64,000 nt of DNA from Clostridia bacterium (GCA_022801925.1 JAAWTG010000013.1:1-64000), one strand, 5' to 3'. Positions 1-64,000 are shown, counted from the stretch's first letter. The notes: generated by a model from the sequence alone, not told the origin. A program made the numbers and translations.

Positions 1-1
1 G

Positions 2-1372
2 GGCGACGACAGCGGCATGGGGATCGGACAGATCGTCACGGGTGAGGGCCACATGCTCGTCCAGGTTTCCGTGGGCGGAGAAACGCCGGAAAAACCATTG
101 TTTTTGTTGCCGGTTCTGGCAGAAAACGGCGGAACATTCACCGTAGAAACCACAATGCCGGAAACTGCTGCCAGCGGAGCATATGCGGTTTGTGCAACCG
201 CGTATGGCATAAACGGCAAACAAGCAAAAACGATCTATTATGTCAATAAAAACGAACGGGAGGCGCTTATCAGTGCAGTGAATGCGGCCGCAGCGCCGGA
301 AGAAATCATCAGAGAACTGGAGAATCATCGCGGTTTGCTCGGTCTGCCGGAAAACAGCACACTGATTTCACATATTGCCCAGACGGTGTTTGAGCAAAAG
401 CCGTATGCGGATTATGCGGCGTTTACCGCGTTGTTGGAACAGGCACAGACAGTGCTGACGGAATTGAATGCGACCACGTGGGCAGGATATTCGAAGATTC
501 TTTCGGAAAATCCTATCATTTTAAACGGTCATACAGACGAAACATATTATAATAATTTGTCGGCGACAGGCAAAGCGGAGATAAACCGAAAAATCGCGCC
601 GACCGCACCGTTTAAGAGTTTTGCAGCGTTCCGTACCGTGTTTGCACAGGCGGTTGCAGACTATAAAAAAGGATTGGAAAGCGGCAGCAGCGGTGGTGGA
701 AACGGCGGTGGCAGCGGCGGCTCGTCGGGTGGCGGTCGACCGGGTGCGACATCTATCGGACAAGTAACCTTGCCGGACGGCAAAGTTCCGCTTGCGCCGG
801 ATAATAACCCCACAAAACCGGAAAAGGAAGAACGCTTTACAGACCTTACGGCGGCAGAGTGGGCGCGTGACAGTGTGGAGCGTCTCTATGCAGCGGGCGC
901 AATTTCCGCAGCGGCGCAGTTCCGCCCCAATGACAGCGTGACGCGTGAGGAATTTGTAAAACTGATGGTGGAATCGTTCGGACTTACGAAAGGCGCTTCC
1001 GCAACGGAATTTGCAGATGTTGCAGCAGATAGCTGGTATGCGCCGTATGTTGCAGTAGTGCAGTCAATGGGGATTGTGACAGGATACGAGGATGGACGGT
1101 TCGGCGTTGGCGAGCAGATTACGCGGCAGGATATGGCAGTCATGCTCAGCCGTATGCTGGAAATACTTGATGTGAAGTTGTCGGAAGGAAATGCGGAGCC
1201 GTTTACAGACGACGGAGAAATCAGCGGCTATGCGCGCAGCGCCGTATATCTCATGCGGCAAGCAGGCGTTATCAACGGGCATGACGACGGCAGCTTTGGA
1301 CCATTACAAAATGCAAGTCGGGCGCAGGCGGCGAAGGTGCTCTGTGGGCTGCTTGATTTGTTGGCGAGATAG
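2..1372 (+). CDS. SLH-domain surface protein, 5' end outside the window
   Basis: The frame is open from the first bases of the window, so the ATG at 17 is probably internal and the gene starts upstream. The visible part has a beta-rich N-terminal portion, an all-alpha region (about residues 80-215), a Gly/Ser linker (about 223-240), and three C-terminal SLH repeats (about 275-451) with the usual FxD...W..........G....G....F.P...VTREEF pattern. SLH repeats bind pyruvylated secondary cell-wall polymer, so the protein should sit on the cell surface. It lies 14 bp before a second SLH gene and heads a transporter operon. Its SLH block resembles that of the gene at 53308-56235. The ligand is unknown. 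Confidence 0.85.
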   Translation, partial: GDDSGMGIGQIVTGEGHMLVQVSVGGETPEKPLFLLPVLAENGGTFTVETTMPETAASGAYAVCATAYGINGKQAKTIYYVNKNEREALISAVNAAAAPEEIIRELENHRGLLGLPENSTLISHIAQTVFEQKPYADYAAFTALLEQAQTVLTELNATTWAGYSKILSENPIILNGHTDETYYNNLSATGKAEINRKIAPTAPFKSFAAFRTVFAQAVADYKKGLESGSSGGGNGGGSGGSSGGGRPGATSIGQVTLPDGKVPLAPDNNPTKPEKEERFTDLTAAEWARDSVERLYAAGAISAAAQFRPNDSVTREEFVKLMVESFGLTKGASATEFADVAADSWYAPYVAVVQSMGIVTGYEDGRFGVGEQITRQDMAVMLSRMLEILDVKLSEGNAEPFTDDGEISGYARSAVYLMRQAGVINGHDDGSFGPLQNASRAQAAKVLCGLLDLLAR

Positions 1373-1386
1373 GGAGGAGGAAGGCA

Positions 1387-3957
1387 ATGCGATTGTTTGA
1401 AAAATATATATCCATGCTACTGACAGCAATCCTGTGCTTGACATTGATACATGGTTTTCCGGCATTGTCGGCGCCGGTGGAGGACGACACAATAGAAAAG
1501 CTGCAAGCGTTCGGTATTTTGACGCAGGAAGAAACCGGATTGCTGAAATCCAAATCGCCGCTTTCGCGCGGAAACTTTATCCGGTTGATGGTTCGGCTTT
1601 CCGGTATTGAACCGGAGAGCATTGTCGGCGCACAATATACCGCGCCGTTCGGAGATGTAAGCCAAAGTGACGAGAACTATAAATTCCTCTGCACAGCCTA
1701 TGAAATTGGGCTGGCAGAGGGAACCACAGGGGCAATGTTTCGTCCGAACGACCCGGTAACGCGGGACATGGCGGCGAAGCTTCTGGTAACGGTTCTTGGA
1801 TATAAAACATTGGCGGAAATGCAGGGCGGGTATCCAACAGGATATCAGATAGTGGCAAACCAGCTCAAACTATTTGCAGGCTGCGGCAGTTCAACAGAAA
1901 TCACAGGTGCGGTCGCGGCAACGATGATAGAAAATGCTTTAGATGCTCCGGTGTTTCAGGTAAAGACGATAGGAGGCACAAGTGTTACGCTGGACAGTGA
2001 TGCACATGACACGCTTTTGAAGGAACGGTTTCATATCTATCGGACAGACGGCGTGTTGGACGGCACGGAAATCACCACGCTGCTGACAGGCAGCAGTTCG
2101 ATTCGGCAGGGATATGTCACCGTTGACGGTAAAAGTTACGCCGCGGGCAAAACACAGGCGGCGGACTTGCTTGGTTACTCTGTAGCGGCGTATTACCGCG
2201 AGGAACAGGGGGAAGATTGCACATTGGTGTATGTCGCACCGAAGCGGAATAAAAATGAAACGCTTACATTAGATATTGAGGACATTTCCGAGGTTACTGC
2301 GCAAAAGCTGACATATGCGGATGAGGGAGGAAAATTGAGAACCGCAGAGATTTCACGGCTGGCGAGTGTGATTTATAACGGCAAACAAACACCTTTTTCA
2401 TCCTCGTTATTTGAGACGGAATGCGGCAGACTGACGCTGATTGATAATGATAAAGACGGTGCTTATGATGTACTGCTGCTGGACGTATACCGAACCATTG
2501 TTGTTTCCGGTGTTTCTGTTACCACATGTATGGTGACCGATTATCTTGGCGGCGAACCGGTAGAACTGGATGCGGCAAGCAGTGAATATCATCTGCATAT
2601 GACAAGTAACGGGCAAACGATTTCCACGGAAGAATTGGCGCAATGGAATGTGCTTTCCTACGCGGAAGCTATTGGAGAGGGCAAACCGATTAAAACAGTT
2701 TTGGTGAATAAGAAAAGCGTGAACGGAACCGTGAATACGATAAACGAAAGTGATAGGAAAGCCACCATTGAAGGCAAGGAATATGATGTTAGCGATTCTA
2801 TGATGAAAATCCTGAAAGTGGGCGATGAAGGGAATTTCTATATTGACGCGTTTGGACGTGTTGTGGCGTCAAACAGTGAACGCGATATGGTGTATGGGTT
2901 TGTAAAAGCCGGAAAAGAAGGAAATTTGGGCGGCTATATGCTGAAAATATTTACGGAAAACAACCGCTGGGTTGAATTGCCGCTGCGCAGCAAACTGCGG
3001 CTTAACGGTGAAACAGGACGGACAGCGGCAGAGGCATATCGTTTGCTTACGGAAAACGGTACGGTAAAACCACAGTTGGTGACATACCGCGTCAGTGCGG
3101 AACGGGAGATAAGCGAACTGAACACAGCGCAGGAGATTGGGAGCGGAAGCGCGGAAGAAGAAGCGGCAATTCGCGATGGAATATTCCGCAAGTCAATGAC
3201 GTTTACCGCCGTTGTCTACCGGAATATGTCAAGTTCACGTTCGTTTGAAGACTATGCTTGTGTGAAAGATGCAAAGGTGTTCCAGATTCCGCCCCATCCG
3301 GAAAGTGCGCAGGACGATGAATTTTCCGCCGGCGGTGTGGGACTGCTGGTACACGACCGGAGTTACACCAACGTCAATCTTTACGATATGGATGAACTGT
3401 GTTGTGCCAAGGCGTGTACAGTGGATAAAAAGACAACCAATATCAGCAACAGTTCTCCATACATGTTAGTGACGGATATTAACGAGGCGGTCAATGATGA
3501 TGACGAACCTGTTTATGCGCTGCGGGGAATGTATAACGGCAGTATGTCAATGGTTTATACGATAGACAAAACGATTGTGGACTCCAAAAATCTGCGTAAG
3601 GGCGATGTGATACAATTTTCTACCAACGATAATGGTGATGTAGAAAACATTGTGCAGCAGTTCAAAGCGGAGGAGGGCTTTACGCAAAAAGGCATAAAAG
3701 GCAGTGCATATAGTGAGACTACCATGTTGCGCGGACAGGTTGTGAAGGCAAATGCCGCGGAGAAGGAAATGGTGATTGATTATGGTACGCGCAGGGGTGT
3801 GTTTCCCATAACGAGCAAGGCGAAAATCTATCTGTATGACCCGATTCAGAACCGCAGCACCGTGGGTACGGTGAACGACATTGCACAAGGAGATTACATC
3901 TTTTATACAGCACGTTATTTTGATATCAATACTATCGTTATTTTTAAGGAATATTAG
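1387..3957 (+). CDS. SLH-domain surface protein with N-terminal SLH repeats
   Basis: The start ATG follows a GGGAGGAGG ribosome-binding site. Residues 1-28 form a signal peptide (hydrophobic core LLTAILCLTLI, then ALSA). SLH-like repeats follow at about 35-150, including an FRPNDPVTRDMAAKLL block. The remaining 700 residues form a long beta-rich body without a family I can name. It matches the protein at 50405-53290 along its length: VLGY...GGYP.GY after the SLH region, NETL...DI mid-way, DGxYD, and a closing VIFKEY against VVYFK. Both paralogs sit beside another SLH protein and an LplABC-type importer. A cell-wall-anchored glycan-binding scaffold is my inference. Confidence 0.85.
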   Translation: MRLFEKYISMLLTAILCLTLIHGFPALSAPVEDDTIEKLQAFGILTQEETGLLKSKSPLSRGNFIRLMVRLSGIEPESIVGAQYTAPFGDVSQSDENYKFLCTAYEIGLAEGTTGAMFRPNDPVTRDMAAKLLVTVLGYKTLAEMQGGYPTGYQIVANQLKLFAGCGSSTEITGAVAATMIENALDAPVFQVKTIGGTSVTLDSDAHDTLLKERFHIYRTDGVLDGTEITTLLTGSSSIRQGYVTVDGKSYAAGKTQAADLLGYSVAAYYREEQGEDCTLVYVAPKRNKNETLTLDIEDISEVTAQKLTYADEGGKLRTAEISRLASVIYNGKQTPFSSSLFETECGRLTLIDNDKDGAYDVLLLDVYRTIVVSGVSVTTCMVTDYLGGEPVELDAASSEYHLHMTSNGQTISTEELAQWNVLSYAEAIGEGKPIKTVLVNKKSVNGTVNTINESDRKATIEGKEYDVSDSMMKILKVGDEGNFYIDAFGRVVASNSERDMVYGFVKAGKEGNLGGYMLKIFTENNRWVELPLRSKLRLNGETGRTAAEAYRLLTENGTVKPQLVTYRVSAEREISELNTAQEIGSGSAEEEAAIRDGIFRKSMTFTAVVYRNMSSSRSFEDYACVKDAKVFQIPPHPESAQDDEFSAGGVGLLVHDRSYTNVNLYDMDELCCAKACTVDKKTTNISNSSPYMLVTDINEAVNDDDEPVYALRGMYNGSMSMVYTIDKTIVDSKNLRKGDVIQFSTNDNGDVENIVQQFKAEEGFTQKGIKGSAYSETTMLRGQVVKANAAEKEMVIDYGTRRGVFPITSKAKIYLYDPIQNRSTVGTVNDIAQGDYIFYTARYFDINTIVIFKEY

Positions 3958-3971
3958 AGGGGAGAAAAACA

Positions 3972-4934
3972 ATGAAAGCAACTATAACAGCAAATAATAC
4001 AGGAACAGACCTGCGCAAACATTTCTCTCTGAAAACAAAGGTAAAAAACGAACTGTGGCAGAATCGGTATCTCTATCTGCTGGCAATTCCGGTCATTGCT
4101 TATTATGTTCTGTTTTGCTATTTGCCGATGTTTGGTCTGGTGATTGCATTCAAGCAATATGAGCTGGGCAAGGGGATTATGGAAAGCCAATGGGTGGGGC
4201 TGAAATATTTTCAGGAATTTTTCGGTGGCATCTATTTCGGTCGGCTGATGCGAAACACGCTGCTCATCAGCTTTTACAGCATTTTATTTGGGTTTCCGGC
4301 GCCGATTATTTTTGCACTTCTGATGAATGAATTGCGTCAGCGTCGGTTTAAAAAGGTGGTACAGACGGTTACTTATCTGCCGCACTTCATCTCCTTGGTG
4401 GTTATTTGCGGCATGATTGTAGACTTTTTAGCAAGCGATGGTGTTTTAACGCGTATGCTCACGGTGTTTGGCGGACAAAAAACCAACTACGTCGGTGATG
4501 CGCGGTATTTTCGGGCAATCTATGTGATTTCGGATATCTGGCAGGGGATTGGCTGGGGTTCCATTATTTATCTGGCGGCGCTGGCGGGTATCGACCAACA
4601 ACTGTATGAAGCGGCGGTCATTGACGGCGCGGGTCGCTGGAAACAGACGCTTCACATTACGCTGCCGGGCATTCTGCCAACGATTATGATTATGCTGATT
4701 ATGCGCGTGGGACAGATTTTAAGCGTAGGGTATGAGAAGATTATTCTGCTCTATGGAGCGGGAACCTATGAAGTGGCGGACGTTATTTCATCGTATGTGT
4801 ACCGTATGGGAATCGGGCAGTCGCGCTATAGCTTTTCCGCAGCGGTCGGCTTGTTCCAGTCGGTTGTGAATGTGATTCTGTTGGTAGCGGCGAACAAGAC
4901 TTCGCGCCGTTTGAGCGGAACATCATTATTTTAA
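3972..4934 (+). CDS. ABC sugar transporter permease, LplB type
   Basis: This is one of two membrane subunits of a carbohydrate ABC importer (binding-protein-dependent permease superfamily). About six hydrophobic segments are visible, the first near residues 35-58. The EAA loop that contacts the ATPase reads YEAAVIDGAGRWKQ at about 211-225. At 320 residues it has the family's usual length. The partner permease starts 13 bp downstream and the binding protein follows. No ATPase gene is in the locus, as is common for Clostridial CUT1 systems that share an MsmK-type ATPase. It is paralogous to the permease at 58046-59038. Confidence 0.95.
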   Translation: MKATITANNTGTDLRKHFSLKTKVKNELWQNRYLYLLAIPVIAYYVLFCYLPMFGLVIAFKQYELGKGIMESQWVGLKYFQEFFGGIYFGRLMRNTLLISFYSILFGFPAPIIFALLMNELRQRRFKKVVQTVTYLPHFISLVVICGMIVDFLASDGVLTRMLTVFGGQKTNYVGDARYFRAIYVISDIWQGIGWGSIIYLAALAGIDQQLYEAAVIDGAGRWKQTLHITLPGILPTIMIMLIMRVGQILSVGYEKIILLYGAGTYEVADVISSYVYRMGIGQSRYSFSAAVGLFQSVVNVILLVAANKTSRRLSGTSLF

Positions 4935-4947
4935 GGGGGATAGAGAG

Positions 4948-5832
4948 ATGGTAATCAAACGTTCTATCGGAGAAAAAGTATTTTCGGTATGTAATATTCT
5001 ATTTATGATTTTGATGATGGTGGTTACGCTCTACCCGTTTTGGTATGTGGTAACATGTTCGTTTTCGGACAGTGCACAGCTGATTGGCGCCCGCGGAATG
5101 ATGATGCTCCCCAAAGGGTTCAGTCTGGCTTCATATCAAGCGGTTCTGCAAAACCCCAATATTTTAACAGGCTACCGTACTACGCTGATTGTCGTGGTGA
5201 TTGGTACCACGCTCAACGTACTGATGACAGCGATTTGTGCGTTTTTGCTGACGCGCAAAAAGTTTGCGCTGCGCGGTGTGATGACATATATGGCGCTGTT
5301 TACCATGTATTTTGGCGGAGGTATGATTCCGACATATCTGGTGGTTTATAAATGGCTGAATCTGGGCGATTCACTATGGGCACTGATTTTACCGGGCGCG
5401 ATTAGTACCTATAACATGATTATCATGCGCACGAATTTTGCGGAAATTCCGGAAAGTTTGGAGGAATCGGCAAAAATTGACGGGGCAAACGATATTTTGA
5501 TTCTGTTCCGTATCATTTTGCCGCTGTCACTGCCGATTATTGCAGTCATGGTTTTGTTTTATGGTGTGGCACATTGGAATGCGTGGTTTAATGCGCTGCT
5601 CTATATCCGTACCCGCGCAAAATATCCGCTGCAACTGGTATTGCGCGAAATTTTGCTCATGAATGATACAAATCAGATGACGGCGGGTGCGGCGGCGTCC
5701 GACCGCTTCTTTCTTGGAGAAAGCATTAGGTATGCAACCATCATTGTAGCGACAGTGCCGATTTTGCTGGTATATCCGTTTATTCAGAAGTATTTTGTAA
5801 CAGGTATTATGATTGGCGCCGTCAAAGGGTAA
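4948..5832 (+). CDS. ABC sugar transporter permease, LplC/YtcP type
   Basis: This is the second membrane subunit of the importer, related to MalG/YtcP proteins. The protein has 294 residues, an N-terminal transmembrane segment at about 12-34, and an EAA loop (LEESAKIDGANDILI) near 170-185. It starts after a GGGGGATAGAG site, 13 bp from the preceding permease, so both should be made in equal amounts. The C-terminus IMIGAVKG is nearly identical in form to VMTGAVKE of the paralog at 59049-59924. Confidence 0.95.
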   Translation: MVIKRSIGEKVFSVCNILFMILMMVVTLYPFWYVVTCSFSDSAQLIGARGMMMLPKGFSLASYQAVLQNPNILTGYRTTLIVVVIGTTLNVLMTAICAFLLTRKKFALRGVMTYMALFTMYFGGGMIPTYLVVYKWLNLGDSLWALILPGAISTYNMIIMRTNFAEIPESLEESAKIDGANDILILFRIILPLSLPIIAVMVLFYGVAHWNAWFNALLYIRTRAKYPLQLVLREILLMNDTNQMTAGAAASDRFFLGESIRYATIIVATVPILLVYPFIQKYFVTGIMIGAVKG

Positions 5833-5865
5833 TGAAACAATTAAAATATAAGGAGGAAAATGAAA

Positions 5866-7422
5866 ATGAAACGTATTTTCACAGTTGCACTTGCATGTGT
5901 ACTTGCAGCAGGAATGCTTTCCGGATGCGGCACAAAACAAACCACAGGCACGGTAGGGGAAACCAAAACATTGACGTATTGGACAACGTTGAATGCAGGG
6001 GTTAGCACATCATTGCAATCGTTGGGAGATGTGGCAATGTTTCAGGAACTGGAAAAACGCTCCGGTATCCATATTGATTTTATTCATCCGCCGACCGGAC
6101 AGGAAACAGAGCAATTCAGTCTGATGATTGCTTCACGTGAATTTCCTGATATGATTGCTTATAATTGGATTTCCTATCCCGGCGGGCCTGATAAGGCAAT
6201 TAACGACAATGTGATTGTAGCGTTGAACGACTATGTGGATTCTGACGCGCCGAATTTTAAGAAGTTGGTAACGCAAGATATGTATGCAAAGGGAAGCAAA
6301 ACGGACAGCGGAAAATACTTTGGATTTCCGGCATTTAATATAGGAGACGCTCGTGTTTTTGGTGGTCTTTGTTTGCGGGGCGATTGGCTCAAAGAGCTAA
6401 ACCTCTCCGTACCGGAGACAATTGAGGAATGGGATACTGTTTTGCGTGCGTTTAAGGAGAAGAAAGGCGCAACTGCCGCATTGACCGGCAACACAGCTTC
6501 TCTTACCGGTCGGAATGGATTTAGCAGTGGTTTTGATGTGGGAACGCGTTTTTATGTTGATGGCGGAAAAGTAAAATACGGTCCGGCAGAACCGGGATTC
6601 AAAGATTTTTTAGCGCAACTTCATACGTGGTATGCGGACGGTATTTTGGACAATGATTACCCGACAAACAATGCGTCGATTATGGATGCGAAAATTACCA
6701 GCGGGGAATCGGGAGCTAAGTTTTGTTATATTGGCGGAGATATCAGCAGATATATGAAGCTGATGGAAGAAAAAGATCCGAATTATGAATTGGTGGCAGC
6801 GCCTTATCCGTCTGTCGAGAAAGGAAAAGCACCGCGTTTTATGCTGTTAGAAGATGACGTTCAGGCGCCGTTTTTGGCAATCACCACGGCATGCGCCGAT
6901 GTAAAAACAGCGGTGAAATGGGTGGATTATTTCTATTCTGAAGAAGGACGCATGTTGGTGAACTTCGGCATTGAGGGAGATACCTACAATATGGTGGATG
7001 GGAAACCGGTTTATACGGATAAAATTCTGCATAGTCCGGAGGGGTATAGCATAAACGAGGCAATGTGCCGCAATTTCCAAGCATCTTACCCAACGACCGG
7101 GCTCAAACAGGATGAAGATTATTTGACACAGTATTATCAATATCCGCAGCAAATTGACGCTTTTCAGCTTTGGGCGAAAAATGTGGAAAGCGGCAGTAAA
7201 ACAAAAATTCCGCAGATAACGCCGCTGTTGGAGGAGTCGGAAGAAATGGCAACGCTCAGTGCGGAAATCCTTACTTATACAGAGGAAATGATTTTAAAAT
7301 TCGTGCAGGGCGCAGAACCGCTTTCCAATTACGAGGCATTTGTTGAAGGGTTAAAGAGACTTAATTTGGACCGCTATTTAGAGTTACAGCAGACTGCCTA
7401 TGACCGCTATCTTGCCCGCTGA
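5866..7422 (+). CDS. Extracellular sugar-binding lipoprotein, LplA type
   Basis: This is the solute-binding component of the importer encoded just upstream. The N-terminus MKRIFTVALACVLAAGMLSGC is a lipoprotein signal with lipobox LSGC, so the mature protein is lipid-anchored outside the membrane. Two in-frame ATGs are possible, at 5860 and 5866. The AGGAGG site ends only 3 bp before the first and 9 bp before the second, so I chose 5866. The body has the GGPDKAI and EEGRMLVNFGIEG patterns of long (about 500-residue) CUT1 binding proteins. It is paralogous to the protein at 56442-58031. The specificity cannot be read; the locus suggests uronate-containing oligosaccharides. Confidence 0.93.
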   Translation: MKRIFTVALACVLAAGMLSGCGTKQTTGTVGETKTLTYWTTLNAGVSTSLQSLGDVAMFQELEKRSGIHIDFIHPPTGQETEQFSLMIASREFPDMIAYNWISYPGGPDKAINDNVIVALNDYVDSDAPNFKKLVTQDMYAKGSKTDSGKYFGFPAFNIGDARVFGGLCLRGDWLKELNLSVPETIEEWDTVLRAFKEKKGATAALTGNTASLTGRNGFSSGFDVGTRFYVDGGKVKYGPAEPGFKDFLAQLHTWYADGILDNDYPTNNASIMDAKITSGESGAKFCYIGGDISRYMKLMEEKDPNYELVAAPYPSVEKGKAPRFMLLEDDVQAPFLAITTACADVKTAVKWVDYFYSEEGRMLVNFGIEGDTYNMVDGKPVYTDKILHSPEGYSINEAMCRNFQASYPTTGLKQDEDYLTQYYQYPQQIDAFQLWAKNVESGSKTKIPQITPLLEESEEMATLSAEILTYTEEMILKFVQGAEPLSNYEAFVEGLKRLNLDRYLELQQTAYDRYLAR

Positions 7423-7484
7423 TGGAATAAATTGGTTCTTGTCCACAGGGGAAGATGTGTGGTAAAATAGCTTAGAGCAGCCGG

Positions 7485-7513
7485 AGCCGGCGTTCATCAG
7501 TTGAGCGCCGGCT
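7485..7513 (+). terminator. Hairpin between binding protein and regulator gene
   Basis: Perfect 8-bp arms AGCCGGCG and CGCCGGCT enclose a 13-nt loop and are followed by TTCTTTG. The U-tract is poor, so it may be a weak terminator or a processing stem. A promoter-like pair (TTGTCC at 7439, TAAAAT at 7463, 18-bp spacer) lies just upstream, which would place the hairpin in the leader of the regulator gene. Confidence 0.5.
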
Positions 7514-7541
7514 TCTTTGTGAAGGGGGAAACAAAAGGAAA

Positions 7542-9758
7542 ATGAAGCGGTTCACTAGCGAGACGATAAAAAAACTGCGGAAAGATGAAAAATTTAAGAA
7601 ATATGCATGGTGGGTCGGCAGTTATTCCGTTGTTATTCTGCTGTCGATTGTAATCAATTTGGCAGGGTATACCAACGCGATTGGCGTGATTGAACAGGAA
7701 CTGGCGAAAACCAATGCTTCCTCTATTGAACATACAAAAAATATTTTTGATAATTATTTACAGGAACTGGATAATATTTCATATAATCTCATTCAGTCTA
7801 ATAGTGTCACACTGCTCAAAAATACGAATATCACGCCGCATAAACGTTCAGAGTATGCTGGTAATCTCGTTCAGGATATTAAAAACAGTGATACAAACAG
7901 CCGAATTTTAAAAAATGCTTATATTATACTGAAAGACCAGGACATTTGTATTGATATTAATGGGATTGTATCGCTGAAAACAGCATATCAAATGTCTTTT
8001 TCAACATATTATGCAACGCAGGAATCGTGGCTGAACGATTTGTTTGATATGTCAATAAGCGGTCTGAAAATTTTGACAGATAAGGAGGGCAATCAACGGT
8101 TATTTTTATGCCGGCGTTACGTGAATCTAAATTTTTCCGTATACCAAGCACAAACAATCGGCATCATGATGGAGATTGATGAAATAAGTGTGAATGAGTT
8201 GTTGGCAACGCTGAAATCGGTGGATGGAGAAGAACTGTATATTGTCTCAAATACAGGGGGAATGTTATTTGCAAGCCAAAAAACGGAGCAATGGCCTTTG
8301 GAGATTTGTGCAAAGGAAGGTACTTGTGTAAAGACTGTGTTTGGGCAAAAACAGGTAATCAGTGTTGTCCGGTCTGACATTGAAGAACTGCAATATGTAC
8401 GAATGCTGCCAAACAGCATCTATTTGAAAAATATTCGTTCGGTACGCATTGCATTTGTATTGTGCTATTTGCTCTGTATCGTTTTTGGTGGGGCGTTGGT
8501 ATGGCTGTTTTCAAGGATAAATGAACGCAATAGACGGCGTATGGAAGAAAAATTGGCAGAACAAAAGTTGTATATGCGTGAGGAGATTCTGCGCCGAATA
8601 CTGGAACGAAAGTTGGATGTACAGCGTGTGGATATGGATTTTCTGGCAGGATATAATCTGCAAATGACAGGCAAGTATTTTGTCGTTTCTGTGATTGACG
8701 CTATCCTACCGGAGGATACCAATGAAGAGGATAACACGGAAGCGCTTAACAAAATTCAGCGGTATCTGGCAGTGTATTTGCCGCCCATGCTAAAGGAGGA
8801 AATTTACACCTATTTCTGCATGGCGAAAAACATGGCGGTTGTTGTTTTTAATTTGCAAAAGGAAACATCAACGTTGCTGACAGTCTGCGGCTTGTTGTCA
8901 CGTTTGCGCAGTAGGCTGCGCGAAGAACTCGGTCTTGATTTCATCTGTGCAGTCAGCGGTATGGCAATTGGGATTGAGGAATTGCCCAAGGCGTTTGATG
9001 AAGCAATAGAAGCAATGAACTCAAGATTCCTTGGACAAAAAGACGCTATCTTTATTTACGATGATGGCAATGAGCTTTCTGACCGTTATGCATACAGCGG
9101 TGAAATGGAACATAAGCTGATGAATTTTCTCACATTGGGTGACAAGAAGAATGCCACGCAGGTGCTCGAAGAAATTTTTTCATATAATGTGACTGTAAAA
9201 CGAATTAACTTGAAAATGCTGCGCGTACTCACATCAGAAATCATCAGCAGTTTGCTGAAAGTTGCAGCACAGATTGACAGCGATGAAAACATTGATTTTA
9301 AAGAACTGTATCTTTTTTCTACGCAGATTTATACTATCAAGCAAGTTGACCAGGCAAAGAACGAAATTTTGAAGTATATCAATCTGCTTTGTGATTTAAG
9401 CGCTAATTATGCTCATACTGTGGGTGACGCTCGCTGTACACAGATTTTAGATTACATTCAAAAAAACTATGCGGACCCGGATTTGAATGTGAATAAAATG
9501 GCAGATGTTTTCGGAATCACAACAGGTTGGATTTCAAAATATTTTAAAGACCAGGTTGGCGGCGGTATGGCGGATTACATTGTTAAATTTCGACTGAAGA
9601 AGGCGAAGGAACAGTTGAAAAATCCAAAGAAAACCATTAAACAGATTGCGGAGGATACAGGTTTTTCCAGTGCAACTGTTTTTCTGCGCGCATTTAAGCG
9701 ATATGAGGGAATTACACCCGGACAATACCGTGAGTTGGCCGGCAGGGAGGAAGACTAA
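7542..9758 (+). CDS. Membrane-anchored AraC-family regulator
   Basis: This is a one-component transcription regulator of the long YesN-like type. A transmembrane segment lies at about residues 23-45, an extracytoplasmic sensory region at about 46-300 (Cache-like in layout), and a second transmembrane segment at about 305-330. A cytoplasmic middle region and a C-terminal AraC double helix-turn-helix (about 640-735, with the GFSSATVFLRAFKR motif) follow. It probably senses a sugar outside the cell and activates the flanking transporter and hydrolase genes. The paralog at 60039-62264 occupies the same place in the second locus. Confidence 0.93.
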   Translation: MKRFTSETIKKLRKDEKFKKYAWWVGSYSVVILLSIVINLAGYTNAIGVIEQELAKTNASSIEHTKNIFDNYLQELDNISYNLIQSNSVTLLKNTNITPHKRSEYAGNLVQDIKNSDTNSRILKNAYIILKDQDICIDINGIVSLKTAYQMSFSTYYATQESWLNDLFDMSISGLKILTDKEGNQRLFLCRRYVNLNFSVYQAQTIGIMMEIDEISVNELLATLKSVDGEELYIVSNTGGMLFASQKTEQWPLEICAKEGTCVKTVFGQKQVISVVRSDIEELQYVRMLPNSIYLKNIRSVRIAFVLCYLLCIVFGGALVWLFSRINERNRRRMEEKLAEQKLYMREEILRRILERKLDVQRVDMDFLAGYNLQMTGKYFVVSVIDAILPEDTNEEDNTEALNKIQRYLAVYLPPMLKEEIYTYFCMAKNMAVVVFNLQKETSTLLTVCGLLSRLRSRLREELGLDFICAVSGMAIGIEELPKAFDEAIEAMNSRFLGQKDAIFIYDDGNELSDRYAYSGEMEHKLMNFLTLGDKKNATQVLEEIFSYNVTVKRINLKMLRVLTSEIISSLLKVAAQIDSDENIDFKELYLFSTQIYTIKQVDQAKNEILKYINLLCDLSANYAHTVGDARCTQILDYIQKNYADPDLNVNKMADVFGITTGWISKYFKDQVGGGMADYIVKFRLKKAKEQLKNPKKTIKQIAEDTGFSSATVFLRAFKRYEGITPGQYRELAGREED

Positions 9759-9847
9759 AGTTAAAATGAAACACATGGGGTTTTCCAACCGAATGAAAGA
9801 CCTTAGAAGCGTTGCACGTATTATAAAGGTTAAAAAGAAAGGAGCGT

Positions 9848-9901
9848 ATGGATATATTTAACCGTAAATATATCATACAAGATGAATTGTGGAAAATATA
9901 A
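9848..9901 (+). CDS. Possible 17-codon leader peptide coupled to the GH88 gene
   Basis: An ATG at 9848 follows the near-ideal site AAAGGAG. It reads 17 codons (MDIFNRKY...WKI) and stops with TAA at 9899-9901, whose last A is the first base of the GH88 ATG at 9901. The GH88 start lacks its own strong ribosome-binding site. The overlap therefore looks like translational coupling, with this small frame delivering ribosomes. The peptide itself has no recognisable function. It could be a leftover of a longer N-terminus, and I have no comparative support. Confidence 0.4.
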   Translation: MDIFNRKYIIQDELWKI

Positions 9902-11022
9902 TGAATGAGAATAAAACATGGATTGATGAAATATGGGAGAAAATCGACAAAAAGTTAAAGCCGGTCAGTCAATCATCTTTTGATAAGCTGCCGTATACTA
10001 CAGAAAACGGGAAGTATGTAGAAAAAAAGAGCGGCGATGGCGTGTGCTGGTGGACAAACGGTTTTTGGCCGGGTTTGATGTGGCTGATGTATGTTGGCAC
10101 AAAAGATGAGCAATATCGCAAAACAGCAGAACACGCGGAAGAACTCCTGGATGAAGCCTTTGAAGATTATGACCACCTGAATCACGATGTAGGTTTTATG
10201 TGGCATATCTCGGCAGGGGTCAACTACCGTTTGTTTGGCGGACATAAATCTAAGGTACGTGCAATGCATGCTGCTGATATTCTTGCTGCGCGATTTAATT
10301 CTTCCGGCAAATTTATCCGAGCTTGGAACGGAGATTTGTTTGGCAGGGTTATTATCGACTGTATGATGAATATTCCTTTGCTCTATTGGGCTTCTCATGA
10401 AACAGGTGACCCACGTTACAAATATGTTGCAATGAGTCATGCGGACACAACCCTGAAAACGCATTTGCGTGCGGATGGATCCGTTCATCATATTGTAGAC
10501 CTTGATATTGTGACAGGTGAACCTGTGGAAGCGTTTGGCGGACAGGGGTATGAATTGGGCTCCGCATGGTCTCGCGGACAGAGTTGGGCGCTGTACGGAT
10601 ATATTCTCAGCTATATTCATACGCAAAAGCAAGTATATTTGGATGCGGCAAAGCGTGTAGCGCATTACTTTATTGCCAACACTGCTGAATATGGTGTGCC
10701 GCTATGCGACTTTCGTGCGCCACAGGAGCCTGTTATTTATGATACTACGGCAGGCGCCTGTGCTGCTTGTGGTTTGATAGAAATTGCCAAAAATGTACCA
10801 GAGCATGAACAGCACTTATACATGAAAGCGGCCTTGCGTATCTTAAAGGCTTTGGAAAAAGATTTCTGCGATTGGAGCGACAAAGAGGACTCCATTTTGC
10901 AAAAAGGAACAGAGGCGTATCATTCCCCGGACAGCAGCAAGCATATTCCGATTATTTACGGTGATTATTTCTTCACGGAGGCAATTTATAAGCTGAAAGG
11001 ATTTGATATGCTGTTTTGGTGA
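9901..11022 (+). CDS. GH88 unsaturated glucuronyl hydrolase
   Basis: The enzyme hydrates and opens 4,5-unsaturated uronic acids at the non-reducing end of oligosaccharides made by polysaccharide lyases. Family marks are an (alpha/alpha)6-type sequence, HDVGFMW with a candidate catalytic Asp near residue 95, and GSAWSRGQSWALYGY near 220-235. There is no signal peptide, so it acts in the cytoplasm after import. A GTG at 9889 would add four residues. I prefer the ATG at 9901, which overlaps the stop of the small upstream frame. The related GH105 family is the main alternative. The lyase at 46946-50374 could supply its substrate. Confidence 0.88.
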   Translation: MNENKTWIDEIWEKIDKKLKPVSQSSFDKLPYTTENGKYVEKKSGDGVCWWTNGFWPGLMWLMYVGTKDEQYRKTAEHAEELLDEAFEDYDHLNHDVGFMWHISAGVNYRLFGGHKSKVRAMHAADILAARFNSSGKFIRAWNGDLFGRVIIDCMMNIPLLYWASHETGDPRYKYVAMSHADTTLKTHLRADGSVHHIVDLDIVTGEPVEAFGGQGYELGSAWSRGQSWALYGYILSYIHTQKQVYLDAAKRVAHYFIANTAEYGVPLCDFRAPQEPVIYDTTAGACAACGLIEIAKNVPEHEQHLYMKAALRILKALEKDFCDWSDKEDSILQKGTEAYHSPDSSKHIPIIYGDYFFTEAIYKLKGFDMLFW

Positions 11023-11074
11023 TGATTTTGGAAAAGCGCGTAGAAAATAATCAGACAAAGAGGAGAAAAACAAG

Positions 11075-12859
11075 ATGATAATGGATATCAATAAAATAGA
11101 ACTAACGGTAACGGAAAAAGGGGGTGCCCAAAACACGGAAATTATAAATACATACCGTGAAAACGGCGTTGCGGTATTTCGCTTGAAATTCACATATGAG
11201 GGTATCGTTCACCCTGAAATGGTATCGTTAAACTTTAAAGCGCCTTGTATAGATGTGTTTTCGGTATGGAGTCCGCTTCACGTTGACGAGCGTAATATTA
11301 TGCCTGTTTGGAAAGGAAATAAAGCGATTTCCAGAGCAGGGGAGGGTGCTCCTGTTCAGACGGCGATTAGCCGCTCGGGGAAAAATCGAATGACAGTTGC
11401 ACTGTCGGATCCCAAAACGCCTGTGCAGTTTCGTATGGGCGTGAATGAATCGGATGTTGTTATTAATTGTTCTATTGATATATTTACACTCCCGGTTGGG
11501 CAACTGCATTCGTACGAGGCAGACCTTCGGATTGATTTGAGGGATATTCCATACTACCAAGCGATTGCAGATGTGAGAAAATGGTGGAGCGAATACGGAT
11601 ATGCAAGCGCCTATGTTCCCGAGGTTGCAAAATATCCTATGTATTCTACATGGTATAGTTTTCATCAGGATTTGAATGCGGACGAGATTGTGGAACAATG
11701 TAGAATCGCGAAAACATTTGGCTGTCGTGCGGTTCTTATAGACGACGGCTGGCAGACCGATGATTGTTCCTGTGTATATTCATACTGCGGCGATTGGCAG
11801 ATATCAAAAAAGAAAGTTGGGGATATGAAGCAGCTAATCAAAAGGATACATGATTTGGATATGAAAGTCATTTTGTGGTATTCTGTACCGTTTGTGGGTA
11901 GAAATTCCGAGGCGTGGAAACAGTTTGAAAATTGTTTTCTGGATAATCCGGAAGGAAAAGAGTGGTGTTGCCTTGACCCGAGGTTTCCGCGCGTCAGAGA
12001 ATATCTGATTGGCTTATACATAAGAGCCGCGTCGGAATGGAAGTTAGATGGATTTAAGCTTGATTTTATCGATAGATTTAGTCTGACGGAGTATTCCTTG
12101 CACAAAAGCGGAAACGGGAGAGATTTTGATTCTCTGGAAGACGCTATAGAAAAATTGCTGTATGATACGATGACGAAATTGCGGGAAATCAATCCTGATA
12201 TTTTAATTGAATTCAGACAGAAATATATGGGACCGTTGATGCAGACATACGGAAACATGCTGAGAGTATCCGATTGTCCGGCAGATGGTCTGAAAAATCG
12301 TATCGGTATGGTGGATTTGCGTATGCTTTCGGGAAACACAGCAGTACATTCGGATATGCTCGAATGGAATTATGAGGATACACCGGAAAATGCTGCACAG
12401 CAGATGATTAGTATTTTATATACAGTACCGCAGATTTCGGTGCGGCTGGAAAAAATAAATGAGAAACATAAAAAAATGCTTGCGTTTTATCTTAAGTTCT
12501 GGTGTGAGTATCGAGATGTTTTACTCAGTGAAAATTTCGAAGCGGCCGCGCCGTGGGCGAATTATTCATCTGTTTGTACGCAAAAGAATGGGACAATGAT
12601 TATTACGGCGTATGAGAATCAAGTGGTTGAGCCAAAAGAAAACGCAGAAAAGTTAATTTTAGTGAACGGATTGGGAAAACGCGGAATCATTTTGAAAGAT
12701 GCGGAGCGTTGGGGCGGCAAAAAGTGTGTTATTTTTGACTGTATGGGCAATGTTGCCCAAAAGTTTGATTTACCGAAAGATCGTTTGTTGATTGAACTTG
12801 CCGTTCCAACGTCAGGGATTGCATGTATTACGGAAGCGCCCAATTCACTATTGCAATAA
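11075..12859 (+). CDS. Alpha-galactosidase-like glycoside hydrolase (GH36/clan D)
   Basis: A 594-residue enzyme with an N-terminal beta region and a TIM barrel typical of clan GH-D. It shows DDGWQTDD near residue 222, the nucleophile strand GFKLDFID near 330, and an acid/base strand RVSDCPADG near 398. No signal peptide is present, so it probably trims imported oligosaccharides. The exact glycosidic bond is uncertain: GH36 proteins include alpha-galactosidases and alpha-N-acetylgalactosaminidases. The start follows AGAGGAG, and it lies 52 bp after the GH88 gene, in one operon with it. Confidence 0.8.
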   Translation: MIMDINKIELTVTEKGGAQNTEIINTYRENGVAVFRLKFTYEGIVHPEMVSLNFKAPCIDVFSVWSPLHVDERNIMPVWKGNKAISRAGEGAPVQTAISRSGKNRMTVALSDPKTPVQFRMGVNESDVVINCSIDIFTLPVGQLHSYEADLRIDLRDIPYYQAIADVRKWWSEYGYASAYVPEVAKYPMYSTWYSFHQDLNADEIVEQCRIAKTFGCRAVLIDDGWQTDDCSCVYSYCGDWQISKKKVGDMKQLIKRIHDLDMKVILWYSVPFVGRNSEAWKQFENCFLDNPEGKEWCCLDPRFPRVREYLIGLYIRAASEWKLDGFKLDFIDRFSLTEYSLHKSGNGRDFDSLEDAIEKLLYDTMTKLREINPDILIEFRQKYMGPLMQTYGNMLRVSDCPADGLKNRIGMVDLRMLSGNTAVHSDMLEWNYEDTPENAAQQMISILYTVPQISVRLEKINEKHKKMLAFYLKFWCEYRDVLLSENFEAAAPWANYSSVCTQKNGTMIITAYENQVVEPKENAEKLILVNGLGKRGIILKDAERWGGKKCVIFDCMGNVAQKFDLPKDRLLIELAVPTSGIACITEAPNSLLQ

Positions 12860-13635
12860 ATATTGAGACGAGAAAACGGATGCTTTTGTGGCGCCGGCGG
12901 CAATACGCTGTATTCGCTGCCGGTACCCGAAACGTTGTTTTGGAGGTTTGTCGGATTGGAGCATTTTGCATTTGTTAGGGATATCGTTATACTTAATTCC
13001 GTTGAAGAAATCGAAATACAAAAATGACTGTAAATCATCATAGATATCTCCCAATATTGCAGTAAGGGATATTTAACATGTTTGACACGTCCGTGAGCAT
13101 ATCCATGACACACTTTATATAATTGCTTTATCTTCTGCAAGGTATCAGACGGCACATTGTTGGTTTCGCGCATTAGATAATCAAAAATTCCGTTTATCAA
13201 ATATCTGTTTTTTGTTTGAAGATTGTAAGCGTTTATATTGTCAAGCCAACCATAATGAAGAAAGTGAACTTTGTTTTTAGATGACTGATATTTTCTTTGG
13301 TTATATAGATTATTGAATTCATCGGGATATTTTTGACGGCAACAAGATTGTTCAATTTCATACCTAATAAATGTTAAATAGGATTCTATGGCTTCAGGAT
13401 GTTTTTGCAAAATAAGCGTTTTTATGTATAACTCAATCATTACGCGGCACAAAGGATATGCATTGCTGAAAAAATTGTTTTCCATCAAGGTTAGTGCGGA
13501 TAAAGCGGTATTTATGATATCGCCGTAATGAACAGCTAAATCATTAGAACTGCTATGCAGCAATTCAATAGATTTCATGCACAGGACAAATAGTTCATAT
13601 GGTACAGGGAAATATAGAAATTCATCACCGGTCAA
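12619..13635 (-). pseudogene. C-terminal part of a broken gene (DUF5677-like helical protein)
   Basis: The frame carries an alpha-helical segment (residues 1-200 from the TTG at 13635) with FSNAYPLCRVMIELYIKTLI and CHGYAHGR, which recall DUF5677-type proteins. The TTG has no ribosome-binding site. The same frame is open upstream to a TAG at 13690-13692 and continues into the next feature, so the two look like one gene split by an amber codon. The last 80 codons run antisense into the alpha-galactosidase gene and do not look like protein; the original 3' end seems lost. The region is visibly AT-rich compared with both sides. Confidence 0.5.
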
Positions 13636-13689
13636 CAGTTGCTTTTTTCGATAAAATGTGCTTCCATATTGATGAAGTTTTATTTTTTT

Positions 13690-14040
13690 CTAGTGTTTCT
13701 TTAACCAAATGTCGTTGATAGGTTTCGTTTTTTCATTGCCTGGGATTTCTTCTTTTGAAAGAAATATAGAATGATGACGATGTATTCCAATAATTATTCG
13801 GCATATATCATATTCAATGGTTTCCTCATTGCCTGTAACCACTGTTGAAGGATTAAAAATATTAGGATAGCATTCAAATAGCTGTAAGCCAAATTTGGTG
13901 ATGACTCTATTTTTGATTTTTATTAAAAAGCTTCCGTTTATCCTGCTTTTGAAGAATTCTTTTAAAATTTGGTTAATCTCTTTATTGATTGTATTTGTAT
14001 TAATTGTTGGGTCGACTTGAGAAGTGATTAAATTTTTCAT
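13690..14040 (-). CDS. Hypothetical protein, probable N-terminal part of the same broken gene
   Basis: The 116-residue frame starts with ATG after AAAGGAG (reverse strand, about 14050) and ends at TAG 13690-13692. It has no family I recognise; residues 50-100 hold short beta-like stretches (FLIKIKNRVITKFG, DICRIIIGIHRHH). Reading past the TAG gives 18 plausible codons and then the helical protein at 13635. It may be an independent small gene, but the shared frame favours a nonsense-interrupted longer gene. Confidence 0.5.
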   Translation of the reverse strand: MKNLITSQVDPTINTNTINKEINQILKEFFKSRINGSFLIKIKNRVITKFGLQLFECYPNIFNPSTVVTGNEETIEYDICRIIIGIHRHHSIFLSKEEIPGNEKTKPINDIWLKKH

Positions 14041-14300
14041 AGGAAATCTCCTTTAATCGGTATAGTAAACACGGAGCATAAACAACGCTTTCACAGAGGG
14101 AGATGTCGTTTAAATTTATTAAGTGTCTATTTATAGAGAGCATTAAGTGTAGGACACATATCTTTGATTTTTTAACATGAAATGTTATGCTTTGTAGTAA
14201 ACTTTCCGTCAAGTGTTTTTGCTGCTTTGAAGAAGACTAATATGGCTTATTTTTGTATGAAAGACATAAATGACCTGAAATCGAACTATTTCAAACATGA

Positions 14301-14344
14301 AAAAAGGACTGCGACTTTGTATCAAAATTGCAGTCCTTTTTTTT
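14301..14344. terminator. Bidirectional rho-independent terminator
   Basis: GGACTGC and GCAGTCC arms enclose a 17-nt loop, with A5 before and T8 after, so it can work in both directions. On the minus strand it sits directly downstream of the tRNA-like relic. Confidence 0.75.
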
Positions 14345-14420
14345 GGAGGAGATGGCGAGGTTCGAACCTATGTGCCCTTTTGGAAAAAACGATTTCGAGT
14401 TTAGCAAGCCCCGCCTGCGA
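14341..14420 (-). pseudogene. Decayed tRNA-like relic, class II (Ser-like)
   Basis: On the minus strand the 3' end reads GGTTCGAACC (T-arm core) followed by an acceptor-like TCTCCTCCA, preceded by a long variable-arm-like stretch. A matching 5' acceptor (GGAGGAG) is not found, and the anticodon arm does not pair. A terminator follows, as it does for the intact tRNA nearby. I read it as the 3' remains of a serine-type tRNA or an old integration scar. Confidence 0.25.
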
Positions 14421-14790
14421 ATTGTTCTAAGGCGGTGCAAATTTTGAGCCGCTGTAAACAAAGAGAAGGAAAAGTTCTTTTCAGATTATTTGTATATATA
14501 GCATAAGCGAAATTGAGTCAAAAATTAATCTGCATGAATAACATATCGTTTGGAAATCGCTGTAAATAGTGATGCTTTTTTGATGATGTAACAAACGGAA
14601 TGTTTGAAAACAGATGAAAACGGATAAGATGTTAATGCCCATTTTAAGTAAGGTTGGATGAAATACACGACCGCATATTAGCGATTGATACTTGTTTGAC
14701 GATAGAGTAAAATATTTTGAATAAAAAATGGTTAGAAAACGGTTAGAAAATCAAGGGAAAACGGTTAGAAAGAAGAATAAAAAGACAAAA
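14421..14790. other. AT-rich intergenic stretch without a gene
   Basis: No reading frame with a ribosome-binding site is visible on either strand. The only pattern is GGTTAGAAAA at 14730 and 14741 (11-bp spacing) with a third similar copy at 14763. Confidence 0.6.
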
Positions 14791-14833
14791 GAAAAAAGCC
14801 TTGAACCGCTGACCATACAACGTGTTCAAGACT
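14791..14833 (-). terminator. Terminator of the tRNA-Trp gene
   Basis: On the minus strand AGTCTTGAAC pairs with GTTCAAGGCT (10 bp, one G-U) and is followed by T6. It lies 9 bp downstream of the tRNA 3' end. Confidence 0.85.
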
Positions 14834-14841
14834 TTTGTGTG

Positions 14842-14917
14842 TGGCAGGGGCAGAAGGACTTGAACCCTCGGCACGTGGTTTTGGAGACCACTGCTCTACC
14901 AACTGAGCTATACCCCT
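14842..14917 (-). tRNA. tRNA-Trp (anticodon CCA)
   Basis: The 76-nt gene folds fully. The acceptor pairs AGGGGTA with TGCCCCT, the D-arm contains AGCTCAGTTGGTAGAGC, and the anticodon stem pairs GTGGT with ACCAC around loop CTCCAAA (anticodon CCA). The T-loop is TTCAAGT and CCA is encoded. It has its own promoter upstream and a terminator downstream. Confidence 0.97.
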
Positions 14918-14942
14918 ATATTTTATTTTTCATACAATATTT

Positions 14943-14971
14943 ATTCTATCATATTCTATTATGTTTGTCAA
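14943..14971 (-). promoter_or_regulatory. Promoter of tRNA-Trp
   Basis: On the minus strand TTGACA (14966-14971), a 17-bp AT-rich spacer, and TAGAAT (14943-14948) precede the tRNA by about 25 bp. Confidence 0.8.
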
Positions 14972-15049
14972 GAACTATTTCAATATTTTTCTGTTGGTAC
15001 AAAAAGATAATCGATATCTACATTTTAAAGAATTATCATGGGAATGTTA

Positions 15050-15078
15050 TTGACAGGAACAGGTTCTTATGGTATGCT
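15050..15078 (+). promoter_or_regulatory. Promoter of the gene at 15172
   Basis: TTGACA at 15050-15055, a 17-bp spacer, and TATGCT at 15073-15078. The spacer contains the palindrome GAACAGGTTC, whose half-site distance is 2 bp shorter than a LexA box. Confidence 0.7.
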
Positions 15079-15171
15079 AAAGATATTCAATATGGTGCGG
15101 GGTAGTTGAATGGAGAAAGATGAAATAAATTCTCTAAGGGCGATAGGGATAAATGGAGAGGAGCCGGATAA

Positions 15172-15816
15172 ATGAAAAGAAAAGGAATACTGATTGCCGC
15201 GCTGCTAGTTGGGCTTATCGTTATTGGAATCATACTGGCGGCATATTTTTTGAACAAAGAACCGTCTGTGCCGCAGGAAAATGGTGCGCTCCCCAATACA
15301 TCTCAATCTTCTCAGAATGGAGATGGACAGCAGGAGAATGGCGAAGGAGCAGAAAAGAAAAACAAGATGGAAAGATTCTCCAAATATATTGATTTTACGC
15401 AAAATGGGCAGGGGGAAATTACGGAAAACGGTGAATATATTAACAATAAATACAAGTTTGTTTTGCATGTGCCAGAGGTGTGGAAAGGTAATTACCGTGC
15501 GGATGTTCTGGATATGACAAACGAAGATGCCGTAGTGGCATATATTAGCTTGATGTATACCTTTAAAGGCAATGAAGAGATTTTGGGAAAGATTGTTATT
15601 GCGGATAAAGAAACTTGGGAAACCTGGGAAGAAAGCCAGATGATGACTATGCCGGAAGTGATTGCGCGTTCCGCGGACAAAAATATTATCTATGGTATTA
15701 GTGTTGTTGAAGAAAATCCTCTGGAGGAAGGGTCAGAAGCATATAACAAGTTTGAAGGTATGCGTATCCGCGATGTACAGATGGCAAAAGAACTGTTTGC
15801 ATTGTTGACAGATTAA
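15172..15816 (+). CDS. Uncharacterised membrane-anchored extracytoplasmic protein
   Basis: 214 residues: a basic start (MKRKG), one transmembrane helix at about 5-27, a Gln/Asn/Ser-rich low-complexity linker (30-65), and a compact alpha/beta domain (about 75-212). The domain has alternating strands (YKFVLHVPEVW, AVVAYISLMYTF, KNIIYGISVVE). I do not recognise the family. The layout suggests a signal-anchored protein facing outside. It stands alone between its own promoter and a strong terminator. The start follows AGAGGAG. Confidence 0.85.
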   Translation: MKRKGILIAALLVGLIVIGIILAAYFLNKEPSVPQENGALPNTSQSSQNGDGQQENGEGAEKKNKMERFSKYIDFTQNGQGEITENGEYINNKYKFVLHVPEVWKGNYRADVLDMTNEDAVVAYISLMYTFKGNEEILGKIVIADKETWETWEESQMMTMPEVIARSADKNIIYGISVVEENPLEEGSEAYNKFEGMRIRDVQMAKELFALLTD

Positions 15817-15826
15817 AAAAACAGCA

Positions 15827-15865
15827 AAGCCTTTCCGGTTGGAGCAAAACCGGAAAGGCTTTTAT
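15827..15865 (+). terminator. Rho-independent terminator
   Basis: 14-bp arms AAGCCTTTCCGGTT and AACCGGAAAGGCTT with a 7-nt loop and a T-rich tail, 11 bp after the stop of the gene at 15172-15816. Confidence 0.9.
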
Positions 15866-15990
15866 TATACCATAAACGCGAAGCGTTTTGGTATAATTTC
15901 GTGCATCTCCGCCGGTTGCCACGTTTTTATGCGTGGCGAGGCGGAGGCACTTTTTAAATCCGTATAATATACGCTCTGCGTATATTATAC
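15864..15990 (+). repeat. Three-hairpin palindromic element, copy 1
   Basis: Three hairpins stand in a row. The first has ends ATTATACC and GGTATAAT around AAACGC-GAA-GCGTTT (15864-15897). The second is GC-rich with CTCCGCC/GGCGGAG and GCCACG/CGTGGC arms followed by T5 (15901-15955). The third is a perfect inverted repeat GTATAATATACGC with loop TCT (15962-15990). The last hairpin contains the stop codon of uvsE. A reversed copy lies at 19910-20028; conserved ends and the GCATC..CCGGTT core match, while the stem cores differ in a base-paired way. Confidence 0.7.
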
Positions 15991-16956
15991 TATAAAACTG
16001 CCGCCGTCTATCGGTTGTATATCTGTGCGGTCTGATAGAGTGCGCATCAGTGTGAAGAGCGCTTCATCTTTTTGTTTTGCTTCCAGCATGATATCCGCTT
16101 GCTGCGCGCCGGCATTTTTTAGCTGAATGAGGAATTCTAAAAAACTACAAGGGTCAATATAGTCAGCATGGGCGCGCGGCGATTGTAGACTGCGCGGAGA
16201 GGAAAAATGAAATTTTGGCGGGAATGCCTGACCGTCCCATGTCCGCAAAATTTCTGGCAGCAGCAGGGTATCATCCGGCTCGCCATTGCATATCATATGA
16301 TGGACGTCAAGTACCATGGGGATTTTCAGTTGTCGGCAAAGAGACAAAGTTTCGCTGGTAGTATATGTTTTATCATCGTTTTCCAGTATAAGCCGTCGTC
16401 GTATATGAGAAGGCAACTTTTCAAAAGTTTCAGCAAAACGTTTCACGGCAGCTTCTTTGCCGCCGGCAGCAGAGCCAACGTGCAATACCAATTGATAACA
16501 GCTATCCGAAAGCCCCATAAGTTCCAAAATTTCATGGTGATAGCGCAGATTTAATATAGCGCTTTCAATGACTGACGGATTGGTGCTGCCAAGCACTGTG
16601 AAATGATCAGGATGGGCAGATATGCGCATATGTTGTTCTTTCGCAGTTTCGCCGCATTCAGAAAACAGTTGCAAAGCGCGGGAGGAAACAAGTTCTTGCA
16701 GTTCGTGGGTTTGCAACAAAATGGTTGCAAGCGGAACCAGTTTAGAAGTCAGTCGGTAGAGATGAATACCACGACTGCCGTAGTAGCGTAGCAGGCGTAA
16801 GGTGTTTTGTGCATTGATTTCCACCAGAGAACGGATAGCGTTCAGCGCGCGTTGCAGATCGCCCAATGCTTCAAAACGGGTGTGGGTGATGGTTTTAGAT
16901 GGGGAGGCATCTTTCAAGTGGACGCTCATAGCGACGAAACCGAGGCGGACAAGCAT
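15985..16956 (-). CDS. uvsE: UV damage endonuclease UvsE/UvdE
   Basis: This TIM-barrel nuclease nicks DNA 5' of UV photoproducts and some abasic sites, starting alternative excision repair. Family marks are MLVRLGFVAMS at the N-terminus, NTLRLLRYY, RISAHPDHFTVLG near 107-120, LENDD near 190, and VLDVHH near 214-220, which supply metal ligands. At 323 residues it has the usual length. It is divergent from the endonuclease IV-like gene at 17193. Its final codons lie within the palindromic element at 15962-15990, so an insertion there may have set the C-terminus. Confidence 0.93.
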   Translation of the reverse strand: MLVRLGFVAMSVHLKDASPSKTITHTRFEALGDLQRALNAIRSLVEINAQNTLRLLRYYGSRGIHLYRLTSKLVPLATILLQTHELQELVSSRALQLFSECGETAKEQHMRISAHPDHFTVLGSTNPSVIESAILNLRYHHEILELMGLSDSCYQLVLHVGSAAGGKEAAVKRFAETFEKLPSHIRRRLILENDDKTYTTSETLSLCRQLKIPMVLDVHHMICNGEPDDTLLLPEILRTWDGQAFPPKFHFSSPRSLQSPRAHADYIDPCSFLEFLIQLKNAGAQQADIMLEAKQKDEALFTLMRTLSDRTDIQPIDGGSFIV

Positions 16957-17034
16957 AAGCAGCCTTCTTTCTTTGGTGAAACTTTATTCACCGGATGTTT
17001 ACAAAATTCACTTGTATTATGGGAAAAATTATGA

Positions 17035-17192
17035 TAAACTATACCTATATCATTGCTCTGAAAAGGGGAGGCATAAGAGAGTCGAATCTCGTGCGGTCCC
17101 TAGGGCAGATTTTCTCATATGCCTAGGCATAACTGCCTTGGAAGATATTGGTGCGTGCCGGCAGTAGGCACAGCAGAAACAGGAGAGTGACT
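17035..17192 (+). other. Structured leader between uvsE and the endonuclease IV-like gene
   Basis: The leader contains a perfect 14-bp palindrome TATGCCTAGGCATA (17118-17131) flanked by GGGCAG and CTGCC, an AGAG..CGAATCTC stem near 17080, and a GTGCC/GGCAC hairpin (about 17154-17170) just before the ribosome-binding site. It matches no riboswitch I can name. The palindrome could be an operator. Confidence 0.35.
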
Positions 17193-18050
17193 ATGATTCG
17201 ATTTGGACCGGAAGGGAATGCACAGGCATTTTATGAAGAAGGATATAAATCATCGCTTGAGATGCCGGAGTGGCTTTCAAAATTGGGGCTAAACGCCTAT
17301 GAATATCCCTGCACAAGAGGCGTGCGGCTGTCGGAGAAGATGGCAAAAACGCTAGGTGCAAAAGCAAAAGAACGCGATATTACGCTCAGCGTCCATGCAC
17401 CGTATTACATTAATTTAGCAACAGATGATGAAGACAAACGAAAGAAAAGTATTGATTATATCATGCAGACCTTGCAAGCGGCACAGTGGATGGAGGCGCA
17501 GCGCATTGTTGTACACAGCGGCGCCTGCGCTAAGATGACGCGTGAGGAAGCAATGGGCTGGGCGGAAAAGACACTTCGTATGGCAATACAGGAAGCGGAC
17601 GCGGCGGGCTTTGGAGAAATCCATATTTGTCCGGAAACAATGGGAAAAATCAATCAGCTGGGTACGCTGGACGAGGTGCTTCAGCTTTGCCGGTTAGATG
17701 ATCGGTTGTTGCCGACTATTGATTTTGGCCATTTGCATACGCGCGGGCTGGGGTGTTTGAACACGAAAGAAGATTTTGCGGCAGTGTTGGACGCAGTGGA
17801 AAATAAATTGGGAAAAGAGCGGGCAAAACGGTTTCACAGTCATTTCAGCCGCATTGAATATACCAAAGGCGGCGAAAAACGTCATTGGTGCTTTCGTGAC
17901 AACCAGTTTGGGCCGGATTTTGACCCGTTGGCGGAACTTTTGGCACAGCGCAATCTGGAACCGGTCATTTTATGCGAATCGGCGGGAACGCAGGCAGAGG
18001 ACGCTTTGGAGATGAAACAGAAATATGAAGCATGTATGCGTAATAGATAG
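17193..18050 (+). CDS. Endonuclease IV-like AP endonuclease
   Basis: A 285-residue xylose-isomerase-like TIM barrel related to Nfo, which cuts the backbone at abasic sites with three bound zinc ions. The expected metal-binding strands are visible: LSVHAPYYINL near 65-75, RIVVHSGA near 105-112, CPETMGK near 146, TIDFGHLH near 178-185, HSHFSR, and a terminal CESAG. The ATG at 17193 follows AGGAGAG; an upstream in-frame start at 17148 lacks such a site. Next to uvsE it suggests a DNA repair pair. Some Nfo relatives have other roles, so no symbol is given. Confidence 0.85.
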   Translation: MIRFGPEGNAQAFYEEGYKSSLEMPEWLSKLGLNAYEYPCTRGVRLSEKMAKTLGAKAKERDITLSVHAPYYINLATDDEDKRKKSIDYIMQTLQAAQWMEAQRIVVHSGACAKMTREEAMGWAEKTLRMAIQEADAAGFGEIHICPETMGKINQLGTLDEVLQLCRLDDRLLPTIDFGHLHTRGLGCLNTKEDFAAVLDAVENKLGKERAKRFHSHFSRIEYTKGGEKRHWCFRDNQFGPDFDPLAELLAQRNLEPVILCESAGTQAEDALEMKQKYEACMRNR

Positions 18051-18101
18051 CTGTCATTATGTCAGATGATGAAAGTAGCGTAAGGAAAGGAATGGCGAGC
18101 A

Positions 18102-18539
18102 ATGAAAAAAGTGTTGATTATGAATGGACCCAATTTGAATTTGTTGGGCGAACGGGAACCGGACCATTATGGAAAAGATACGCTGGAATCTGTCCAAAAA
18201 CAGATTGCAGCGTATGCAGCAAAATATGGTGTGGAAACAATATTTTTTCAATCCAACAGCGAAGGCGGACTGATTGACAGACTGCATCAGGCACGGCAGG
18301 AAGTGGACGGCGTAGTGCTGAATGCGGGCGCATATACGCACTATTCCTATGCGTTGCGGGACGCGATTGCGGCAGTGCGTCTGCCGGTGGTGGAAGTACA
18401 TTTGTCCAATATCCATGCGCGGGAAGAATTTCGACATACTTCGGTATTGGCGCCGGTTTGCAAAGGGCAAATCAGCGGGTTTGGCGCGGACAGCTATCTG
18501 CTGGGGTTACAGGCGTTATTGGGGTTTGAGACGGAATGA
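18102..18539 (+). CDS. aroQ: Type II 3-dehydroquinate dehydratase
   Basis: The enzyme converts 3-dehydroquinate to 3-dehydroshikimate in the shikimate pathway. At 145 residues it is the normal size. It begins with the family signature [17 protein letters not shown] (Asn and the catalytic Arg/Tyr loop), followed by [25 protein letters not shown] and [16 protein letters not shown]. It stands 51 bp after the endonuclease gene and before a peptidase, a frequent pairing in Firmicutes. Confidence 0.97.
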
Positions 18540-18581
18540 AAAAACGGGGGAGGACATTTTTTAGAAAGGAAGGAATTGACC

Positions 18582-19661
18582 ATGAGTATTGCAACAAGAG
18601 TTGGCAATGTGAGAAAAAGAATGGCGGAGCAGCAGCTTGACGCCGTGATTGTCACCAGCAGGGAAAATGTATTCTACCTGAGCGGATTTTCCGGCAGCAG
18701 CGGGGATTTAATTATCACCATGGAAAACGGCTATCTTCTGACAGATTTCCGTTATCTGAAACAAGCACAAATAGAAAGCCCCGATTTTATTTTAATTGAT
18801 ATCACAAAAAATTTTGCTTCCCATTTGGAACAGATTGTTGGGCGGCACAACATAGGACTGCTGGGGTTTGAAGACCGGCAGGTATCCCATGCGGTATATA
18901 CCGGTATGAAACAAAAAATGCCGCGTACCATGCTACGCGGTGTTCATGATATGATAGACTCTTTGCGTGTTTGTAAAGAAGGGGAAGAAATCGCCCGTAT
19001 GCAGCAGGCGGCGCATATTGGCGATTTGGCGTTTGAACATGTGGTTTCCGTGATGAAACCAGGTATGACAGAACTGGAAGCGGCAGCAGAAATTGAATAT
19101 GCCATGAAAAAACACGGCGCACAGCGTCCATCGTTTGATACCATTGTAGCTGCCGGACCAAACGGCGCGATGCCGCACGCAAAACCGACAAACCGTCCCA
19201 TTGCAGAAGGCGATTTGGTAGTGATGGATTTCGGGTGTGTCTATGAGGGATATTGCAGCGACATGACGCGTACTGTTGCGGTCGGACAAATCAGCGAGAA
19301 ACAGCGTTCGGTTTATAATATGGTGCTTTATACGCAGCTAAAAGCGCTGAATCATTTGAAAGAAGGAATGCCGCTGGCAGAGCTGGATCGTTTGGCAAGA
19401 GAGACCCTGGATGCATTTGGATATGGCGCATATTTTGGACATTCGCTGGGACATGGTGTTGGCATAGAAATCCATGAGTCGCCGGCGGTTTCTTCCAAAT
19501 CGGCGGAGGAACTGTGTGCGGGTATGGTGTTCAGCGTGGAGCCGGGCGTCTATTTGAATGATGAATTCGGCGTGCGCATTGAGGACACGGTGACAATGGT
19601 GGACGGACAGCTGGTGATATTAAACCATGCAACAAAAGATTTGATTGTCATAGGTGGATAA
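18582..19661 (+). CDS. Xaa-Pro aminopeptidase family (M24B) peptidase
   Basis: A two-domain creatinase/prolidase-type metallopeptidase: N-terminal domain to about residue 125, then a pita-bread catalytic domain. The five metal ligands can be placed in VVMDFGC (Asp), YCSDMTRT (Asp), GHSLGHGVG (His), VFSVEPGVY (Glu) and VRIEDTV (Glu). It releases N-terminal residues preceding proline in the cytoplasm. The ATG at 18582 lies 8 bp after GGAAGGA; an in-frame TTG at 18576 is less likely. At 359 residues it has the usual length. A terminator follows. Confidence 0.93.
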   Translation: MSIATRVGNVRKRMAEQQLDAVIVTSRENVFYLSGFSGSSGDLIITMENGYLLTDFRYLKQAQIESPDFILIDITKNFASHLEQIVGRHNIGLLGFEDRQVSHAVYTGMKQKMPRTMLRGVHDMIDSLRVCKEGEEIARMQQAAHIGDLAFEHVVSVMKPGMTELEAAAEIEYAMKKHGAQRPSFDTIVAAGPNGAMPHAKPTNRPIAEGDLVVMDFGCVYEGYCSDMTRTVAVGQISEKQRSVYNMVLYTQLKALNHLKEGMPLAELDRLARETLDAFGYGAYFGHSLGHGVGIEIHESPAVSSKSAEELCAGMVFSVEPGVYLNDEFGVRIEDTVTMVDGQLVILNHATKDLIVIGG

Positions 19662-19699
19662 AGGAATCAAAAAAGCAGATATATAACATAGAAGAAATA

Positions 19700-19740
19700 A
19701 AATTTGCAAGTTTGCGCAATGCGGCTTGCAAATTTTTTTT
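19700..19740 (+). terminator. Rho-independent terminator
   Basis: AAATTTGCAAG and CTTGCAAATTT arms with a 14-nt loop, followed by a T-run to 19740. It closes the aroQ-peptidase unit. Confidence 0.85.
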
Positions 19741-19744
19741 GTAC

Positions 19745-19917
19745 ATGGTATAATAGCCGTAGAAGTATTAGGGGTAAGAATCGATAAAATCCCCCCCGCG
19801 CGCAGGGGAAACCCTCCCGCCCGCAGGCGGGCGTCCCTCGGGGTGCGGGGAGAATCGGAACTCCCCGCGTTTTTGGGTAACATTGCGCCAAAAAGTACAT
19901 TTATTATGGTATAATAG
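19745..19917. repeat. GC-rich hairpin island flanked by 12-bp direct repeats
   Basis: ATGGTATAATAG occurs at 19745-19756 and again at 19906-19917. Between them lies a very GC-rich stretch (about 19787-19871) with GCCCGC/GCGGGC and GCGGGGAG/CTCCCCGC hairpins, the latter followed by T5. No gene is credible here. The direct repeats could be a target duplication or the result of recombination between repeat ends. Confidence 0.5.
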
Positions 19918-20028
19918 TCACAAAGTGACTATTATAGAATAAAAAGCGCCGCCGAATTGTTTCATCGCTTCGCTCGAAACCGGCGATGCGCAAAATTATA
20001 CCAATCTGCTCCGCAGATATGGTATAAT
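19910..20028 (-). repeat. Three-hairpin palindromic element, copy 2 (inverted)
   Basis: Read on the minus strand it parallels copy 1. A hairpin with ends ATTATACC/GGTATAAT around ATCTGC-GGA-GCAGAT (19995-20028) comes first. A GC-rich stem with GCGCATCGCCGGTT (19946-19992) ends in a T-run. Then comes an inverted repeat TATAATAGTCAC with loop TTT (19910-19936). The matching hairpins of copy 1 carry different bases but keep pairing. The element ends about 30 bp before the methyltransferase gene. Confidence 0.65.
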
Positions 20029-20057
20029 AAAGAAAAACACTAGTGGAGGATAGCAGC

Positions 20058-21068
20058 TTGATTGAGCAGTTGATGAAAAAGCTTTCGGAACTGAAAACAG
20101 AAGATGAATTTTGGATATTGTTGGACGGGCTGTGTCGACCAGCAGAACTGGAAATGGTGGCGCAGCGGCTGGCGGGTGCGGAACGTATTTTACAAGGAAT
20201 GCGCTACAGTGATATTGTGCGGGAGCTGGATGTGCCAGCGTTTGTGCTGAAATGTTTGCAAAATCGGCTGGAGGAGGACGCAGATTTTCGGTCTTTGATT
20301 GCGGCAAACAGTGATACGAGAGAAGCATATCGCTCTTTTTCGGAGGTTTATGACGTGCTGACGCAAGACGTGGCATATCAAAAACGCTGCGATTATGTGG
20401 AACTGCTTATGCAAAAGTTTTTGGCGAAAAAGCCGGAATTGGTGGTAGACCTTGCATGCGGCACGGGCACAGTTGCTGTGGAACTGGCAAAACGGGGCTA
20501 TGATATGACAGGCATTGACGCATCGCAGGAAATGCTTGGCGTTGCGGTGCGAAAAGCAAAAGCGGAACAGCTAGACATTTTGTTTTTGAACCAGACCATG
20601 CAGGAATTTGAATTATATGGAACGGTTGACGTCATTTTGTGTTTGCTGGACAGTGTGAATTACCTGCTGGATAAAGAAGAATTGGAACAATGTCTGCATT
20701 GGGTGCAGAATTATTTAAATCCCGGCGGGCTTTTCATTTTTGATATTAATACAAAGTATAAATTGGAAACGCTGTTGCCCGGAAACATATTTACCGATGA
20801 AGTGGAGGGTGCCTACTATACTTGGGAAAACGCCTATGATAAAGAAGAAAAAATTTGCATGTTTGATTTGAATTTCTTTGTAGAGGAAAACGGACTGTAT
20901 AAAAGGTTTGAAGAAGTGCATTATGAAAAAGCATATACGCGTGGGGAAATAAAATCTGCGCTGCGCGGGGCAGGTCTAAAATTGTTGGGGGAATATGACG
21001 ATTTAACATTGGACGCGCCGCGGCGGCAAAGCGAAAAAATATTTTTTGTGGCACAAAAGCCGCAGTGA
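20058..21068 (+). CDS. TrpR/YerC-like domain fused to a SAM methyltransferase
   Basis: Residues 1-85 match the YerC/YecD branch of TrpR-like DNA-binding proteins (FWILLDGLCRPAELEMVAQRL, then a helix-turn-helix with ILQGMRYSDIVREL). Residues 95-336 form a class I SAM methyltransferase (motif I VVDLACGTGTVAVELA near 128, GGLFIFDINTKYK near 225). The TTG at 20058 lies 7 bp after GGAGGA; the GTG at 20043 would overlap that site. The substrate is unknown. It overlaps no neighbour but ends 11 bp before the RpiR gene, suggesting one operon. Confidence 0.85.
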   Translation: MIEQLMKKLSELKTEDEFWILLDGLCRPAELEMVAQRLAGAERILQGMRYSDIVRELDVPAFVLKCLQNRLEEDADFRSLIAANSDTREAYRSFSEVYDVLTQDVAYQKRCDYVELLMQKFLAKKPELVVDLACGTGTVAVELAKRGYDMTGIDASQEMLGVAVRKAKAEQLDILFLNQTMQEFELYGTVDVILCLLDSVNYLLDKEELEQCLHWVQNYLNPGGLFIFDINTKYKLETLLPGNIFTDEVEGAYYTWENAYDKEEKICMFDLNFFVEENGLYKRFEEVHYEKAYTRGEIKSALRGAGLKLLGEYDDLTLDAPRRQSEKIFFVAQKPQ

Positions 21069-21079
21069 TGGAGGAAAAC

Positions 21080-21958
21080 ATGGAACAGGATATTTTATCT
21101 CGTATTCAATTGGGGTATCCTACATTTAGCAAAGGGCAGAAAAAAATAGCGGACTATATTTTAGCACACTATGACAAAGCGGCGTTTATGACGGCGTATA
21201 AATTAGGACAAATGGTGTCCACCAGCGAATCGACGGTGGTGCGGTTTGCAACGGAACTTGGCTGTGAAGGGTATGCCTGTTTTCAAAAGGAACTACAGGA
21301 AATTATTCGCAATAAGCTGACGGCAGTGCAGCGCATGGAGGTAGCGGACAACCAAATCGGCGAACAGGAAACGCTGAAAATGGTGATGGAAAGCGATTTG
21401 AGCAAAATCAAACAGACCATGGATGAAATTGATGTTGATATGTTTCACAGAGCGGTGGATGTGCTGGTGAACGCGCGTAAAATATATATTTTGGGGGCGC
21501 GCAGCAGTGCGGCGCTGGCGCAGTTCATGGGATTTTACATGAATCTGCTGTTTAAAGATGTTTGTATGGTCGGCGCGGCAAGCACAAGCGAAGTGTTTGA
21601 ACAGATTATGCGTATTGATGAACAGGATGTGATGATTGCCCTCAGTTTTCCGCGTTATTCCAAACGAACAGTGCAGGCAGTGCAATATGCCAAAAGCCGC
21701 GGCAGCAATATTGTGGCAATCACGGACAGCGAATCTTCTCCCATCAACCAATATGCAACGCACCGCCTGACGGCGCGCAGCGATATGGCGTCATTTGTGG
21801 ATTCTTTGGTGGCGCCGCTGAGCGTTATTAATGCATTGATTGTAGCAATCGGTATGCGGAAAAAAGAGGAAGTTGCCGAGACATTTGAGCATTTGGAACA
21901 TATTTGGGACGAATATGAGGTCTATGAAAAATCAAGGGATGCGCAGGAGAGAAAGTGA
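21080..21958 (+). CDS. MurR/RpiR-family transcription regulator
   Basis: An N-terminal RpiR helix-turn-helix (residues 1-80, with STSESTVVRFATELGCEGY) is followed by a SIS sugar-phosphate-binding domain (about 110-250, IYILGARSSAALAQF and IALSFPRYSKRTV). Such proteins repress or activate sugar-phosphate genes in response to a phosphorylated sugar. The ATG at 21080 is preceded by GGAGGA with 4 bp between; an upstream in-frame GTG at 21065 overlaps the methyltransferase stop. The target genes are not evident from context. Confidence 0.92.
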   Translation: MEQDILSRIQLGYPTFSKGQKKIADYILAHYDKAAFMTAYKLGQMVSTSESTVVRFATELGCEGYACFQKELQEIIRNKLTAVQRMEVADNQIGEQETLKMVMESDLSKIKQTMDEIDVDMFHRAVDVLVNARKIYILGARSSAALAQFMGFYMNLLFKDVCMVGAASTSEVFEQIMRIDEQDVMIALSFPRYSKRTVQAVQYAKSRGSNIVAITDSESSPINQYATHRLTARSDMASFVDSLVAPLSVINALIVAIGMRKKEEVAETFEHLEHIWDEYEVYEKSRDAQERK

Positions 21959-21966
21959 GGGCGGTT

Positions 21967-23190
21967 ATGCCGGAATGTATCGTAATTGGCGGCGGCGCAG
22001 CAGGCATGATGGCGGCGGGGACCGCTGCGGCGGCGGGAGTGGAAACGGCAATACTGGAAAAAAATAAAATGTTGGGACGCAAACTCCGCATTACCGGGAA
22101 AGGACGCTGTAATGTGACAAATGCAGGCAGCATGGAGGATATGATGCAGCAAATACCGGGCAATGCAAAGTTTTTGTTTAGTGCTTTTCGCGGATTCACC
22201 AATGAAGATGTTATCGCTTTTTTTGAAGAACAGGGCGTGCCGCTGAAAACAGAACGCGGCGGTCGGGTGTTCCCGCAGAGCGATAAAGCAATTGATGTTG
22301 TACAGGCGCTGATTCGGTTCTGTCGGACAGGCGGTGTGAAATATGTACAAGGACAGGCGGAAGAAATTGTAACAGCGAATAGTGCAGTATGCGGAGTACG
22401 GCTACATAGCGGCATGGAAATTCCCTGCCGCCATATTATTCTTGCAACCGGCGGAAAAAGTTATCCGTTGACAGGTTCTACCGGCGATGGATACCGCATG
22501 GCGCAAAAGCTGGGACATACCATTGTGCCGCCGCGTGCTTCGCTGGTGCCTGTGGAAACGGAGGAATCATGGGTTCATACCATGCAGGGACTGTCGCTGA
22601 AAAATGTTCGGCTGTCGCTGTTTGAAAATGGGAAAAGGATTTTTGAGGAACAGGGAGAACTGCTGTTCACGCATTTCGGACTGTCCGGTCCGTTGGTGCT
22701 CAGTGCGAGTTGCCATATGCGGCATTTACCGCAGCGGAAATATGAAATCGTTATTGATTTAAAACCGGCGTTAGAGGAAAAAAAGCTGGAGGAACGACTG
22801 CTGCGTGATTTTGCGGAATATGCCAATCGGGATTTTATTAACTATTTACCGTCATTGGCGCCGCAGAAGTTAATAGACTACCTGCTGCGGGAAAGCGGCA
22901 TAGGAGCACATGAAAAAGTGCATCAAATCCGCCGACAGCAACGCGGAAGTATCGTGAAAGCATTGAAAGAAATGCGGATTCCGGTTAGCGGACTGCGTCC
23001 CGTTGAGGAAGCAATTGTCACAGCAGGGGGTGTGAATGTGAAGGAAATCAATCCATCTACCATGCAGTCCAAACGGATAGCAGGACTTTATTTTGCAGGA
23101 GAAGTGATGGATGTAGATGCCTATACCGGCGGTTATAACCTGCAAATTGCCTTTTCGACAGGCGTTTTGGCAGGGAAACTTAGGGGATAA
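21967..23190 (+). CDS. HI0933/BaiN-family FAD-dependent oxidoreductase
   Basis: A flavoprotein with N-terminal Rossmann motif VIGGGAAGMMAAG (residues 5-17), LGRKLRITGKGRCNVTNA near 40-57, GGKSYPLTGSTGDGYRMA near 160, and a C-terminal GLYFAGEVMDVDAYTGGYNLQIA that closes the FAD site. All are hallmarks of the HI0933 family. The family includes BaiN, but most members have no known substrate, so I give no specific reaction. The ATG at 21967 is chosen because an upstream GTG would overlap the preceding gene. Confidence 0.9.
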   Translation: MPECIVIGGGAAGMMAAGTAAAAGVETAILEKNKMLGRKLRITGKGRCNVTNAGSMEDMMQQIPGNAKFLFSAFRGFTNEDVIAFFEEQGVPLKTERGGRVFPQSDKAIDVVQALIRFCRTGGVKYVQGQAEEIVTANSAVCGVRLHSGMEIPCRHIILATGGKSYPLTGSTGDGYRMAQKLGHTIVPPRASLVPVETEESWVHTMQGLSLKNVRLSLFENGKRIFEEQGELLFTHFGLSGPLVLSASCHMRHLPQRKYEIVIDLKPALEEKKLEERLLRDFAEYANRDFINYLPSLAPQKLIDYLLRESGIGAHEKVHQIRRQQRGSIVKALKEMRIPVSGLRPVEEAIVTAGGVNVKEINPSTMQSKRIAGLYFAGEVMDVDAYTGGYNLQIAFSTGVLAGKLRG

Positions 23191-23206
23191 ATAAACGATA
23201 ATATAG

Positions 23207-23235
23207 TTGACAAACATTTTTTTTATCAGTATAAT
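23207..23235 (+). promoter_or_regulatory. Consensus promoter before the TauE gene
   Basis: TTGACA (23207-23212), exactly 17 bp, then TATAAT (23230-23235). Confidence 0.9.
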
Positions 23236-23302
23236 ATTGGTATAGAAAGTTGATAGAAATAGAAGCTGTTCCTGTTTTTTCGAGGATAGGGAGGAAAAGG
23301 GG

Positions 23303-24058
23303 TTGTTCGGCTTGTACTTGGTAGCAGGTGCATTGACTGGGTTAGTTGCAGCGGGGGGAGCTAGTGTTGTTTGGATTCTGGCACCTTTTTTTTTGCTAGC
23401 TGCCAGACATTTAGGGGCATATGATGCGGTGGGTATTTCCCTCGCAGTTGAATTTGTTTTATATTTATTTTTGTTTTGTATGAAAGGCAGCGCTTGCCGT
23501 CCGAACTGGAAAACGTTGATTGTGGGAACGGTGCCGCTGATTGTGGGAACGGTAGTGGGCGGCTATGTTTCCAAAGAGATTCCGGCACAGATATTCCAGT
23601 GGATTTTATTTGGTTCAACTTTGATTGCAGGCGTTGTGATGTTTGTTTGCGGGAAGAACATGTTTGGGCAGAAAGAGGAAGAAGCGGCTGTACCGTACCG
23701 ACCATGGCGATATGTGTGGTGGATGCTGCTGGTAGGCTTGCTAAGCGGTACATTTGGACTGGGCAGCGCATTGATTGCGGTTTTGATTGTTTCCGGCAGA
23801 AAGCGGCTTGCGGTTCACATGGAACTGGATACCGGAATATTTTTTATAGCGCTTAGCGCTATGGTAGGATATTTAATGCACAGTGTCTGCGGGACAGTAA
23901 ATCTGCTGGAAGTTGTTGTTTGTGCGGCATTTGCACTCGCAGCGTTTCGGCTGGTTACTGTTTTTATGAACGCAAAAACAAATGTATATACAAAATTGGT
24001 TGGAGCAATTTTGCTGATTGCGGTTGTAATTTTTGTGCCAATTTATTTGTTTGTATAA
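23303..24058 (+). CDS. TauE/SafE-family anion permease
   Basis: A 251-residue protein made almost wholly of hydrophobic helices (about seven to eight), starting within the first residues. It has the internal-duplication look of TauE/SafE exporters (GLVAAGGASVVW in the first half, GLLSGTFGLGSALI in the second). The family exports sulfite, sulfonates and related organic anions; the substrate here is unknown. The start codon is TTG behind GGGAGGAAAAGG. It has its own consensus promoter. Confidence 0.85.
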   Translation: MFGLYLVAGALTGLVAAGGASVVWILAPFFLLAARHLGAYDAVGISLAVEFVLYLFLFCMKGSACRPNWKTLIVGTVPLIVGTVVGGYVSKEIPAQIFQWILFGSTLIAGVVMFVCGKNMFGQKEEEAAVPYRPWRYVWWMLLVGLLSGTFGLGSALIAVLIVSGRKRLAVHMELDTGIFFIALSAMVGYLMHSVCGTVNLLEVVVCAAFALAAFRLVTVFMNAKTNVYTKLVGAILLIAVVIFVPIYLFV

Positions 24059-24075
24059 AAAAATGCAAAAAAGAC

Positions 24076-24104
24076 TTGATAAATGTGAAAAAATATGGTA
24101 AAAT
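24076..24104 (+). promoter_or_regulatory. Promoter of secG
   Basis: TTGATA (24076-24081), 17 bp, TAAAAT (24099-24104). Confidence 0.75.
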
Positions 24105-24160
24105 ACTATGGTGATTCAATTAAAACGCAAGAAAATAGTGAAGTGGGAGCTGATGAAAGA

Positions 24161-24595
24161 ATGGAAATAGCAGTGAAAATTGTCGGTGTTTTGCATATTA
24201 TTGTAGCCTTAATTATTATCGCCGTGATTCTGCTGCAGCAGGCTAAGAAACCGGGAATGTCCGGTGTGTTGGGCGGCAATATGGATAATTCTTATTATGG
24301 AAGAAACAAAGGAAGAACGAAAGACGGCATGTTGGCAAAAGCAACAGCAGCATGTGCGATTATATTCCTGTGTACTTCTTTGTTTTTGGCATATAATTTT
24401 GCAATTACCAATAAAGTGGAAGGCACAGACGGCACCGGTACAGGTACGGAAAGTTCGTTGCCAATTGGCGATGACGGTAATTTAACGCTGCCGATTGAAG
24501 GCAGTACCGATGAAGCAGGCGAGGGTGAAACAGAAGCACCGGTAGAAGGAGCAGAACAGACGCCGGAAGAAGGAACACAGACACCTGCAGAATAA
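24161..24595 (+). CDS. secG: Protein translocase subunit SecG with long acidic tail
   Basis: SecG supports the SecYEG channel. Two transmembrane helices flank the family's cytoplasmic loop, which reads ILLQQAKKPGMSGVLGG. The ordinary protein would end near residue 75. Here a further 65-70 residues rich in Thr, Gly and Glu follow, outside the membrane by the expected topology. The start at 24161 gives the correct N-terminus MEIAVKIVGVLH. The gene is alone, between a promoter and a terminator, not beside rnr and smpB. Confidence 0.92.
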   Translation: MEIAVKIVGVLHIIVALIIIAVILLQQAKKPGMSGVLGGNMDNSYYGRNKGRTKDGMLAKATAACAIIFLCTSLFLAYNFAITNKVEGTDGTGTGTESSLPIGDDGNLTLPIEGSTDEAGEGETEAPVEGAEQTPEEGTQTPAE

Positions 24596-24608
24596 TAAAA
24601 AATTATAT

Positions 24609-24641
24609 AAGCTGTCCGTATGTATGCGGACAGCTTTTTGT
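24609..24641 (+). terminator. Rho-independent terminator of secG
   Basis: AAGCTGTCCG and CGGACAGCTT arms with an 8-nt loop and a T5 tail. Confidence 0.9.
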
Positions 24642-24731
24642 TTTATAAGCAAAAATGCCTAAGAATGGCAGCACAACAAAGACGGCAAATATAAACTTTT
24701 TGTGAACAATTTCGGAATCGGACAAAACCGC

Positions 24732-24782
24732 TTGAATTTCATAGCGGCATATGATACAATATATCCTGTATTATTGTATCAT
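24732..24782 (+). promoter_or_regulatory. Promoter overlapped by a palindrome, before the DUF5685 gene
   Basis: TTGAAT (24732-24737), 17 bp, TACAAT (24755-24760). The inverted repeat ATGATACAATA / TATTGTATCAT (24751-24761 and 24772-24782) covers the -10 box and the likely start site, the usual place for a repressor. Confidence 0.6.
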
Positions 24783-24885
24783 TAAACTGCAAGTAGGAAT
24801 GTTTCGACTGTACAGGTCTAATGATGTATACAATGCGGAAAAACGTACAAAACAAAAGATGGATGTCCATATACGGAGGTTACTT

Positions 24886-25752
24886 GTGTTTGGATATATT
24901 CAGGCAGCAAAAGAAGAATTAAAGATCAAGGAATGGAATACGTTTCGCGCTTACTACTGTGGGCTTTGCAAAACGCAGGGAAAACTGCTGGGACCCGTCA
25001 CGCGGATGGGACTGAGTTATGATTTCACAGTGCTGAGCATTTTACTCGATAGTGTTAGGGATTCGCAGACAAAAATCGTGCAGGGGCGGTGTATGCTGAA
25101 TCCCTTGCGTAAACGACCGGTGGCGGCGCCTTGTGAAGCATTAGAGTATTGCGCCTATATGAGTGTGGAGTTGACCTATTATAAAATCAAGGACGATATG
25201 CTGGATCATACGATTTGCGCCGGTATTGCCGCGCTGCCGTTTTATGCACCGCCGCACAAAAAAGTGAAACGGGCGTATGCCGAAAAGGCGGCTGTGATAG
25301 AACAGCATTTGCAAACGCTTCACAAACTGGAAACGGAAAATTGCCGAAATGTGGACGAAGTAGCGGAACAATTTGCCAAAATTATGGAAGAAGTCTTTGC
25401 TATGCCCGGCTTGGAAGACCGCGCACTGCGGGCGCTGGGATATAATCTCGGACGCTGGCTCTATTTGGCGGACGCAATAGACGATTTTGAAAAAGACAGA
25501 GAAAAAGGACAATATAATCCATTTTCCACGCGGGAAGAAATTTTGGGGAGCGCTGTGCCGTTGTGGTATAATCTCGGTGAGGCGGCAAAGGCGTATGAAC
25601 TGTTAGATTTGAAAAAAAATAAGGGACTGTTGGATAATATCATATATTTAGGGTTACAAGGGACAACGCGGCGGCTGCTGGAGAAATATGACAGTGGTGA
25701 AAATGCGGCGGAAAAACGGCAGGACGCCATGGAAAGGAAGAACATCAAATGA
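24886..25752 (+). CDS. DUF5685 family protein
   Basis: A 288-residue protein opening with [17 protein letters not shown] and YYCGLCK, the DUF5685 hallmark. Further cysteines ([22 protein letters not shown]) could bind metal. A helical middle has [20 protein letters not shown] near 205-225, recalling the Asp-rich turns of polyprenyl synthases. The GTG start is 6 bp after GGAGG and matches the family N-terminus; in-frame codons upstream to 24751 are untranslated. Its stop overlaps the start of the J-domain gene. The function is unknown. Confidence 0.85.
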
Positions 25753-26357
25753 ACCCATATAGTGTGCTTGGCGTCAGCCAGAACGCGACAGAAGAAGAGA
25801 TTAAAACGGCGTATCGGAATTTGGTGCGCAAATACCATCCGGACAAATATAAAGACAACCCGCTTTCTGATTTGGCGGCGGAGAAGATGAAAGAAATCAA
25901 CGAAGCCTATCACATGCTGATGAAACAGAAAAGCAGTCAAAACAATACCTATCAGAATCAAAGTGCAGGCGGACAGCAATATGCGGGAACCGGTTCGGAT
26001 TCTGCGGAATTTGCGGAAATTGAGAGAATGATTCGCAGCGGACAGATAGATGCGGCAATGGCGCGGCTGCGCGGCTGCGGGAATCGAAATGCACAGTGGT
26101 ACTATCTGATGGGCATGGCATCGCTGGAAAAGGGTTGGTATAACGAGGCATATAATTCCTTTGCCATGGCAATGCGTATGGAGCCGGGCAATCCGCTTTA
26201 CCAACAGGCAATGATGCGTATGCAGCGGCAGGGCGGGCAGTTTCGCGATATGGGACAAGGTATGACGGATACGAGTTGCTGTAGTTGTTGTGGCAATTTG
26301 CTTTGCGCAGATTGTTGCTGTGAATGTATGGGAGGGGATTTGATTCCCTGCTGCTAA
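25749..26357 (+). CDS. J-domain protein with cysteine-rich tail
   Basis: Residues 1-65 form a DnaJ domain with the HPD motif at 30-32, the part that stimulates the DnaK ATPase. A short linker, a TPR-like helical pair (about 95-155), and a tail with eleven cysteines in the last 30 residues follow. Unlike true DnaJ it lacks the G/F region and the substrate domain. It overlaps the DUF5685 gene by 4 bp (ATGA), so the two products are probably partners, perhaps in handling a metal- or membrane-bound client. Confidence 0.88.
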
Positions 26358-26374
26358 AAAAGGAGGAACAGGAT

Positions 26375-27499
26375 ATGCCGCCGATTACATTGCTGATTAA
26401 ACCGGCGTCCAGTCTGTGTAATTTAAGATGCCGCTATTGTTTTTATCATGATGTAGCCAGCCATAGGAAGGCGGCATCTTTTGGCGTGATGCGGGAGGAG
26501 TTGCTGGAAACGCTGGTGCGCAAAGCATTGGAACAGGCAGACGGACAATGTATGTTTGGCTTTCAGGGCGGGGAACCGACACTGGCAGGACTGGATTTTT
26601 ACCGGAAATTGGTGCAGCTGCAAAAGAAGCATAATACCCGCGGAATCCGTATTATTAATACCATTCAGACCAACGGTATGTTGATTGACGATGAATGGGC
26701 AGAATTTTTGGCGAAACATGAGTTTTTGGTAGGATTGTCGCTGGACGGAACGCGGGAGGTGCATGACCATTTTCGCGTGGATGAAAACGGAAACGGTACT
26801 TATGACCGCGTGGTTGCCGCTGCGAAGCGGCTGGAGAAACACCACGCGGAATTTAATATCTTGTGCGTTGTGAACAACTATGTGGCGCGCTATGCCAAGC
26901 AGGTGTATCAAAACCTGAAAAAGCAGGGATTTCGTTATATTCAGTTCATTCCCTGTCTGGATTCGTTTGGTGAAGAAACGCAAAAGGGACAGGAATATTC
27001 TTTGTCATTGGAGCGATTTACTGTTTTTTTGAAATCTACGTTTGATTTATATTATCAGGATTTTGAAAAAGGCGATCCTGTCAGCATTCGGACATTTGAT
27101 AACTATGTGACAATGATTGCAGGCTATCCGCCGGAATCCTGCGGCATGGCGGGTATTTGTTCCTGTTATTTTGTCGTGGAGGGAGACGGCAGCGTTTACC
27201 CGTGCGATTTTTATGTGCTGGACCGATACCGGCTGGGACATGTGGAGCAAGATGATTTTCCGGATATGATGCGCACAGAAACGGCAAAAAAATTTGTCGC
27301 AGAATCGGATTACATAGACGAAGCGTGTAAAGTATGTCGCTGGCTGTCCATTTGCCGCGGCGGCTGCCGACGCCATAGAGAACCGTTTATAGACGGGCGC
27401 CCGCGCAAAAATATATACTGTCAGGCATACCAAGAATTTTTTGCTTACGCCTATCCCAGAATGGAACGCATGGCAAAAAAGCTGCTGGGGAAAAGATAG
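26375..27499 (+). CDS. Anaerobic sulfatase-maturating radical SAM enzyme
   Basis: The 374-residue protein has the radical SAM motif C15-NLR-C19-RY-C22 and the GFQGGEPTLAG strand. A SPASM-type C-terminal region carries further cysteines (YPCDFYV, CKVCRWLSICRGGCRRHR) for two auxiliary iron-sulfur clusters. The family converts a Cys or Ser of type I sulfatases to formylglycine without oxygen. No sulfatase lies in the window. The start follows AGGAGG. Other SPASM peptide-modifying enzymes are the alternative, but the FRVDENGNGTYDRV stretch favours anSME. Confidence 0.85.
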   Translation: MPPITLLIKPASSLCNLRCRYCFYHDVASHRKAASFGVMREELLETLVRKALEQADGQCMFGFQGGEPTLAGLDFYRKLVQLQKKHNTRGIRIINTIQTNGMLIDDEWAEFLAKHEFLVGLSLDGTREVHDHFRVDENGNGTYDRVVAAAKRLEKHHAEFNILCVVNNYVARYAKQVYQNLKKQGFRYIQFIPCLDSFGEETQKGQEYSLSLERFTVFLKSTFDLYYQDFEKGDPVSIRTFDNYVTMIAGYPPESCGMAGICSCYFVVEGDGSVYPCDFYVLDRYRLGHVEQDDFPDMMRTETAKKFVAESDYIDEACKVCRWLSICRGGCRRHREPFIDGRPRKNIYCQAYQEFFAYAYPRMERMAKKLLGKR

Positions 27500-27509
27500 A
27501 GGTGGAACC

Positions 27510-28025
27510 ATGGGACTGATTCATATTTATACCGGAGACGGTAAAGGTAAAACAACAGCGGCGTGCGGACTCATATGCCGTCAGCTTGGGTATGGGAACA
27601 AGGTTGTATTGATTCAATTCCTCAAAGGCGGCATAAGCGGAGAATCACTGTTTTTGTCGCAAACGGAAAACTGCACGGTAGTGCGTGGGCAAGAGGCGAA
27701 GAAATTTGTTTTTCAAATGGACAAGGCAGAAAAACAGCAGGAAGCGGAAACATGCCGCGCATTGTGGAACGAAGCGTGTGAGGCGGTAAAACATGCAGAT
27801 TTGGTCGTGCTGGACGAAGTGTTCGGCGCGCTGTCCTGCGGTTTGCTGAAACCGGAGGAAACGTTGCGGTTGACGGAACTGCTGCCGGAGCAGTGCGAAC
27901 TGGTATTGACCGGACGAGACGCACCGGAAGAATGGGTGTGCAGGGCAGATTATGTGACGGAAATGCGGGAAGTAAAACATCCTATGCAGCGCGGCGTACC
28001 GGCACGGCGCGGCATTGAATATTAA
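27510..28025 (+). CDS. Cob(I)yrinic acid a,c-diamide adenosyltransferase
   Basis: A 171-residue CobA/BtuR-type protein with P-loop YTGDGKGKTTAACG at residues 7-20, VVLIQFLKGG, LVVLDEVFGALSCGLL, and a terminal VKHPMQRGVPARRGIEY. It attaches the adenosyl group to corrinoids using ATP. The start at 27510 gives the proper N-terminus. No other cobalamin gene is nearby, so it may serve salvage. Confidence 0.92.
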   Translation: MGLIHIYTGDGKGKTTAACGLICRQLGYGNKVVLIQFLKGGISGESLFLSQTENCTVVRGQEAKKFVFQMDKAEKQQEAETCRALWNEACEAVKHADLVVLDEVFGALSCGLLKPEETLRLTELLPEQCELVLTGRDAPEEWVCRADYVTEMREVKHPMQRGVPARRGIEY

Positions 28026-28036
28026 TAAAAAAATAT

Positions 28037-28072
28037 CAGCCCTCCTGATTGTTTTATCAGGAGGGCTGTTTT
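28037..28072 (+). terminator. Rho-independent terminator
   Basis: CAGCCCTCCTGAT and ATCAGGAGGGCTG, 13-bp perfect arms with a 6-nt loop and TTTTA tail, closing the plus-strand run. Confidence 0.92.
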
Positions 28073-28171
28073 ATGTATGAAATTATTATTTATAATACTA
28101 TTTTGGGACAACAGATACCGATATCCCCTGCTAGATAGGAGATGTATTGATAGGTCTGTCAAAAGAAAAAT

Positions 28172-28798
28172 TTATGCTTCTTCTACCAGTTTCAGCCATT
28201 CCTGTGCAATCAGCGTATGACCGGCGAGTGAGGGATGAACGCCGTCCGCCGACCAAATTTCATAGCCGCATTCGATAGATTTGGAAGCAAACAGTCCGTC
28301 CAGTGGGAGATAGTGCGCATGAAATTCCTGAGCCATTTTCCGTACAACGTGAATTTTGGGGTCTAAATCTTCACGCCAATTTAATTTATCGGGCACAAAC
28401 GGCATGAGAAACGGTTCTATCAACAAAATGGGAATATTGCCAAGCCGTTCGCGTACCTGTGTGAGCAGTGCGCGGTAGTTGGATTCATATTGCTCCGCAG
28501 TGGTGAGAGAAGCTGCGTCATAGCGGCGCCAAGTGTCGTTGATACCAATTAAAATGGAAAGAAAATCCGGTTTCAGCGCCAGACAATCTTCTTCCCAGCG
28601 CGTCAGCAAATCGCAGGTGCGGTTGCCGGAAATGCCTTTATTGAGGAAAGTAACGTTCATCTTGGGATATTTTGCCGTAAACAGTCCAGCGGCAATGCGG
28701 GCATAACCGCGCCCCAAATCGTCGGTTTCGCGGTCACGCCCTACATCTGTAATGCTGTCCCCTTGAAACAGGACGGTCATGTTTGGTTGAATCAGCAT
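28172..28798 (-). CDS. SGNH/GDSL-family hydrolase
   Basis: A 208-residue cytoplasmic esterase-like protein with the four SGNH blocks: FQGDSIT (catalytic Ser, residue 15), NKGISGN, IGINDTW, and WSADGVHPS (catalytic Asp and His) near 185. It probably removes acyl groups, for instance acetyl from sugars, but the substrate is not known. It has its own promoter and is not linked to a glycan operon. Confidence 0.9.
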   Translation of the reverse strand: MLIQPNMTVLFQGDSITDVGRDRETDDLGRGYARIAAGLFTAKYPKMNVTFLNKGISGNRTCDLLTRWEEDCLALKPDFLSILIGINDTWRRYDAASLTTAEQYESNYRALLTQVRERLGNIPILLIEPFLMPFVPDKLNWREDLDPKIHVVRKMAQEFHAHYLPLDGLFASKSIECGYEIWSADGVHPSLAGHTLIAQEWLKLVEEA

Positions 28799-28828
28799 GG
28801 AAAAACCCTCCTATGAAATTTTTTCTCC

Positions 28829-28890
28829 ATTATACTGCTTGTCATGAGCAAAGTCAATAGAAAAACAAAAATAGTGCTGTTTTAAAACAG
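28829..28890 (-). promoter_or_regulatory. Promoter and upstream palindrome of the SGNH hydrolase gene
   Basis: On the minus strand TTGACT (28852-28857), 17 bp, TATAAT (28829-28834). A perfect 14-bp palindrome CTGTTTTAAAACAG lies upstream at 28877-28890 and could bind a regulator. Confidence 0.7.
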
Positions 28891-28901
28891 ATATAATTTA
28901 T

Positions 28902-28937
28902 AAAAACGGTTTCCGAATGACTTCAGAAACCGTTTTT
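28902..28937. terminator. Bidirectional terminator after amt
   Basis: AAAAACGGTTTC and GAAACCGTTTTT, 12-bp arms with a 12-nt loop. On the minus strand it ends the glnN-amt unit. Confidence 0.85.
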
Positions 28938-28969
28938 ATAGATGTCATGATTTGATAGGAAAATAAAGA

Positions 28970-30673
28970 TTATTTGGTGTCCTGCAATGCTTGAACGCCT
29001 TCCTCGCCCGTGCGGACTTTGACAACGTTTTCCACATCATAGACAAAGATTTTACCATCGCCGATATGCCCTGTATACAAAATCTTTTTCGCTGTTTCAA
29101 TGACAGTGCGCACCGGTACTTTGGAAACGATAATTTCCACTTTGATTTTCGGCAGCAGTGTCACGTCCATTTCAACGCCGCGGTAATACTGTGCGTTTCC
29201 TTTTTGAATGCCGCAGCCCAGAACATGGGTAAGGGTCATGCCGGTCACGCCGATTTCATTCATGGCGTCCTTCAATTCGTCAAATTTGCTCTGTTTCATC
29301 ACAATGGCGACTTTAGTGAGTTTTTCGCCGGAAACCGCTTCAGCGGAAGCAGCGGGAGCCGTGTAGTGTTCCACCGGAACCGCCTTTTCCACCGGCGCTA
29401 TGCTTGGCGCAGCTTCGCTGCCGCCTACTGCAGTCAGGTTTGCCATAGGCATAAAGTCTGCATAACTGCTGGCGAGTCCATGTTCCTCGGAATCAAGACC
29501 GGCAATTTCCTCGCTGGCGGAAACGCGCAGGCCCACTGTCTTTTTAATGATAAAGAAAACAATGGTCATAGTAACGGCAACCCAAGCAATGACGGAAACA
29601 ACGCCCAGCACCTGAATACCGAAAAATTGGAAACCGCCGCCATAAAATAAGCCGCCGTCCAGCGCGAACAACCCTGTTAAAATTGTGCCTGCCGCGCCGC
29701 AGAGTCCGTGAACGCCAACCGCGCCGACAGGGTCGTCGATTTTGAGTTTTTTATCAACAAATTCAATGCCAAACACAACAACAAATGCTGCAATGAGACC
29801 GATAATTGCCGCGCCGATGGGCGATACCACGTCGCAGCCTGCGGTAATGGCGACCAGACCTGCCAACACACCGTTGAGCGTCATGGAAACATCCGGTTTT
29901 TTATAGCGAATCCAAGTGATTACCATGGTGACACAAGCAGCAACAGCCGCCGCAAGGTTTGTCGTCATAAAGATGGAACCCATGGAGAACAGCGTTTCGT
30001 CGCCTTCGGCGGAAACGGTAGAACAGCCGTTGAATCCAAACCAGCAGAACCACAGAATGAACACGCCGAGCGCCGCAAGCGTCAGGCTATGCCCCAGAAT
30101 CGCTTTGGATTTTCCGCTTTTGGAATATTTTCCGATACGTGGCCCCAGTATTTTTGCGCCGATAAGCGCTGCAACGCCGCCTACCATATGAACAGCGGTG
30201 GAACCTGCAAAATCGTGAAATCCAAGCTGTGAGAGCCAGCCGCCGCCCCAAATCCAGTGACCGGAAATGGGATAGACAATCGCGCTGATGATGGCGCTGT
30301 AGATACAGTAAGAACTGAATTTGGTGCGTTCCGCCATGGCGCCGGAGACGATGGTTGCGGCGGTTGCGCAAAATACCGTTTGGAAAATGACAAACGCCCA
30401 TTTGGGTACGCCTTCCGGCAGAATGTCCGTATAGGCGCCGGCAATGGTTGGGTCAAAATGTCCGATAAAATTGCCCGCGCCAAACATCAATCCGAAACCG
30501 AGCAGCCAGAATATCGGCGTACCGATGCTAAAATCCATCAGGTTTTTCATAACAATGTTACCGGCATTTTTCGCGCGTGTCAGACCGGTTTCCACCATGG
30601 CGAATCCGGCTTGCATGAAAAATACCAGGGCTGCGCCGAGCAAGACCCATATGGTGTTGACAGATGAATACAT
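28970..30673 (-). CDS. Ammonium transporter fused to a PII signalling domain
   Basis: Residues 1-400 form an Amt/Mep channel with eleven predicted helices, including the twin-histidine helices (STAVHMVGG and VHGLCGAAG). A roughly 45-residue Ala/Pro linker follows. Residues about 447-560 form a GlnK-like PII domain: the T-loop reads NAQYYRGVEMDV and the B-loop TGHIGDGKIFVYDVENVVKVRTGEEG. In free form PII proteins plug Amt in response to ATP/ADP and 2-oxoglutarate; here the regulator is built in. It lies 117 bp downstream of glnN, with an attenuator between. Confidence 0.95.
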   Translation of the reverse strand: MYSSVNTIWVLLGAALVFFMQAGFAMVETGLTRAKNAGNIVMKNLMDFSIGTPIFWLLGFGLMFGAGNFIGHFDPTIAGAYTDILPEGVPKWAFVIFQTVFCATAATIVSGAMAERTKFSSYCIYSAIISAIVYPISGHWIWGGGWLSQLGFHDFAGSTAVHMVGGVAALIGAKILGPRIGKYSKSGKSKAILGHSLTLAALGVFILWFCWFGFNGCSTVSAEGDETLFSMGSIFMTTNLAAAVAACVTMVITWIRYKKPDVSMTLNGVLAGLVAITAGCDVVSPIGAAIIGLIAAFVVVFGIEFVDKKLKIDDPVGAVGVHGLCGAAGTILTGLFALDGGLFYGGGFQFFGIQVLGVVSVIAWVAVTMTIVFFIIKKTVGLRVSASEEIAGLDSEEHGLASSYADFMPMANLTAVGGSEAAPSIAPVEKAVPVEHYTAPAASAEAVSGEKLTKVAIVMKQSKFDELKDAMNEIGVTGMTLTHVLGCGIQKGNAQYYRGVEMDVTLLPKIKVEIIVSKVPVRTVIETAKKILYTGHIGDGKIFVYDVENVVKVRTGEEGVQALQDTK

Positions 30674-30708
30674 AAATAATTCCTCCCTTTTCTTTCACAA
30701 ATAGAAAT

Positions 30709-30761
30709 GGCGTGCGGCGCAGGAAAATGGGGGTATTTTCCTGTACTGCACGCCGTTGTGC
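30709..30761 (-). promoter_or_regulatory. ANTAR-type hexaloop hairpin and terminator between glnN and amt
   Basis: On the minus strand the hairpin GCAC-AACGGC-GTGC (30748-30761) has loop A1 and G4. Its loop and 3' side (GGCGTGC) also pair with GCACGCC (30709-30715), making a long terminator-like stem. That stem has an inner helix CAGGAAAAT/ATTTTCCTG and loop ACCCCC. The tail ATTTCTATTT is only moderately U-rich. The two folds exclude each other. Layout and loop match the glnN and glt leaders. Confidence 0.7.
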
Positions 30762-30790
30762 GACTATATAGGCTCTCTTATGCCTGAAAT

Positions 30791-32884
30791 TTATAAAATG
30801 CTAAACAGCAAGTCGCCGTAAGTTGGGAACGGCCAAAATTCTTTTGCCGTGCTGGTTTCCAGTTCGTCTACAATGGCGCGAACCTCCTGCATGGAAGCAA
30901 ACACGCTGTCGTGATAATAAGCGGAACATTTTTGTGCGTCCGATTCATAGTCTTTGGCAGCCAGGAGCGTTTGTTCCAGCTTGTCTGTTTTGTGATACAG
31001 ACAGGAAACGAGTTCCGAAAGTTTGGAAATCAGCGCTTTTTCCACATCACAGTTGACGTCCGCCAAAACGGATTTTTTTGCGGCGGCGGTGGAACTGAGT
31101 TTGTGGACATAGTTCATCACGGACGGCAGAATGTCTTTGCGCACGATATCCAGCATGGTCAGCGCTTCAATGTGCAGTTCTTTGCAATAGTTTTCCAGCA
31201 TGATTTCACAGCGGGAAACAATCTCCGCTTCGCTGAAAATGTTGTGTTTGGTGAAAAGTTTAATGTTCTTTTCACTCTTGAAATAGGGAAGCGCTTCCGG
31301 TGTGGATTTCAGGTTATACAGTCCGCGGCTTTTTGCTTCCGCAACCCATTCGTCCGAATAGTTGTTGCCGTTGAAAATGATACGTTTATGCTTTTTAATG
31401 GTACGTTTAATGAGTTTGTTCAGCGCACTTTGGAAATCGTCTGCCGCTTCCAGTTCGTCCGCATACTGCGACAGAGATTCTGCAACAATGGTGTTCAGCG
31501 TGATGTTCGGACCGGAAATGGAGAGCGCGGAGCCCAGCATACGGAACTCGAATTTGTTGCCTGTGAAAGCAAACGGTGAAGTTCTGTTGCGGTCGGTGGT
31601 GTCTTTCGGGAATTTTGGCAAAATATGTACACCGATTTCCATGTTGCTTTTTTCTTTGCTGTCATAGGTATCGTCATGTTCAATGGATTCCAGAATTTCC
31701 GTCAGTTCATCTCCTAGGAACATAGAAATGATTGCCGGCGGCGCTTCGTTGGCGCCCAAACGGTGGTCGTTTCCGGCAGTTGCAACGGAAAGCCGCAGCA
31801 AATCCTGATAATCGTCTACCGCTTTGATAACCGCGCACAGGAACAATAGGAACTGCGCATTTTCATGCGGCGAAGAGCCAGGTTCCAGCAGGTTGACGCC
31901 GGTGTTCGTGGAAATAGACCAGTTGTTATGTTTTCCGCTGCCGTTCACGCCGGCAAACGGTTTTTCGTGCAGCAGACACGCAAATCCGTGACGGTCTGCC
32001 ACTTTTTTCATGAGTTCCATGGTCAACTGGTTGTGGTCTGCCGCAATGTTGGTGGTGGAAAAGATGGGAGCGAGTTCATGCTGCGCCGGCGCCACCTCAT
32101 TGTGCTCTGTTTTTGCCAGAATACCGAGTTTCCAGAGCTCTTGGTCTAAATCTTTCATGAACGCTGCGATACGCGGTTTAATCGTACCGAAATAGTGGTC
32201 TTCCATTTCCTGCCCCTTGGGCGGTTTTGCACCAAAGAGCGTCCGACCGGTGAACACCAAATCGCGGCGCTGTTTATACATTTCTTTGTCAATCAAAAAA
32301 TATTCCTGTTCCGGTCCCACGGTTGTTGTCACGCGGGTTGCGCTGCTGCCGAACAGTTTTAAAATACGCATTGCCTGCCGGTTCAATTCCTCCATGGAGC
32401 GCAGCAGCGGCGTCTTTTTGTCCAGCACTTCGCCGCTGTAGGAACAGAACACAGTGGGAATGCAGAGGGTATCGTCTTTGATAAAAGCATAGGACGAAGG
32501 ATCCCAAGCGGTGTATCCGCGTGCCTCAAATGTTGCGCGCAGCCCGCCGGAGGGGAAACTCGACGCGTCCGGTTCGCCTTTGACCAGTTCTTTGCCGGAG
32601 AATTCCATAATCGCCCGCCCGTCGCCTGTCGGCGCGATGAAACTATCATGTTTTTCCGCGGTGATACCCGTCATGGGCTGAAACCAATGGGTGAAATGCG
32701 TTGCGCCTTTTTCTACTGCCCAGTCCTTCATTGCGTTTGCAACAACTGTTGCAATACCAATTTGCAGGCTTTTTCCATCTTGAATGGTTTTTTTCAATGC
32801 CTTGTAGGTGTCTTTCGGAAGTTTTTCCTGCATGACTGCGTCGCTAAACACCATACTGCCGAATACTTCAGGAACTGTAGTCAT
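30791..32884 (-). CDS. glnN: Glutamine synthetase type III
   Basis: The enzyme makes glutamine from glutamate, ammonia and ATP. At 697 residues it has the length of GSIII and is far longer than GSI. Marks are [10 protein letters not shown] near 65, EQEYFLID near 190, the ATP and glutamate region [18 protein letters not shown] near 310-325, and [18 protein letters not shown] near 440. It is transcribed away from the glutamate synthase operon and has its own consensus promoter followed by an attenuator. A second synthetase, type I, lies at 38406. Confidence 0.97.
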
Positions 32885-32935
32885 TTCAAATCATCTCCTA
32901 ATAAAAATCATTTTGAACCGGTTGCAAAGGAAAAT

Positions 32936-33017
32936 AAAAAAGGCACTGCGGGCATTTGACCCACAGCGCCTTTGCTGTTTACAGACACAGTATACACCCA
33001 AGGAGAAAATTTGTCAA
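32936..33017 (-). promoter_or_regulatory. glnN promoter with ANTAR-type attenuator
   Basis: On the minus strand TTGACA (33012-33017), 17 bp, TATACT (32989-32994). A few bases after the start site comes the hairpin ACAGC-AAAGGC-GCTGT (32963-32978), with loop A1 and G4. Its GGC-GCTGT side is also the 5' arm of an 11-bp terminator stem (GGCGCTGTGGG with CCCGCAGTGCC, 32942-32970) followed by T6. Only one of the two folds can form. The start codon is about 50 bp further on. Confidence 0.85.
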
Positions 33018-33143
33018 GTGTTTTTTAAAACTTTTTTTGCAAGAAATTTTAAAACGACATGCAGAAAAAGGGGGAATATATAGGAAATAAGCTGATAAAA
33101 CTTAAAAAATGAAAGAGAAACATAAAAAAGTTTCAAAAAAGTA

Positions 33144-33248
33144 TTGACATTTTGCTGAAAAAACGGTATAATAATAAAAAATGTAAGAATGAACAATGGC
33201 GTTCATCAAAAAAGGAAGCAGTTTCTTTTTTTGGTGGACGCTTTTTTT
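33144..33248 (+). promoter_or_regulatory. glt operon promoter with ANTAR-type attenuator
   Basis: TTGACA (33144-33149), 17 bp, TATAAT (33167-33172). The transcript should begin near 33179 and soon forms ATGAAC-AATGGC-GTTCAT (33189-33206), a hairpin with loop A1 and G4. Its GC-GTTCAT side also pairs with GGTGGACGC (33233-33241) around an inner A/T helix, giving a terminator followed by T7 (33242-33248). The first gene starts at 33279. Confidence 0.87.
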
Positions 33249-33278
33249 GTGCAGAAAAAGGCAAAGGAGGAACAGGAG

Positions 33279-34382
33279 ATGTTAAAAGAAGGACAGACCA
33301 GAATCCCTTCCGGCTGTGCAATATCCGGCATCTTTTCCAAAGACGGAAAAAAAATAAACGGTGAATCCATTATCCGTTCTATCGCAACCATGCACGATCG
33401 TTCCAACGGACTGGGCGGCGGATTTGCAGGCTATGGAATCTATCCGCAATATAAAGACTTGTATGCATTTCATATATTTTATGAAAGCAATGCCGCGCGG
33501 GAGGAATGCGAGCGGTTTTTAGACCGGCATTTTGACGTGATTAACCTGTCTAAAATTCCGGTGAAGAAAACGCCGAAAATCACAGATGAACCGCTGATTT
33601 GGCGCTATTTTGTCACACCGCTGCCCACCAAACTGGCGGACAGCCAACTGGACGAAAAAGAATTCACGGTCAAAAGCGTTATCAAAATCAATACGGTGAT
33701 TGAAGGCGCGTATGTGTTTTCCTGCGGCAAGAACATGGGTGTGTTCAAGGCGGTGGGATTTCCGGAGGATGTGGGAGAGTTCTATCGGTTGGACGAATAT
33801 GAAGGGTATTGCTGGACGGCGCACGGACGCTATCCCACCAATACACCCGGCTGGTGGGGCGGCGCGCACCCCTTTGCTATGCTGGACTATTCCATTGTAC
33901 ACAACGGCGAAATTTCTTCCTATGACGCGAACCGCCGGTACATAGAAATGTTTGGTTATAAATGCACGCTTTTAACCGACACGGAAGTCATTACCTACAT
34001 GATAGACTATCTGGTACGCAAAAAAGAATTGTCGCTGGAGGAAATGGCAAGCGTGATTGCCGCGCCGTTCTGGTCAACCATTGAACAGAAACCCAAAGAG
34101 GAACGGGAACGGCTGACCTATTTACGCAACGCCTTTGCGAGTTTGCTGATTACAGGTCCTTTTTCCATTCTGCTGGGCTTTGACGGCGGCATTATGGCGT
34201 TGAACGACAGACTGAAACTGCGGTCTATGGTGATTGGCGAAAAAGAAGACATGGTATATATCGCAAGCGAAGAATGCGCGATTCGCGTTGTGGAACCAAA
34301 CTTGGAAAAACTCTGGTCGCCCAAGGGCGGAGAAGCAGCGATTTTCAGACTGAGTGAAAGGGGGGCGGCAAAATGCCTGTAA
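33279..34382 (+). CDS. Glutamate synthase, class II glutamine amidotransferase subunit
   Basis: This Ntn-type amidotransferase releases ammonia from glutamine for the synthase. The nucleophile should be Cys13 (IPSG-CAISG), so a 12-residue propeptide would be removed. Other marks are RSIATMHDRSNGLGGGFAGYG, WTAHGRYPTNTP and IVHNGEISSYDANR. At 367 residues it corresponds to the first domain of bacterial GltB, here a separate protein as in archaeal-type GOGAT. The ATG follows AAAGGAGG. The operon is preceded by the attenuator. Confidence 0.92.
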   Translation: MLKEGQTRIPSGCAISGIFSKDGKKINGESIIRSIATMHDRSNGLGGGFAGYGIYPQYKDLYAFHIFYESNAAREECERFLDRHFDVINLSKIPVKKTPKITDEPLIWRYFVTPLPTKLADSQLDEKEFTVKSVIKINTVIEGAYVFSCGKNMGVFKAVGFPEDVGEFYRLDEYEGYCWTAHGRYPTNTPGWWGGAHPFAMLDYSIVHNGEISSYDANRRYIEMFGYKCTLLTDTEVITYMIDYLVRKKELSLEEMASVIAAPFWSTIEQKPKEERERLTYLRNAFASLLITGPFSILLGFDGGIMALNDRLKLRSMVIGEKEDMVYIASEECAIRVVEPNLEKLWSPKGGEAAIFRLSERGAAKCL

Positions 34383-35878
34383 ACTATTTATATCCGGACT
34401 ATGAAATCATTCGTAACAAAGATAATTGTATTGGCTGTCAGGTGTGCGCAAGGCAGTGCGCGAATGAAGCGCATTGGTATGACGAGGAATTGGGCGTCAT
34501 GCGCTGCGACAGCGCAAAATGCGTCAACTGCCACCGCTGCGTGTCGCTCTGCCCGACGCGGGCGCTGAAAATCGTGAAAACAGACCATACGTTTAAAGAA
34601 AATGCAAACTGGGCGGGTGCGAATATTCAGGAGATTTACCGTCAGGCGGAAAGCGGCGGCGTGTTGCTCAGTTCCATGGGCAACCCCAAACCCTATCCGG
34701 TGTATTGGGATAAACTGCTGATTAACGCGTCTCAGGTGACAAACCCTTCCATTGACCCGCTGCGCGAGCCTATGGAAACCAAGACATTTCTGGGGAAAAA
34801 GCCGGAGGACATTCAGCGGGACGAACAGGGCAGAATCAAACCGAATTTGCAGCCGCAGCTAGCGCTGTCCATGCCGGTGATGTTTTCCGCCATGAGTTAC
34901 GGTTCCATCAGCTACAATGCGCACGCCAGCTTGGCGAAAGCGGCGGAGGAACTGGGCATTCTCTATAACACAGGCGAAGGCGGATTGCACGAAGATTTCT
35001 ACAAATACGGTAAAAACACCATTGTACAAGTGGCTTCGGGGCGGTTCGGCGTACATAAAGATTATCTGGAAGCGGGCGCGGCGATTGAAATTAAAATTGG
35101 ACAGGGTGCAAAACCGGGCATTGGCGGACACCTGCCGGGCACCAAAATTGTGGGAGACGTTTCCAAAACAAGAATGATTCCGGAAGGCTCCGACGCGATT
35201 TCGCCCGCGCCGCACCACGATATCTATTCCATTGAAGATTTGCGGCAATTGGTGTTTTCGCTGAAAGAAGCGACGGAATACCGGAAACCGGTTATCGTTA
35301 AAATTGCGGCGGTGCACAATGTTGCGGCGATTGCCAGCGGTATTGCCCGAAGCGGCGCGGATATCATTGCCATTGACGGTTTCCGCGGCGGCACGGGCGC
35401 GGCACCGACACGTATCCGCGACAACGTCGGCATCCCCATTGAATTGGCGCTTGCCAGCGTAGACCAGCGGCTGCGGGAGGAAGGGATTCGCGACAGCGTA
35501 TCCGTGGTGGTGGGCGGCACGATTCGCAGCAGCGCGGACGTGGTGAAAGCCATTGCGCTGGGCGCGGACGCGGTTTATATTGCAACCAGCGCACTGTTGG
35601 CGCTGGGCTGTCATCTGTGCCGAAGCTGTCACACAGGAAAATGTAACTGGGGAATCGCCACGCAGCGACCCGATTTGGTGAAACGGCTCAATCCCGAAAT
35701 CGGCGCGCAGCGTCTGGTGAATCTGCTCACGGCATGGAACCATGAAATCAAAGAAATGATGGGCGGTATGGGAATCAACTCCATTGAAGCGCTGCGCGGC
35801 AACCGGCTTATGCTGCGCGGCGTGGGACTGACGCAAAAAGAACTGGATATCTTGGGCGTGCAGCACGCCGGAGAATGA
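34373..35878 (+). CDS. Glutamate synthase, ferredoxin-FMN catalytic subunit
   Basis: The N-terminal 70 residues carry two 4Fe-4S ferredoxin motifs (CIGCQVCARQC and CVNCHRCVSLCP). The rest is the FMN-binding TIM barrel of GltB, where 2-oxoglutarate is aminated and reduced. It shows PVMFSAMSYGSISYNA, GEGGLHEDF, IKIGQGAKPGIGGHLPG, GFRGGTGAAPT, and cysteines CHLCRSCHTGKC for the 3Fe-4S cluster. At 501 residues it fits archaeal-type GOGAT. It overlaps the amidotransferase gene by 10 bp. Confidence 0.95.
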   Translation: MPVNYLYPDYEIIRNKDNCIGCQVCARQCANEAHWYDEELGVMRCDSAKCVNCHRCVSLCPTRALKIVKTDHTFKENANWAGANIQEIYRQAESGGVLLSSMGNPKPYPVYWDKLLINASQVTNPSIDPLREPMETKTFLGKKPEDIQRDEQGRIKPNLQPQLALSMPVMFSAMSYGSISYNAHASLAKAAEELGILYNTGEGGLHEDFYKYGKNTIVQVASGRFGVHKDYLEAGAAIEIKIGQGAKPGIGGHLPGTKIVGDVSKTRMIPEGSDAISPAPHHDIYSIEDLRQLVFSLKEATEYRKPVIVKIAAVHNVAAIASGIARSGADIIAIDGFRGGTGAAPTRIRDNVGIPIELALASVDQRLREEGIRDSVSVVVGGTIRSSADVVKAIALGADAVYIATSALLALGCHLCRSCHTGKCNWGIATQRPDLVKRLNPEIGAQRLVNLLTAWNHEIKEMMGGMGINSIEALRGNRLMLRGVGLTQKELDILGVQHAGE

Positions 35879-35891
35879 GGAGGGGACGAAA

Positions 35892-36320
35892 ATGAAAAGG
35901 GTCTATGTCAATGAACAGTGGTGTCTCGGCTGTCATTTGTGCGAATACTACTGCGCGTTTGCCAATTCCGGAAAGGACGACATGGTCAAAGCGCTGAAAA
36001 ATGTGGATATTCACCCCCGCATTCAGGTGGAGGACGGCGGCGACGTTCATTTCGCGGTTTCCTGCCGGCACTGTGAGGAACCGCTCTGCGTGAAAGGCTG
36101 TATCACAGGCGCGCTCACGCAAAAGGACGGCGTGATTCAGATAGACAAAGAAAAATGCGTAGGATGTTATACCTGCATTTTGTCCTGCCCCTACGGTGCA
36201 GTTGTGCCGTCCGAGGAAGGCGTGGTACAGAAATGTGAATTATGTTTGACGAACAGCGCGGGCAGTCCGGCGTGTGTGGCAGGCTGTCCCAACCGCGCAG
36301 TCGTTTATGAGGAGAGGTGA
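35892..36320 (+). CDS. Four-cluster ferredoxin subunit of glutamate synthase
   Basis: A 142-residue polyferredoxin of the HycB/DmsB type with four cysteine groups (CLGCHLCEYYC, CRHCEEPLCVKGC, CVGCYTCILSCP, CELCLTN...CVAGCP). It should pass electrons from the FAD subunit, encoded next, to the FMN subunit. It sits 13 bp after the catalytic gene. Confidence 0.9.
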   Translation: MKRVYVNEQWCLGCHLCEYYCAFANSGKDDMVKALKNVDIHPRIQVEDGGDVHFAVSCRHCEEPLCVKGCITGALTQKDGVIQIDKEKCVGCYTCILSCPYGAVVPSEEGVVQKCELCLTNSAGSPACVAGCPNRAVVYEER

Positions 36321-36325
36321 GAAAC

Positions 36326-37558
36326 ATGAAATATGTCATTATCGGAAATTCCGCGGCAGCGGTGGGCTGCGTGGAGGGAATCCGCAGTCAGGATAAAGAA
36401 GGTTCCATCACCATCATTTCCAAAGAACCCTACCACACCTATTCCCGTCCACTGATTTCCTATCTGCTCTATGGAAAAACGGACAGAGAACGCATGAAAT
36501 ACCGTCCGGACGGCTTCTATAAAGAGACGGGCTGTACGGTCATGCTGGGCAAAGAAGCGGTGCGTATTGACAGCGCGGCAAAACAGGTTGTTTTGGACAG
36601 CGGAGAAACAGTCACATATGATAAACTGCTGGTCGCGACCGGCTCTAAACCGTTTGTGCCGCCCATGGAAGGGCTGGACACGGTAAAACAAAAATTCACG
36701 TTTCTGTCTCTGGACGATGCGCTGGCGTTGGAAAAAGCAATCACAGCGAACAGCCGCGTACTGATTGTCGGCGCGGGACTGATCGGACTCAAATGCGCGG
36801 AAGGCATTGCGGACAAAGTGGGCAGTATCACGGTGGTAGATTTGGCAGACCACGTGTTGCCCAGCATTCTCGACGAAACGGGCGCGCAGATGGTGCAGCG
36901 GCACATAGAGCAAAAAGGGATTCGGTTTTTGCTGTCGGATAGCGTGCAGCGGTTTGAGAACAGCACGGCATATCTGCAAAGCGGTAAGACGGTACCGTTT
37001 GACATTGTGGTTTTGGCGGTGGGCGTGCGTCCGAATGCGGAATTGGTGCGGCAGGCAGGCGGCGCAGTAAACCGTGGTATTCAAACGGATACTTTGTGCC
37101 GGACATCTTTGCCGGACGTCTTTGCGGCGGGCGACTGCGCAGAAAGTCTGGATGTGACAACAGGGCAGCAGAGTGTGCTTGCCTTGCTGCCAAACGCCTA
37201 TATGCAGGGAGAATGCGCTGGAATCAATATGGCGGGCGGCGAAAAAGAATATGACAGCGCGATTCCCATGAACGCCATCGGCTTTTTCGGTCTGCACATG
37301 ATTACTGCCGGAAGCTACGAGGGAGAGGCATATGTGGTGCAGACGGACAGCGGATATAAAAAACTAGTGACGGCGGACGGCGTTTTGAAAGGATATGTCT
37401 TAATCGGCGACGTGGCGCGGGCGGGCATTTACACAGCAATGGTACGCGAAAGAACGCCGCTGGCACAGGTGGATTTTGAGCTATTGAAAGAAAAACCGCA
37501 GCTTATGGCGTTTGCGCGGGCTGAGCGGGCGAAAAAGTTAGGAGGTGTGCGCGTATGA
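36326..37558 (+). CDS. NAD(P)H-dependent FAD oxidoreductase subunit of glutamate synthase
   Basis: A pyridine nucleotide-disulfide oxidoreductase fold: FAD motif VIIGNSAAAVGCVEGI at 3-18, NAD(P) motif VLIVGAGLIGLKCAEGI near 145, and VFAAGDCAE near 265. It plays the part that GltD has in the ordinary enzyme, taking electrons from NAD(P)H. The ATG at 36326 follows GGAGAGGTG. It overlaps the next gene by 4 bp. Confidence 0.9.
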   Translation: MKYVIIGNSAAAVGCVEGIRSQDKEGSITIISKEPYHTYSRPLISYLLYGKTDRERMKYRPDGFYKETGCTVMLGKEAVRIDSAAKQVVLDSGETVTYDKLLVATGSKPFVPPMEGLDTVKQKFTFLSLDDALALEKAITANSRVLIVGAGLIGLKCAEGIADKVGSITVVDLADHVLPSILDETGAQMVQRHIEQKGIRFLLSDSVQRFENSTAYLQSGKTVPFDIVVLAVGVRPNAELVRQAGGAVNRGIQTDTLCRTSLPDVFAAGDCAESLDVTTGQQSVLALLPNAYMQGECAGINMAGGEKEYDSAIPMNAIGFFGLHMITAGSYEGEAYVVQTDSGYKKLVTADGVLKGYVLIGDVARAGIYTAMVRERTPLAQVDFELLKEKPQLMAFARAERAKKLGGVRV

Positions 37559-38280
37559 AATTGAATGCAAGGGGAAATGACATGCATTTTCGAGATTTGA
37601 ACGAACAGGTGCGCGCCTGTGCCGATAAAGAAGTTGTGTTGGAAAATTGTATTGGACAGCGGTATATTGGCAGCGGGCTGAGCGGCAAGCATTTGGAAAT
37701 CCACGGGACGCCGGGCAATGCGCTGGGCGCGTATCTGGACGGCGCGACCATTACGGTGTACGGCAATGCGCAGGACGCAACGGGCGACACCATGAACGAT
37801 GGTGCAATTTACGTACATGGTGCAATCGGTGACGCGGCGGGCTATGCCATGCGCGGCGGGAAAATCATGGTGGAAGGAAACGCGGGCTACCGCGCAGGTA
37901 TTCACATGAAAGCCTACAAAGAAAAACTGCCGGTTTTGGTGATTGGCGGCAGCGCGGGCAGTTTTTTGGGAGAATATCAGGCGGGCGGCATTATCATTGT
38001 GCTGGGAATCGGCGCAGACGGCGTGCCGGTCGGGAATTTTTGCAGCACGGGAATGCACGGTGGAAAAGTTTTTATCCGCGCCGCGCAAGCGCCGGAGAAT
38101 TTGCCGCCGCAGGTGGAGGTGCACAAGGCAAAACGCGAGGAACTACAAGAAATAGAGCCGTATTTACAGGAGTTCTGCCAAACGTTTGACAAAGACCAAA
38201 GCAAACTGATGGAAACGGATTTTTGGGTGCTGAGCGCAAACACAAACAATCCATACCGCAGGCTCTATACGGCAAACTGA
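37555..38280 (+). CDS. Glutamate synthase GXGXG (beta-helix) subunit
   Basis: A 241-residue protein of repeated Gly-rich turns (GSGLSGKHLEI, GAYLDGATITVYG, GDTMNDGAIYVHG, GYAMRGGKIMVEG). This is the right-handed beta-helix that closes bacterial GltB and the related tungsten formylmethanofuran dehydrogenase subunit C. As a free subunit it probably braces the ammonia tunnel. With the four preceding genes it completes a five-subunit GOGAT. Confidence 0.93.
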   Translation: MKLNARGNDMHFRDLNEQVRACADKEVVLENCIGQRYIGSGLSGKHLEIHGTPGNALGAYLDGATITVYGNAQDATGDTMNDGAIYVHGAIGDAAGYAMRGGKIMVEGNAGYRAGIHMKAYKEKLPVLVIGGSAGSFLGEYQAGGIIIVLGIGADGVPVGNFCSTGMHGGKVFIRAAQAPENLPPQVEVHKAKREELQEIEPYLQEFCQTFDKDQSKLMETDFWVLSANTNNPYRRLYTAN

Positions 38281-38310
38281 TAAAAAAACGAAAAAACTTT
38301 GAAAAAAAAC

Positions 38311-38339
38311 TTTTCATTTTCCAAAAAATACGCTATAAT
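38311..38339 (+). promoter_or_regulatory. Probable promoter of glnA
   Basis: TTTTCA (38311-38316), 17 bp, TATAAT (38334-38339). The leader of about 60 nt has no AANGGC hexaloop hairpin, unlike the three other nitrogen leaders. Confidence 0.6.
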
Positions 38340-38405
38340 AAAAAAGAAAGTATTCGAAAGGATTTACGCATTTCGGCGGGAAAACGTCTGAATTGAGGTG
38401 GGAAC

Positions 38406-39698
38406 ATGGATTATACTGTGGCGGAAGTGTTGCAGTTTGTGGAAGAAAATGATGTGAAATTTATCCGGCTGCAATTTTGCGATATGTTTGGCGCGGTCAA
38501 AAATATTGCCATCATGGCGGACGAGTTGCCGCGGGCATTTGAAATGGGCGTTTCGTTTGACGCTTCGGCAGTCAAGGGATTTATGAATATGGAGGAATGT
38601 GATTTATATTTGCATCCCGACCCGTCCACATTGGCAGTGCTGCCGTGGCGTCCGCAGCAGGGCAGAGTAGCACGGTTTTTCTGCGACGTGAAACGCGCGG
38701 ACGGAGAAAATTTTGAAGGCGATGGACGGACGCTGCTGAAAGCGGCGGTGAAACGTGCTGCCGACAAAGGGTATGTTTGTGAAATCGGCTCGGAATGTGA
38801 GTTCTATCTGTTTGAATTAGATGAAAACGGCAATCCCACCAAACGTCCCCACGACCGCGCGGGCTATCTGGATGTGGCGCCGTTGGACAGGGGCGAAAAT
38901 GTGCGACGGGAAATCTGTCTGACGCTGGAAAGCATGGGAATCAAACCGGAAAGTTCCCACCACGAACAAGGACCGGGGCAAAACGAGGTGGATTTCCGCC
39001 ATGCGGACGCGCTTACGGCGGCGGACAATCTGGTGACGTTTAAAACCATTGTCAAAACCATGGCAAACCGGAACGGGCTGTATGCGTCCTTTCTGCCTAA
39101 ACCGCTGGAAGATTTCAGCGGGAACGGTCTGCACATCAATTTATCGTTGCTGCGCGGCGGATTAAATTTGTTTAAAATCGGCTCGAATGAACACTCGCAG
39201 GAAGCGGAAAGTTTCATTGCAGGGATTTTACGGCGGGTGCGCGAAATCACGCTATTTTTAAATCCGCTGGTAAATTCCTATCAGCGGTTTGGACTGTTTG
39301 AAGCGCCGAAATATATTTCGTGGTCGCATCAAAACCGTTCCCAATTGGTGCGCATTCCGGCGGAAGGCGGCGCGGCGGCACGCATGGAACTGCGGTCTCC
39401 CGACCCGTCCTGTAACCCCTATTTTGCGCTTGCCTTGCTGATTCATGCAGGGCTGGACGGCATTGAACAGGGACTGGAATTGTGCGCGCCGGCAAATGTG
39501 AATCTATATGAAGCGGACAGCGCAACGCTAAGCGGGTTTGAAAGTTTGCCGGAAACATTGCTGGAGGCGGTGCATGTGGCACGCAGCAGCGATTTTGTGA
39601 AAAAATATCTGCCGGAAAAAGCGGCGGGAAAGATTTTTGCTGAAAAACAGCAGGAATGGGAAAGCGGCGAAGCGGACAGTGTGTTTCAAATGATTTGA
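38406..39698 (+). CDS. glnA: Glutamine synthetase type I
   Basis: A 430-residue GSI-alpha enzyme, the usual length for Firmicutes. Marks are FCDMFGAVKNIAI near 24-36, GSECEFYLFELDENGNP (metal ligands) near 123-140, SSHHEQGPGQNEVDF near 182-196, FSGNGLHINLSL near 236-248, and ISWSHQNRSQLVRIP. The adenylylation tyrosine loop of GSI-beta is absent, so feedback control is expected instead. An ANTAR regulator gene follows 32 bp downstream, tying the enzyme to RNA-level control. Confidence 0.96.
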   Translation: MDYTVAEVLQFVEENDVKFIRLQFCDMFGAVKNIAIMADELPRAFEMGVSFDASAVKGFMNMEECDLYLHPDPSTLAVLPWRPQQGRVARFFCDVKRADGENFEGDGRTLLKAAVKRAADKGYVCEIGSECEFYLFELDENGNPTKRPHDRAGYLDVAPLDRGENVRREICLTLESMGIKPESSHHEQGPGQNEVDFRHADALTAADNLVTFKTIVKTMANRNGLYASFLPKPLEDFSGNGLHINLSLLRGGLNLFKIGSNEHSQEAESFIAGILRRVREITLFLNPLVNSYQRFGLFEAPKYISWSHQNRSQLVRIPAEGGAAARMELRSPDPSCNPYFALALLIHAGLDGIEQGLELCAPANVNLYEADSATLSGFESLPETLLEAVHVARSSDFVKKYLPEKAAGKIFAEKQQEWESGEADSVFQMI

Positions 39699-39730
39699 TA
39701 AGCAGATAGAGAGGAACGGAGGTGAGGCGC

Positions 39731-40300
39731 ATGGACAGCGTTCTGATGGTTTCACGTTCGGAAAAGGCGCAGCAGGCAATGAAAACCTTGCTGCAAGGGA
39801 TTGGACTGTATGACATTGTAGAAGTGTCAAGCGGCAGTGAAGCACGGCAAAAGCTGGGACAGTTTGAGTTCGGACTGGTGCTGGTTCATGCGCCTCTGCC
39901 GGATGAATTTGGACATGAACTTGCTATCATGGCAGCAGAAACCAGTCTTGCGGGAGTGGTGATGGTCGTGAAACATGAGATAGAAGATGAAGTGAGCGCG
40001 CGGGTGGAGGACTATGGGATTTTGACGGTGGGACTGCCGACCCAGCGTCCGGCGTTTTACCAAAGCGTGAAACTCATCACGGCGACCCGCAACCGTATGC
40101 TGGGGCTGAGACGTGAAAATGTGCAATTGCATAAAAAAATAGAAGAAATCCGGCTTGTGGACAGGGCGAAATGCGCGCTGATTCAGTATTTGAGTTTGAC
40201 GGAACAGCAAGCGCACCGGCACATTGAAAAACAGGCAATGGATTTGCGCCTGACAAAACGGCAAATTGCGGAGAGCATTTTAAGAACCTATGAATCATAA
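39731..40300 (+). CDS. ANTAR antiterminator with degenerate receiver domain
   Basis: Residues 1-120 fold like a response-regulator receiver but lack its acidic residues: the first strand reads VLMVSRSE where DD is normal, and His53 (VLVHAPLPD) replaces the phosphoacceptor Asp. A coiled-coil helix leads to the ANTAR domain (about 130-186, VDRAKCALIQYLSLTEQQAHRHIEKQAMDLR). ANTAR domains bind hexaloop RNA hairpins and prevent termination. The three attenuators at glnN, amt and glt are its natural targets. The ATG at 39731 follows GGAGG. Confidence 0.92.
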   Translation: MDSVLMVSRSEKAQQAMKTLLQGIGLYDIVEVSSGSEARQKLGQFEFGLVLVHAPLPDEFGHELAIMAAETSLAGVVMVVKHEIEDEVSARVEDYGILTVGLPTQRPAFYQSVKLITATRNRMLGLRRENVQLHKKIEEIRLVDRAKCALIQYLSLTEQQAHRHIEKQAMDLRLTKRQIAESILRTYES

Positions 40301-40311
40301 GGAGGAAACAG

Positions 40312-41400
40312 ATGAAAGCGTATCTGATTTTGGAAAATGGAACAGTATTTCAGGGACAGCGGTTCGGTGCGTCGGCAGATGTGACCGGAGAAATCGTATT
40401 TACAACAGCCATGACAGGCTACATAGAAACATTGACCGACCCCAGCTATTTTGGACAGATTGTTGTGCAAACATTTCCGTTGATTGGAAACTATGGCATG
40501 ATTTCACAAGATTTTGAAAGCAAAGCGCCCCATGTAAAAGCGTATATTGTCAAAGAGTGGTGTCAAGAACCTTCTAATTTCCGTATGGAGGGTAATCTTG
40601 ACGCTTTTTTAAAGGAAAACAATATTGTGGGTCTGTGCGGCATTGATACGCGGGAACTGACGAAAATTGTGCGGGAATACGGTGTGATGAACGGCAGAAT
40701 TGTGTCTGCTCCCGAGGTGAGCGAGACCATGTTGGCAGAAATCAAAGACTATCAAATCACCGGTGCAGTGGCGGCGGTCACGCGGCAGGAACAGGAAACT
40801 ATGGCGGAAGCGGACGCTGTCTGGCGCGTGGTGCTGTGGGATTTCGGCGCAAAAGAAAATATCCGGCGGGAACTGCTGCAGCGGCGTTGCGAAGTGGTAA
40901 CGGTACCGGCAGGAACGAGTGCAGAAGAAATTTTGGCGCTGGAACCGGACGGGCTGATGCTGTCAAACGGCCCGGGCGACCCGGCGGAAAATCAGGAGAT
41001 TGTGCAACAGCTACGGCAGTTGATGGAACATAAAATCCCCACGTTTGGCATTTGCTTGGGACACCAGCTCTTGGCGCTGTCCCAAGGCGCAAAGACGGAG
41101 AAGCTGAAATACGGACACCGCGGAGCAAACCAGCCGGTGAAAGAACTGGAGGAAGGTAAGGTGTTCATTTCCAGCCAAAATCACGGTTATGCAGTGGTGA
41201 ACGATTCGCTGCCGGAGGGCGCGAAACTTTGGTTTGTCAATGCCAACGACGGAACCTGCGAAGGTGTGCGTTATGAAACGATTCCAGCGTTTTCCGTCCA
41301 GTTTCATCCGGAAGCGTGCGGCGGGCCGCACGACACCAATTTTTTGTTTGACCGCTTCATGAGTCTGATTAAGGAGGAAAAAGAACATGCCGCTGAATAA
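40312..41400 (+). CDS. carA: Carbamoyl-phosphate synthase small subunit
   Basis: The glutaminase subunit feeds ammonia to CarB for carbamoyl phosphate, used for pyrimidines and arginine. It has GQRFGASADVTGEIVFTTAMTGYIETLTDP at the start and, in the C-terminal class I amidotransferase domain, LSNGPGDP, FGICLGHQLLALSQGAKT (nucleophile Cys) and SVQFHPEACGG (His and Glu). At 362 residues it has the usual length. The start follows AAGGAGG, 11 bp after the ANTAR gene, and its 3' end overlaps carB by 14 bp. Confidence 0.96.
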   Translation: MKAYLILENGTVFQGQRFGASADVTGEIVFTTAMTGYIETLTDPSYFGQIVVQTFPLIGNYGMISQDFESKAPHVKAYIVKEWCQEPSNFRMEGNLDAFLKENNIVGLCGIDTRELTKIVREYGVMNGRIVSAPEVSETMLAEIKDYQITGAVAAVTRQEQETMAEADAVWRVVLWDFGAKENIRRELLQRRCEVVTVPAGTSAEEILALEPDGLMLSNGPGDPAENQEIVQQLRQLMEHKIPTFGICLGHQLLALSQGAKTEKLKYGHRGANQPVKELEEGKVFISSQNHGYAVVNDSLPEGAKLWFVNANDGTCEGVRYETIPAFSVQFHPEACGGPHDTNFLFDRFMSLIKEEKEHAAE

Positions 41401-44400
41401 AAAACTCAAAAAAGTAATGGTAATAGGTTCCGGTCCTATCGTTATCGGACAGGCCGCTGAATTTGACTATGCCGGTACGCAGGCATGCCGCGCGTTGAAA
41501 GAGGACGGCATTGAAGTGGTGCTGGTGAACTCCAATCCGGCAACCATCATGACAGATCAAGCGATGGCGGACGCGGTTTATATTGAACCGTTGCACCCTA
41601 AAACCATCAAACGAATCATTCAAAAAGAACGTCCGGACGGACTGCTTTCCACGCTGGGCGGTCAGACAGGGCTCACGCTATCCATGCAGCTTGCCAAAGA
41701 AGGATTTTTGGACGAATATGGCGTGGAACTGCTGGGCGCAGACCCTGTGACCATTGATAAGGCGGAAGACCGTCAAATGTTTAAGGATACCATGCTGTCT
41801 ATTGGGCAGCCGGTCATTCCTTCGCAGGTGGTAACGGACGTGGACAGCGCGGTAACGTTTGCGAATCAAAACGGTTATCCGCTGATTATCCGTCCTGCGT
41901 TCACGCTGGGCGGCAGCGGCGGCGGAATAGCCAAAGATGAAACCGAACTGCGCGAAATCTGTGGTAACGGGCTGGAGGTATCACCCATTCATCAGGTGTT
42001 GGTAGAAAAATCCGTTGCGGGCTGGAAGGAAATCGAATTTGAGGTCATGCGCGACAGCAAAGGCAACGTGATTACCGTGTGCAGCATGGAAAACTTTGAC
42101 CCGGTCGGCGTACATACAGGGGACAGTATTGTGATTGCGCCGGCAGTTACGCTGGCGGATAAAGAATATCAAATGCTGCGCAGCGCGGCGCTGAACATCA
42201 TCACAGCGCTGAAGGTCAACGGCGGCTGCAACTGTCAGTTTGCGCTCAACCCCGATACCTTTGAATATGCGGTCATTGAAGTGAATCCGCGTGTGTCGCG
42301 TTCCTCAGCGCTGGCGTCCAAGGCGACAGGCTATCCGATTGCCAAGGTGGCAACCAAGATTGCGATTGGATATACGTTAGATGAAATCAAAAACGCCGTC
42401 ACAGGAAAAACCTGCGCTTGTTTTGAACCTGCGCTGGACTATGTGGTTGTGAAATTCCCCAAATGGCCCTTTGATAAATTTGTCTATGCGAACCGTACGT
42501 TGGGGACGCAGATGAAGGCGACAGGGGAAGTCATGGCAATCGGCGCGACGTTTGAAGAAGCAATGATGAAAGCGGTGCGCGGGGCGGAAATCTCCCGCAT
42601 GACGCTGCATAACAAGCATTTTGTGCCGCTTACGGACAAGGAAATAGAAGCAAAACTGCATGAGTGCAATGATGAACGGCTGTTTGCAGTGGTGGAAGCC
42701 TTGGAACGCGGCATTACCAAAGAAACCATTCATGACATCACCAAAATTGATTTGTGGTTTTTGGCAAAGCTGGAGCATTTGGTGCGGTTTGAAGCAACGC
42801 TGAAACAGGGAAAACCGGATGACACATTATATTTACAAGCGAAAAAGCTGGGATATTTAGATAAAACCATTGAAGAACTGTCCGGTTGCAAAATCAAGCA
42901 GCCGCGCCATGCAGCCTACAAAATGGTAGATACCTGTGCGGCGGAGTTTTCGGCGGAAACGCCCTATTTCTACGCATCCTATGAAGAAGAAAACGAAGCG
43001 GCAGAGTTTATTGCGAATGCGAAAAAAAGCGAAAAGGGGACGGTCATTGTATTTGGTTCTGGTCCTATTCGTATCGGGCAGGGTGTGGAATTTGACTATG
43101 CCTCCGTGCACTGCGTCTGGGCGCTGAAAGAAGCGGGCTATGATGTGGTGATTGTGAATAACAATCCCGAGACGGTTTCCACCGATTTTGATACGGCAGA
43201 CCGCCTGTATTTTGAACCGCTTACCATAGAGGACGCGATGAATGTTGTTCAAACCGAGCAGCCGGTGGGCGTTGTGGTGGCGTTTGGCGGACAGACGGCA
43301 ATCAAGCTGACGAATGAATTAGACCGCCGCGGCGTGAAAATTCTGGGTACCAGCGCGGACAGCATTGACATGGCGGAGGACAGAGAACGGTTTGACGCGC
43401 TGCTGGAAAAACTACAGATTCGCCGTCCGCAGGGCTATACGGTCATGAACACAAACGACGCGCTGGAGGTTGCGAAGAAAATCGGCTATCCAGTTTTGAT
43501 GCGTCCCTCCTACGTGTTGGGCGGACAAAACATGATTATCGCCTTTACGGACGATGATATTAAGGAATATATGAAAATTATATTAGACCAAAACATTGAA
43601 AATCCGGTTTTGATAGACCAATATTTGATGGGAACGGAACTGGAAGTGGATGCGATTTGCGACGGGGAAAACATTTTGATTCCGGGAATCATGGAGCATA
43701 TTGAACGCGCGGGCGTGCATTCCGGCGATTCCATTGCGGTCTATCCGGCATGGAATGTGTCTGATGAAATGACGGAGCGTATTGTGGAATGCTCCAAAAA
43801 TTTGGCAGTTTCCCTGAAAACAAAAGGGCTGGTGAATATCCAGTACCTGATTTACCAGGAGGAATTATATGTCATTGAAGTGAATCCGCGTTCCTCCAGA
43901 ACCATTCCTTATATTAGCAAAGTGACAGGAGTTCCCATGGTCGACCTTGCAACGCGCGCCATGCTGGGAGAATCGCTGGAGGAAATGGGCTATGGCACAG
44001 GGCTGTATAAGCTATCGCCCTATATTGCTGTAAAAGTGCCGGTGTTCTCCTTTGAAAAACTCATGGGTGTGGACAATCACTTGGGACCGGAAATGAAATC
44101 AACTGGGGAAGTGTTGGGAATCGGTAACAACCTTGAAGAAGCGTTATATAAAGGGCTGATTGCAGCGGGATATCACATGAAAAAACAGGGCGGTATCTTC
44201 ATTTCAGTCCGTGACACGGATAAACATGAAATCGCGGAGGCGGCGAAGCAGTATCATGATTTGGGCTTTAAACTCTATGCAACACGCGGAACGGCGGAGG
44301 TGCTGCGGCAAGCGGAATTGCCCGTGACGGTCGTGGACAAAATTCACGAATCGGAGCATAACACATTGGAATTGATTGAAAGCGGCAAAATCCAATATGT

Positions 44401-45430
44401 CATTTCCACTTCTTCCAAGGGACGCATTCCGACGCGGGACAGCGTGAAAATCCGCCGCAAAACGGTGGAGCGTAACATTCCGTGTCTGACGAGTATTGAT
44501 ACGGCGAATGCGCTGGCACAAAGCCTGCGTAGCCGGTATTCCGAAACTTCCATTGAACTGGTAAATTTGAATCAGATGAGGAAGGATAAAATGAAACTGA
44601 ACTTTACAAAAATGCAGGGCTGCGGCAATGACTATATTTATTTTAACTGTTTCAGCCAAACCATTGACAATCCGGAAGGACTGAGCGTATCGCTGTCCGA
44701 CCGCCATTTCGGTATCGGCGGAGACGGCGTGGTGCTCATTTGTCCGTCAGACGTGGCGGACGCAAAAATGCGTATGTTTAACTTAGACGGCAGTGAAGGA
44801 AAAATGTGCGGGAATGCGATTCGCTGTGTGGGGAAATATCTCTATGATAACCACATCACAGACAAAGAAACCGTGACAATTGAGACGCTCAGCGGCATCA
44901 AAACCGTGGAACTCATCAAACGCAATCATGTGGTGCAGCGCGCCAAAGTGGATATGGGTAAAGCGGAACTCACGCCATCGCTGATTCCTGTAAAAATGCA
45001 GGGCGACAAGGTGGTGGGCGCGCCGGCGAATATCGGCGGCAAGGACTATGACATCACCTGCGTTTCCATGGGAAATCCGCATTGCGTGGTGTTCTGCGAA
45101 TCAGTGGACGCGATTGATATTGAAACGCTGGGGCCGCAGTTTGAAAATGATTCGCTGTTTCCGGAACGCGTGAACACGGAATTTGTGAAGGTGTTAGATG
45201 GAAACACCCTGAAAATGCGGGTGTGGGAACGCGGCAGCGGCGAGACGTGGGCGTGCGGTACAGGTGCGTGTGCGGCGGCGGTAGCGGCCGTGGAAAACGG
45301 ATATTGTAAAAAGAACGAAGATATTACCGTGAAACTCAAAGGCGGAGATTTGGTGATTCGCTATACGGACGCTGCTGTTTTCATGACGGGCGATGCGACA
45401 GCGGTCTTTGAAGGTGAGATTACAGTTTAA
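41387..45430 (+). CDS. carB: CarB-DapF in-frame fusion: carbamoyl-phosphate synthase large subunit joined to diaminopimelate epimerase
   Basis: Residues 1-1068 are a complete CarB: two ATP-grasp halves (GQAAEFDYAGTQACRALKE and GQGVEFDYASVHCVWALKE) and the allosteric domain ending in SIELVNLNQM. No stop codon follows; the frame continues through RKDK into a complete DapF at 1069-1347. Stops are present in the other two frames at this spot (TGA at 44577, TAA at 44587), so a single-base change could have merged once-separate genes. An AGGAAGGA site also precedes the internal ATG at 44591. Whether a 1347-residue polypeptide is made is open. Confidence 0.9.
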   Translation: MPLNKKLKKVMVIGSGPIVIGQAAEFDYAGTQACRALKEDGIEVVLVNSNPATIMTDQAMADAVYIEPLHPKTIKRIIQKERPDGLLSTLGGQTGLTLSMQLAKEGFLDEYGVELLGADPVTIDKAEDRQMFKDTMLSIGQPVIPSQVVTDVDSAVTFANQNGYPLIIRPAFTLGGSGGGIAKDETELREICGNGLEVSPIHQVLVEKSVAGWKEIEFEVMRDSKGNVITVCSMENFDPVGVHTGDSIVIAPAVTLADKEYQMLRSAALNIITALKVNGGCNCQFALNPDTFEYAVIEVNPRVSRSSALASKATGYPIAKVATKIAIGYTLDEIKNAVTGKTCACFEPALDYVVVKFPKWPFDKFVYANRTLGTQMKATGEVMAIGATFEEAMMKAVRGAEISRMTLHNKHFVPLTDKEIEAKLHECNDERLFAVVEALERGITKETIHDITKIDLWFLAKLEHLVRFEATLKQGKPDDTLYLQAKKLGYLDKTIEELSGCKIKQPRHAAYKMVDTCAAEFSAETPYFYASYEEENEAAEFIANAKKSEKGTVIVFGSGPIRIGQGVEFDYASVHCVWALKEAGYDVVIVNNNPETVSTDFDTADRLYFEPLTIEDAMNVVQTEQPVGVVVAFGGQTAIKLTNELDRRGVKILGTSADSIDMAEDRERFDALLEKLQIRRPQGYTVMNTNDALEVAKKIGYPVLMRPSYVLGGQNMIIAFTDDDIKEYMKIILDQNIENPVLIDQYLMGTELEVDAICDGENILIPGIMEHIERAGVHSGDSIAVYPAWNVSDEMTERIVECSKNLAVSLKTKGLVNIQYLIYQEELYVIEVNPRSSRTIPYISKVTGVPMVDLATRAMLGESLEEMGYGTGLYKLSPYIAVKVPVFSFEKLMGVDNHLGPEMKSTGEVLGIGNNLEEALYKGLIAAGYHMKKQGGIFISVRDTDKHEIAEAAKQYHDLGFKLYATRGTAEVLRQAELPVTVVDKIHESEHNTLELIESGKIQYVISTSSKGRIPTRDSVKIRRKTVERNIPCLTSIDTANALAQSLRSRYSETSIELVNLNQMRKDKMKLNFTKMQGCGNDYIYFNCFSQTIDNPEGLSVSLSDRHFGIGGDGVVLICPSDVADAKMRMFNLDGSEGKMCGNAIRCVGKYLYDNHITDKETVTIETLSGIKTVELIKRNHVVQRAKVDMGKAELTPSLIPVKMQGDKVVGAPANIGGKDYDITCVSMGNPHCVVFCESVDAIDIETLGPQFENDSLFPERVNTEFVKVLDGNTLKMRVWERGSGETWACGTGACAAAVAAVENGYCKKNEDITVKLKGGDLVIRYTDAAVFMTGDATAVFEGEITV
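44591..45430 (+). CDS. dapF: Diaminopimelate epimerase moiety with its own possible start
   Basis: DapF interconverts LL- and meso-diaminopimelate for lysine and peptidoglycan. The 279-residue segment begins MKLNFTKMQGCGNDYIYFNC and keeps both catalytic cysteines: MCGNAIRCVGKYL, and ETWACGTGACAAAVA. An AGGAAGGA site lies 4 bp before the ATG at 44591, so separate translation inside the carB frame is possible. dapL, the preceding step of the same pathway, is 24 bp downstream. Confidence 0.85.
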   Translation: MKLNFTKMQGCGNDYIYFNCFSQTIDNPEGLSVSLSDRHFGIGGDGVVLICPSDVADAKMRMFNLDGSEGKMCGNAIRCVGKYLYDNHITDKETVTIETLSGIKTVELIKRNHVVQRAKVDMGKAELTPSLIPVKMQGDKVVGAPANIGGKDYDITCVSMGNPHCVVFCESVDAIDIETLGPQFENDSLFPERVNTEFVKVLDGNTLKMRVWERGSGETWACGTGACAAAVAAVENGYCKKNEDITVKLKGGDLVIRYTDAAVFMTGDATAVFEGEITV

Positions 45431-45454
45431 AAAAATAGGGTAGGAGATGGCGTA

Positions 45455-46633
45455 ATGAAAATCAACGGACATTATTTAGAATTGCAGGACAGTTATTTGT
45501 TTTCCACAATTGCCAAAAAAGTGGCGGCGTTTGGTGAAAGCCATCCTGAAGCGGAGATTATCCGCATGGGAATCGGCGACGTCACACTGCCGCTGTGTCC
45601 GGCGGTGGTGGAAGCAATGCAAAGCGCTGTGGCGGAAATGGGACAGAAAGAATCGTTTCGGGGCTATGGACCGGAACAGGGCTATGACTTTTTGCGGGAA
45701 GCGATTGCGGCATATTATGCAGGAAACGGTGTTTCGCTAGAGTTGGAGGAAGTGTTTGTCAGCGACGGGGCAAAAAGCGATGTGGGAAACATTTTGGATA
45801 TTTTTGCGCAGGACAATCAGGTGTTGATTCCCAATCCTGTCTATCCTGTCTATCTGGATACCAACATCATGGCGGGCAGAAATGTGCGCTATTTGCAGGC
45901 GGACGCATCCAATGGATTCCTGCCCATGCCGGACGAAACGGTGGACGCGGACATTATTTATCTTTGTTCGCCCAACAACCCGACCGGCGCGGTGTATAAC
46001 CGGCAGCAGCTAAAGACGTGGGTGGACTACGCCAATCAAAAAAAGGCGGTGATTCTGTTTGACGCAGCCTATGAAGCGTTTATTCAAGATTCTTCATTGC
46101 CGCGCAGTATCTATGAAATAGAGGGCGCGAAAACCTGCGCGATTGAATTTTGCTCGCTTTCCAAAACAGCAGGATTCACAGGGACGCGCTGCGGTTATAC
46201 CATTGTGCCGCTGGCGCTGGAATGCGGCGGTACCAAACTGAATCGGCTGTGGCTGCGGCGGCAGACCACGAAATTTAACGGCGTGCCGTATATTGTGCAG
46301 CGCGGCGCGGCGGCGGTGTTCAGCTCCGAAGGGCAGCGGCAGACAAAAGAAGCCATTGCGTATTATCAGAAAAATGCGGCGGTTATGGCACAGACACTGC
46401 AAAAGATGGGCGTTTGGTTCACGGGCGGCACCAATTCGCCTTATATTTGGATGAAATGTCCGGCGGGATATTCCTCGTGGGAATATTTTGATAAGTTGCT
46501 GGAACAGGCACATGTCGTGGGAACGCCGGGCGTGGGATTCGGTGAAAACGGAGAAGGATTCTTCCGTTTGACGGCGTTTGGCGATGCGGAAAAAACGAAA
46601 GAAGCCATGCGGCGTATGGAAGCGTTAGGATAA
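45455..46633 (+). CDS. dapL: LL-diaminopimelate aminotransferase
   Basis: A PLP-dependent class I aminotransferase of 392 residues. It opens with INGHYLELQDSYLFSTIAKKV and has IRMGIGDVTLPLCPAV, EVFVSDGAKSDVGNI, the CSPNNPTGAVY turn, and FCSLSKTAGFTGTRCGY, where Lys binds PLP. All are typical of DapL. It converts tetrahydrodipicolinate straight to LL-diaminopimelate, which DapF then epimerises. The gene follows GGTAGGAG and is ended by a strong terminator. Confidence 0.95.
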   Translation: MKINGHYLELQDSYLFSTIAKKVAAFGESHPEAEIIRMGIGDVTLPLCPAVVEAMQSAVAEMGQKESFRGYGPEQGYDFLREAIAAYYAGNGVSLELEEVFVSDGAKSDVGNILDIFAQDNQVLIPNPVYPVYLDTNIMAGRNVRYLQADASNGFLPMPDETVDADIIYLCSPNNPTGAVYNRQQLKTWVDYANQKKAVILFDAAYEAFIQDSSLPRSIYEIEGAKTCAIEFCSLSKTAGFTGTRCGYTIVPLALECGGTKLNRLWLRRQTTKFNGVPYIVQRGAAAVFSSEGQRQTKEAIAYYQKNAAVMAQTLQKMGVWFTGGTNSPYIWMKCPAGYSSWEYFDKLLEQAHVVGTPGVGFGENGEGFFRLTAFGDAEKTKEAMRRMEALG

Positions 46634-46649
46634 AATAATAGCAGAAAAA

Positions 46650-46687
46650 GCAGGCACGGAGCAAAATTGCTCCGTGCCTGCTTTTTT
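46650..46687 (+). terminator. Rho-independent terminator of the nitrogen-lysine operon
   Basis: 14-bp perfect arms GCAGGCACGGAGCA / TGCTCCGTGCCTGC, a 4-nt loop, then T6. Confidence 0.95.
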
Positions 46688-46945
46688 GCCTAAGATTCAT
46701 AAAAAATTATGACCGGACTGTGGTGCAAAAAAAGAGGAACGTCATAGGTCTCAAATAAGAAAAATGTTTTGATTTTTTTCGGTTTATTCTAAAAAAGGAA
46801 CACATATGAGAGGGAGACCAAACTGTGAAATCCTATTTGTCGCGCGGATTTTGGGTTTTGGGACTTATCTTTGCTTTTTGGCACTTGCTTAGGAAAAGCG
46901 CTGCGTGATATGATAATAGTATCAACAAAAAGGGAGGGCGTCGAT
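46688..46945 (+). other. Intergenic promoter region of the second glycan locus
   Basis: No gene is visible. A possible promoter (TTGCTT about 46888, TATGAT about 46912, 18-bp spacer) lies close to the lyase start. A TGGCAC at 46878 lacks the TTGC spacing needed for sigma-54. Confidence 0.35.
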
Positions 46946-49900
46946 ATGAGATTAAAGCGAGGTGGCAGAGTCACCGGTCTTATGTTGAGCATTGCCATGC
47001 TGGTAACGTTAATCAGTTTTCCGGCAGCGGCGGATTCTGAAAATCTTGCCGGCGGGGTAACAGCGCAGGTAGCATTTCATGACAGCGCGGGGAAAGCATT
47101 AGAGAGCGCTGCTACCACGATTCGGAAAATGACGGATGGAAATGAGGCGTCGGTATTTGACTCTCCGCTGGGAACCGATGGCGGTTGGTACTTATTTGAT
47201 TTATATACCTTAAGCTGGGTGAACAGGCTTCGGATTAAGGAATTAAATTCCACCATTCAATCCTATTACATTGAAGTATCAACAGACGGGAAAAAATGGA
47301 GCAGAGTGTTTACAGGGACGCTGATAGGCGCTTATGGGAAAACGCTGAATTTTCCGGCAACAAAAGCAAGATACATACGGCTTACCGTCACAAAGACGGA
47401 TAATGAATATCAAGATGCGGTGGTGTCCATTGCGGAATTCGGTGTATATTCCGCCAATGAATTGGATAAAACCGATTTGAAAAACTCCATTTATCTGGCA
47501 GAACAGAAACTGGGGTTGATGCGGAATGAAAAAATGAAGCATCACTACAGCGCAGAGGTGGAACAACAGTTTAAAGAAGCGCTGGAGAAAGGACAGCAGA
47601 TTTTGAATCAAAGCATGGACCAGACAACGGTAGATGGTGCGCGGGATATGCTGGACACCCTAGTGACCGACTATATGGCGAGTTTAACGCCCATGCCGGA
47701 GGATTTCCAAAACATCAGCAATTTTTGGAGAGAAAATTTTGTGGGAAACGAAAAGCCATATGACGATGAACGAAAAAAATCCATTGCCAATCTGGAAGCG
47801 ACAGTGGACGAGTATCTGGCAACCATTATTCGCAATCCCAAAACAGAACTGTGGTCGGAATTTATTCCGATTCGTTCCAACGAGGCGATGGAATCAAGCA
47901 AAATCAACGAAACGCTCACAAAATTCCGTTTTATGGCTACGGCATACGAGCAGGAACATAACAAATATTATAAAGATGCAGAATTGCTGAAAACTATATT
48001 GGACGGCGTGGATTTTATTTTAACAAATAAATATTATCCGGGTATCACGCAATATGGAAACTGGTGGTATTGGACGGTGTCCACGCCAACGGAACTGACA
48101 CAAATTATGATGATTTTGGGCGAAGACGCACCGGAGGAACTGTGTAAGCGGTGTGAGGACGGCATTAACACACATTTAGACGAAAATTTTCACATTACTG
48201 TGCAGGGGACGAATCGGCTATATTTCGCAACCATTTCATTAAAGATGGCGGCAATGGTTAAAAATCCGCTGTATATTCATAAGACAGTGTATTCCATAGC
48301 GCAGGAGACACGCTCCAATGATACGGTGCCACAAGGCGTTCCGACAGACGGATTTTATTGGGACGGTTCGTTCATGTATCATAGCGGTATCCTCTACAAT
48401 GCATCCTATGGAAGGGATAAGATATCCAACACCATGAGTTATGTAACACAGCTTAGTGGTACACCGTGGCAGATGGAACAATATATCATGGATGATTTGG
48501 CGCAAAAAATGACGGACGGCTTTGAAGGTATTATGTATGATGGTTATGTAGTAGATAATACAGCCGGTCGAAGCGTGGGAAGCGGCGCCGGACAGGGAAT
48601 GATGATTTCTTCTTCCATCGGTTCGCTGGGCGACCAAATGTCGGAGCCCTACCGTTCCAGATTCAAGGGAATCTATAAAGAAACATTGATGCAGCAGGGG
48701 GATTTGGAGAACGAATTGGTGAAAGACGAAAGCGTCATTGCACGTGGTCCCATTACATGGCTGAAACGGTATCCGGTAGGGGATAAAGTGGTGCTGCAGC
48801 GACCGGAATACGGCGTGGGATTATCCATGTTCAGTGACCGCACCAAAACCTTTGAAGCGCCGAACGGAGACGCAATGCAGGCTTGGTATGCCAGTTCGGG
48901 AATGACCTATTATCTCACGAAAGACAAGAGTCAGTTTAATAGTGATTATTGGGTGGCGGTAGACCATTACCGGCTGCCGGGTATCACGGTGGACATGGTT
49001 CCCAGAACATTGACACGTTTTGAAGGGGAAATGTATAACAGCAACAGCTGGGTTTCCAGCATGGATTATAATGAAGAATACGGCGTGGCGGGCATGGAGG
49101 TTTGCAACTGGAACAGCAGCTTGACCGGACGCAAATCGTGGTTCTTGTTCGATGATGAAATTGTTTGTCTCGGCAGCGGTATCACCGGAGGAAGTTCCGA
49201 GGTGGAAAGCATTGTAGATAACCGTATGCTGAAAGAAGGCGCTTCCAACCGGCTGGTGGTAAACGGCGAAGAAATTTCCGAGACGGAATTTGAAAAGAAA
49301 GACCAGACGGTGAAAACCATCTATTTGGAAGGAAATACAGAAAACGCGGATATGGGATACTATTTTCCGGGAGAGCAAAAAGTCACTTATCAAAAAGAGC
49401 ATCGCTCCGAAAAGAAAGCGGATATGTGGCTGTCGGATAGCTTGGAAACAGTAGACGCTGATTTTTGCAAGATTCGCTATGAACATGGCATCAATCCCAA
49501 AAACGCAGGCTATTCCTATGTCGTATTGCCGAACACCACGCAGGAGCGGCTCAAGAAATATGAAGCGGAACCGGATATTGAAATTCTGGCACAGGACGAT
49601 AAGGTACACGCGGTTCGGGATAATAAACTCGGCGTAACCGGCTATAATTTCTGGAGCAGCCAAGGCGGTGAAGCGGGCGGCATTCGTACCAATGGCAAGT
49701 TGATTTTGATGAATGCGGAAAATGAACATCAGGCAGAATTTTCCATGACGGAGCCAACCATGAAAGGCGGAACCGTAACAGTGACCTGCGATTTTGACGC
49801 AGCAAAGGTGCTGGAGGCAGGAGATGCGGTTGAAATCCTCAGCATGGCGCCCCTATCCTTTAAAGTGAACATGAACAACACGGAAGGCAAAAAAATAAAA

Positions 49901-50374
49901 CTCACTGTGGCAAAGACAAAACCGGAATATTCTGACGCGCAGTTATCTGATGCGCTAGTGATGAAGGCGGATGCGGATACCTATATGATTTCCAATGTGG
50001 TCAAAGAGACAGGCAATCTGCCCAAGGCTGTGAAAAAGGACGGTCGTCTGTATTTGCCGCTGAAAACAGTGGCGAAAGCGATGGGTTCCAGACTCAGCTA
50101 CGGTGAGAGCCAGAAAACATGGCAGTTGCTTGACGACCGCACCACTTGGATTGGTGAAGACGGTACTGTAACCATCAACGGAGAGAAGCAGCAGACGAAG
50201 GACGCTGCGGTGTTTACTGGCGAGGACGGTACATTTTATGTGACGCCGGAACTTCTGGAATTGCACTATAAAACGTCTGTTGTGGTATCAGGCGATGTTG
50301 CCGTTTTACGTCCCGCAGGCAGATTGCCGGAGGACGCGATAGAAAAGATTGCCCGCTATATTGGCTGGGAATAA
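46946..50374 (+). CDS. Secreted polysaccharide lyase, family 8
   Basis: An enzyme that cleaves uronate-containing polymers by beta-elimination (the family covers hyaluronate, chondroitin and xanthan lyases). The 1142-residue protein has a signal peptide (1-35), a discoidin-like F5/8C domain (about 60-175), and the PL8 alpha-toroid (about 230-600) with NWWYWTVSTPTELTQ near 371. Catalytic residues are likely Asn423, His479 and Tyr488; the nine-residue His-Tyr spacing is as in streptococcal hyaluronate lyase. A beta-sandwich region and a C-terminal copper-amine-oxidase-N-like module (about 1025-1142) follow. The ATG at 46946 follows AGGGAGGG. Confidence 0.87.
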   Translation: MRLKRGGRVTGLMLSIAMLVTLISFPAAADSENLAGGVTAQVAFHDSAGKALESAATTIRKMTDGNEASVFDSPLGTDGGWYLFDLYTLSWVNRLRIKELNSTIQSYYIEVSTDGKKWSRVFTGTLIGAYGKTLNFPATKARYIRLTVTKTDNEYQDAVVSIAEFGVYSANELDKTDLKNSIYLAEQKLGLMRNEKMKHHYSAEVEQQFKEALEKGQQILNQSMDQTTVDGARDMLDTLVTDYMASLTPMPEDFQNISNFWRENFVGNEKPYDDERKKSIANLEATVDEYLATIIRNPKTELWSEFIPIRSNEAMESSKINETLTKFRFMATAYEQEHNKYYKDAELLKTILDGVDFILTNKYYPGITQYGNWWYWTVSTPTELTQIMMILGEDAPEELCKRCEDGINTHLDENFHITVQGTNRLYFATISLKMAAMVKNPLYIHKTVYSIAQETRSNDTVPQGVPTDGFYWDGSFMYHSGILYNASYGRDKISNTMSYVTQLSGTPWQMEQYIMDDLAQKMTDGFEGIMYDGYVVDNTAGRSVGSGAGQGMMISSSIGSLGDQMSEPYRSRFKGIYKETLMQQGDLENELVKDESVIARGPITWLKRYPVGDKVVLQRPEYGVGLSMFSDRTKTFEAPNGDAMQAWYASSGMTYYLTKDKSQFNSDYWVAVDHYRLPGITVDMVPRTLTRFEGEMYNSNSWVSSMDYNEEYGVAGMEVCNWNSSLTGRKSWFLFDDEIVCLGSGITGGSSEVESIVDNRMLKEGASNRLVVNGEEISETEFEKKDQTVKTIYLEGNTENADMGYYFPGEQKVTYQKEHRSEKKADMWLSDSLETVDADFCKIRYEHGINPKNAGYSYVVLPNTTQERLKKYEAEPDIEILAQDDKVHAVRDNKLGVTGYNFWSSQGGEAGGIRTNGKLILMNAENEHQAEFSMTEPTMKGGTVTVTCDFDAAKVLEAGDAVEILSMAPLSFKVNMNNTEGKKIKLTVAKTKPEYSDAQLSDALVMKADADTYMISNVVKETGNLPKAVKKDGRLYLPLKTVAKAMGSRLSYGESQKTWQLLDDRTTWIGEDGTVTINGEKQQTKDAAVFTGEDGTFYVTPELLELHYKTSVVVSGDVAVLRPAGRLPEDAIEKIARYIGWE

Positions 50375-50404
50375 TCAAAACATAGAAAGGTTGAGAGGTG
50401 GCTT

Positions 50405-53290
50405 ATGAAAAAGTTAATGGGGATGTTTTTGATACTGGCGATGCTTGCCGGAACTTGCACCATGGTACCGGCGGCGGAGAATGGTATTGATTCCTTGCTG
50501 CAGGAGGCGGAAGTGTTTTTAGAAGCATTTCATTTGGTGAGCAATGCGGCGGATAATTCCGCGCAGGTAACGCGTGCGGAATTTGCGGGCGCGGTAGCGA
50601 ATGTGATGGAACGGGCAAATCAGTTTTATGAGATTGACAACGTTATCCGAATCAGTGATGTGACGGAGGAAGACGCGAATTACCGCGCAATCTCCTTCCT
50701 TGCAAGTATCGGTTATATGAAAGGCGAAATGGAAGCACCGGGCGTGTATCGGTTTCGGCCGGACGATCCGGTAACGCATTTGGAAGCGTTGAAAGTCATG
50801 GTAGACGTTTTGGGATACAGCAATGTGGTGCAGGCGTATGGCGGATATCCTATCGGATATGTAGATGTGGCAAATAGAGCGGGTATTTTGAAAGGAATGT
50901 CCAGCGATGCGGAGAAATCAATGACCTGGGCAGATGTGAAAAAACTGGTTTTTCGCAGCATGAATGCAGCCGTTGCGGAACTTACCGGCGTGAACGGAAC
51001 GACAGTGACGATTGAGGCGGACAGAAACAACAGCTATTTGCGGAAATATTGGAATTTGGAAAAAGTGGAAGGGATTGTCACCGCCAACAGTCTGATTGAT
51101 TTATATGGACAAGAACCGATGAGCGGGACGCAAAGCAATATCCGGATTGATGATGACGTTTATACGACGGCTTATACGGCGCAGGCAATGAATTATCTGG
51201 GGCAGCGGGTGCGCGCATATGTGGATAGAAGCGTAACGGCGCAGGAAAATGAAATTGTGTGTCTGTATCCGGTGCCGGGCAAAAATGAAACCCTTCGCGT
51301 GCAGAGCAGAGACATCCTTTCCAGAAACGGGCTGCGTAGCATACGGGCGGAAGTGAACGGCAGAGCAGAGACCCTTCAGATGGCTGATGACGGAGCCGTG
51401 TTTGTAGGCTTTGAGTATCTGGGACCGGTGCGCTCTATCAATCCGCAGAGCTTTGATGTGAAAGAAGCTTTGAAAGCGCTGGAGAAAAACAATTGCGAAG
51501 TTCTGTTTGTGGATAACAATCAGGACGGAAGCTATGATTTGATGTGGATTCGCGCTTATGAGGATTATTTGATTAACAATTTCATTTTTGATACGTTCAC
51601 CATAGCAGACAGATATAACAAATCCGTTACCATGGAACGCGCCTATAAAAACAACAAGATTATTTTGACCGACCGAGACGGCGCAGTGGTGAATCCAAAG
51701 GATTTGGAAAGCAATCAGGTTGTTTCGCTTATTACAAAAGCAGATGAGAGTGGTGAAATACAGCGCGCCTTTGGCGTGGTTTGCAAAGAGAGCATTTCCG
51801 GCGCCATCAGTTCCTTGGTGCAGGACGGCGTCCAAAGAGCGGTGATTAACGGCACGGAATATGAAATTTCCGAGGAATATACCGCGCTGGTAGCGGCAAA
51901 CAATAAAAAAGTGAAAAAACTGGCGGTTGGGTTGGACAGCGCCTTTTTCCTGAATGCGCTTGACCAGATTGTTGGAATTGATTTCAACCTGCTCTCCGGC
52001 GGAAATTTGGTCTATGGTTTTGGAACTGTGGTAGGACGTGCAAGCGGTTTGGGCGGGCCGGTGCAAATGAAAATCGTGACAGCGAGCGGCGCTGTGGAAA
52101 GCTTTGAATGTGCGTCCAGAGTGAAAGTCAACGGACAGGCGTGTACGGGAGATCAGACTTATGAAACGCTGTGGAAATTATCGCAGTTCTATTCAGTGGA
52201 CGGCGCACGGCCAAACGAAACATTCATTCTGTACAAAATGCTGCGTTATGCCGTATCCGGCGGCAAAATCAATGAATTGGAAGTGGAAATCGACCATGCG
52301 GAGCCGGACAGACTGTATGCGGAAAAGAAAATCCGCTCTAATGACAGCTTGTCGATGACCCGATATAAATCCAACACGATTGGAAAACAGGTGGGCGTGA
52401 ATGCCAACACGCTGCTGCTGAGCATTCCCTATCCGGCAAAGGCGCAGGAAGCTGTGAGTGACGATACGGCATTTTCTTTGATAAACTCCAATGAAATGAT
52501 ACCGGACTGCGTGTTGGGCATCGGCGGCTTGAAATCAGCGGTAAGCGGCAGAGGGGAAATGCATTTCTATAATCTGTCCAGCACAAAATTTGCGGAGGCT
52601 GCCATTCGGTATTATCCTTACGAAGGCGGTTCAAAGGTAACAACCGAGCCGGATCCGCTGGACGACAATTTGATTGTGGATAAAGTGATACGCGGCTCGA
52701 ACAGCGACGGAGATTCCGTTATGATACTCAAAGGCTGGCGCGCCGGCGTTTATACCACGCTGAGAACAGCGCCGATTGAAAATCCGGAGGATCCATGGGA
52801 TCAGTTATATGGCGTGAAAAATATGATTATGGAAAGAAATGTAGATGGTAATTTAACAGACTGGACGGTGAAAGATGCAGACGGAAAAAATGTGAGCGCA
52901 ATCACCGATATCCGGCAGGGAGACGTTATTCACTATTTGCTAAACAGTAAGGGAGAAGTGATTAACGCAATCATCAATGTGCGCGCCATGGAAAAAGAAA
53001 ATGCGGCTTGGCTCAAAGCAGGGCAGTTCAGCAGCGACCATTCGATTGCCTATTTGGGCGTAAACTATGGTGAGATTATTGAATGGGACAGCAGTGGATG
53101 CACGGTTGTGCTGAAAGAACTGGACGGAGAAGAACGCGTATATGCGCTAAGTTCAGCAACACGGGTCACCGTGGTGAACCGTACAACAGAAAACATCAGT
53201 ATGGGAAATGTGGCGGAATTTGAACTGGGCAATGATGTATACATTCGCCAGTACTATGGAATTGTCAAAGAAGTTGTTTACTTTAAATAA
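50405..53290 (+). CDS. SLH-domain surface protein with N-terminal SLH repeats
   Basis: The signal peptide (1-24, LMGMFLILAMLAGTCTM) is followed by SLH-like repeats (about 50-190, with YRFRPDDPVTHLEALKVMVDVLGY). A beta-rich body of more than 750 residues has no family I know. It aligns in layout with the protein at 1387-3957, including the closing DVYIRQYYG..KEVVYFK. It starts 30 bp after the lyase gene and lies 17 bp before another SLH gene. I infer a cell-wall-bound glycan receptor or scaffold. Confidence 0.87.
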   Translation: MKKLMGMFLILAMLAGTCTMVPAAENGIDSLLQEAEVFLEAFHLVSNAADNSAQVTRAEFAGAVANVMERANQFYEIDNVIRISDVTEEDANYRAISFLASIGYMKGEMEAPGVYRFRPDDPVTHLEALKVMVDVLGYSNVVQAYGGYPIGYVDVANRAGILKGMSSDAEKSMTWADVKKLVFRSMNAAVAELTGVNGTTVTIEADRNNSYLRKYWNLEKVEGIVTANSLIDLYGQEPMSGTQSNIRIDDDVYTTAYTAQAMNYLGQRVRAYVDRSVTAQENEIVCLYPVPGKNETLRVQSRDILSRNGLRSIRAEVNGRAETLQMADDGAVFVGFEYLGPVRSINPQSFDVKEALKALEKNNCEVLFVDNNQDGSYDLMWIRAYEDYLINNFIFDTFTIADRYNKSVTMERAYKNNKIILTDRDGAVVNPKDLESNQVVSLITKADESGEIQRAFGVVCKESISGAISSLVQDGVQRAVINGTEYEISEEYTALVAANNKKVKKLAVGLDSAFFLNALDQIVGIDFNLLSGGNLVYGFGTVVGRASGLGGPVQMKIVTASGAVESFECASRVKVNGQACTGDQTYETLWKLSQFYSVDGARPNETFILYKMLRYAVSGGKINELEVEIDHAEPDRLYAEKKIRSNDSLSMTRYKSNTIGKQVGVNANTLLLSIPYPAKAQEAVSDDTAFSLINSNEMIPDCVLGIGGLKSAVSGRGEMHFYNLSSTKFAEAAIRYYPYEGGSKVTTEPDPLDDNLIVDKVIRGSNSDGDSVMILKGWRAGVYTTLRTAPIENPEDPWDQLYGVKNMIMERNVDGNLTDWTVKDADGKNVSAITDIRQGDVIHYLLNSKGEVINAIINVRAMEKENAAWLKAGQFSSDHSIAYLGVNYGEIIEWDSSGCTVVLKELDGEERVYALSSATRVTVVNRTTENISMGNVAEFELGNDVYIRQYYGIVKEVVYFK

Positions 53291-53307
53291 GGAACGGAGG
53301 GAAAACA

Positions 53308-56235
53308 GTGAAAAAACTATTAGCAGCAATACTGACGTTGACGGTATTCCTCGGAGCATTTGCGTGGAATGCGGGCGCGGCAAATGTCATTGAGAGAGAC
53401 GATGTTTGGCTTCATCTGCCGGGCGGAGACGGCACTGTTGTGGGCGGAAACTGGGGCGGAACATGGACGAACTACCAGCCCGCGCCGGAAGGCGGCACGC
53501 AGAAAGCCTTATATTTTGATGGGGCGCAGGGAATCTACCGTGGACTTCAGGCAGCGTGGTCCTGGCCCGGTAATTTTGATGTCACTTTTGACGTCTACCC
53601 TACAACTGCAAAATCAAAATTTGTATTTATACCGCGGACATTAGCGGGCGGCAAGACTCAGTGGGATCAACATGCGGTATCTTTAACAGAAAAAGGTAAA
53701 TTGCTGGTAGATAATGCGAACGGCGGCGTGGGTACCAGCGGCGGTGTTTCGGCAGGCTATTATGTAGAAAATGTGTGGTACCGCTTTAAACTCCATTTTG
53801 ACTATGTGAAGCATGTCTATGATGTCTGGCTACTGGAAGGTACTTTGAAAGAGACGAAAGAGGGCGAGGCAGTACAGGTAACAAACCAGCATTTGGGGCA
53901 GTTTGCGCTGAGAAGTAATGCAGTAGGTCTGGTACAGATAAATATTGATGGAAAAGACCTTTATTTAGATGAGTTTTGTGCAAGAGGCGGCAACATTGAA
54001 TATGGTATCGGTGATGGCAGCGATATTGCCATCGAAGTGGGAGCAACCACTATTCCCATCTATTTGAACCAAGCGTTGAAGATGGCAACAAAAGACCAGA
54101 TTGCGGTGACAAAAAACGGAACTGCATTAAAAGTTGGAACGGATTATACAGTCAGCTATGACATTCCCTATAATGGGGTACAAACCAATGTGGGACTGGG
54201 ATTAAAAATCACTTTGACGGAAGCGGCGCAGGAAAACGATACATTCACTATTGATTTGTCATCACAGGCAGATTTTATGGATACCAGACTTTCCGGTGCG
54301 ATACTGACTGTTCCGTGTGTGTCGAGCGAGACACTAGCGCAGTTTAATGCCGCAGTGGAGGGCGTTGCGGAAAGCGTGACAGCGGAAAATCCGGGAGTGG
54401 ATCTGACAGCCGTAACGGAAAACCTGACAATGCCTTCGGCGGGACTGAACAACTCGGAAATTACATGGAAGTCTTCCACCGACCCGTCTACGTTATCCAT
54501 ATCCGGCGAGGTGACCAGACCGGCATACAGTGACGAACAAGACACCTCCAAAACCGTGACACTGAAGGGAACCGTTACCATGGGAGGCTTAAGTAAGGAA
54601 TTTTCGCTAGAGGTAGTGGTTAAGATGGAGATGCCCGCAGAGAGTTGGTTTGCGCTTCGGGCAGCAGCGACGCAAATGGAAGCGCTGCTGCCGGAAGCGG
54701 ACGCAGTGCTGAGCGATACGCTGGAACTGCCGGAATCTTATACAGTAGAAGAATATACGGACGGAACAGTAGACATAAGCTATCAATTAGAGGGAGACGG
54801 CGCCGACTATTTTAAAATAGAAAACGGCGTCGGGAAACCGGAAGGAAAGCTGTTGACCGATTTTGAAGGAGACGGCACGGAATTTGATGCGCAGGTGACG
54901 GTAACGGCTACGCTGACAAAAGGGGCGGAACTGCCGCGTGTTATCAGCCGTACCTATACCATACCGCACCGGCATATTTTAACAGGTCAAACAAGCAGCA
55001 CAGAGGCAGCGGCAGTGCTGGATACGGATCCGGCTACCGTGTGGACGGCGGAAGGAACCACGGCGAATCTGGATATTCCGCTGAAAACAGAAATGGTAAT
55101 CGGCGATATCCGCGCAGTGAACTCCAGCTATGACAATCTCAAATGGTACTATCAGGGACGGGCAAAAAGCTGGCAGGAAGTGACAGAGTTTCCGGTAGCG
55201 GCAACGGCGCTGCGCGCGGAGGTAACAAAAGCCGGCGGCGGCATTCAGATTGGCAGCGTGGAGGCGATTCTCACCGATGCGCAGTTGCTGAAATTTGATA
55301 TACAGGGCGTGGAAATCGAAGACTCTCTGAATCAGATTACAGCTTCTTTCATCAAACTTCCGCTGGTGACGGAACATGGATTGGAATTGGTTTGGGAATC
55401 CAGCAACCCCAATGCCATTGATAAATTCGGGACGGTAAAACATCAGTCCACGGAGCAAAGTGTTACGCTAACCGCAAGAGGCAGAGATTCCAAAGGCGCT
55501 GTGATTGAGGGAATACAAAAAACATTTTCGGCTACGGTACAGGCGAAGACGGCAAGCAACCAGGGCAATACCGTCGGCAGCTACGGCGGCGTAGGCAGAG
55601 GAAGCGGCGGCCGCGGCGGAAATGTAGTTGACGGAACGTTTCCGGCAACCACGCCGATGCCGGTTGCACCGCCTACCCAGACCGCGCCGCCGGAACAGCA
55701 GCCGGAACGGTTTTCCGATATGGCGGACAGCTGGGCAAAAGAAGCGGTTTATGCATTGGCGGAAAAGAATATTGTAAACGGCAACGAGAACGGACAATTT
55801 TTGCCGGATAACAATATCACGCGTGAAGAATTTGTCAAACTGCTGGTATGTGCGTTTGATATCAATGCAGAGAAAAAAGCAATATTTTCTGATGTGGCGG
55901 ACGGTGCATGGTATGCGGATTATGTATGTACGGCAGGCGGCGCGGGATTGGTGCAGGGCGCATATGGCGCGTTTGGCGTGGGACAGAGTTTGACCAGACA
56001 AGATTTGGCGCTGATGGTTGCCCGCATCATGAAAGTGAAGGAATCAGATGCGACAGCAACGTATACCGACTGGGAACAGGTACGGCAGGACGCCAAAGCG
56101 GCGGTGGCAGCGCTGAGTGAGGCAGGCATTTTGAGCGGCTATCCCGACGCAAGTTTCCGACCGGAACAAACGGCTACGCGTGCGGAAGCGACGCTGGTGC
56201 TGTATAAGGTCATGGAAAAAATGGGGAAAAACTAA
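53308..56235 (+). CDS. SLH-domain surface protein with LamG-like and Ig-like modules
   Basis: A signal peptide (1-24) comes first, then a concanavalin/LamG-like beta-sandwich (about 25-235, with WYRFKLHFDYVKHVYDVWL). Several bacterial Ig-like modules follow, one with the ITWKSSTDPSTLSISGEVTRP pattern near 385-405 and another with LVWESSNPNAI near 690-700. A Gly-rich and Pro/Thr-rich linker (about 755-795) leads to three C-terminal SLH repeats (about 795-975). The LamG-like fold suggests sugar binding. The GTG start follows CGGAGGG. It is the counterpart of the partial gene at 2-1372. Confidence 0.87.
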   Translation: MKKLLAAILTLTVFLGAFAWNAGAANVIERDDVWLHLPGGDGTVVGGNWGGTWTNYQPAPEGGTQKALYFDGAQGIYRGLQAAWSWPGNFDVTFDVYPTTAKSKFVFIPRTLAGGKTQWDQHAVSLTEKGKLLVDNANGGVGTSGGVSAGYYVENVWYRFKLHFDYVKHVYDVWLLEGTLKETKEGEAVQVTNQHLGQFALRSNAVGLVQINIDGKDLYLDEFCARGGNIEYGIGDGSDIAIEVGATTIPIYLNQALKMATKDQIAVTKNGTALKVGTDYTVSYDIPYNGVQTNVGLGLKITLTEAAQENDTFTIDLSSQADFMDTRLSGAILTVPCVSSETLAQFNAAVEGVAESVTAENPGVDLTAVTENLTMPSAGLNNSEITWKSSTDPSTLSISGEVTRPAYSDEQDTSKTVTLKGTVTMGGLSKEFSLEVVVKMEMPAESWFALRAAATQMEALLPEADAVLSDTLELPESYTVEEYTDGTVDISYQLEGDGADYFKIENGVGKPEGKLLTDFEGDGTEFDAQVTVTATLTKGAELPRVISRTYTIPHRHILTGQTSSTEAAAVLDTDPATVWTAEGTTANLDIPLKTEMVIGDIRAVNSSYDNLKWYYQGRAKSWQEVTEFPVAATALRAEVTKAGGGIQIGSVEAILTDAQLLKFDIQGVEIEDSLNQITASFIKLPLVTEHGLELVWESSNPNAIDKFGTVKHQSTEQSVTLTARGRDSKGAVIEGIQKTFSATVQAKTASNQGNTVGSYGGVGRGSGGRGGNVVDGTFPATTPMPVAPPTQTAPPEQQPERFSDMADSWAKEAVYALAEKNIVNGNENGQFLPDNNITREEFVKLLVCAFDINAEKKAIFSDVADGAWYADYVCTAGGAGLVQGAYGAFGVGQSLTRQDLALMVARIMKVKESDATATYTDWEQVRQDAKAAVAALSEAGILSGYPDASFRPEQTATRAEATLVLYKVMEKMGKN

Positions 56236-56274
56236 AATGTTATCAATGAGGGAATATGAATAAAATGAAGGGGA

Positions 56275-56352
56275 AATTAACGTGAAAAATCACGTTAATT
56301 GATTTGATTGTCCCTGCAATATTTTCGCCTTTGGCGAAAATGCAGATGGACA
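56275..56352 (+). promoter_or_regulatory. Two strong hairpins in the leader of the second transporter operon
   Basis: Hairpin one has 11-bp arms AATTAACGTGA / TCACGTTAATT with loop AAAA (56275-56300). Hairpin two has ATTTTCGCC / GGCGAAAAT arms extended outward by TGCA pairs and TGTCC/GGACA (56309-56352). Neither has a U-tract, so an mRNA-processing or stabilising role for the highly needed binding protein is more likely than termination. Confidence 0.5.
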
Positions 56353-56441
56353 GCAATATCCATTATACGCCTTATCCGCCCACGATAAGGACGTTAGGAT
56401 TTTTCATTTCAATTTGTGGGCAGAAAGGCTATGATATTATT

Positions 56442-58031
56442 ATGAAAAAAGCAAGAATTGCGGCGGCCGTCCTGGCGGCGCTTGTAGGCACGACCGTTTT
56501 ACTGTCGGGCTGCGGTAACGGAAACGGCGGGACAAATACGACGGCGGACTTGGATAAACTAAAAAAATCCTCATATCCCATTGACACAGATGTGAAACTC
56601 ACCTATTGGAGTCAAGCCTACAGTTCGGATGCGGACACCAATGCGTGGAACACAGAATATCAGAAGCGGCTGGGCGTCACATTTGAGCGGATGCACCCCG
56701 CTGCCGGACAAGAGGTAGCGCAGTTTAACGTGATGATTGCATCGGGAGAATTGCCGGATATTGTGGACTGGTATTGGGCGGATTATGTCGGCGGACCGGA
56801 CAAGGCGATTACGGAAGGCTCAATTGCCAAACTCAATGACTTGCTTCCGGAATATGCGCCGGATTTCTGGAACTATTTACAGGAGAATGAATTTATCAAT
56901 AAACGCAGCCGCACAGACGAGGGGAATTATTACTATTTTCCGGGTCTGGTACAGTATGGCGGTGAAAATGAAAAACTGCGTGTAACGGCGGGATATATGT
57001 TCCGGAAAGATTATCTGGACAAAATGGGACTGGAGGTTCCGGAAACCATTGACGATTGGCATCATGTGCTGACGACCTTTAAAAACAACGGGATTGAATC
57101 GCCGCTTTGTATTTCGGCAAACGATGTGTTCCGCGGTCTGGTCGGCGCATTTGGTGTGCCGAGCGGCTGGTATCAGGTGGACGGAAAGGTCATGTATGGC
57201 AATATACAGCCGGAATTTAAAGAATGCCTGAGCGTGTTGAAGCAGTGGTATGATGAAGGGCTTTTCGACAAAAACTTTATCAATCTGGATACGAAAACCG
57301 TAGACGCAAAGCTGCTCGGCGGTGAAGCCGGCGCGGTATTCGGCTGGCTTGGTTCCGGTATGGGAAAATGGCTGAGCGCCGCAAAAGATTCCAATCCAGC
57401 ATTCGATTTGGTGGGCGTACCGTATCCGGTGAAAAATCGCGGCGATGTGACCAAATTTGCCACAAAAGACGCAGTCGTATATTCTAGGGGTCCTGCCATT
57501 AGCGCAAAAAGTAAACATAAAGAGTTGGCGGTAAAAGTTTTAAACTATGGATATACAGAGGAAGGTCATAACTTCTTCAACTTTGGTCAGGAAGGCCTTA
57601 GCTATAACATGGTGGACGGAATGCCGACCTATTCTGAGTTGATTACAAACAATCCGGACGGACTTACTTTTGACGAAGCGCTGGCCGCTTATACATCAGC
57701 AACAGGCAAAGGCGCTTATGTACAGGATTTGCGCTATATTGAACAGCGTTACCGCTTCCCGCAGCAGAAAGCCGCGCAGGAGGTATGGATGAAAACGGAA
57801 GTGGATACCTATGCAATGCCGCCGCTTACGCCGACCGGCGAGGAAAGTCAGGAATTTTCCGCCATTGTGAACGACATCAATACCTATGTGCAGGAAATGT
57901 ATTTGAAGTTTATTACAGGAAAAGAGCCGCTGGATAAATTTGATGCATATGTGCAGCAGGTGAAAGACTATGGATTGGAGCGTGCGACAGAGATTCAGCA
58001 AAACGCGCTGGATCGTTTTAATAAGCGATAA
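56442..58031 (+). CDS. Extracellular sugar-binding lipoprotein, LplA type
   Basis: MKKARIAAAVLAALVGTTVLLSGC is a lipoprotein signal with lipobox LSGC; the long upstream extension of the frame has no signal and is rejected. The mature part resembles the binding protein at 5866-7422 (LTYW near the start, HPAAGQEVAQF, GGPDKAITEG). It should deliver an oligosaccharide to the permeases encoded next. A four-codon frame (ATG at 56431) ends in TGA overlapping the start ATG, with AAAGG before it. This may be coupling or chance. Confidence 0.92.
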   Translation: MKKARIAAAVLAALVGTTVLLSGCGNGNGGTNTTADLDKLKKSSYPIDTDVKLTYWSQAYSSDADTNAWNTEYQKRLGVTFERMHPAAGQEVAQFNVMIASGELPDIVDWYWADYVGGPDKAITEGSIAKLNDLLPEYAPDFWNYLQENEFINKRSRTDEGNYYYFPGLVQYGGENEKLRVTAGYMFRKDYLDKMGLEVPETIDDWHHVLTTFKNNGIESPLCISANDVFRGLVGAFGVPSGWYQVDGKVMYGNIQPEFKECLSVLKQWYDEGLFDKNFINLDTKTVDAKLLGGEAGAVFGWLGSGMGKWLSAAKDSNPAFDLVGVPYPVKNRGDVTKFATKDAVVYSRGPAISAKSKHKELAVKVLNYGYTEEGHNFFNFGQEGLSYNMVDGMPTYSELITNNPDGLTFDEALAAYTSATGKGAYVQDLRYIEQRYRFPQQKAAQEVWMKTEVDTYAMPPLTPTGEESQEFSAIVNDINTYVQEMYLKFITGKEPLDKFDAYVQQVKDYGLERATEIQQNALDRFNKR

Positions 58032-58045
58032 GGAGAGAAGAAATA

Positions 58046-59038
58046 GTGGCTAGGGAAAGCAATGTAATACAATGCAATACAATGCAATACAAAAAACAAA
58101 CGCTTCATTTGGCGGCGGCAGAGGAGCGCTTTGGAACAAGACTCAAAAAAGATTTGATAAAATATCGAGGACTGTATCTTCTGTTTATACCAATCGTGAT
58201 TTATTATGTGGTGTTTCATTATGTCCCTATGTATGGTCTGATTATCTCGTTTAAAGATTTCTCGCCGGCAACAGGGATTTTGGGCAGCCAGTGGGCGGGC
58301 TTAAAACATTTTAAAAGTTTTTTAAGCAGCCCCTATTTCGGCAGAGTGTTTATGAACACCATTAACATTAGTTTTTGGTCACTGGCGGGAGGCTTTCCGG
58401 CACCGATTCTTCTTGCGCTGCTCATCAATGAGGTGCGGGGGATAAGATATAAAAAGCTGGTGCAAACGGTATCCTATATTCCGCATTTCATTTCTCTGGT
58501 GGTGGTGGTGGGTATGATTAAAACCTTCACGGCGGACGGTGGATTTCTCAACAATCTTTTAACCGCCATGCACATCACAACCGGAGAAGATATGCTGAAT
58601 GTGAAGGAATATTTTGTTCCCATCTATGTCATATCGGGTATTTGGCAGGGCGTGGGTTGGGGAACCATTATTTATCTGGCGGCGCTGTCCTCCATCAGTC
58701 AGGATTTATATGAGGCGGCGGAAATCGACGGAGCGGGGCGGTGGCAGCAAACCATCAGAATCACGCTGCCCTGCCTGATGCCCACGATTGTGATGCTCTT
58801 GATTTTGCAGATTGGCGGTTTGATGAACGTTGGCTACGAGAAAATCATTCTGATGTATAACCCCCTTACCTATGAAACGGCGGATGTCATTTCCAGTTTT
58901 GTATACCGGAAGGGGCTTTTAGAGGCAAGTTACAGCTATTCATCAGCAGTGGGGCTGTTTAATTCCGTGATTAACTTCTTTTTGCTTATCACTGCGAATT
59001 ACATCAGCAAAAAGTGCGGCGAATCAGCCATTTGGTAG
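58046..59038 (+). CDS. ABC sugar transporter permease, LplB type
   Basis: This is the first membrane subunit of the second importer: about six helices, the first near 48-70, and the EAA loop YEAAEIDGAGRWQQ near 226-240. The start is GTG behind AAGGAGAG. The first codons are made of a 10-bp repeat (AATGCAATAC, three copies at 58061-58090), so an in-frame ATG at 58082 is an alternative. Alignment with the paralog at 3972-4934 favours the GTG. Confidence 0.93.
   Translation: MARESNVIQCNTMQYKKQTLHLAAAEERFGTRLKKDLIKYRGLYLLFIPIVIYYVVFHYVPMYGLIISFKDFSPATGILGSQWAGLKHFKSFLSSPYFGRVFMNTINISFWSLAGGFPAPILLALLINEVRGIRYKKLVQTVSYIPHFISLVVVVGMIKTFTADGGFLNNLLTAMHITTGEDMLNVKEYFVPIYVISGIWQGVGWGTIIYLAALSSISQDLYEAAEIDGAGRWQQTIRITLPCLMPTIVMLLILQIGGLMNVGYEKIILMYNPLTYETADVISSFVYRKGLLEASYSYSSAVGLFNSVINFFLLITANYISKKCGESAIW
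58061..58090 (+). repeat. Three tandem 10-bp units in the permease N-terminus
   Basis: AATGTAATAC, AATGCAATAC, AATGCAATAC lie head to tail. Ten is not a multiple of three, so gain or loss of a unit would shift the reading frame. Each unit holds an ATG, and the three ATGs fall in three different frames. Confidence 0.85.
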
Positions 59039-59048
59039 GAGGAAGACT

Positions 59049-59924
59049 ATGAAAACAAGTATACAAAGGCGTCTGTTTCTGGTGGGCAACAATCTTTTTT
59101 TGCTGCTGCTACTGATAACAATGATTTATCCTATGCTTTATGTCGTGTTTGCATCTTTTTCGGATTCCTATGAATTGATGCGCCATCAGGGGCTTTTACT
59201 GTGGCCGATAAAGGCGAATATACAGGCATATCTCAAGGTGCTGCAAAACAAAGATATTTTCACAGGGTATCTGAACACCATTTTTATTGTGGGAGTAGGT
59301 ACCGGAATCAACATGGTTATGAGCATTTTGGCAGCGTTTTTCTTTAGTCATAAGGGAATGATGCTGAAAAAACCGCTGATGTTGATGGTTATTTTTACCA
59401 TGTATTTTGGCGGCGGCATGATTCCAAACTATTTGTTGATTAAAGGACTGGGATTGATTGACAGTCTTTGGTCGCTGCTGCTGCCGGGTGCGGTGGGAAC
59501 CTATAATATGATTATTTTGAAACGCGGATTCGAGTCTCTGCCGGCAAGTCTGGAGGAATCGGCTATGCTGGACGGCGCCAGCTATATCACGGTTATGCTG
59601 CGCATTGCCGTTCCGCTGAGTTTAAGCACGATTGCAGTCATCATTTTGTATTATGCGGTGGGTCACTGGAATGCTTGGTTTAATGCAAGCATTTATCTGA
59701 AAACCAGAGCGAAATTTCCGTTGCAGCTGATTTTGCGAGAAATCCTGATTAGCAATGATACCTCGTCCATGGATACGGCGGTGAGTTATGAGGAAAAAGC
59801 CGTGGTGAGCGAAACCATAAAATATGCGATTATTGTGGTGTCAACCGTACCGATTCTCTGTATCTATCCGTTTTTACAAAAGTATTTTATTCAAGGCGTA
59901 ATGACCGGTGCGGTAAAGGAATAG
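59049..59924 (+). CDS. ABC sugar transporter permease, LplC/YtcP type
   Basis: This is the second membrane subunit, 291 residues. The N-terminal helix is at about 12-35 and the EAA loop LEESAMLDGASYITV near 173-187. It closely parallels the protein at 4948-5832 (MYFGGGMIPNYLL, LPLSL or VPLSL after the EAA loop, YPFLQKYFIQGVMTGAVKE at the end). It starts 11 bp after its partner behind TAGGAGG. As in locus 1 no ATPase gene is present. Confidence 0.95.
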   Translation: MKTSIQRRLFLVGNNLFLLLLLITMIYPMLYVVFASFSDSYELMRHQGLLLWPIKANIQAYLKVLQNKDIFTGYLNTIFIVGVGTGINMVMSILAAFFFSHKGMMLKKPLMLMVIFTMYFGGGMIPNYLLIKGLGLIDSLWSLLLPGAVGTYNMIILKRGFESLPASLEESAMLDGASYITVMLRIAVPLSLSTIAVIILYYAVGHWNAWFNASIYLKTRAKFPLQLILREILISNDTSSMDTAVSYEEKAVVSETIKYAIIVVSTVPILCIYPFLQKYFIQGVMTGAVKE

Positions 59925-59987
59925 ACAATGCAGCCGCAAGGAAAAGCCCGTACAATAATCTGTGCGGACTTTTTCTGTTCGCGGATA

Positions 59988-60016
59988 TTGATATTATGGC
60001 GGCATTGTGTCATAAT
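59988..60016 (+). promoter_or_regulatory. Probable promoter of the second AraC regulator gene
   Basis: TTGATA (59988-59993), 17 bp, CATAAT (60011-60016), 23 bp before the start codon. Confidence 0.55.
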
Positions 60017-60038
60017 GATATCTAGGCAGGGGGAATAG

Positions 60039-62264
60039 ATGATGAAAAGCAACGTATGGAAAAGTGTAAAAAACATATGGGTGATTTCGTACACTTTTGT
60101 TTTTTTGCTGCCTATTTTGATTGGTGTATTTAATTATATTTATTATTATAACGTTATGAAAAACGATATTATCAGCAACAGCGAGATGCGCCTGCAAGAT
60201 ATTCAGTATAATATTAACAACGAAATTTCCCATCTGTACGACGGGAAAAATGTCATTTCACGTATCAAAAATTTGGGAATGATTGCTATGGCAGATTCCG
60301 AAGAAGTGACGGAGTATGAATTGCTCGAAGCGCGCTTGAATCTCGCACAAAACAGCAGTAATTCATATGAATACGGTATCTATTATAAGAATTTGGATTG
60401 TGTCGTGACCGGCAGCGCAGTATATGATACAAAGTATTATTACCGCATCTATTTCTCAGCGCAAATGGGATGGGAAGAATTTCTTGATTTTTTGGGTTCC
60501 GCATCTTCTTCTATTCGCTGTGTGAAAAACAGTGAAGGCGATGTTTTTTTCACACAACATGTGAGCAACGTTGTGGATACCTTTTTTGTACTCAAAAGCA
60601 GCTATCTCAAAGAAGTGATGCAGATGGATAATGCACTGCCCGGCTCTGTTTTAGTCATGCTGGACGGAGAAAAAAATATTCTCTATAGCAACACGCAGGT
60701 GAGTGATGCAGAAATCAAGCAGGTTTTGGGAGAAAAGGAGCAGATGGAACAGAATGTATCCTTTCAAGGTAAGTCCTATACAACACTGCGTTTTACCAGC
60801 AATGGACTGCAATATGTGTTCTTTATACCCAATCAATTTTTTAGAGCGCGTATGCAGCGGATTCAATATGGGTATTTACTGACGGTGCTTCTGTGTCTGC
60901 TTTGCGGCGGTATCAGCATATTTGTTATGATACGCATGAACTACCGACCGGTAAATAAATTGATTGAATATGTAAACGTGAGAGAAAAAGGGGAGAATGA
61001 ATATAAAGCCATTGCAGACTTTTTAGACCGTACCATCGGGCAGAACAAGAAATTAGAAAACCGTTTGAGAAAGAGCCGTGATATTGTGCAAAGTGAAATG
61101 ATTAACCGGATATTGCTGGGGAAGTTCGTGGATTCCGGCGACCAGAAAGAATTGCTGGAGAAATTAGGATTTTGCGGTGACGACAATCATTTTGTGGTGC
61201 TGACCTTTAGCGTCAGCGATTATGGGGTTTTAGAGGAAGATGAAGAGCATATTGACGAGGCGGAAATACATCATATTGCTTGCCTTGTCATGAACAATAT
61301 TATCGGCGAATTGATTGACCGGCAATACAGATGCGTCATGAGCGAGTTGGAAGAGAATTTGGTGTGTATCGTCAATTTAGGCGTTTTAGTGGAAGAAAAT
61401 GTGTGTGAACACATGAAACATATTGTTATGGAAGCGCAGGAGCATATCCGCTTTCATTTCAAATTCTCATTTTTGACCGGTATCGGAACAGTGGTAACAG
61501 GAACGGAACGTCTGCCGGACAGTTATTTGGATTCTTTGGCAGCGCTGCAAATGGGCGATGAAAAATATGGTGAAATTTCCCTCTGTTCCCAGAGAAACGT
61601 TTCGGAGACTTATAAATATTACCGCTTTTATGAGAAAGAGAAAATGTTGACAGAGGTGATTCGGGCAGGAGACTATGAACATGCCAGCAAGTATATGAAA
61701 GAAATGATTGAGGAATGCACCAAAAACTCCAGACAGGTGATGGGCATTTCAAAATGTCTTTTATATGATATCATCAATGTAATTATCAAGAATTGTATGT
61801 TGGATTCTCAGTTTGCAGAAGAAGCGGATATTGTGAATTTGGAGCGAATGTTTCTCAGCGATAACCCTGTGGAACTCTTGCGAGAATTGGATACACTGCT
61901 GCGAAAAACATGCGAACTCGGGCAGATGCAGAGCGATAACGATTCCAATTTGAGTCAGGAAATTCAAAGCTATATTGATGAGAATTTTTCAGATTTCAAC
62001 TTGAATGTGAACAAAGTTGCTGAACATTTTCAATATACGCCGTTCTATATTTCTAAAATTTTTAAAGAAATGTGCGGAAAAAGCATTCTGCAATACATTA
62101 TGGAAGTGCGCATGAAGAATGCACAGGAACTTTTACGCAGAAGCGACATTCCTGTGATGGATGTGGCAGGAAAAGTGGGCATTACGAATAAAAGTACATT
62201 TATGCGCGTATTTAAAAAAGCGACCGGTATGACGCCGGGACAGTTCCGAAAGTTAGGGAAGTAA
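60039..62264 (+). CDS. Membrane-anchored AraC-family regulator
   Basis: 741 residues: a transmembrane segment at about 14-36, an extracytoplasmic sensor region to about 280, a second membrane segment (YGYLLTVLLCLLCGGISIFVMI, near 282-303), and a long cytoplasmic middle. The C-terminal AraC DNA-binding domain (about 640-740) contains VNKVAEHFQYTPFYISKIFKEMCG and GITNKSTFMRVFKKATG. Length and order match the regulator at 7542-9758. It likely switches on the second glycan locus in response to its substrate. Confidence 0.93.
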   Translation: MMKSNVWKSVKNIWVISYTFVFLLPILIGVFNYIYYYNVMKNDIISNSEMRLQDIQYNINNEISHLYDGKNVISRIKNLGMIAMADSEEVTEYELLEARLNLAQNSSNSYEYGIYYKNLDCVVTGSAVYDTKYYYRIYFSAQMGWEEFLDFLGSASSSIRCVKNSEGDVFFTQHVSNVVDTFFVLKSSYLKEVMQMDNALPGSVLVMLDGEKNILYSNTQVSDAEIKQVLGEKEQMEQNVSFQGKSYTTLRFTSNGLQYVFFIPNQFFRARMQRIQYGYLLTVLLCLLCGGISIFVMIRMNYRPVNKLIEYVNVREKGENEYKAIADFLDRTIGQNKKLENRLRKSRDIVQSEMINRILLGKFVDSGDQKELLEKLGFCGDDNHFVVLTFSVSDYGVLEEDEEHIDEAEIHHIACLVMNNIIGELIDRQYRCVMSELEENLVCIVNLGVLVEENVCEHMKHIVMEAQEHIRFHFKFSFLTGIGTVVTGTERLPDSYLDSLAALQMGDEKYGEISLCSQRNVSETYKYYRFYEKEKMLTEVIRAGDYEHASKYMKEMIEECTKNSRQVMGISKCLLYDIINVIIKNCMLDSQFAEEADIVNLERMFLSDNPVELLRELDTLLRKTCELGQMQSDNDSNLSQEIQSYIDENFSDFNLNVNKVAEHFQYTPFYISKIFKEMCGKSILQYIMEVRMKNAQELLRRSDIPVMDVAGKVGITNKSTFMRVFKKATGMTPGQFRKLGK

Positions 62265-62375
62265 TATGAAAGAAATTCGATTTTGGGGTAGGAGAAGCAT
62301 GTATTAAAATGATTTGCAGATTGATAAAAGTATGAAATGGCAGTTTATGATGCCATTACGGGAGGTAAAACGTTC

Positions 62376-64000
62376 ATGTATGTGAATTTAATTCATAGAC
62401 CGGGCAATCAGGCGCAAAGACCCATGTTTGAACTGCAACAAAAATATGCGCATGATTTGAAACTAAAAACCACGGTGTTTTTGCAGTATGACAATTTGTT
62501 TGAAGAGGAATTGCTGGAACAGGTTTTAAAAGACCAGAAAACATATGGCGATGAAATCGGCATTTGGTTTGCCAATCTTTCCGCAACATCATTTGTCAAA
62601 AAACTGAACAAAAAAGAAACATTTTTATGGCTGTTTACGGAAGAAGAAAAACGCGTTATCATTGAGGAGCATATCCGAAAATTTGAGTCTGTTTTCGGAT
62701 ACCGACCGGTCAGTGTAGGCTGCTATCACATGGACAGTACCTCACTGCGGCTGCTGCATGAAATATCGCCGGAAACGAAAATATCGGTCGGTGGGTGCTT
62801 TGAAGAAGGCGTGAAAGTGTTTCACGGCTGCAACCATTCATGGTATTTATTTAACGAGGGAATGCCGTTCTTTCCGTGGTATCCGGCAAAGCACAACAGC
62901 CTTGTGCCGGCGCGCAGCCGCGAGGAATGGGACGGTATTGTATTGGTGCCGCATTTGATGCGCGATATGGCGCTGTCCTATGAAGGCAGGAACGATTTTT
63001 TTGCCAGTCATCCTGCCAATATCCAGCGCGCCATGGCAAATGAAGGCACAATATGTCCCTATACACTGAATTTGCTGGATATGTGCAGATTCCAAGAGCG
63101 GTTCAATGAAGGATTTTCCTATTCCAATACCTTTGTCGGTCCCAATTGGTTGTCGGGCAGTATCAATGTGCAGGATTCGGACGAAGAAACGCAGCAGATT
63201 TACAAAGAATATTTGGAATATTTGGCGCAGTTGTCGCAGGAGAATCAGATTCAGGTTGTCTACATGCGGGAGTTTGCGGATGCGTTTACAAACGAAGTGG
63301 AGATTGGCGCCGCGCAGCAATATTTTGCAAAAGAAATCTTGTATGGTTCCTATAAACACTATTTTTGGTATTGCAGTCCTGCATGGCGGCTGCTGCTTGA
63401 TATGGAGCAGGGAGGTTCTATTGGCGATTTGCGCCCCTATATCGGCAGAACGCCGCGCTGCAGCGGCGCGGATACAGAATTTTTGGCAATGGCGTCCAAT
63501 CCGTATTTGATTCAGTCGCAGTATCGGAGCGGGAATGCGCATCACTCGGCAGACGGCGCGCGGACAACGCTGCTCATTGCATATGAAGGGGAAGAAAAAG
63601 ATTTGTGCGATTATCCGACGCGCATTGAATCGGTACATACAACGCCGGAAAAAACAAAACTGGTATTACAGGAACAGCGCATTGCATTTGAATGCGGACT
63701 CAGTGTGACGCTGCAAACAAGCATTGAAATTTACCGCTGCGGAAAAATCATATTCCACAGAGCGCTTACGGACTGTAGTCAGGAGAATGCCGTTTTTCGT
63801 GTTACAGAATATGTCAAGGCGGGGTATGGCGTAACGGAATATCCGGAAAATTTAAAAGACGTGGTGCTCTATGCGGAAGGAGCGGACGAGATATCCGAGA
63901 AGTTTGGGTATACCGGAAGAACTTATGAGACAGCGGCGGGAAAAAGCTGCAGCGCTGTGATTCCAAAGCTGAATGTTCGTTTGTCGCTGGAAAATGCGGA
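62376..64000 (+). CDS. Large uncharacterised protein with deacetylase-like N-terminus, 3' end outside the window
   Basis: The frame opens at ATG 62376, 10 bp after GGAGG, and stays open for 541 codons to the window edge. Residues 1-300 look like an alpha/beta barrel. GDEIGIWFANLS near 62 and VFGYRPVSVGCY near 107 resemble strands of NodB-type polysaccharide deacetylases, but the metal-binding histidines are not evident. From about 330 on, the sequence is beta-rich. No signal peptide is seen. Its place after the AraC gene suggests a cytoplasmic enzyme of the second glycan locus; the reaction is unknown. Confidence 0.8.
   Translation, partial: MYVNLIHRPGNQAQRPMFELQQKYAHDLKLKTTVFLQYDNLFEEELLEQVLKDQKTYGDEIGIWFANLSATSFVKKLNKKETFLWLFTEEEKRVIIEEHIRKFESVFGYRPVSVGCYHMDSTSLRLLHEISPETKISVGGCFEEGVKVFHGCNHSWYLFNEGMPFFPWYPAKHNSLVPARSREEWDGIVLVPHLMRDMALSYEGRNDFFASHPANIQRAMANEGTICPYTLNLLDMCRFQERFNEGFSYSNTFVGPNWLSGSINVQDSDEETQQIYKEYLEYLAQLSQENQIQVVYMREFADAFTNEVEIGAAQQYFAKEILYGSYKHYFWYCSPAWRLLLDMEQGGSIGDLRPYIGRTPRCSGADTEFLAMASNPYLIQSQYRSGNAHHSADGARTTLLIAYEGEEKDLCDYPTRIESVHTTPEKTKLVLQEQRIAFECGLSVTLQTSIEIYRCGKIIFHRALTDCSQENAVFRVTEYVKAGYGVTEYPENLKDVVLYAEGADEISEKFGYTGRTYETAAGKSCSAVIPKLNVRLSLENA

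Follow-up and report, generated by a model that had tools for sequence, protein, structure and literature searches.

Long SLH-anchored proteins of probable S-layer type, encoded beside C-terminally anchored putative partners, in glycan loci of a Clostridia genome

Introduction

What is a long SLH-bearing protein, with a body that belongs to no known family, doing between a polysaccharide lyase and an importer? The question arises at positions 46946-62264 of the window, by which we mean the whole 64,000-nucleotide stretch analysed (Clostridia bacterium, GCA_022801925.1 JAAWTG010000013.1:1-64000). Here the original prediction had seen a second copy of a module from the start of the window, with the gene order changed and a secreted lyase in front. 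It had further proposed that the long proteins with an SLH triad at the N-terminus (N-SLH), next to proteins with the triad at the C-terminus (C-SLH), may be a new class of glycan-handling surface protein.

In gut Bacteroidota, glycan capture is understood through SusC/SusD: each glycan locus has a pair of its own, the numerous pairs are diverged paralogues, and the partner is co-inherited. To our knowledge, the surface organisation of glycan capture in SLH-bearing gut Clostridia is not understood. SLH-anchored enzymes next to ABC importers are already known from Paenibacillus sp. JDR-2, for which the relevant passages of one study (PMC4765114) describe clusters of SLH-anchored CBM-bearing enzymes, ABC importers and regulators, as well as 77 SLH proteins.

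Results

The locus comprises seven co-directional genes separated by short gaps. The ORFs lie at the predicted places, and their Pfam assignments agree with the predicted gene content:

46946-50374, plus strand: secreted PL8 lyase with F5/8C, FIVAR, and PL8 N, super-sandwich and C domains, and a weak Cu_amine_oxidN1 tail (Pfam, 6f2p alignment)
50405-53290, plus strand: N-SLH protein, 961 aa, with a signal peptide, an SLH triad at about aa 35-195 and an OB-like, beta-rich body at about aa 218-961
53308-56235, plus strand: C-SLH partner of type 2, 975 aa, with two aBig_2 domains and a C-terminal SLH triad (Pfam: 3 SLH)
56275-56300, plus strand: hairpin of 11 pairs with a T-rich tail between the C-SLH and solute-binding protein genes, a weak terminator or attenuator candidate
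56439-58031, plus strand: lipoprotein solute-binding protein (Pfam SBP_bac_1), from its likely lipoprotein start; the mechanical ORF begins at 56304
58046-59038, plus strand: CUT1-type permease A (Pfam BPD_transp_1)
59049-59924, plus strand: CUT1-type permease B (Pfam BPD_transp_1)
60039-62264, plus strand: membrane AraC-type regulator (Pfam HTH_18 and a GGDEF_2-like domain)
62337-64000, plus strand: 599-aa protein with no Pfam or NCBIfam match, its end lying 136 bases past the window

The PL8 start is taken as 46946, a TTG at 46871 being an over-extended start for this ORF. A glycan-degrading enzyme, an importer and a regulator encoded side by side and in one direction correspond to the definition of a Gram-positive polysaccharide utilization locus. 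Among the locus proteins, Pfam matches no TonB-dependent barrel or SusD lipoprotein. A promoter and terminator scan of the locus DNA, which includes the hairpin at 56275-56300, finds sites no more frequently than in shuffles. Two congeneric genomes keep the order PL8, N-SLH, C-SLH, solute-binding protein, and in comparison with these two congeners the N-SLH gene at 50405-53290 has dN/dS values of 0.08 and 0.11; it is under strong purifying selection.

The locus at the start of the window (locus 1) is arranged differently:

2-1372, plus strand: C-SLH partner of type 1, truncated where the contig begins (Pfam, partner clustering)
1387-3957, plus strand: N-SLH protein, 856 aa, of the same family as the 50405-53290 protein
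3972-4934 and 4948-5832, plus strand: two CUT1 permeases
5860-7422, plus strand: solute-binding protein
7542-9758, plus strand: membrane AraC regulator
9889-11022, plus strand: GH88-like protein (E 1.6e-4, below the cut-off)
11075-12859, plus strand: melibiase-like (GH36-type) protein

Gene order therefore differs between the two loci as predicted, locus 1 running from C-SLH and N-SLH through the two permeases, the solute-binding protein and AraC to the GH88-like and melibiase-like genes, and only the other locus having the lyase in front. Homology between the two N-SLH proteins extends along their length (22% identity, 152 bits). The expression "second copy" holds for this homologous pair and understates the situation in the genome: a profile built on the SLH-free body of the N-SLH proteins finds 29 substantial copies in the 2.95 Mb assembly, in which the window is contig 71. 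The body is present in 77 of 293 genomes of the class, and in sampled genomes of the phylum outside the class there are only distant matches, usually one per genome. Two of the genomes reached belong to cultured strains, with 35 family matches in Ructibacterium gallinarum DSM 107454, a chicken isolate placed by GTDB-Tk in Monoglobaceae (PMC8269260), and 33 in Acetivibrio sp. MSJd-27.

The claim that the N-SLH bodies belong to no known family is upheld by profile searches, which find no relative in Pfam, NCBIfam or PDB outside the SLH part. The SLH part of the family profile matches the SLH domains of the S-layer proteins SpaA and Sap, and the Pfam SLH match of the 50405-53290 protein is itself sub-threshold (14.7 bits against a cut-off of 20.8). 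This anchor is consistently N-terminal: SLH lies at the N end in 27 of the 29 bodies of this genome and at the C end in none (0/29), whereas it is C-terminal in 41 of 47 other SLH proteins near these copies. The genome, very rich in SLH proteins overall, also contains one PS_pyruv_trans match (121.6 bits), a putative CsaB-type wall-polymer pyruvyl transferase.

A same-strand C-SLH gene is the immediate neighbour of 25 of the 29 copies, with a binomial P of about 6e-24 even at an assumed chance rate of 8%. Four copies are unpaired: a stand-alone orthologue, one copy that lies at the edge of a contig, and two that are longer and divergent. The same adjacency is seen for 17 of 20 copies sampled in R. 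gallinarum and for 32 of 40 in other genera, the latter neighbourhoods having been picked from high-scoring matches and not randomly. By sequence, the partners fall into two groups. Those of type 1 mostly have about 540-690 aa, being larger in some loci, and in the short members scanned Pfam matches nothing ahead of the SLH triad; they lie directly upstream of N-SLH in 29 of 31 cases (short unclustered partners being counted as type 1), mostly tens of bases away or overlapping. Type-2 partners are large and carry F5/8C, aBig_2, CBM_X2, CBM96, Big and heparinase II/III domains (Pfam).

On the N-SLH tree, many deep forks of which are weakly supported, partners of one type group together, with 9 changes compared with 24 in shuffles (0/500). 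In addition, distances among type-1 partners correlate with those among their N-SLH proteins (r 0.42, 0/2000), while for type-2 pairs within this genome co-divergence is not significant (r 0.10). A solute-binding protein or permease lies within 10 kb of 20 of the 29 copies. In other genera, importer genes are found at this distance from only 10 of 40 copies in blast searches seeded from the window, a count in which divergent solute-binding proteins and permeases may be under-called. Some pairs have no importer and some no enzyme.

The structure prediction that the original prediction had called for yields an SLH triad and, after it, a chain of small beta domains, both for the window N-SLH protein (AlphaFold2, pLDDT 78, pTM 0.54) and for the stand-alone orthologue (pLDDT 88, pTM 0.57). 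The triads of both models match those of SpaA and Sap (TM by target up to about 0.79), and the 50405-53290 model superposes on SpaA-SLH with a TM by target of about 0.7. The body of the stand-alone model resembles tandem OB-type proteins, namely Unr cold-shock domains (probability 0.98), 3go5 (0.84), SSB, HIN and EF-P; none of these matches is full-length and the TM-scores are low. Many short strands interrupted by helices are seen in the models, and internal repeats are weak when the body profile is compared with itself (best probability 61%). Among the structure matches, in which only the SLH part fits S-layer proteins, there is no prominent hit to a solved S-layer body, a carbohydrate-binding module or a porin. 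A DDB1 propeller identity for the body, suggested by Foldseek, was rejected (probability at most 0.54, TM about 0.1).

Most of the conserved columns in the body hold glycine or tyrosine, together with a GD motif, the invariant positions being glycines and the GD motif. This pattern argues against an enzyme. No conserved acid, base or aromatic cluster and no catalytic-type residue pattern is present across the family body alignment.

The stand-alone orthologue differs from its paired paralogues in both neighbourhood and codon usage. Searching a wider collection with its conserved orthologous subgroup (own copy G000:C47 included) returns 143 stretches of species genomes, with 35-49% identity in most matches. 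In none of 78 loci, some of them short at contig ends, does the orthologue adjoin a same-strand C-SLH gene or lie near importer genes (0/78). The gene beside it in 26 loci encodes an N-SLH protein of about 600 aa, in most cases divergent. With codon bias as a proxy for expression level, G000:C47 has the highest CAI, taken relative to ribosomal genes, among 294 genes of the genome (0.843, compared with 0.74-0.80 for the listed ribosomal genes), followed by another unpaired copy, C55. Across 59 loci of other species, the stand-alone orthologue has the lowest Nc of its neighbourhood in 33, where 7.1 are expected, while paired paralogues do so at a frequency near expectation. The two window N-SLH copies show no extreme codon bias (CAI ranks 55 and 183 of 294). 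Given its top codon bias, N-terminal SLH triad and signal peptide, and the pyruvyl-transferase gene of the genome, the stand-alone copy is a candidate for the major S-layer protein, and its orthologues look like major S-layer proteins.

Discussion

With the family, its copy number, its N-terminal SLH, its adjacency to C-SLH genes and the tracking of N-SLH phylogeny by partner type established from gene sequence, we favour, at a probability of roughly 0.6, the explanation that the long N-SLH proteins are paralogues of an S-layer-type protein of this bacterium that spread by duplication to many polysaccharide utilization loci, a C-SLH partner being co-inherited with each. A glycan-handling role of the pair is likely; the two proteins may pair physically and be co-expressed, the stand-alone copy probably has an S-layer role, and the N-SLH body might itself contact the glycan. 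In such a locus, the AraC regulator would sense an external glycan and switch the genes on, and a secreted or C-SLH-anchored lyase and a glycan-binding C-SLH protein would retain the polymer at the cell wall and cleave it there. With its SLH triad attached to the pyruvylated wall polymer, the N-SLH protein may form a local surface layer or platform in which the C-SLH partner is seated. Oligosaccharides would then pass to the lipoprotein solute-binding protein and through the CUT1 permeases, the importer genes apparently being co-inherited with N-SLH in most loci of this genome. A further step, which we offer tentatively, is that gut Clostridia of the Monoglobus type have a modular S-layer that responds to glycans, with an N-SLH tile and a cognate C-SLH glycan receptor or enzyme from each locus replacing, or inserting into, a constitutive lattice, as a monoderm analogue of SusCD in logic and not in ancestry.

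The body could instead be a domain that binds or cleaves glycans and represents a new CAZy-type family, its likeness to S-layer proteins reflecting the shared anchor only. The PL8 and heparinase-type lyases of these loci would fit such a function, as would the several OB-like barrels of the model, a fold class that often binds ligands. However, the lack of a conserved acid, base or aromatic cluster and the existence of an unpaired, highly codon-biased orthologue outside glycan loci make this rather unlikely. The absence of a catalytic-type pattern and the S-layer-like stand-alone orthologue support the view that glycan loci recruited N-SLH from among S-layer-type proteins. The proposal of a new glycan-handling surface class is thereby retained in part. 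It stands as an unannotated surface class tied to glycan loci, given the lack of family relatives, the size of the family and the many C-SLH partners with F5/8C, aBig_2, CBM96, CBM_X2 or heparinase domains; "glycan-handling" sits less well with an N-SLH body that has no invariant catalytic-type residue pattern and with a stand-alone orthologue that resembles a major S-layer protein.

Pairing might also reflect mere clustering of SLH genes in islands, with neighbours functionally unlinked, as the abundance of SLH proteins in the genome could suggest. Against this, the stand-alone orthologues are unpaired in 78 of 78 loci, partner type follows the N-SLH clade, type-1 partners keep their directly upstream position (29/31) and co-vary in distance with N-SLH, and anchoring at opposite ends is consistent, which leaves only a small chance for unlinked neighbours. 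An OmpM-like SLH-anchored porin, acting as the uptake channel of a diderm cell, would likewise combine SLH at the N-terminus with a long beta-rich body (PMC10628300), and linkage to importers would suit it. Yet no Omp85/BamA gene is present in this 96%-complete genome, the control search being positive in diderms, and this absence makes a porin very unlikely; the short, helix-broken strands, the tandem OB-like matches and the lack of a porin match also disagree with a porin barrel.

The S-layer-type reading shares features with several known systems. As in Sap of B. anthracis and SpaA of P. alvei, a signal peptide and an N-terminal SLH triad precede a long beta-rich body, and the stand-alone copy shows the same extreme codon bias; unlike them, the family has an OB-like body with no solved S-layer match and comprises about 29 paralogues, of which the majority adjoin C-SLH genes and many belong to glycan loci. 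SusC/SusD are comparable in their many divergent paralogous pairs with co-inherited partners, whereas the present system is that of a monoderm, has no TonB barrel and anchors both partners to the wall by SLH. Wall-located, SLH-anchored CBM-bearing enzymes, clustered importers and regulators and many SLH proteins per genome are shared with Paenibacillus sp. JDR-2, but a further family, N-SLH proteins whose body is S-layer-like and which are paired with C-SLH, is absent from the passages on that strain (PMC4765114). In the open-access literature, to which our search was confined, we found no description of N-SLH and C-SLH pairs in glycan loci, of an S-layer-type family expanded as a per-locus C-SLH partner, or of an S-layer protein with an OB fold. 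Two papers (PMC12691797, PMC9026416) report that Lactobacillus brevis S-layer proteins bind plant polysaccharides. If our explanation is correct, the S-layer, usually seen as static armour, would be a programmable, per-glycan part of nutrient uptake, and a count of pairs would serve to read the number of glycan loci from a genome across a gut group that is widespread. The cultured strains, with 33-35 family matches each, make the idea directly testable.

The substrate of the locus at 46946-62264 may also lie outside the glycosaminoglycans on which expression had been suggested. The PL8 lyase aligns best to the Paenibacillus xanthan lyase 6f2p (E 1e-100), ahead of hyaluronate and chondroitin lyases. 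This closeness makes a glycosaminoglycan-only view too narrow, and glycosaminoglycan appears to be only one option. The N, H, Y and R positions of 6f2p, which we take to be the catalytic residues, are kept. Together with all three PL8 domains, they are common to the locus enzyme and the known PL8 lyases (xanthan, 6f2p and 1j0m; hyaluronate, 1c82; chondroitin AC, 1cb8), from which it differs in its extra F5/8C, FIVAR and Cu_amine_oxidN1 parts.

Divergence and clade membership of the SLH proteins

Between congeners, the C-SLH partner (window 53308-56235), whose SLH triad is C-terminal, diverges more quickly than its N-SLH neighbour. Against the congeners' loci (L261 and L262), the partner retains 86% identity versus 98% for the neighbour in one congener, and 74% versus 81% in the other, a pattern such as would fit an exposed part.

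The N-SLH protein of locus 1 (window 1387-3957) falls in a clade with a support of 98 in the N-SLH tree. Because PL8 genes lie near three other loci of this clade (L063, L071 and L170), one of which belongs to another genus, a link between N-SLH clade and substrate class is hinted at.

A possible second major surface protein

L069 7470-10589 (contig C55 of the window's genome): unpaired N-SLH family member, 1039 aa
L057 7164-8948: second-family N-SLH protein of about 600 aa

The unpaired member has the second highest codon adaptation to ribosomal genes among 294 genes of its genome and, judged from sequence, is perhaps a second major surface protein.

A second family of N-SLH proteins, of about 600 aa, adjoins the stand-alone S-layer-like gene, the orthologue subgroup lacking an adjoining same-strand C-SLH gene, in mostly divergent orientation (L057 and 26 named loci).

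Other genes in the window

62337-64133 (end seen in L056), same strand as the AraC gene and directly after it: 599-aa protein
41387-45430: carB and dapF in a single frame, 1347 aa, junction at 44591

The 599-aa protein gave no match in Pfam and NCBIfam searches.

No stop codon separates the carB part (about 1068 aa) from the dapF part (about 279 aa). Two congeners, at 95-100% identity, likewise have the joint frame uninterrupted, as does a genome from a different family, where it spans 1354 aa with 68% identity across the junction; CarB-DapF is therefore likely a real fusion. A second carB-like gene is found on contig C77.
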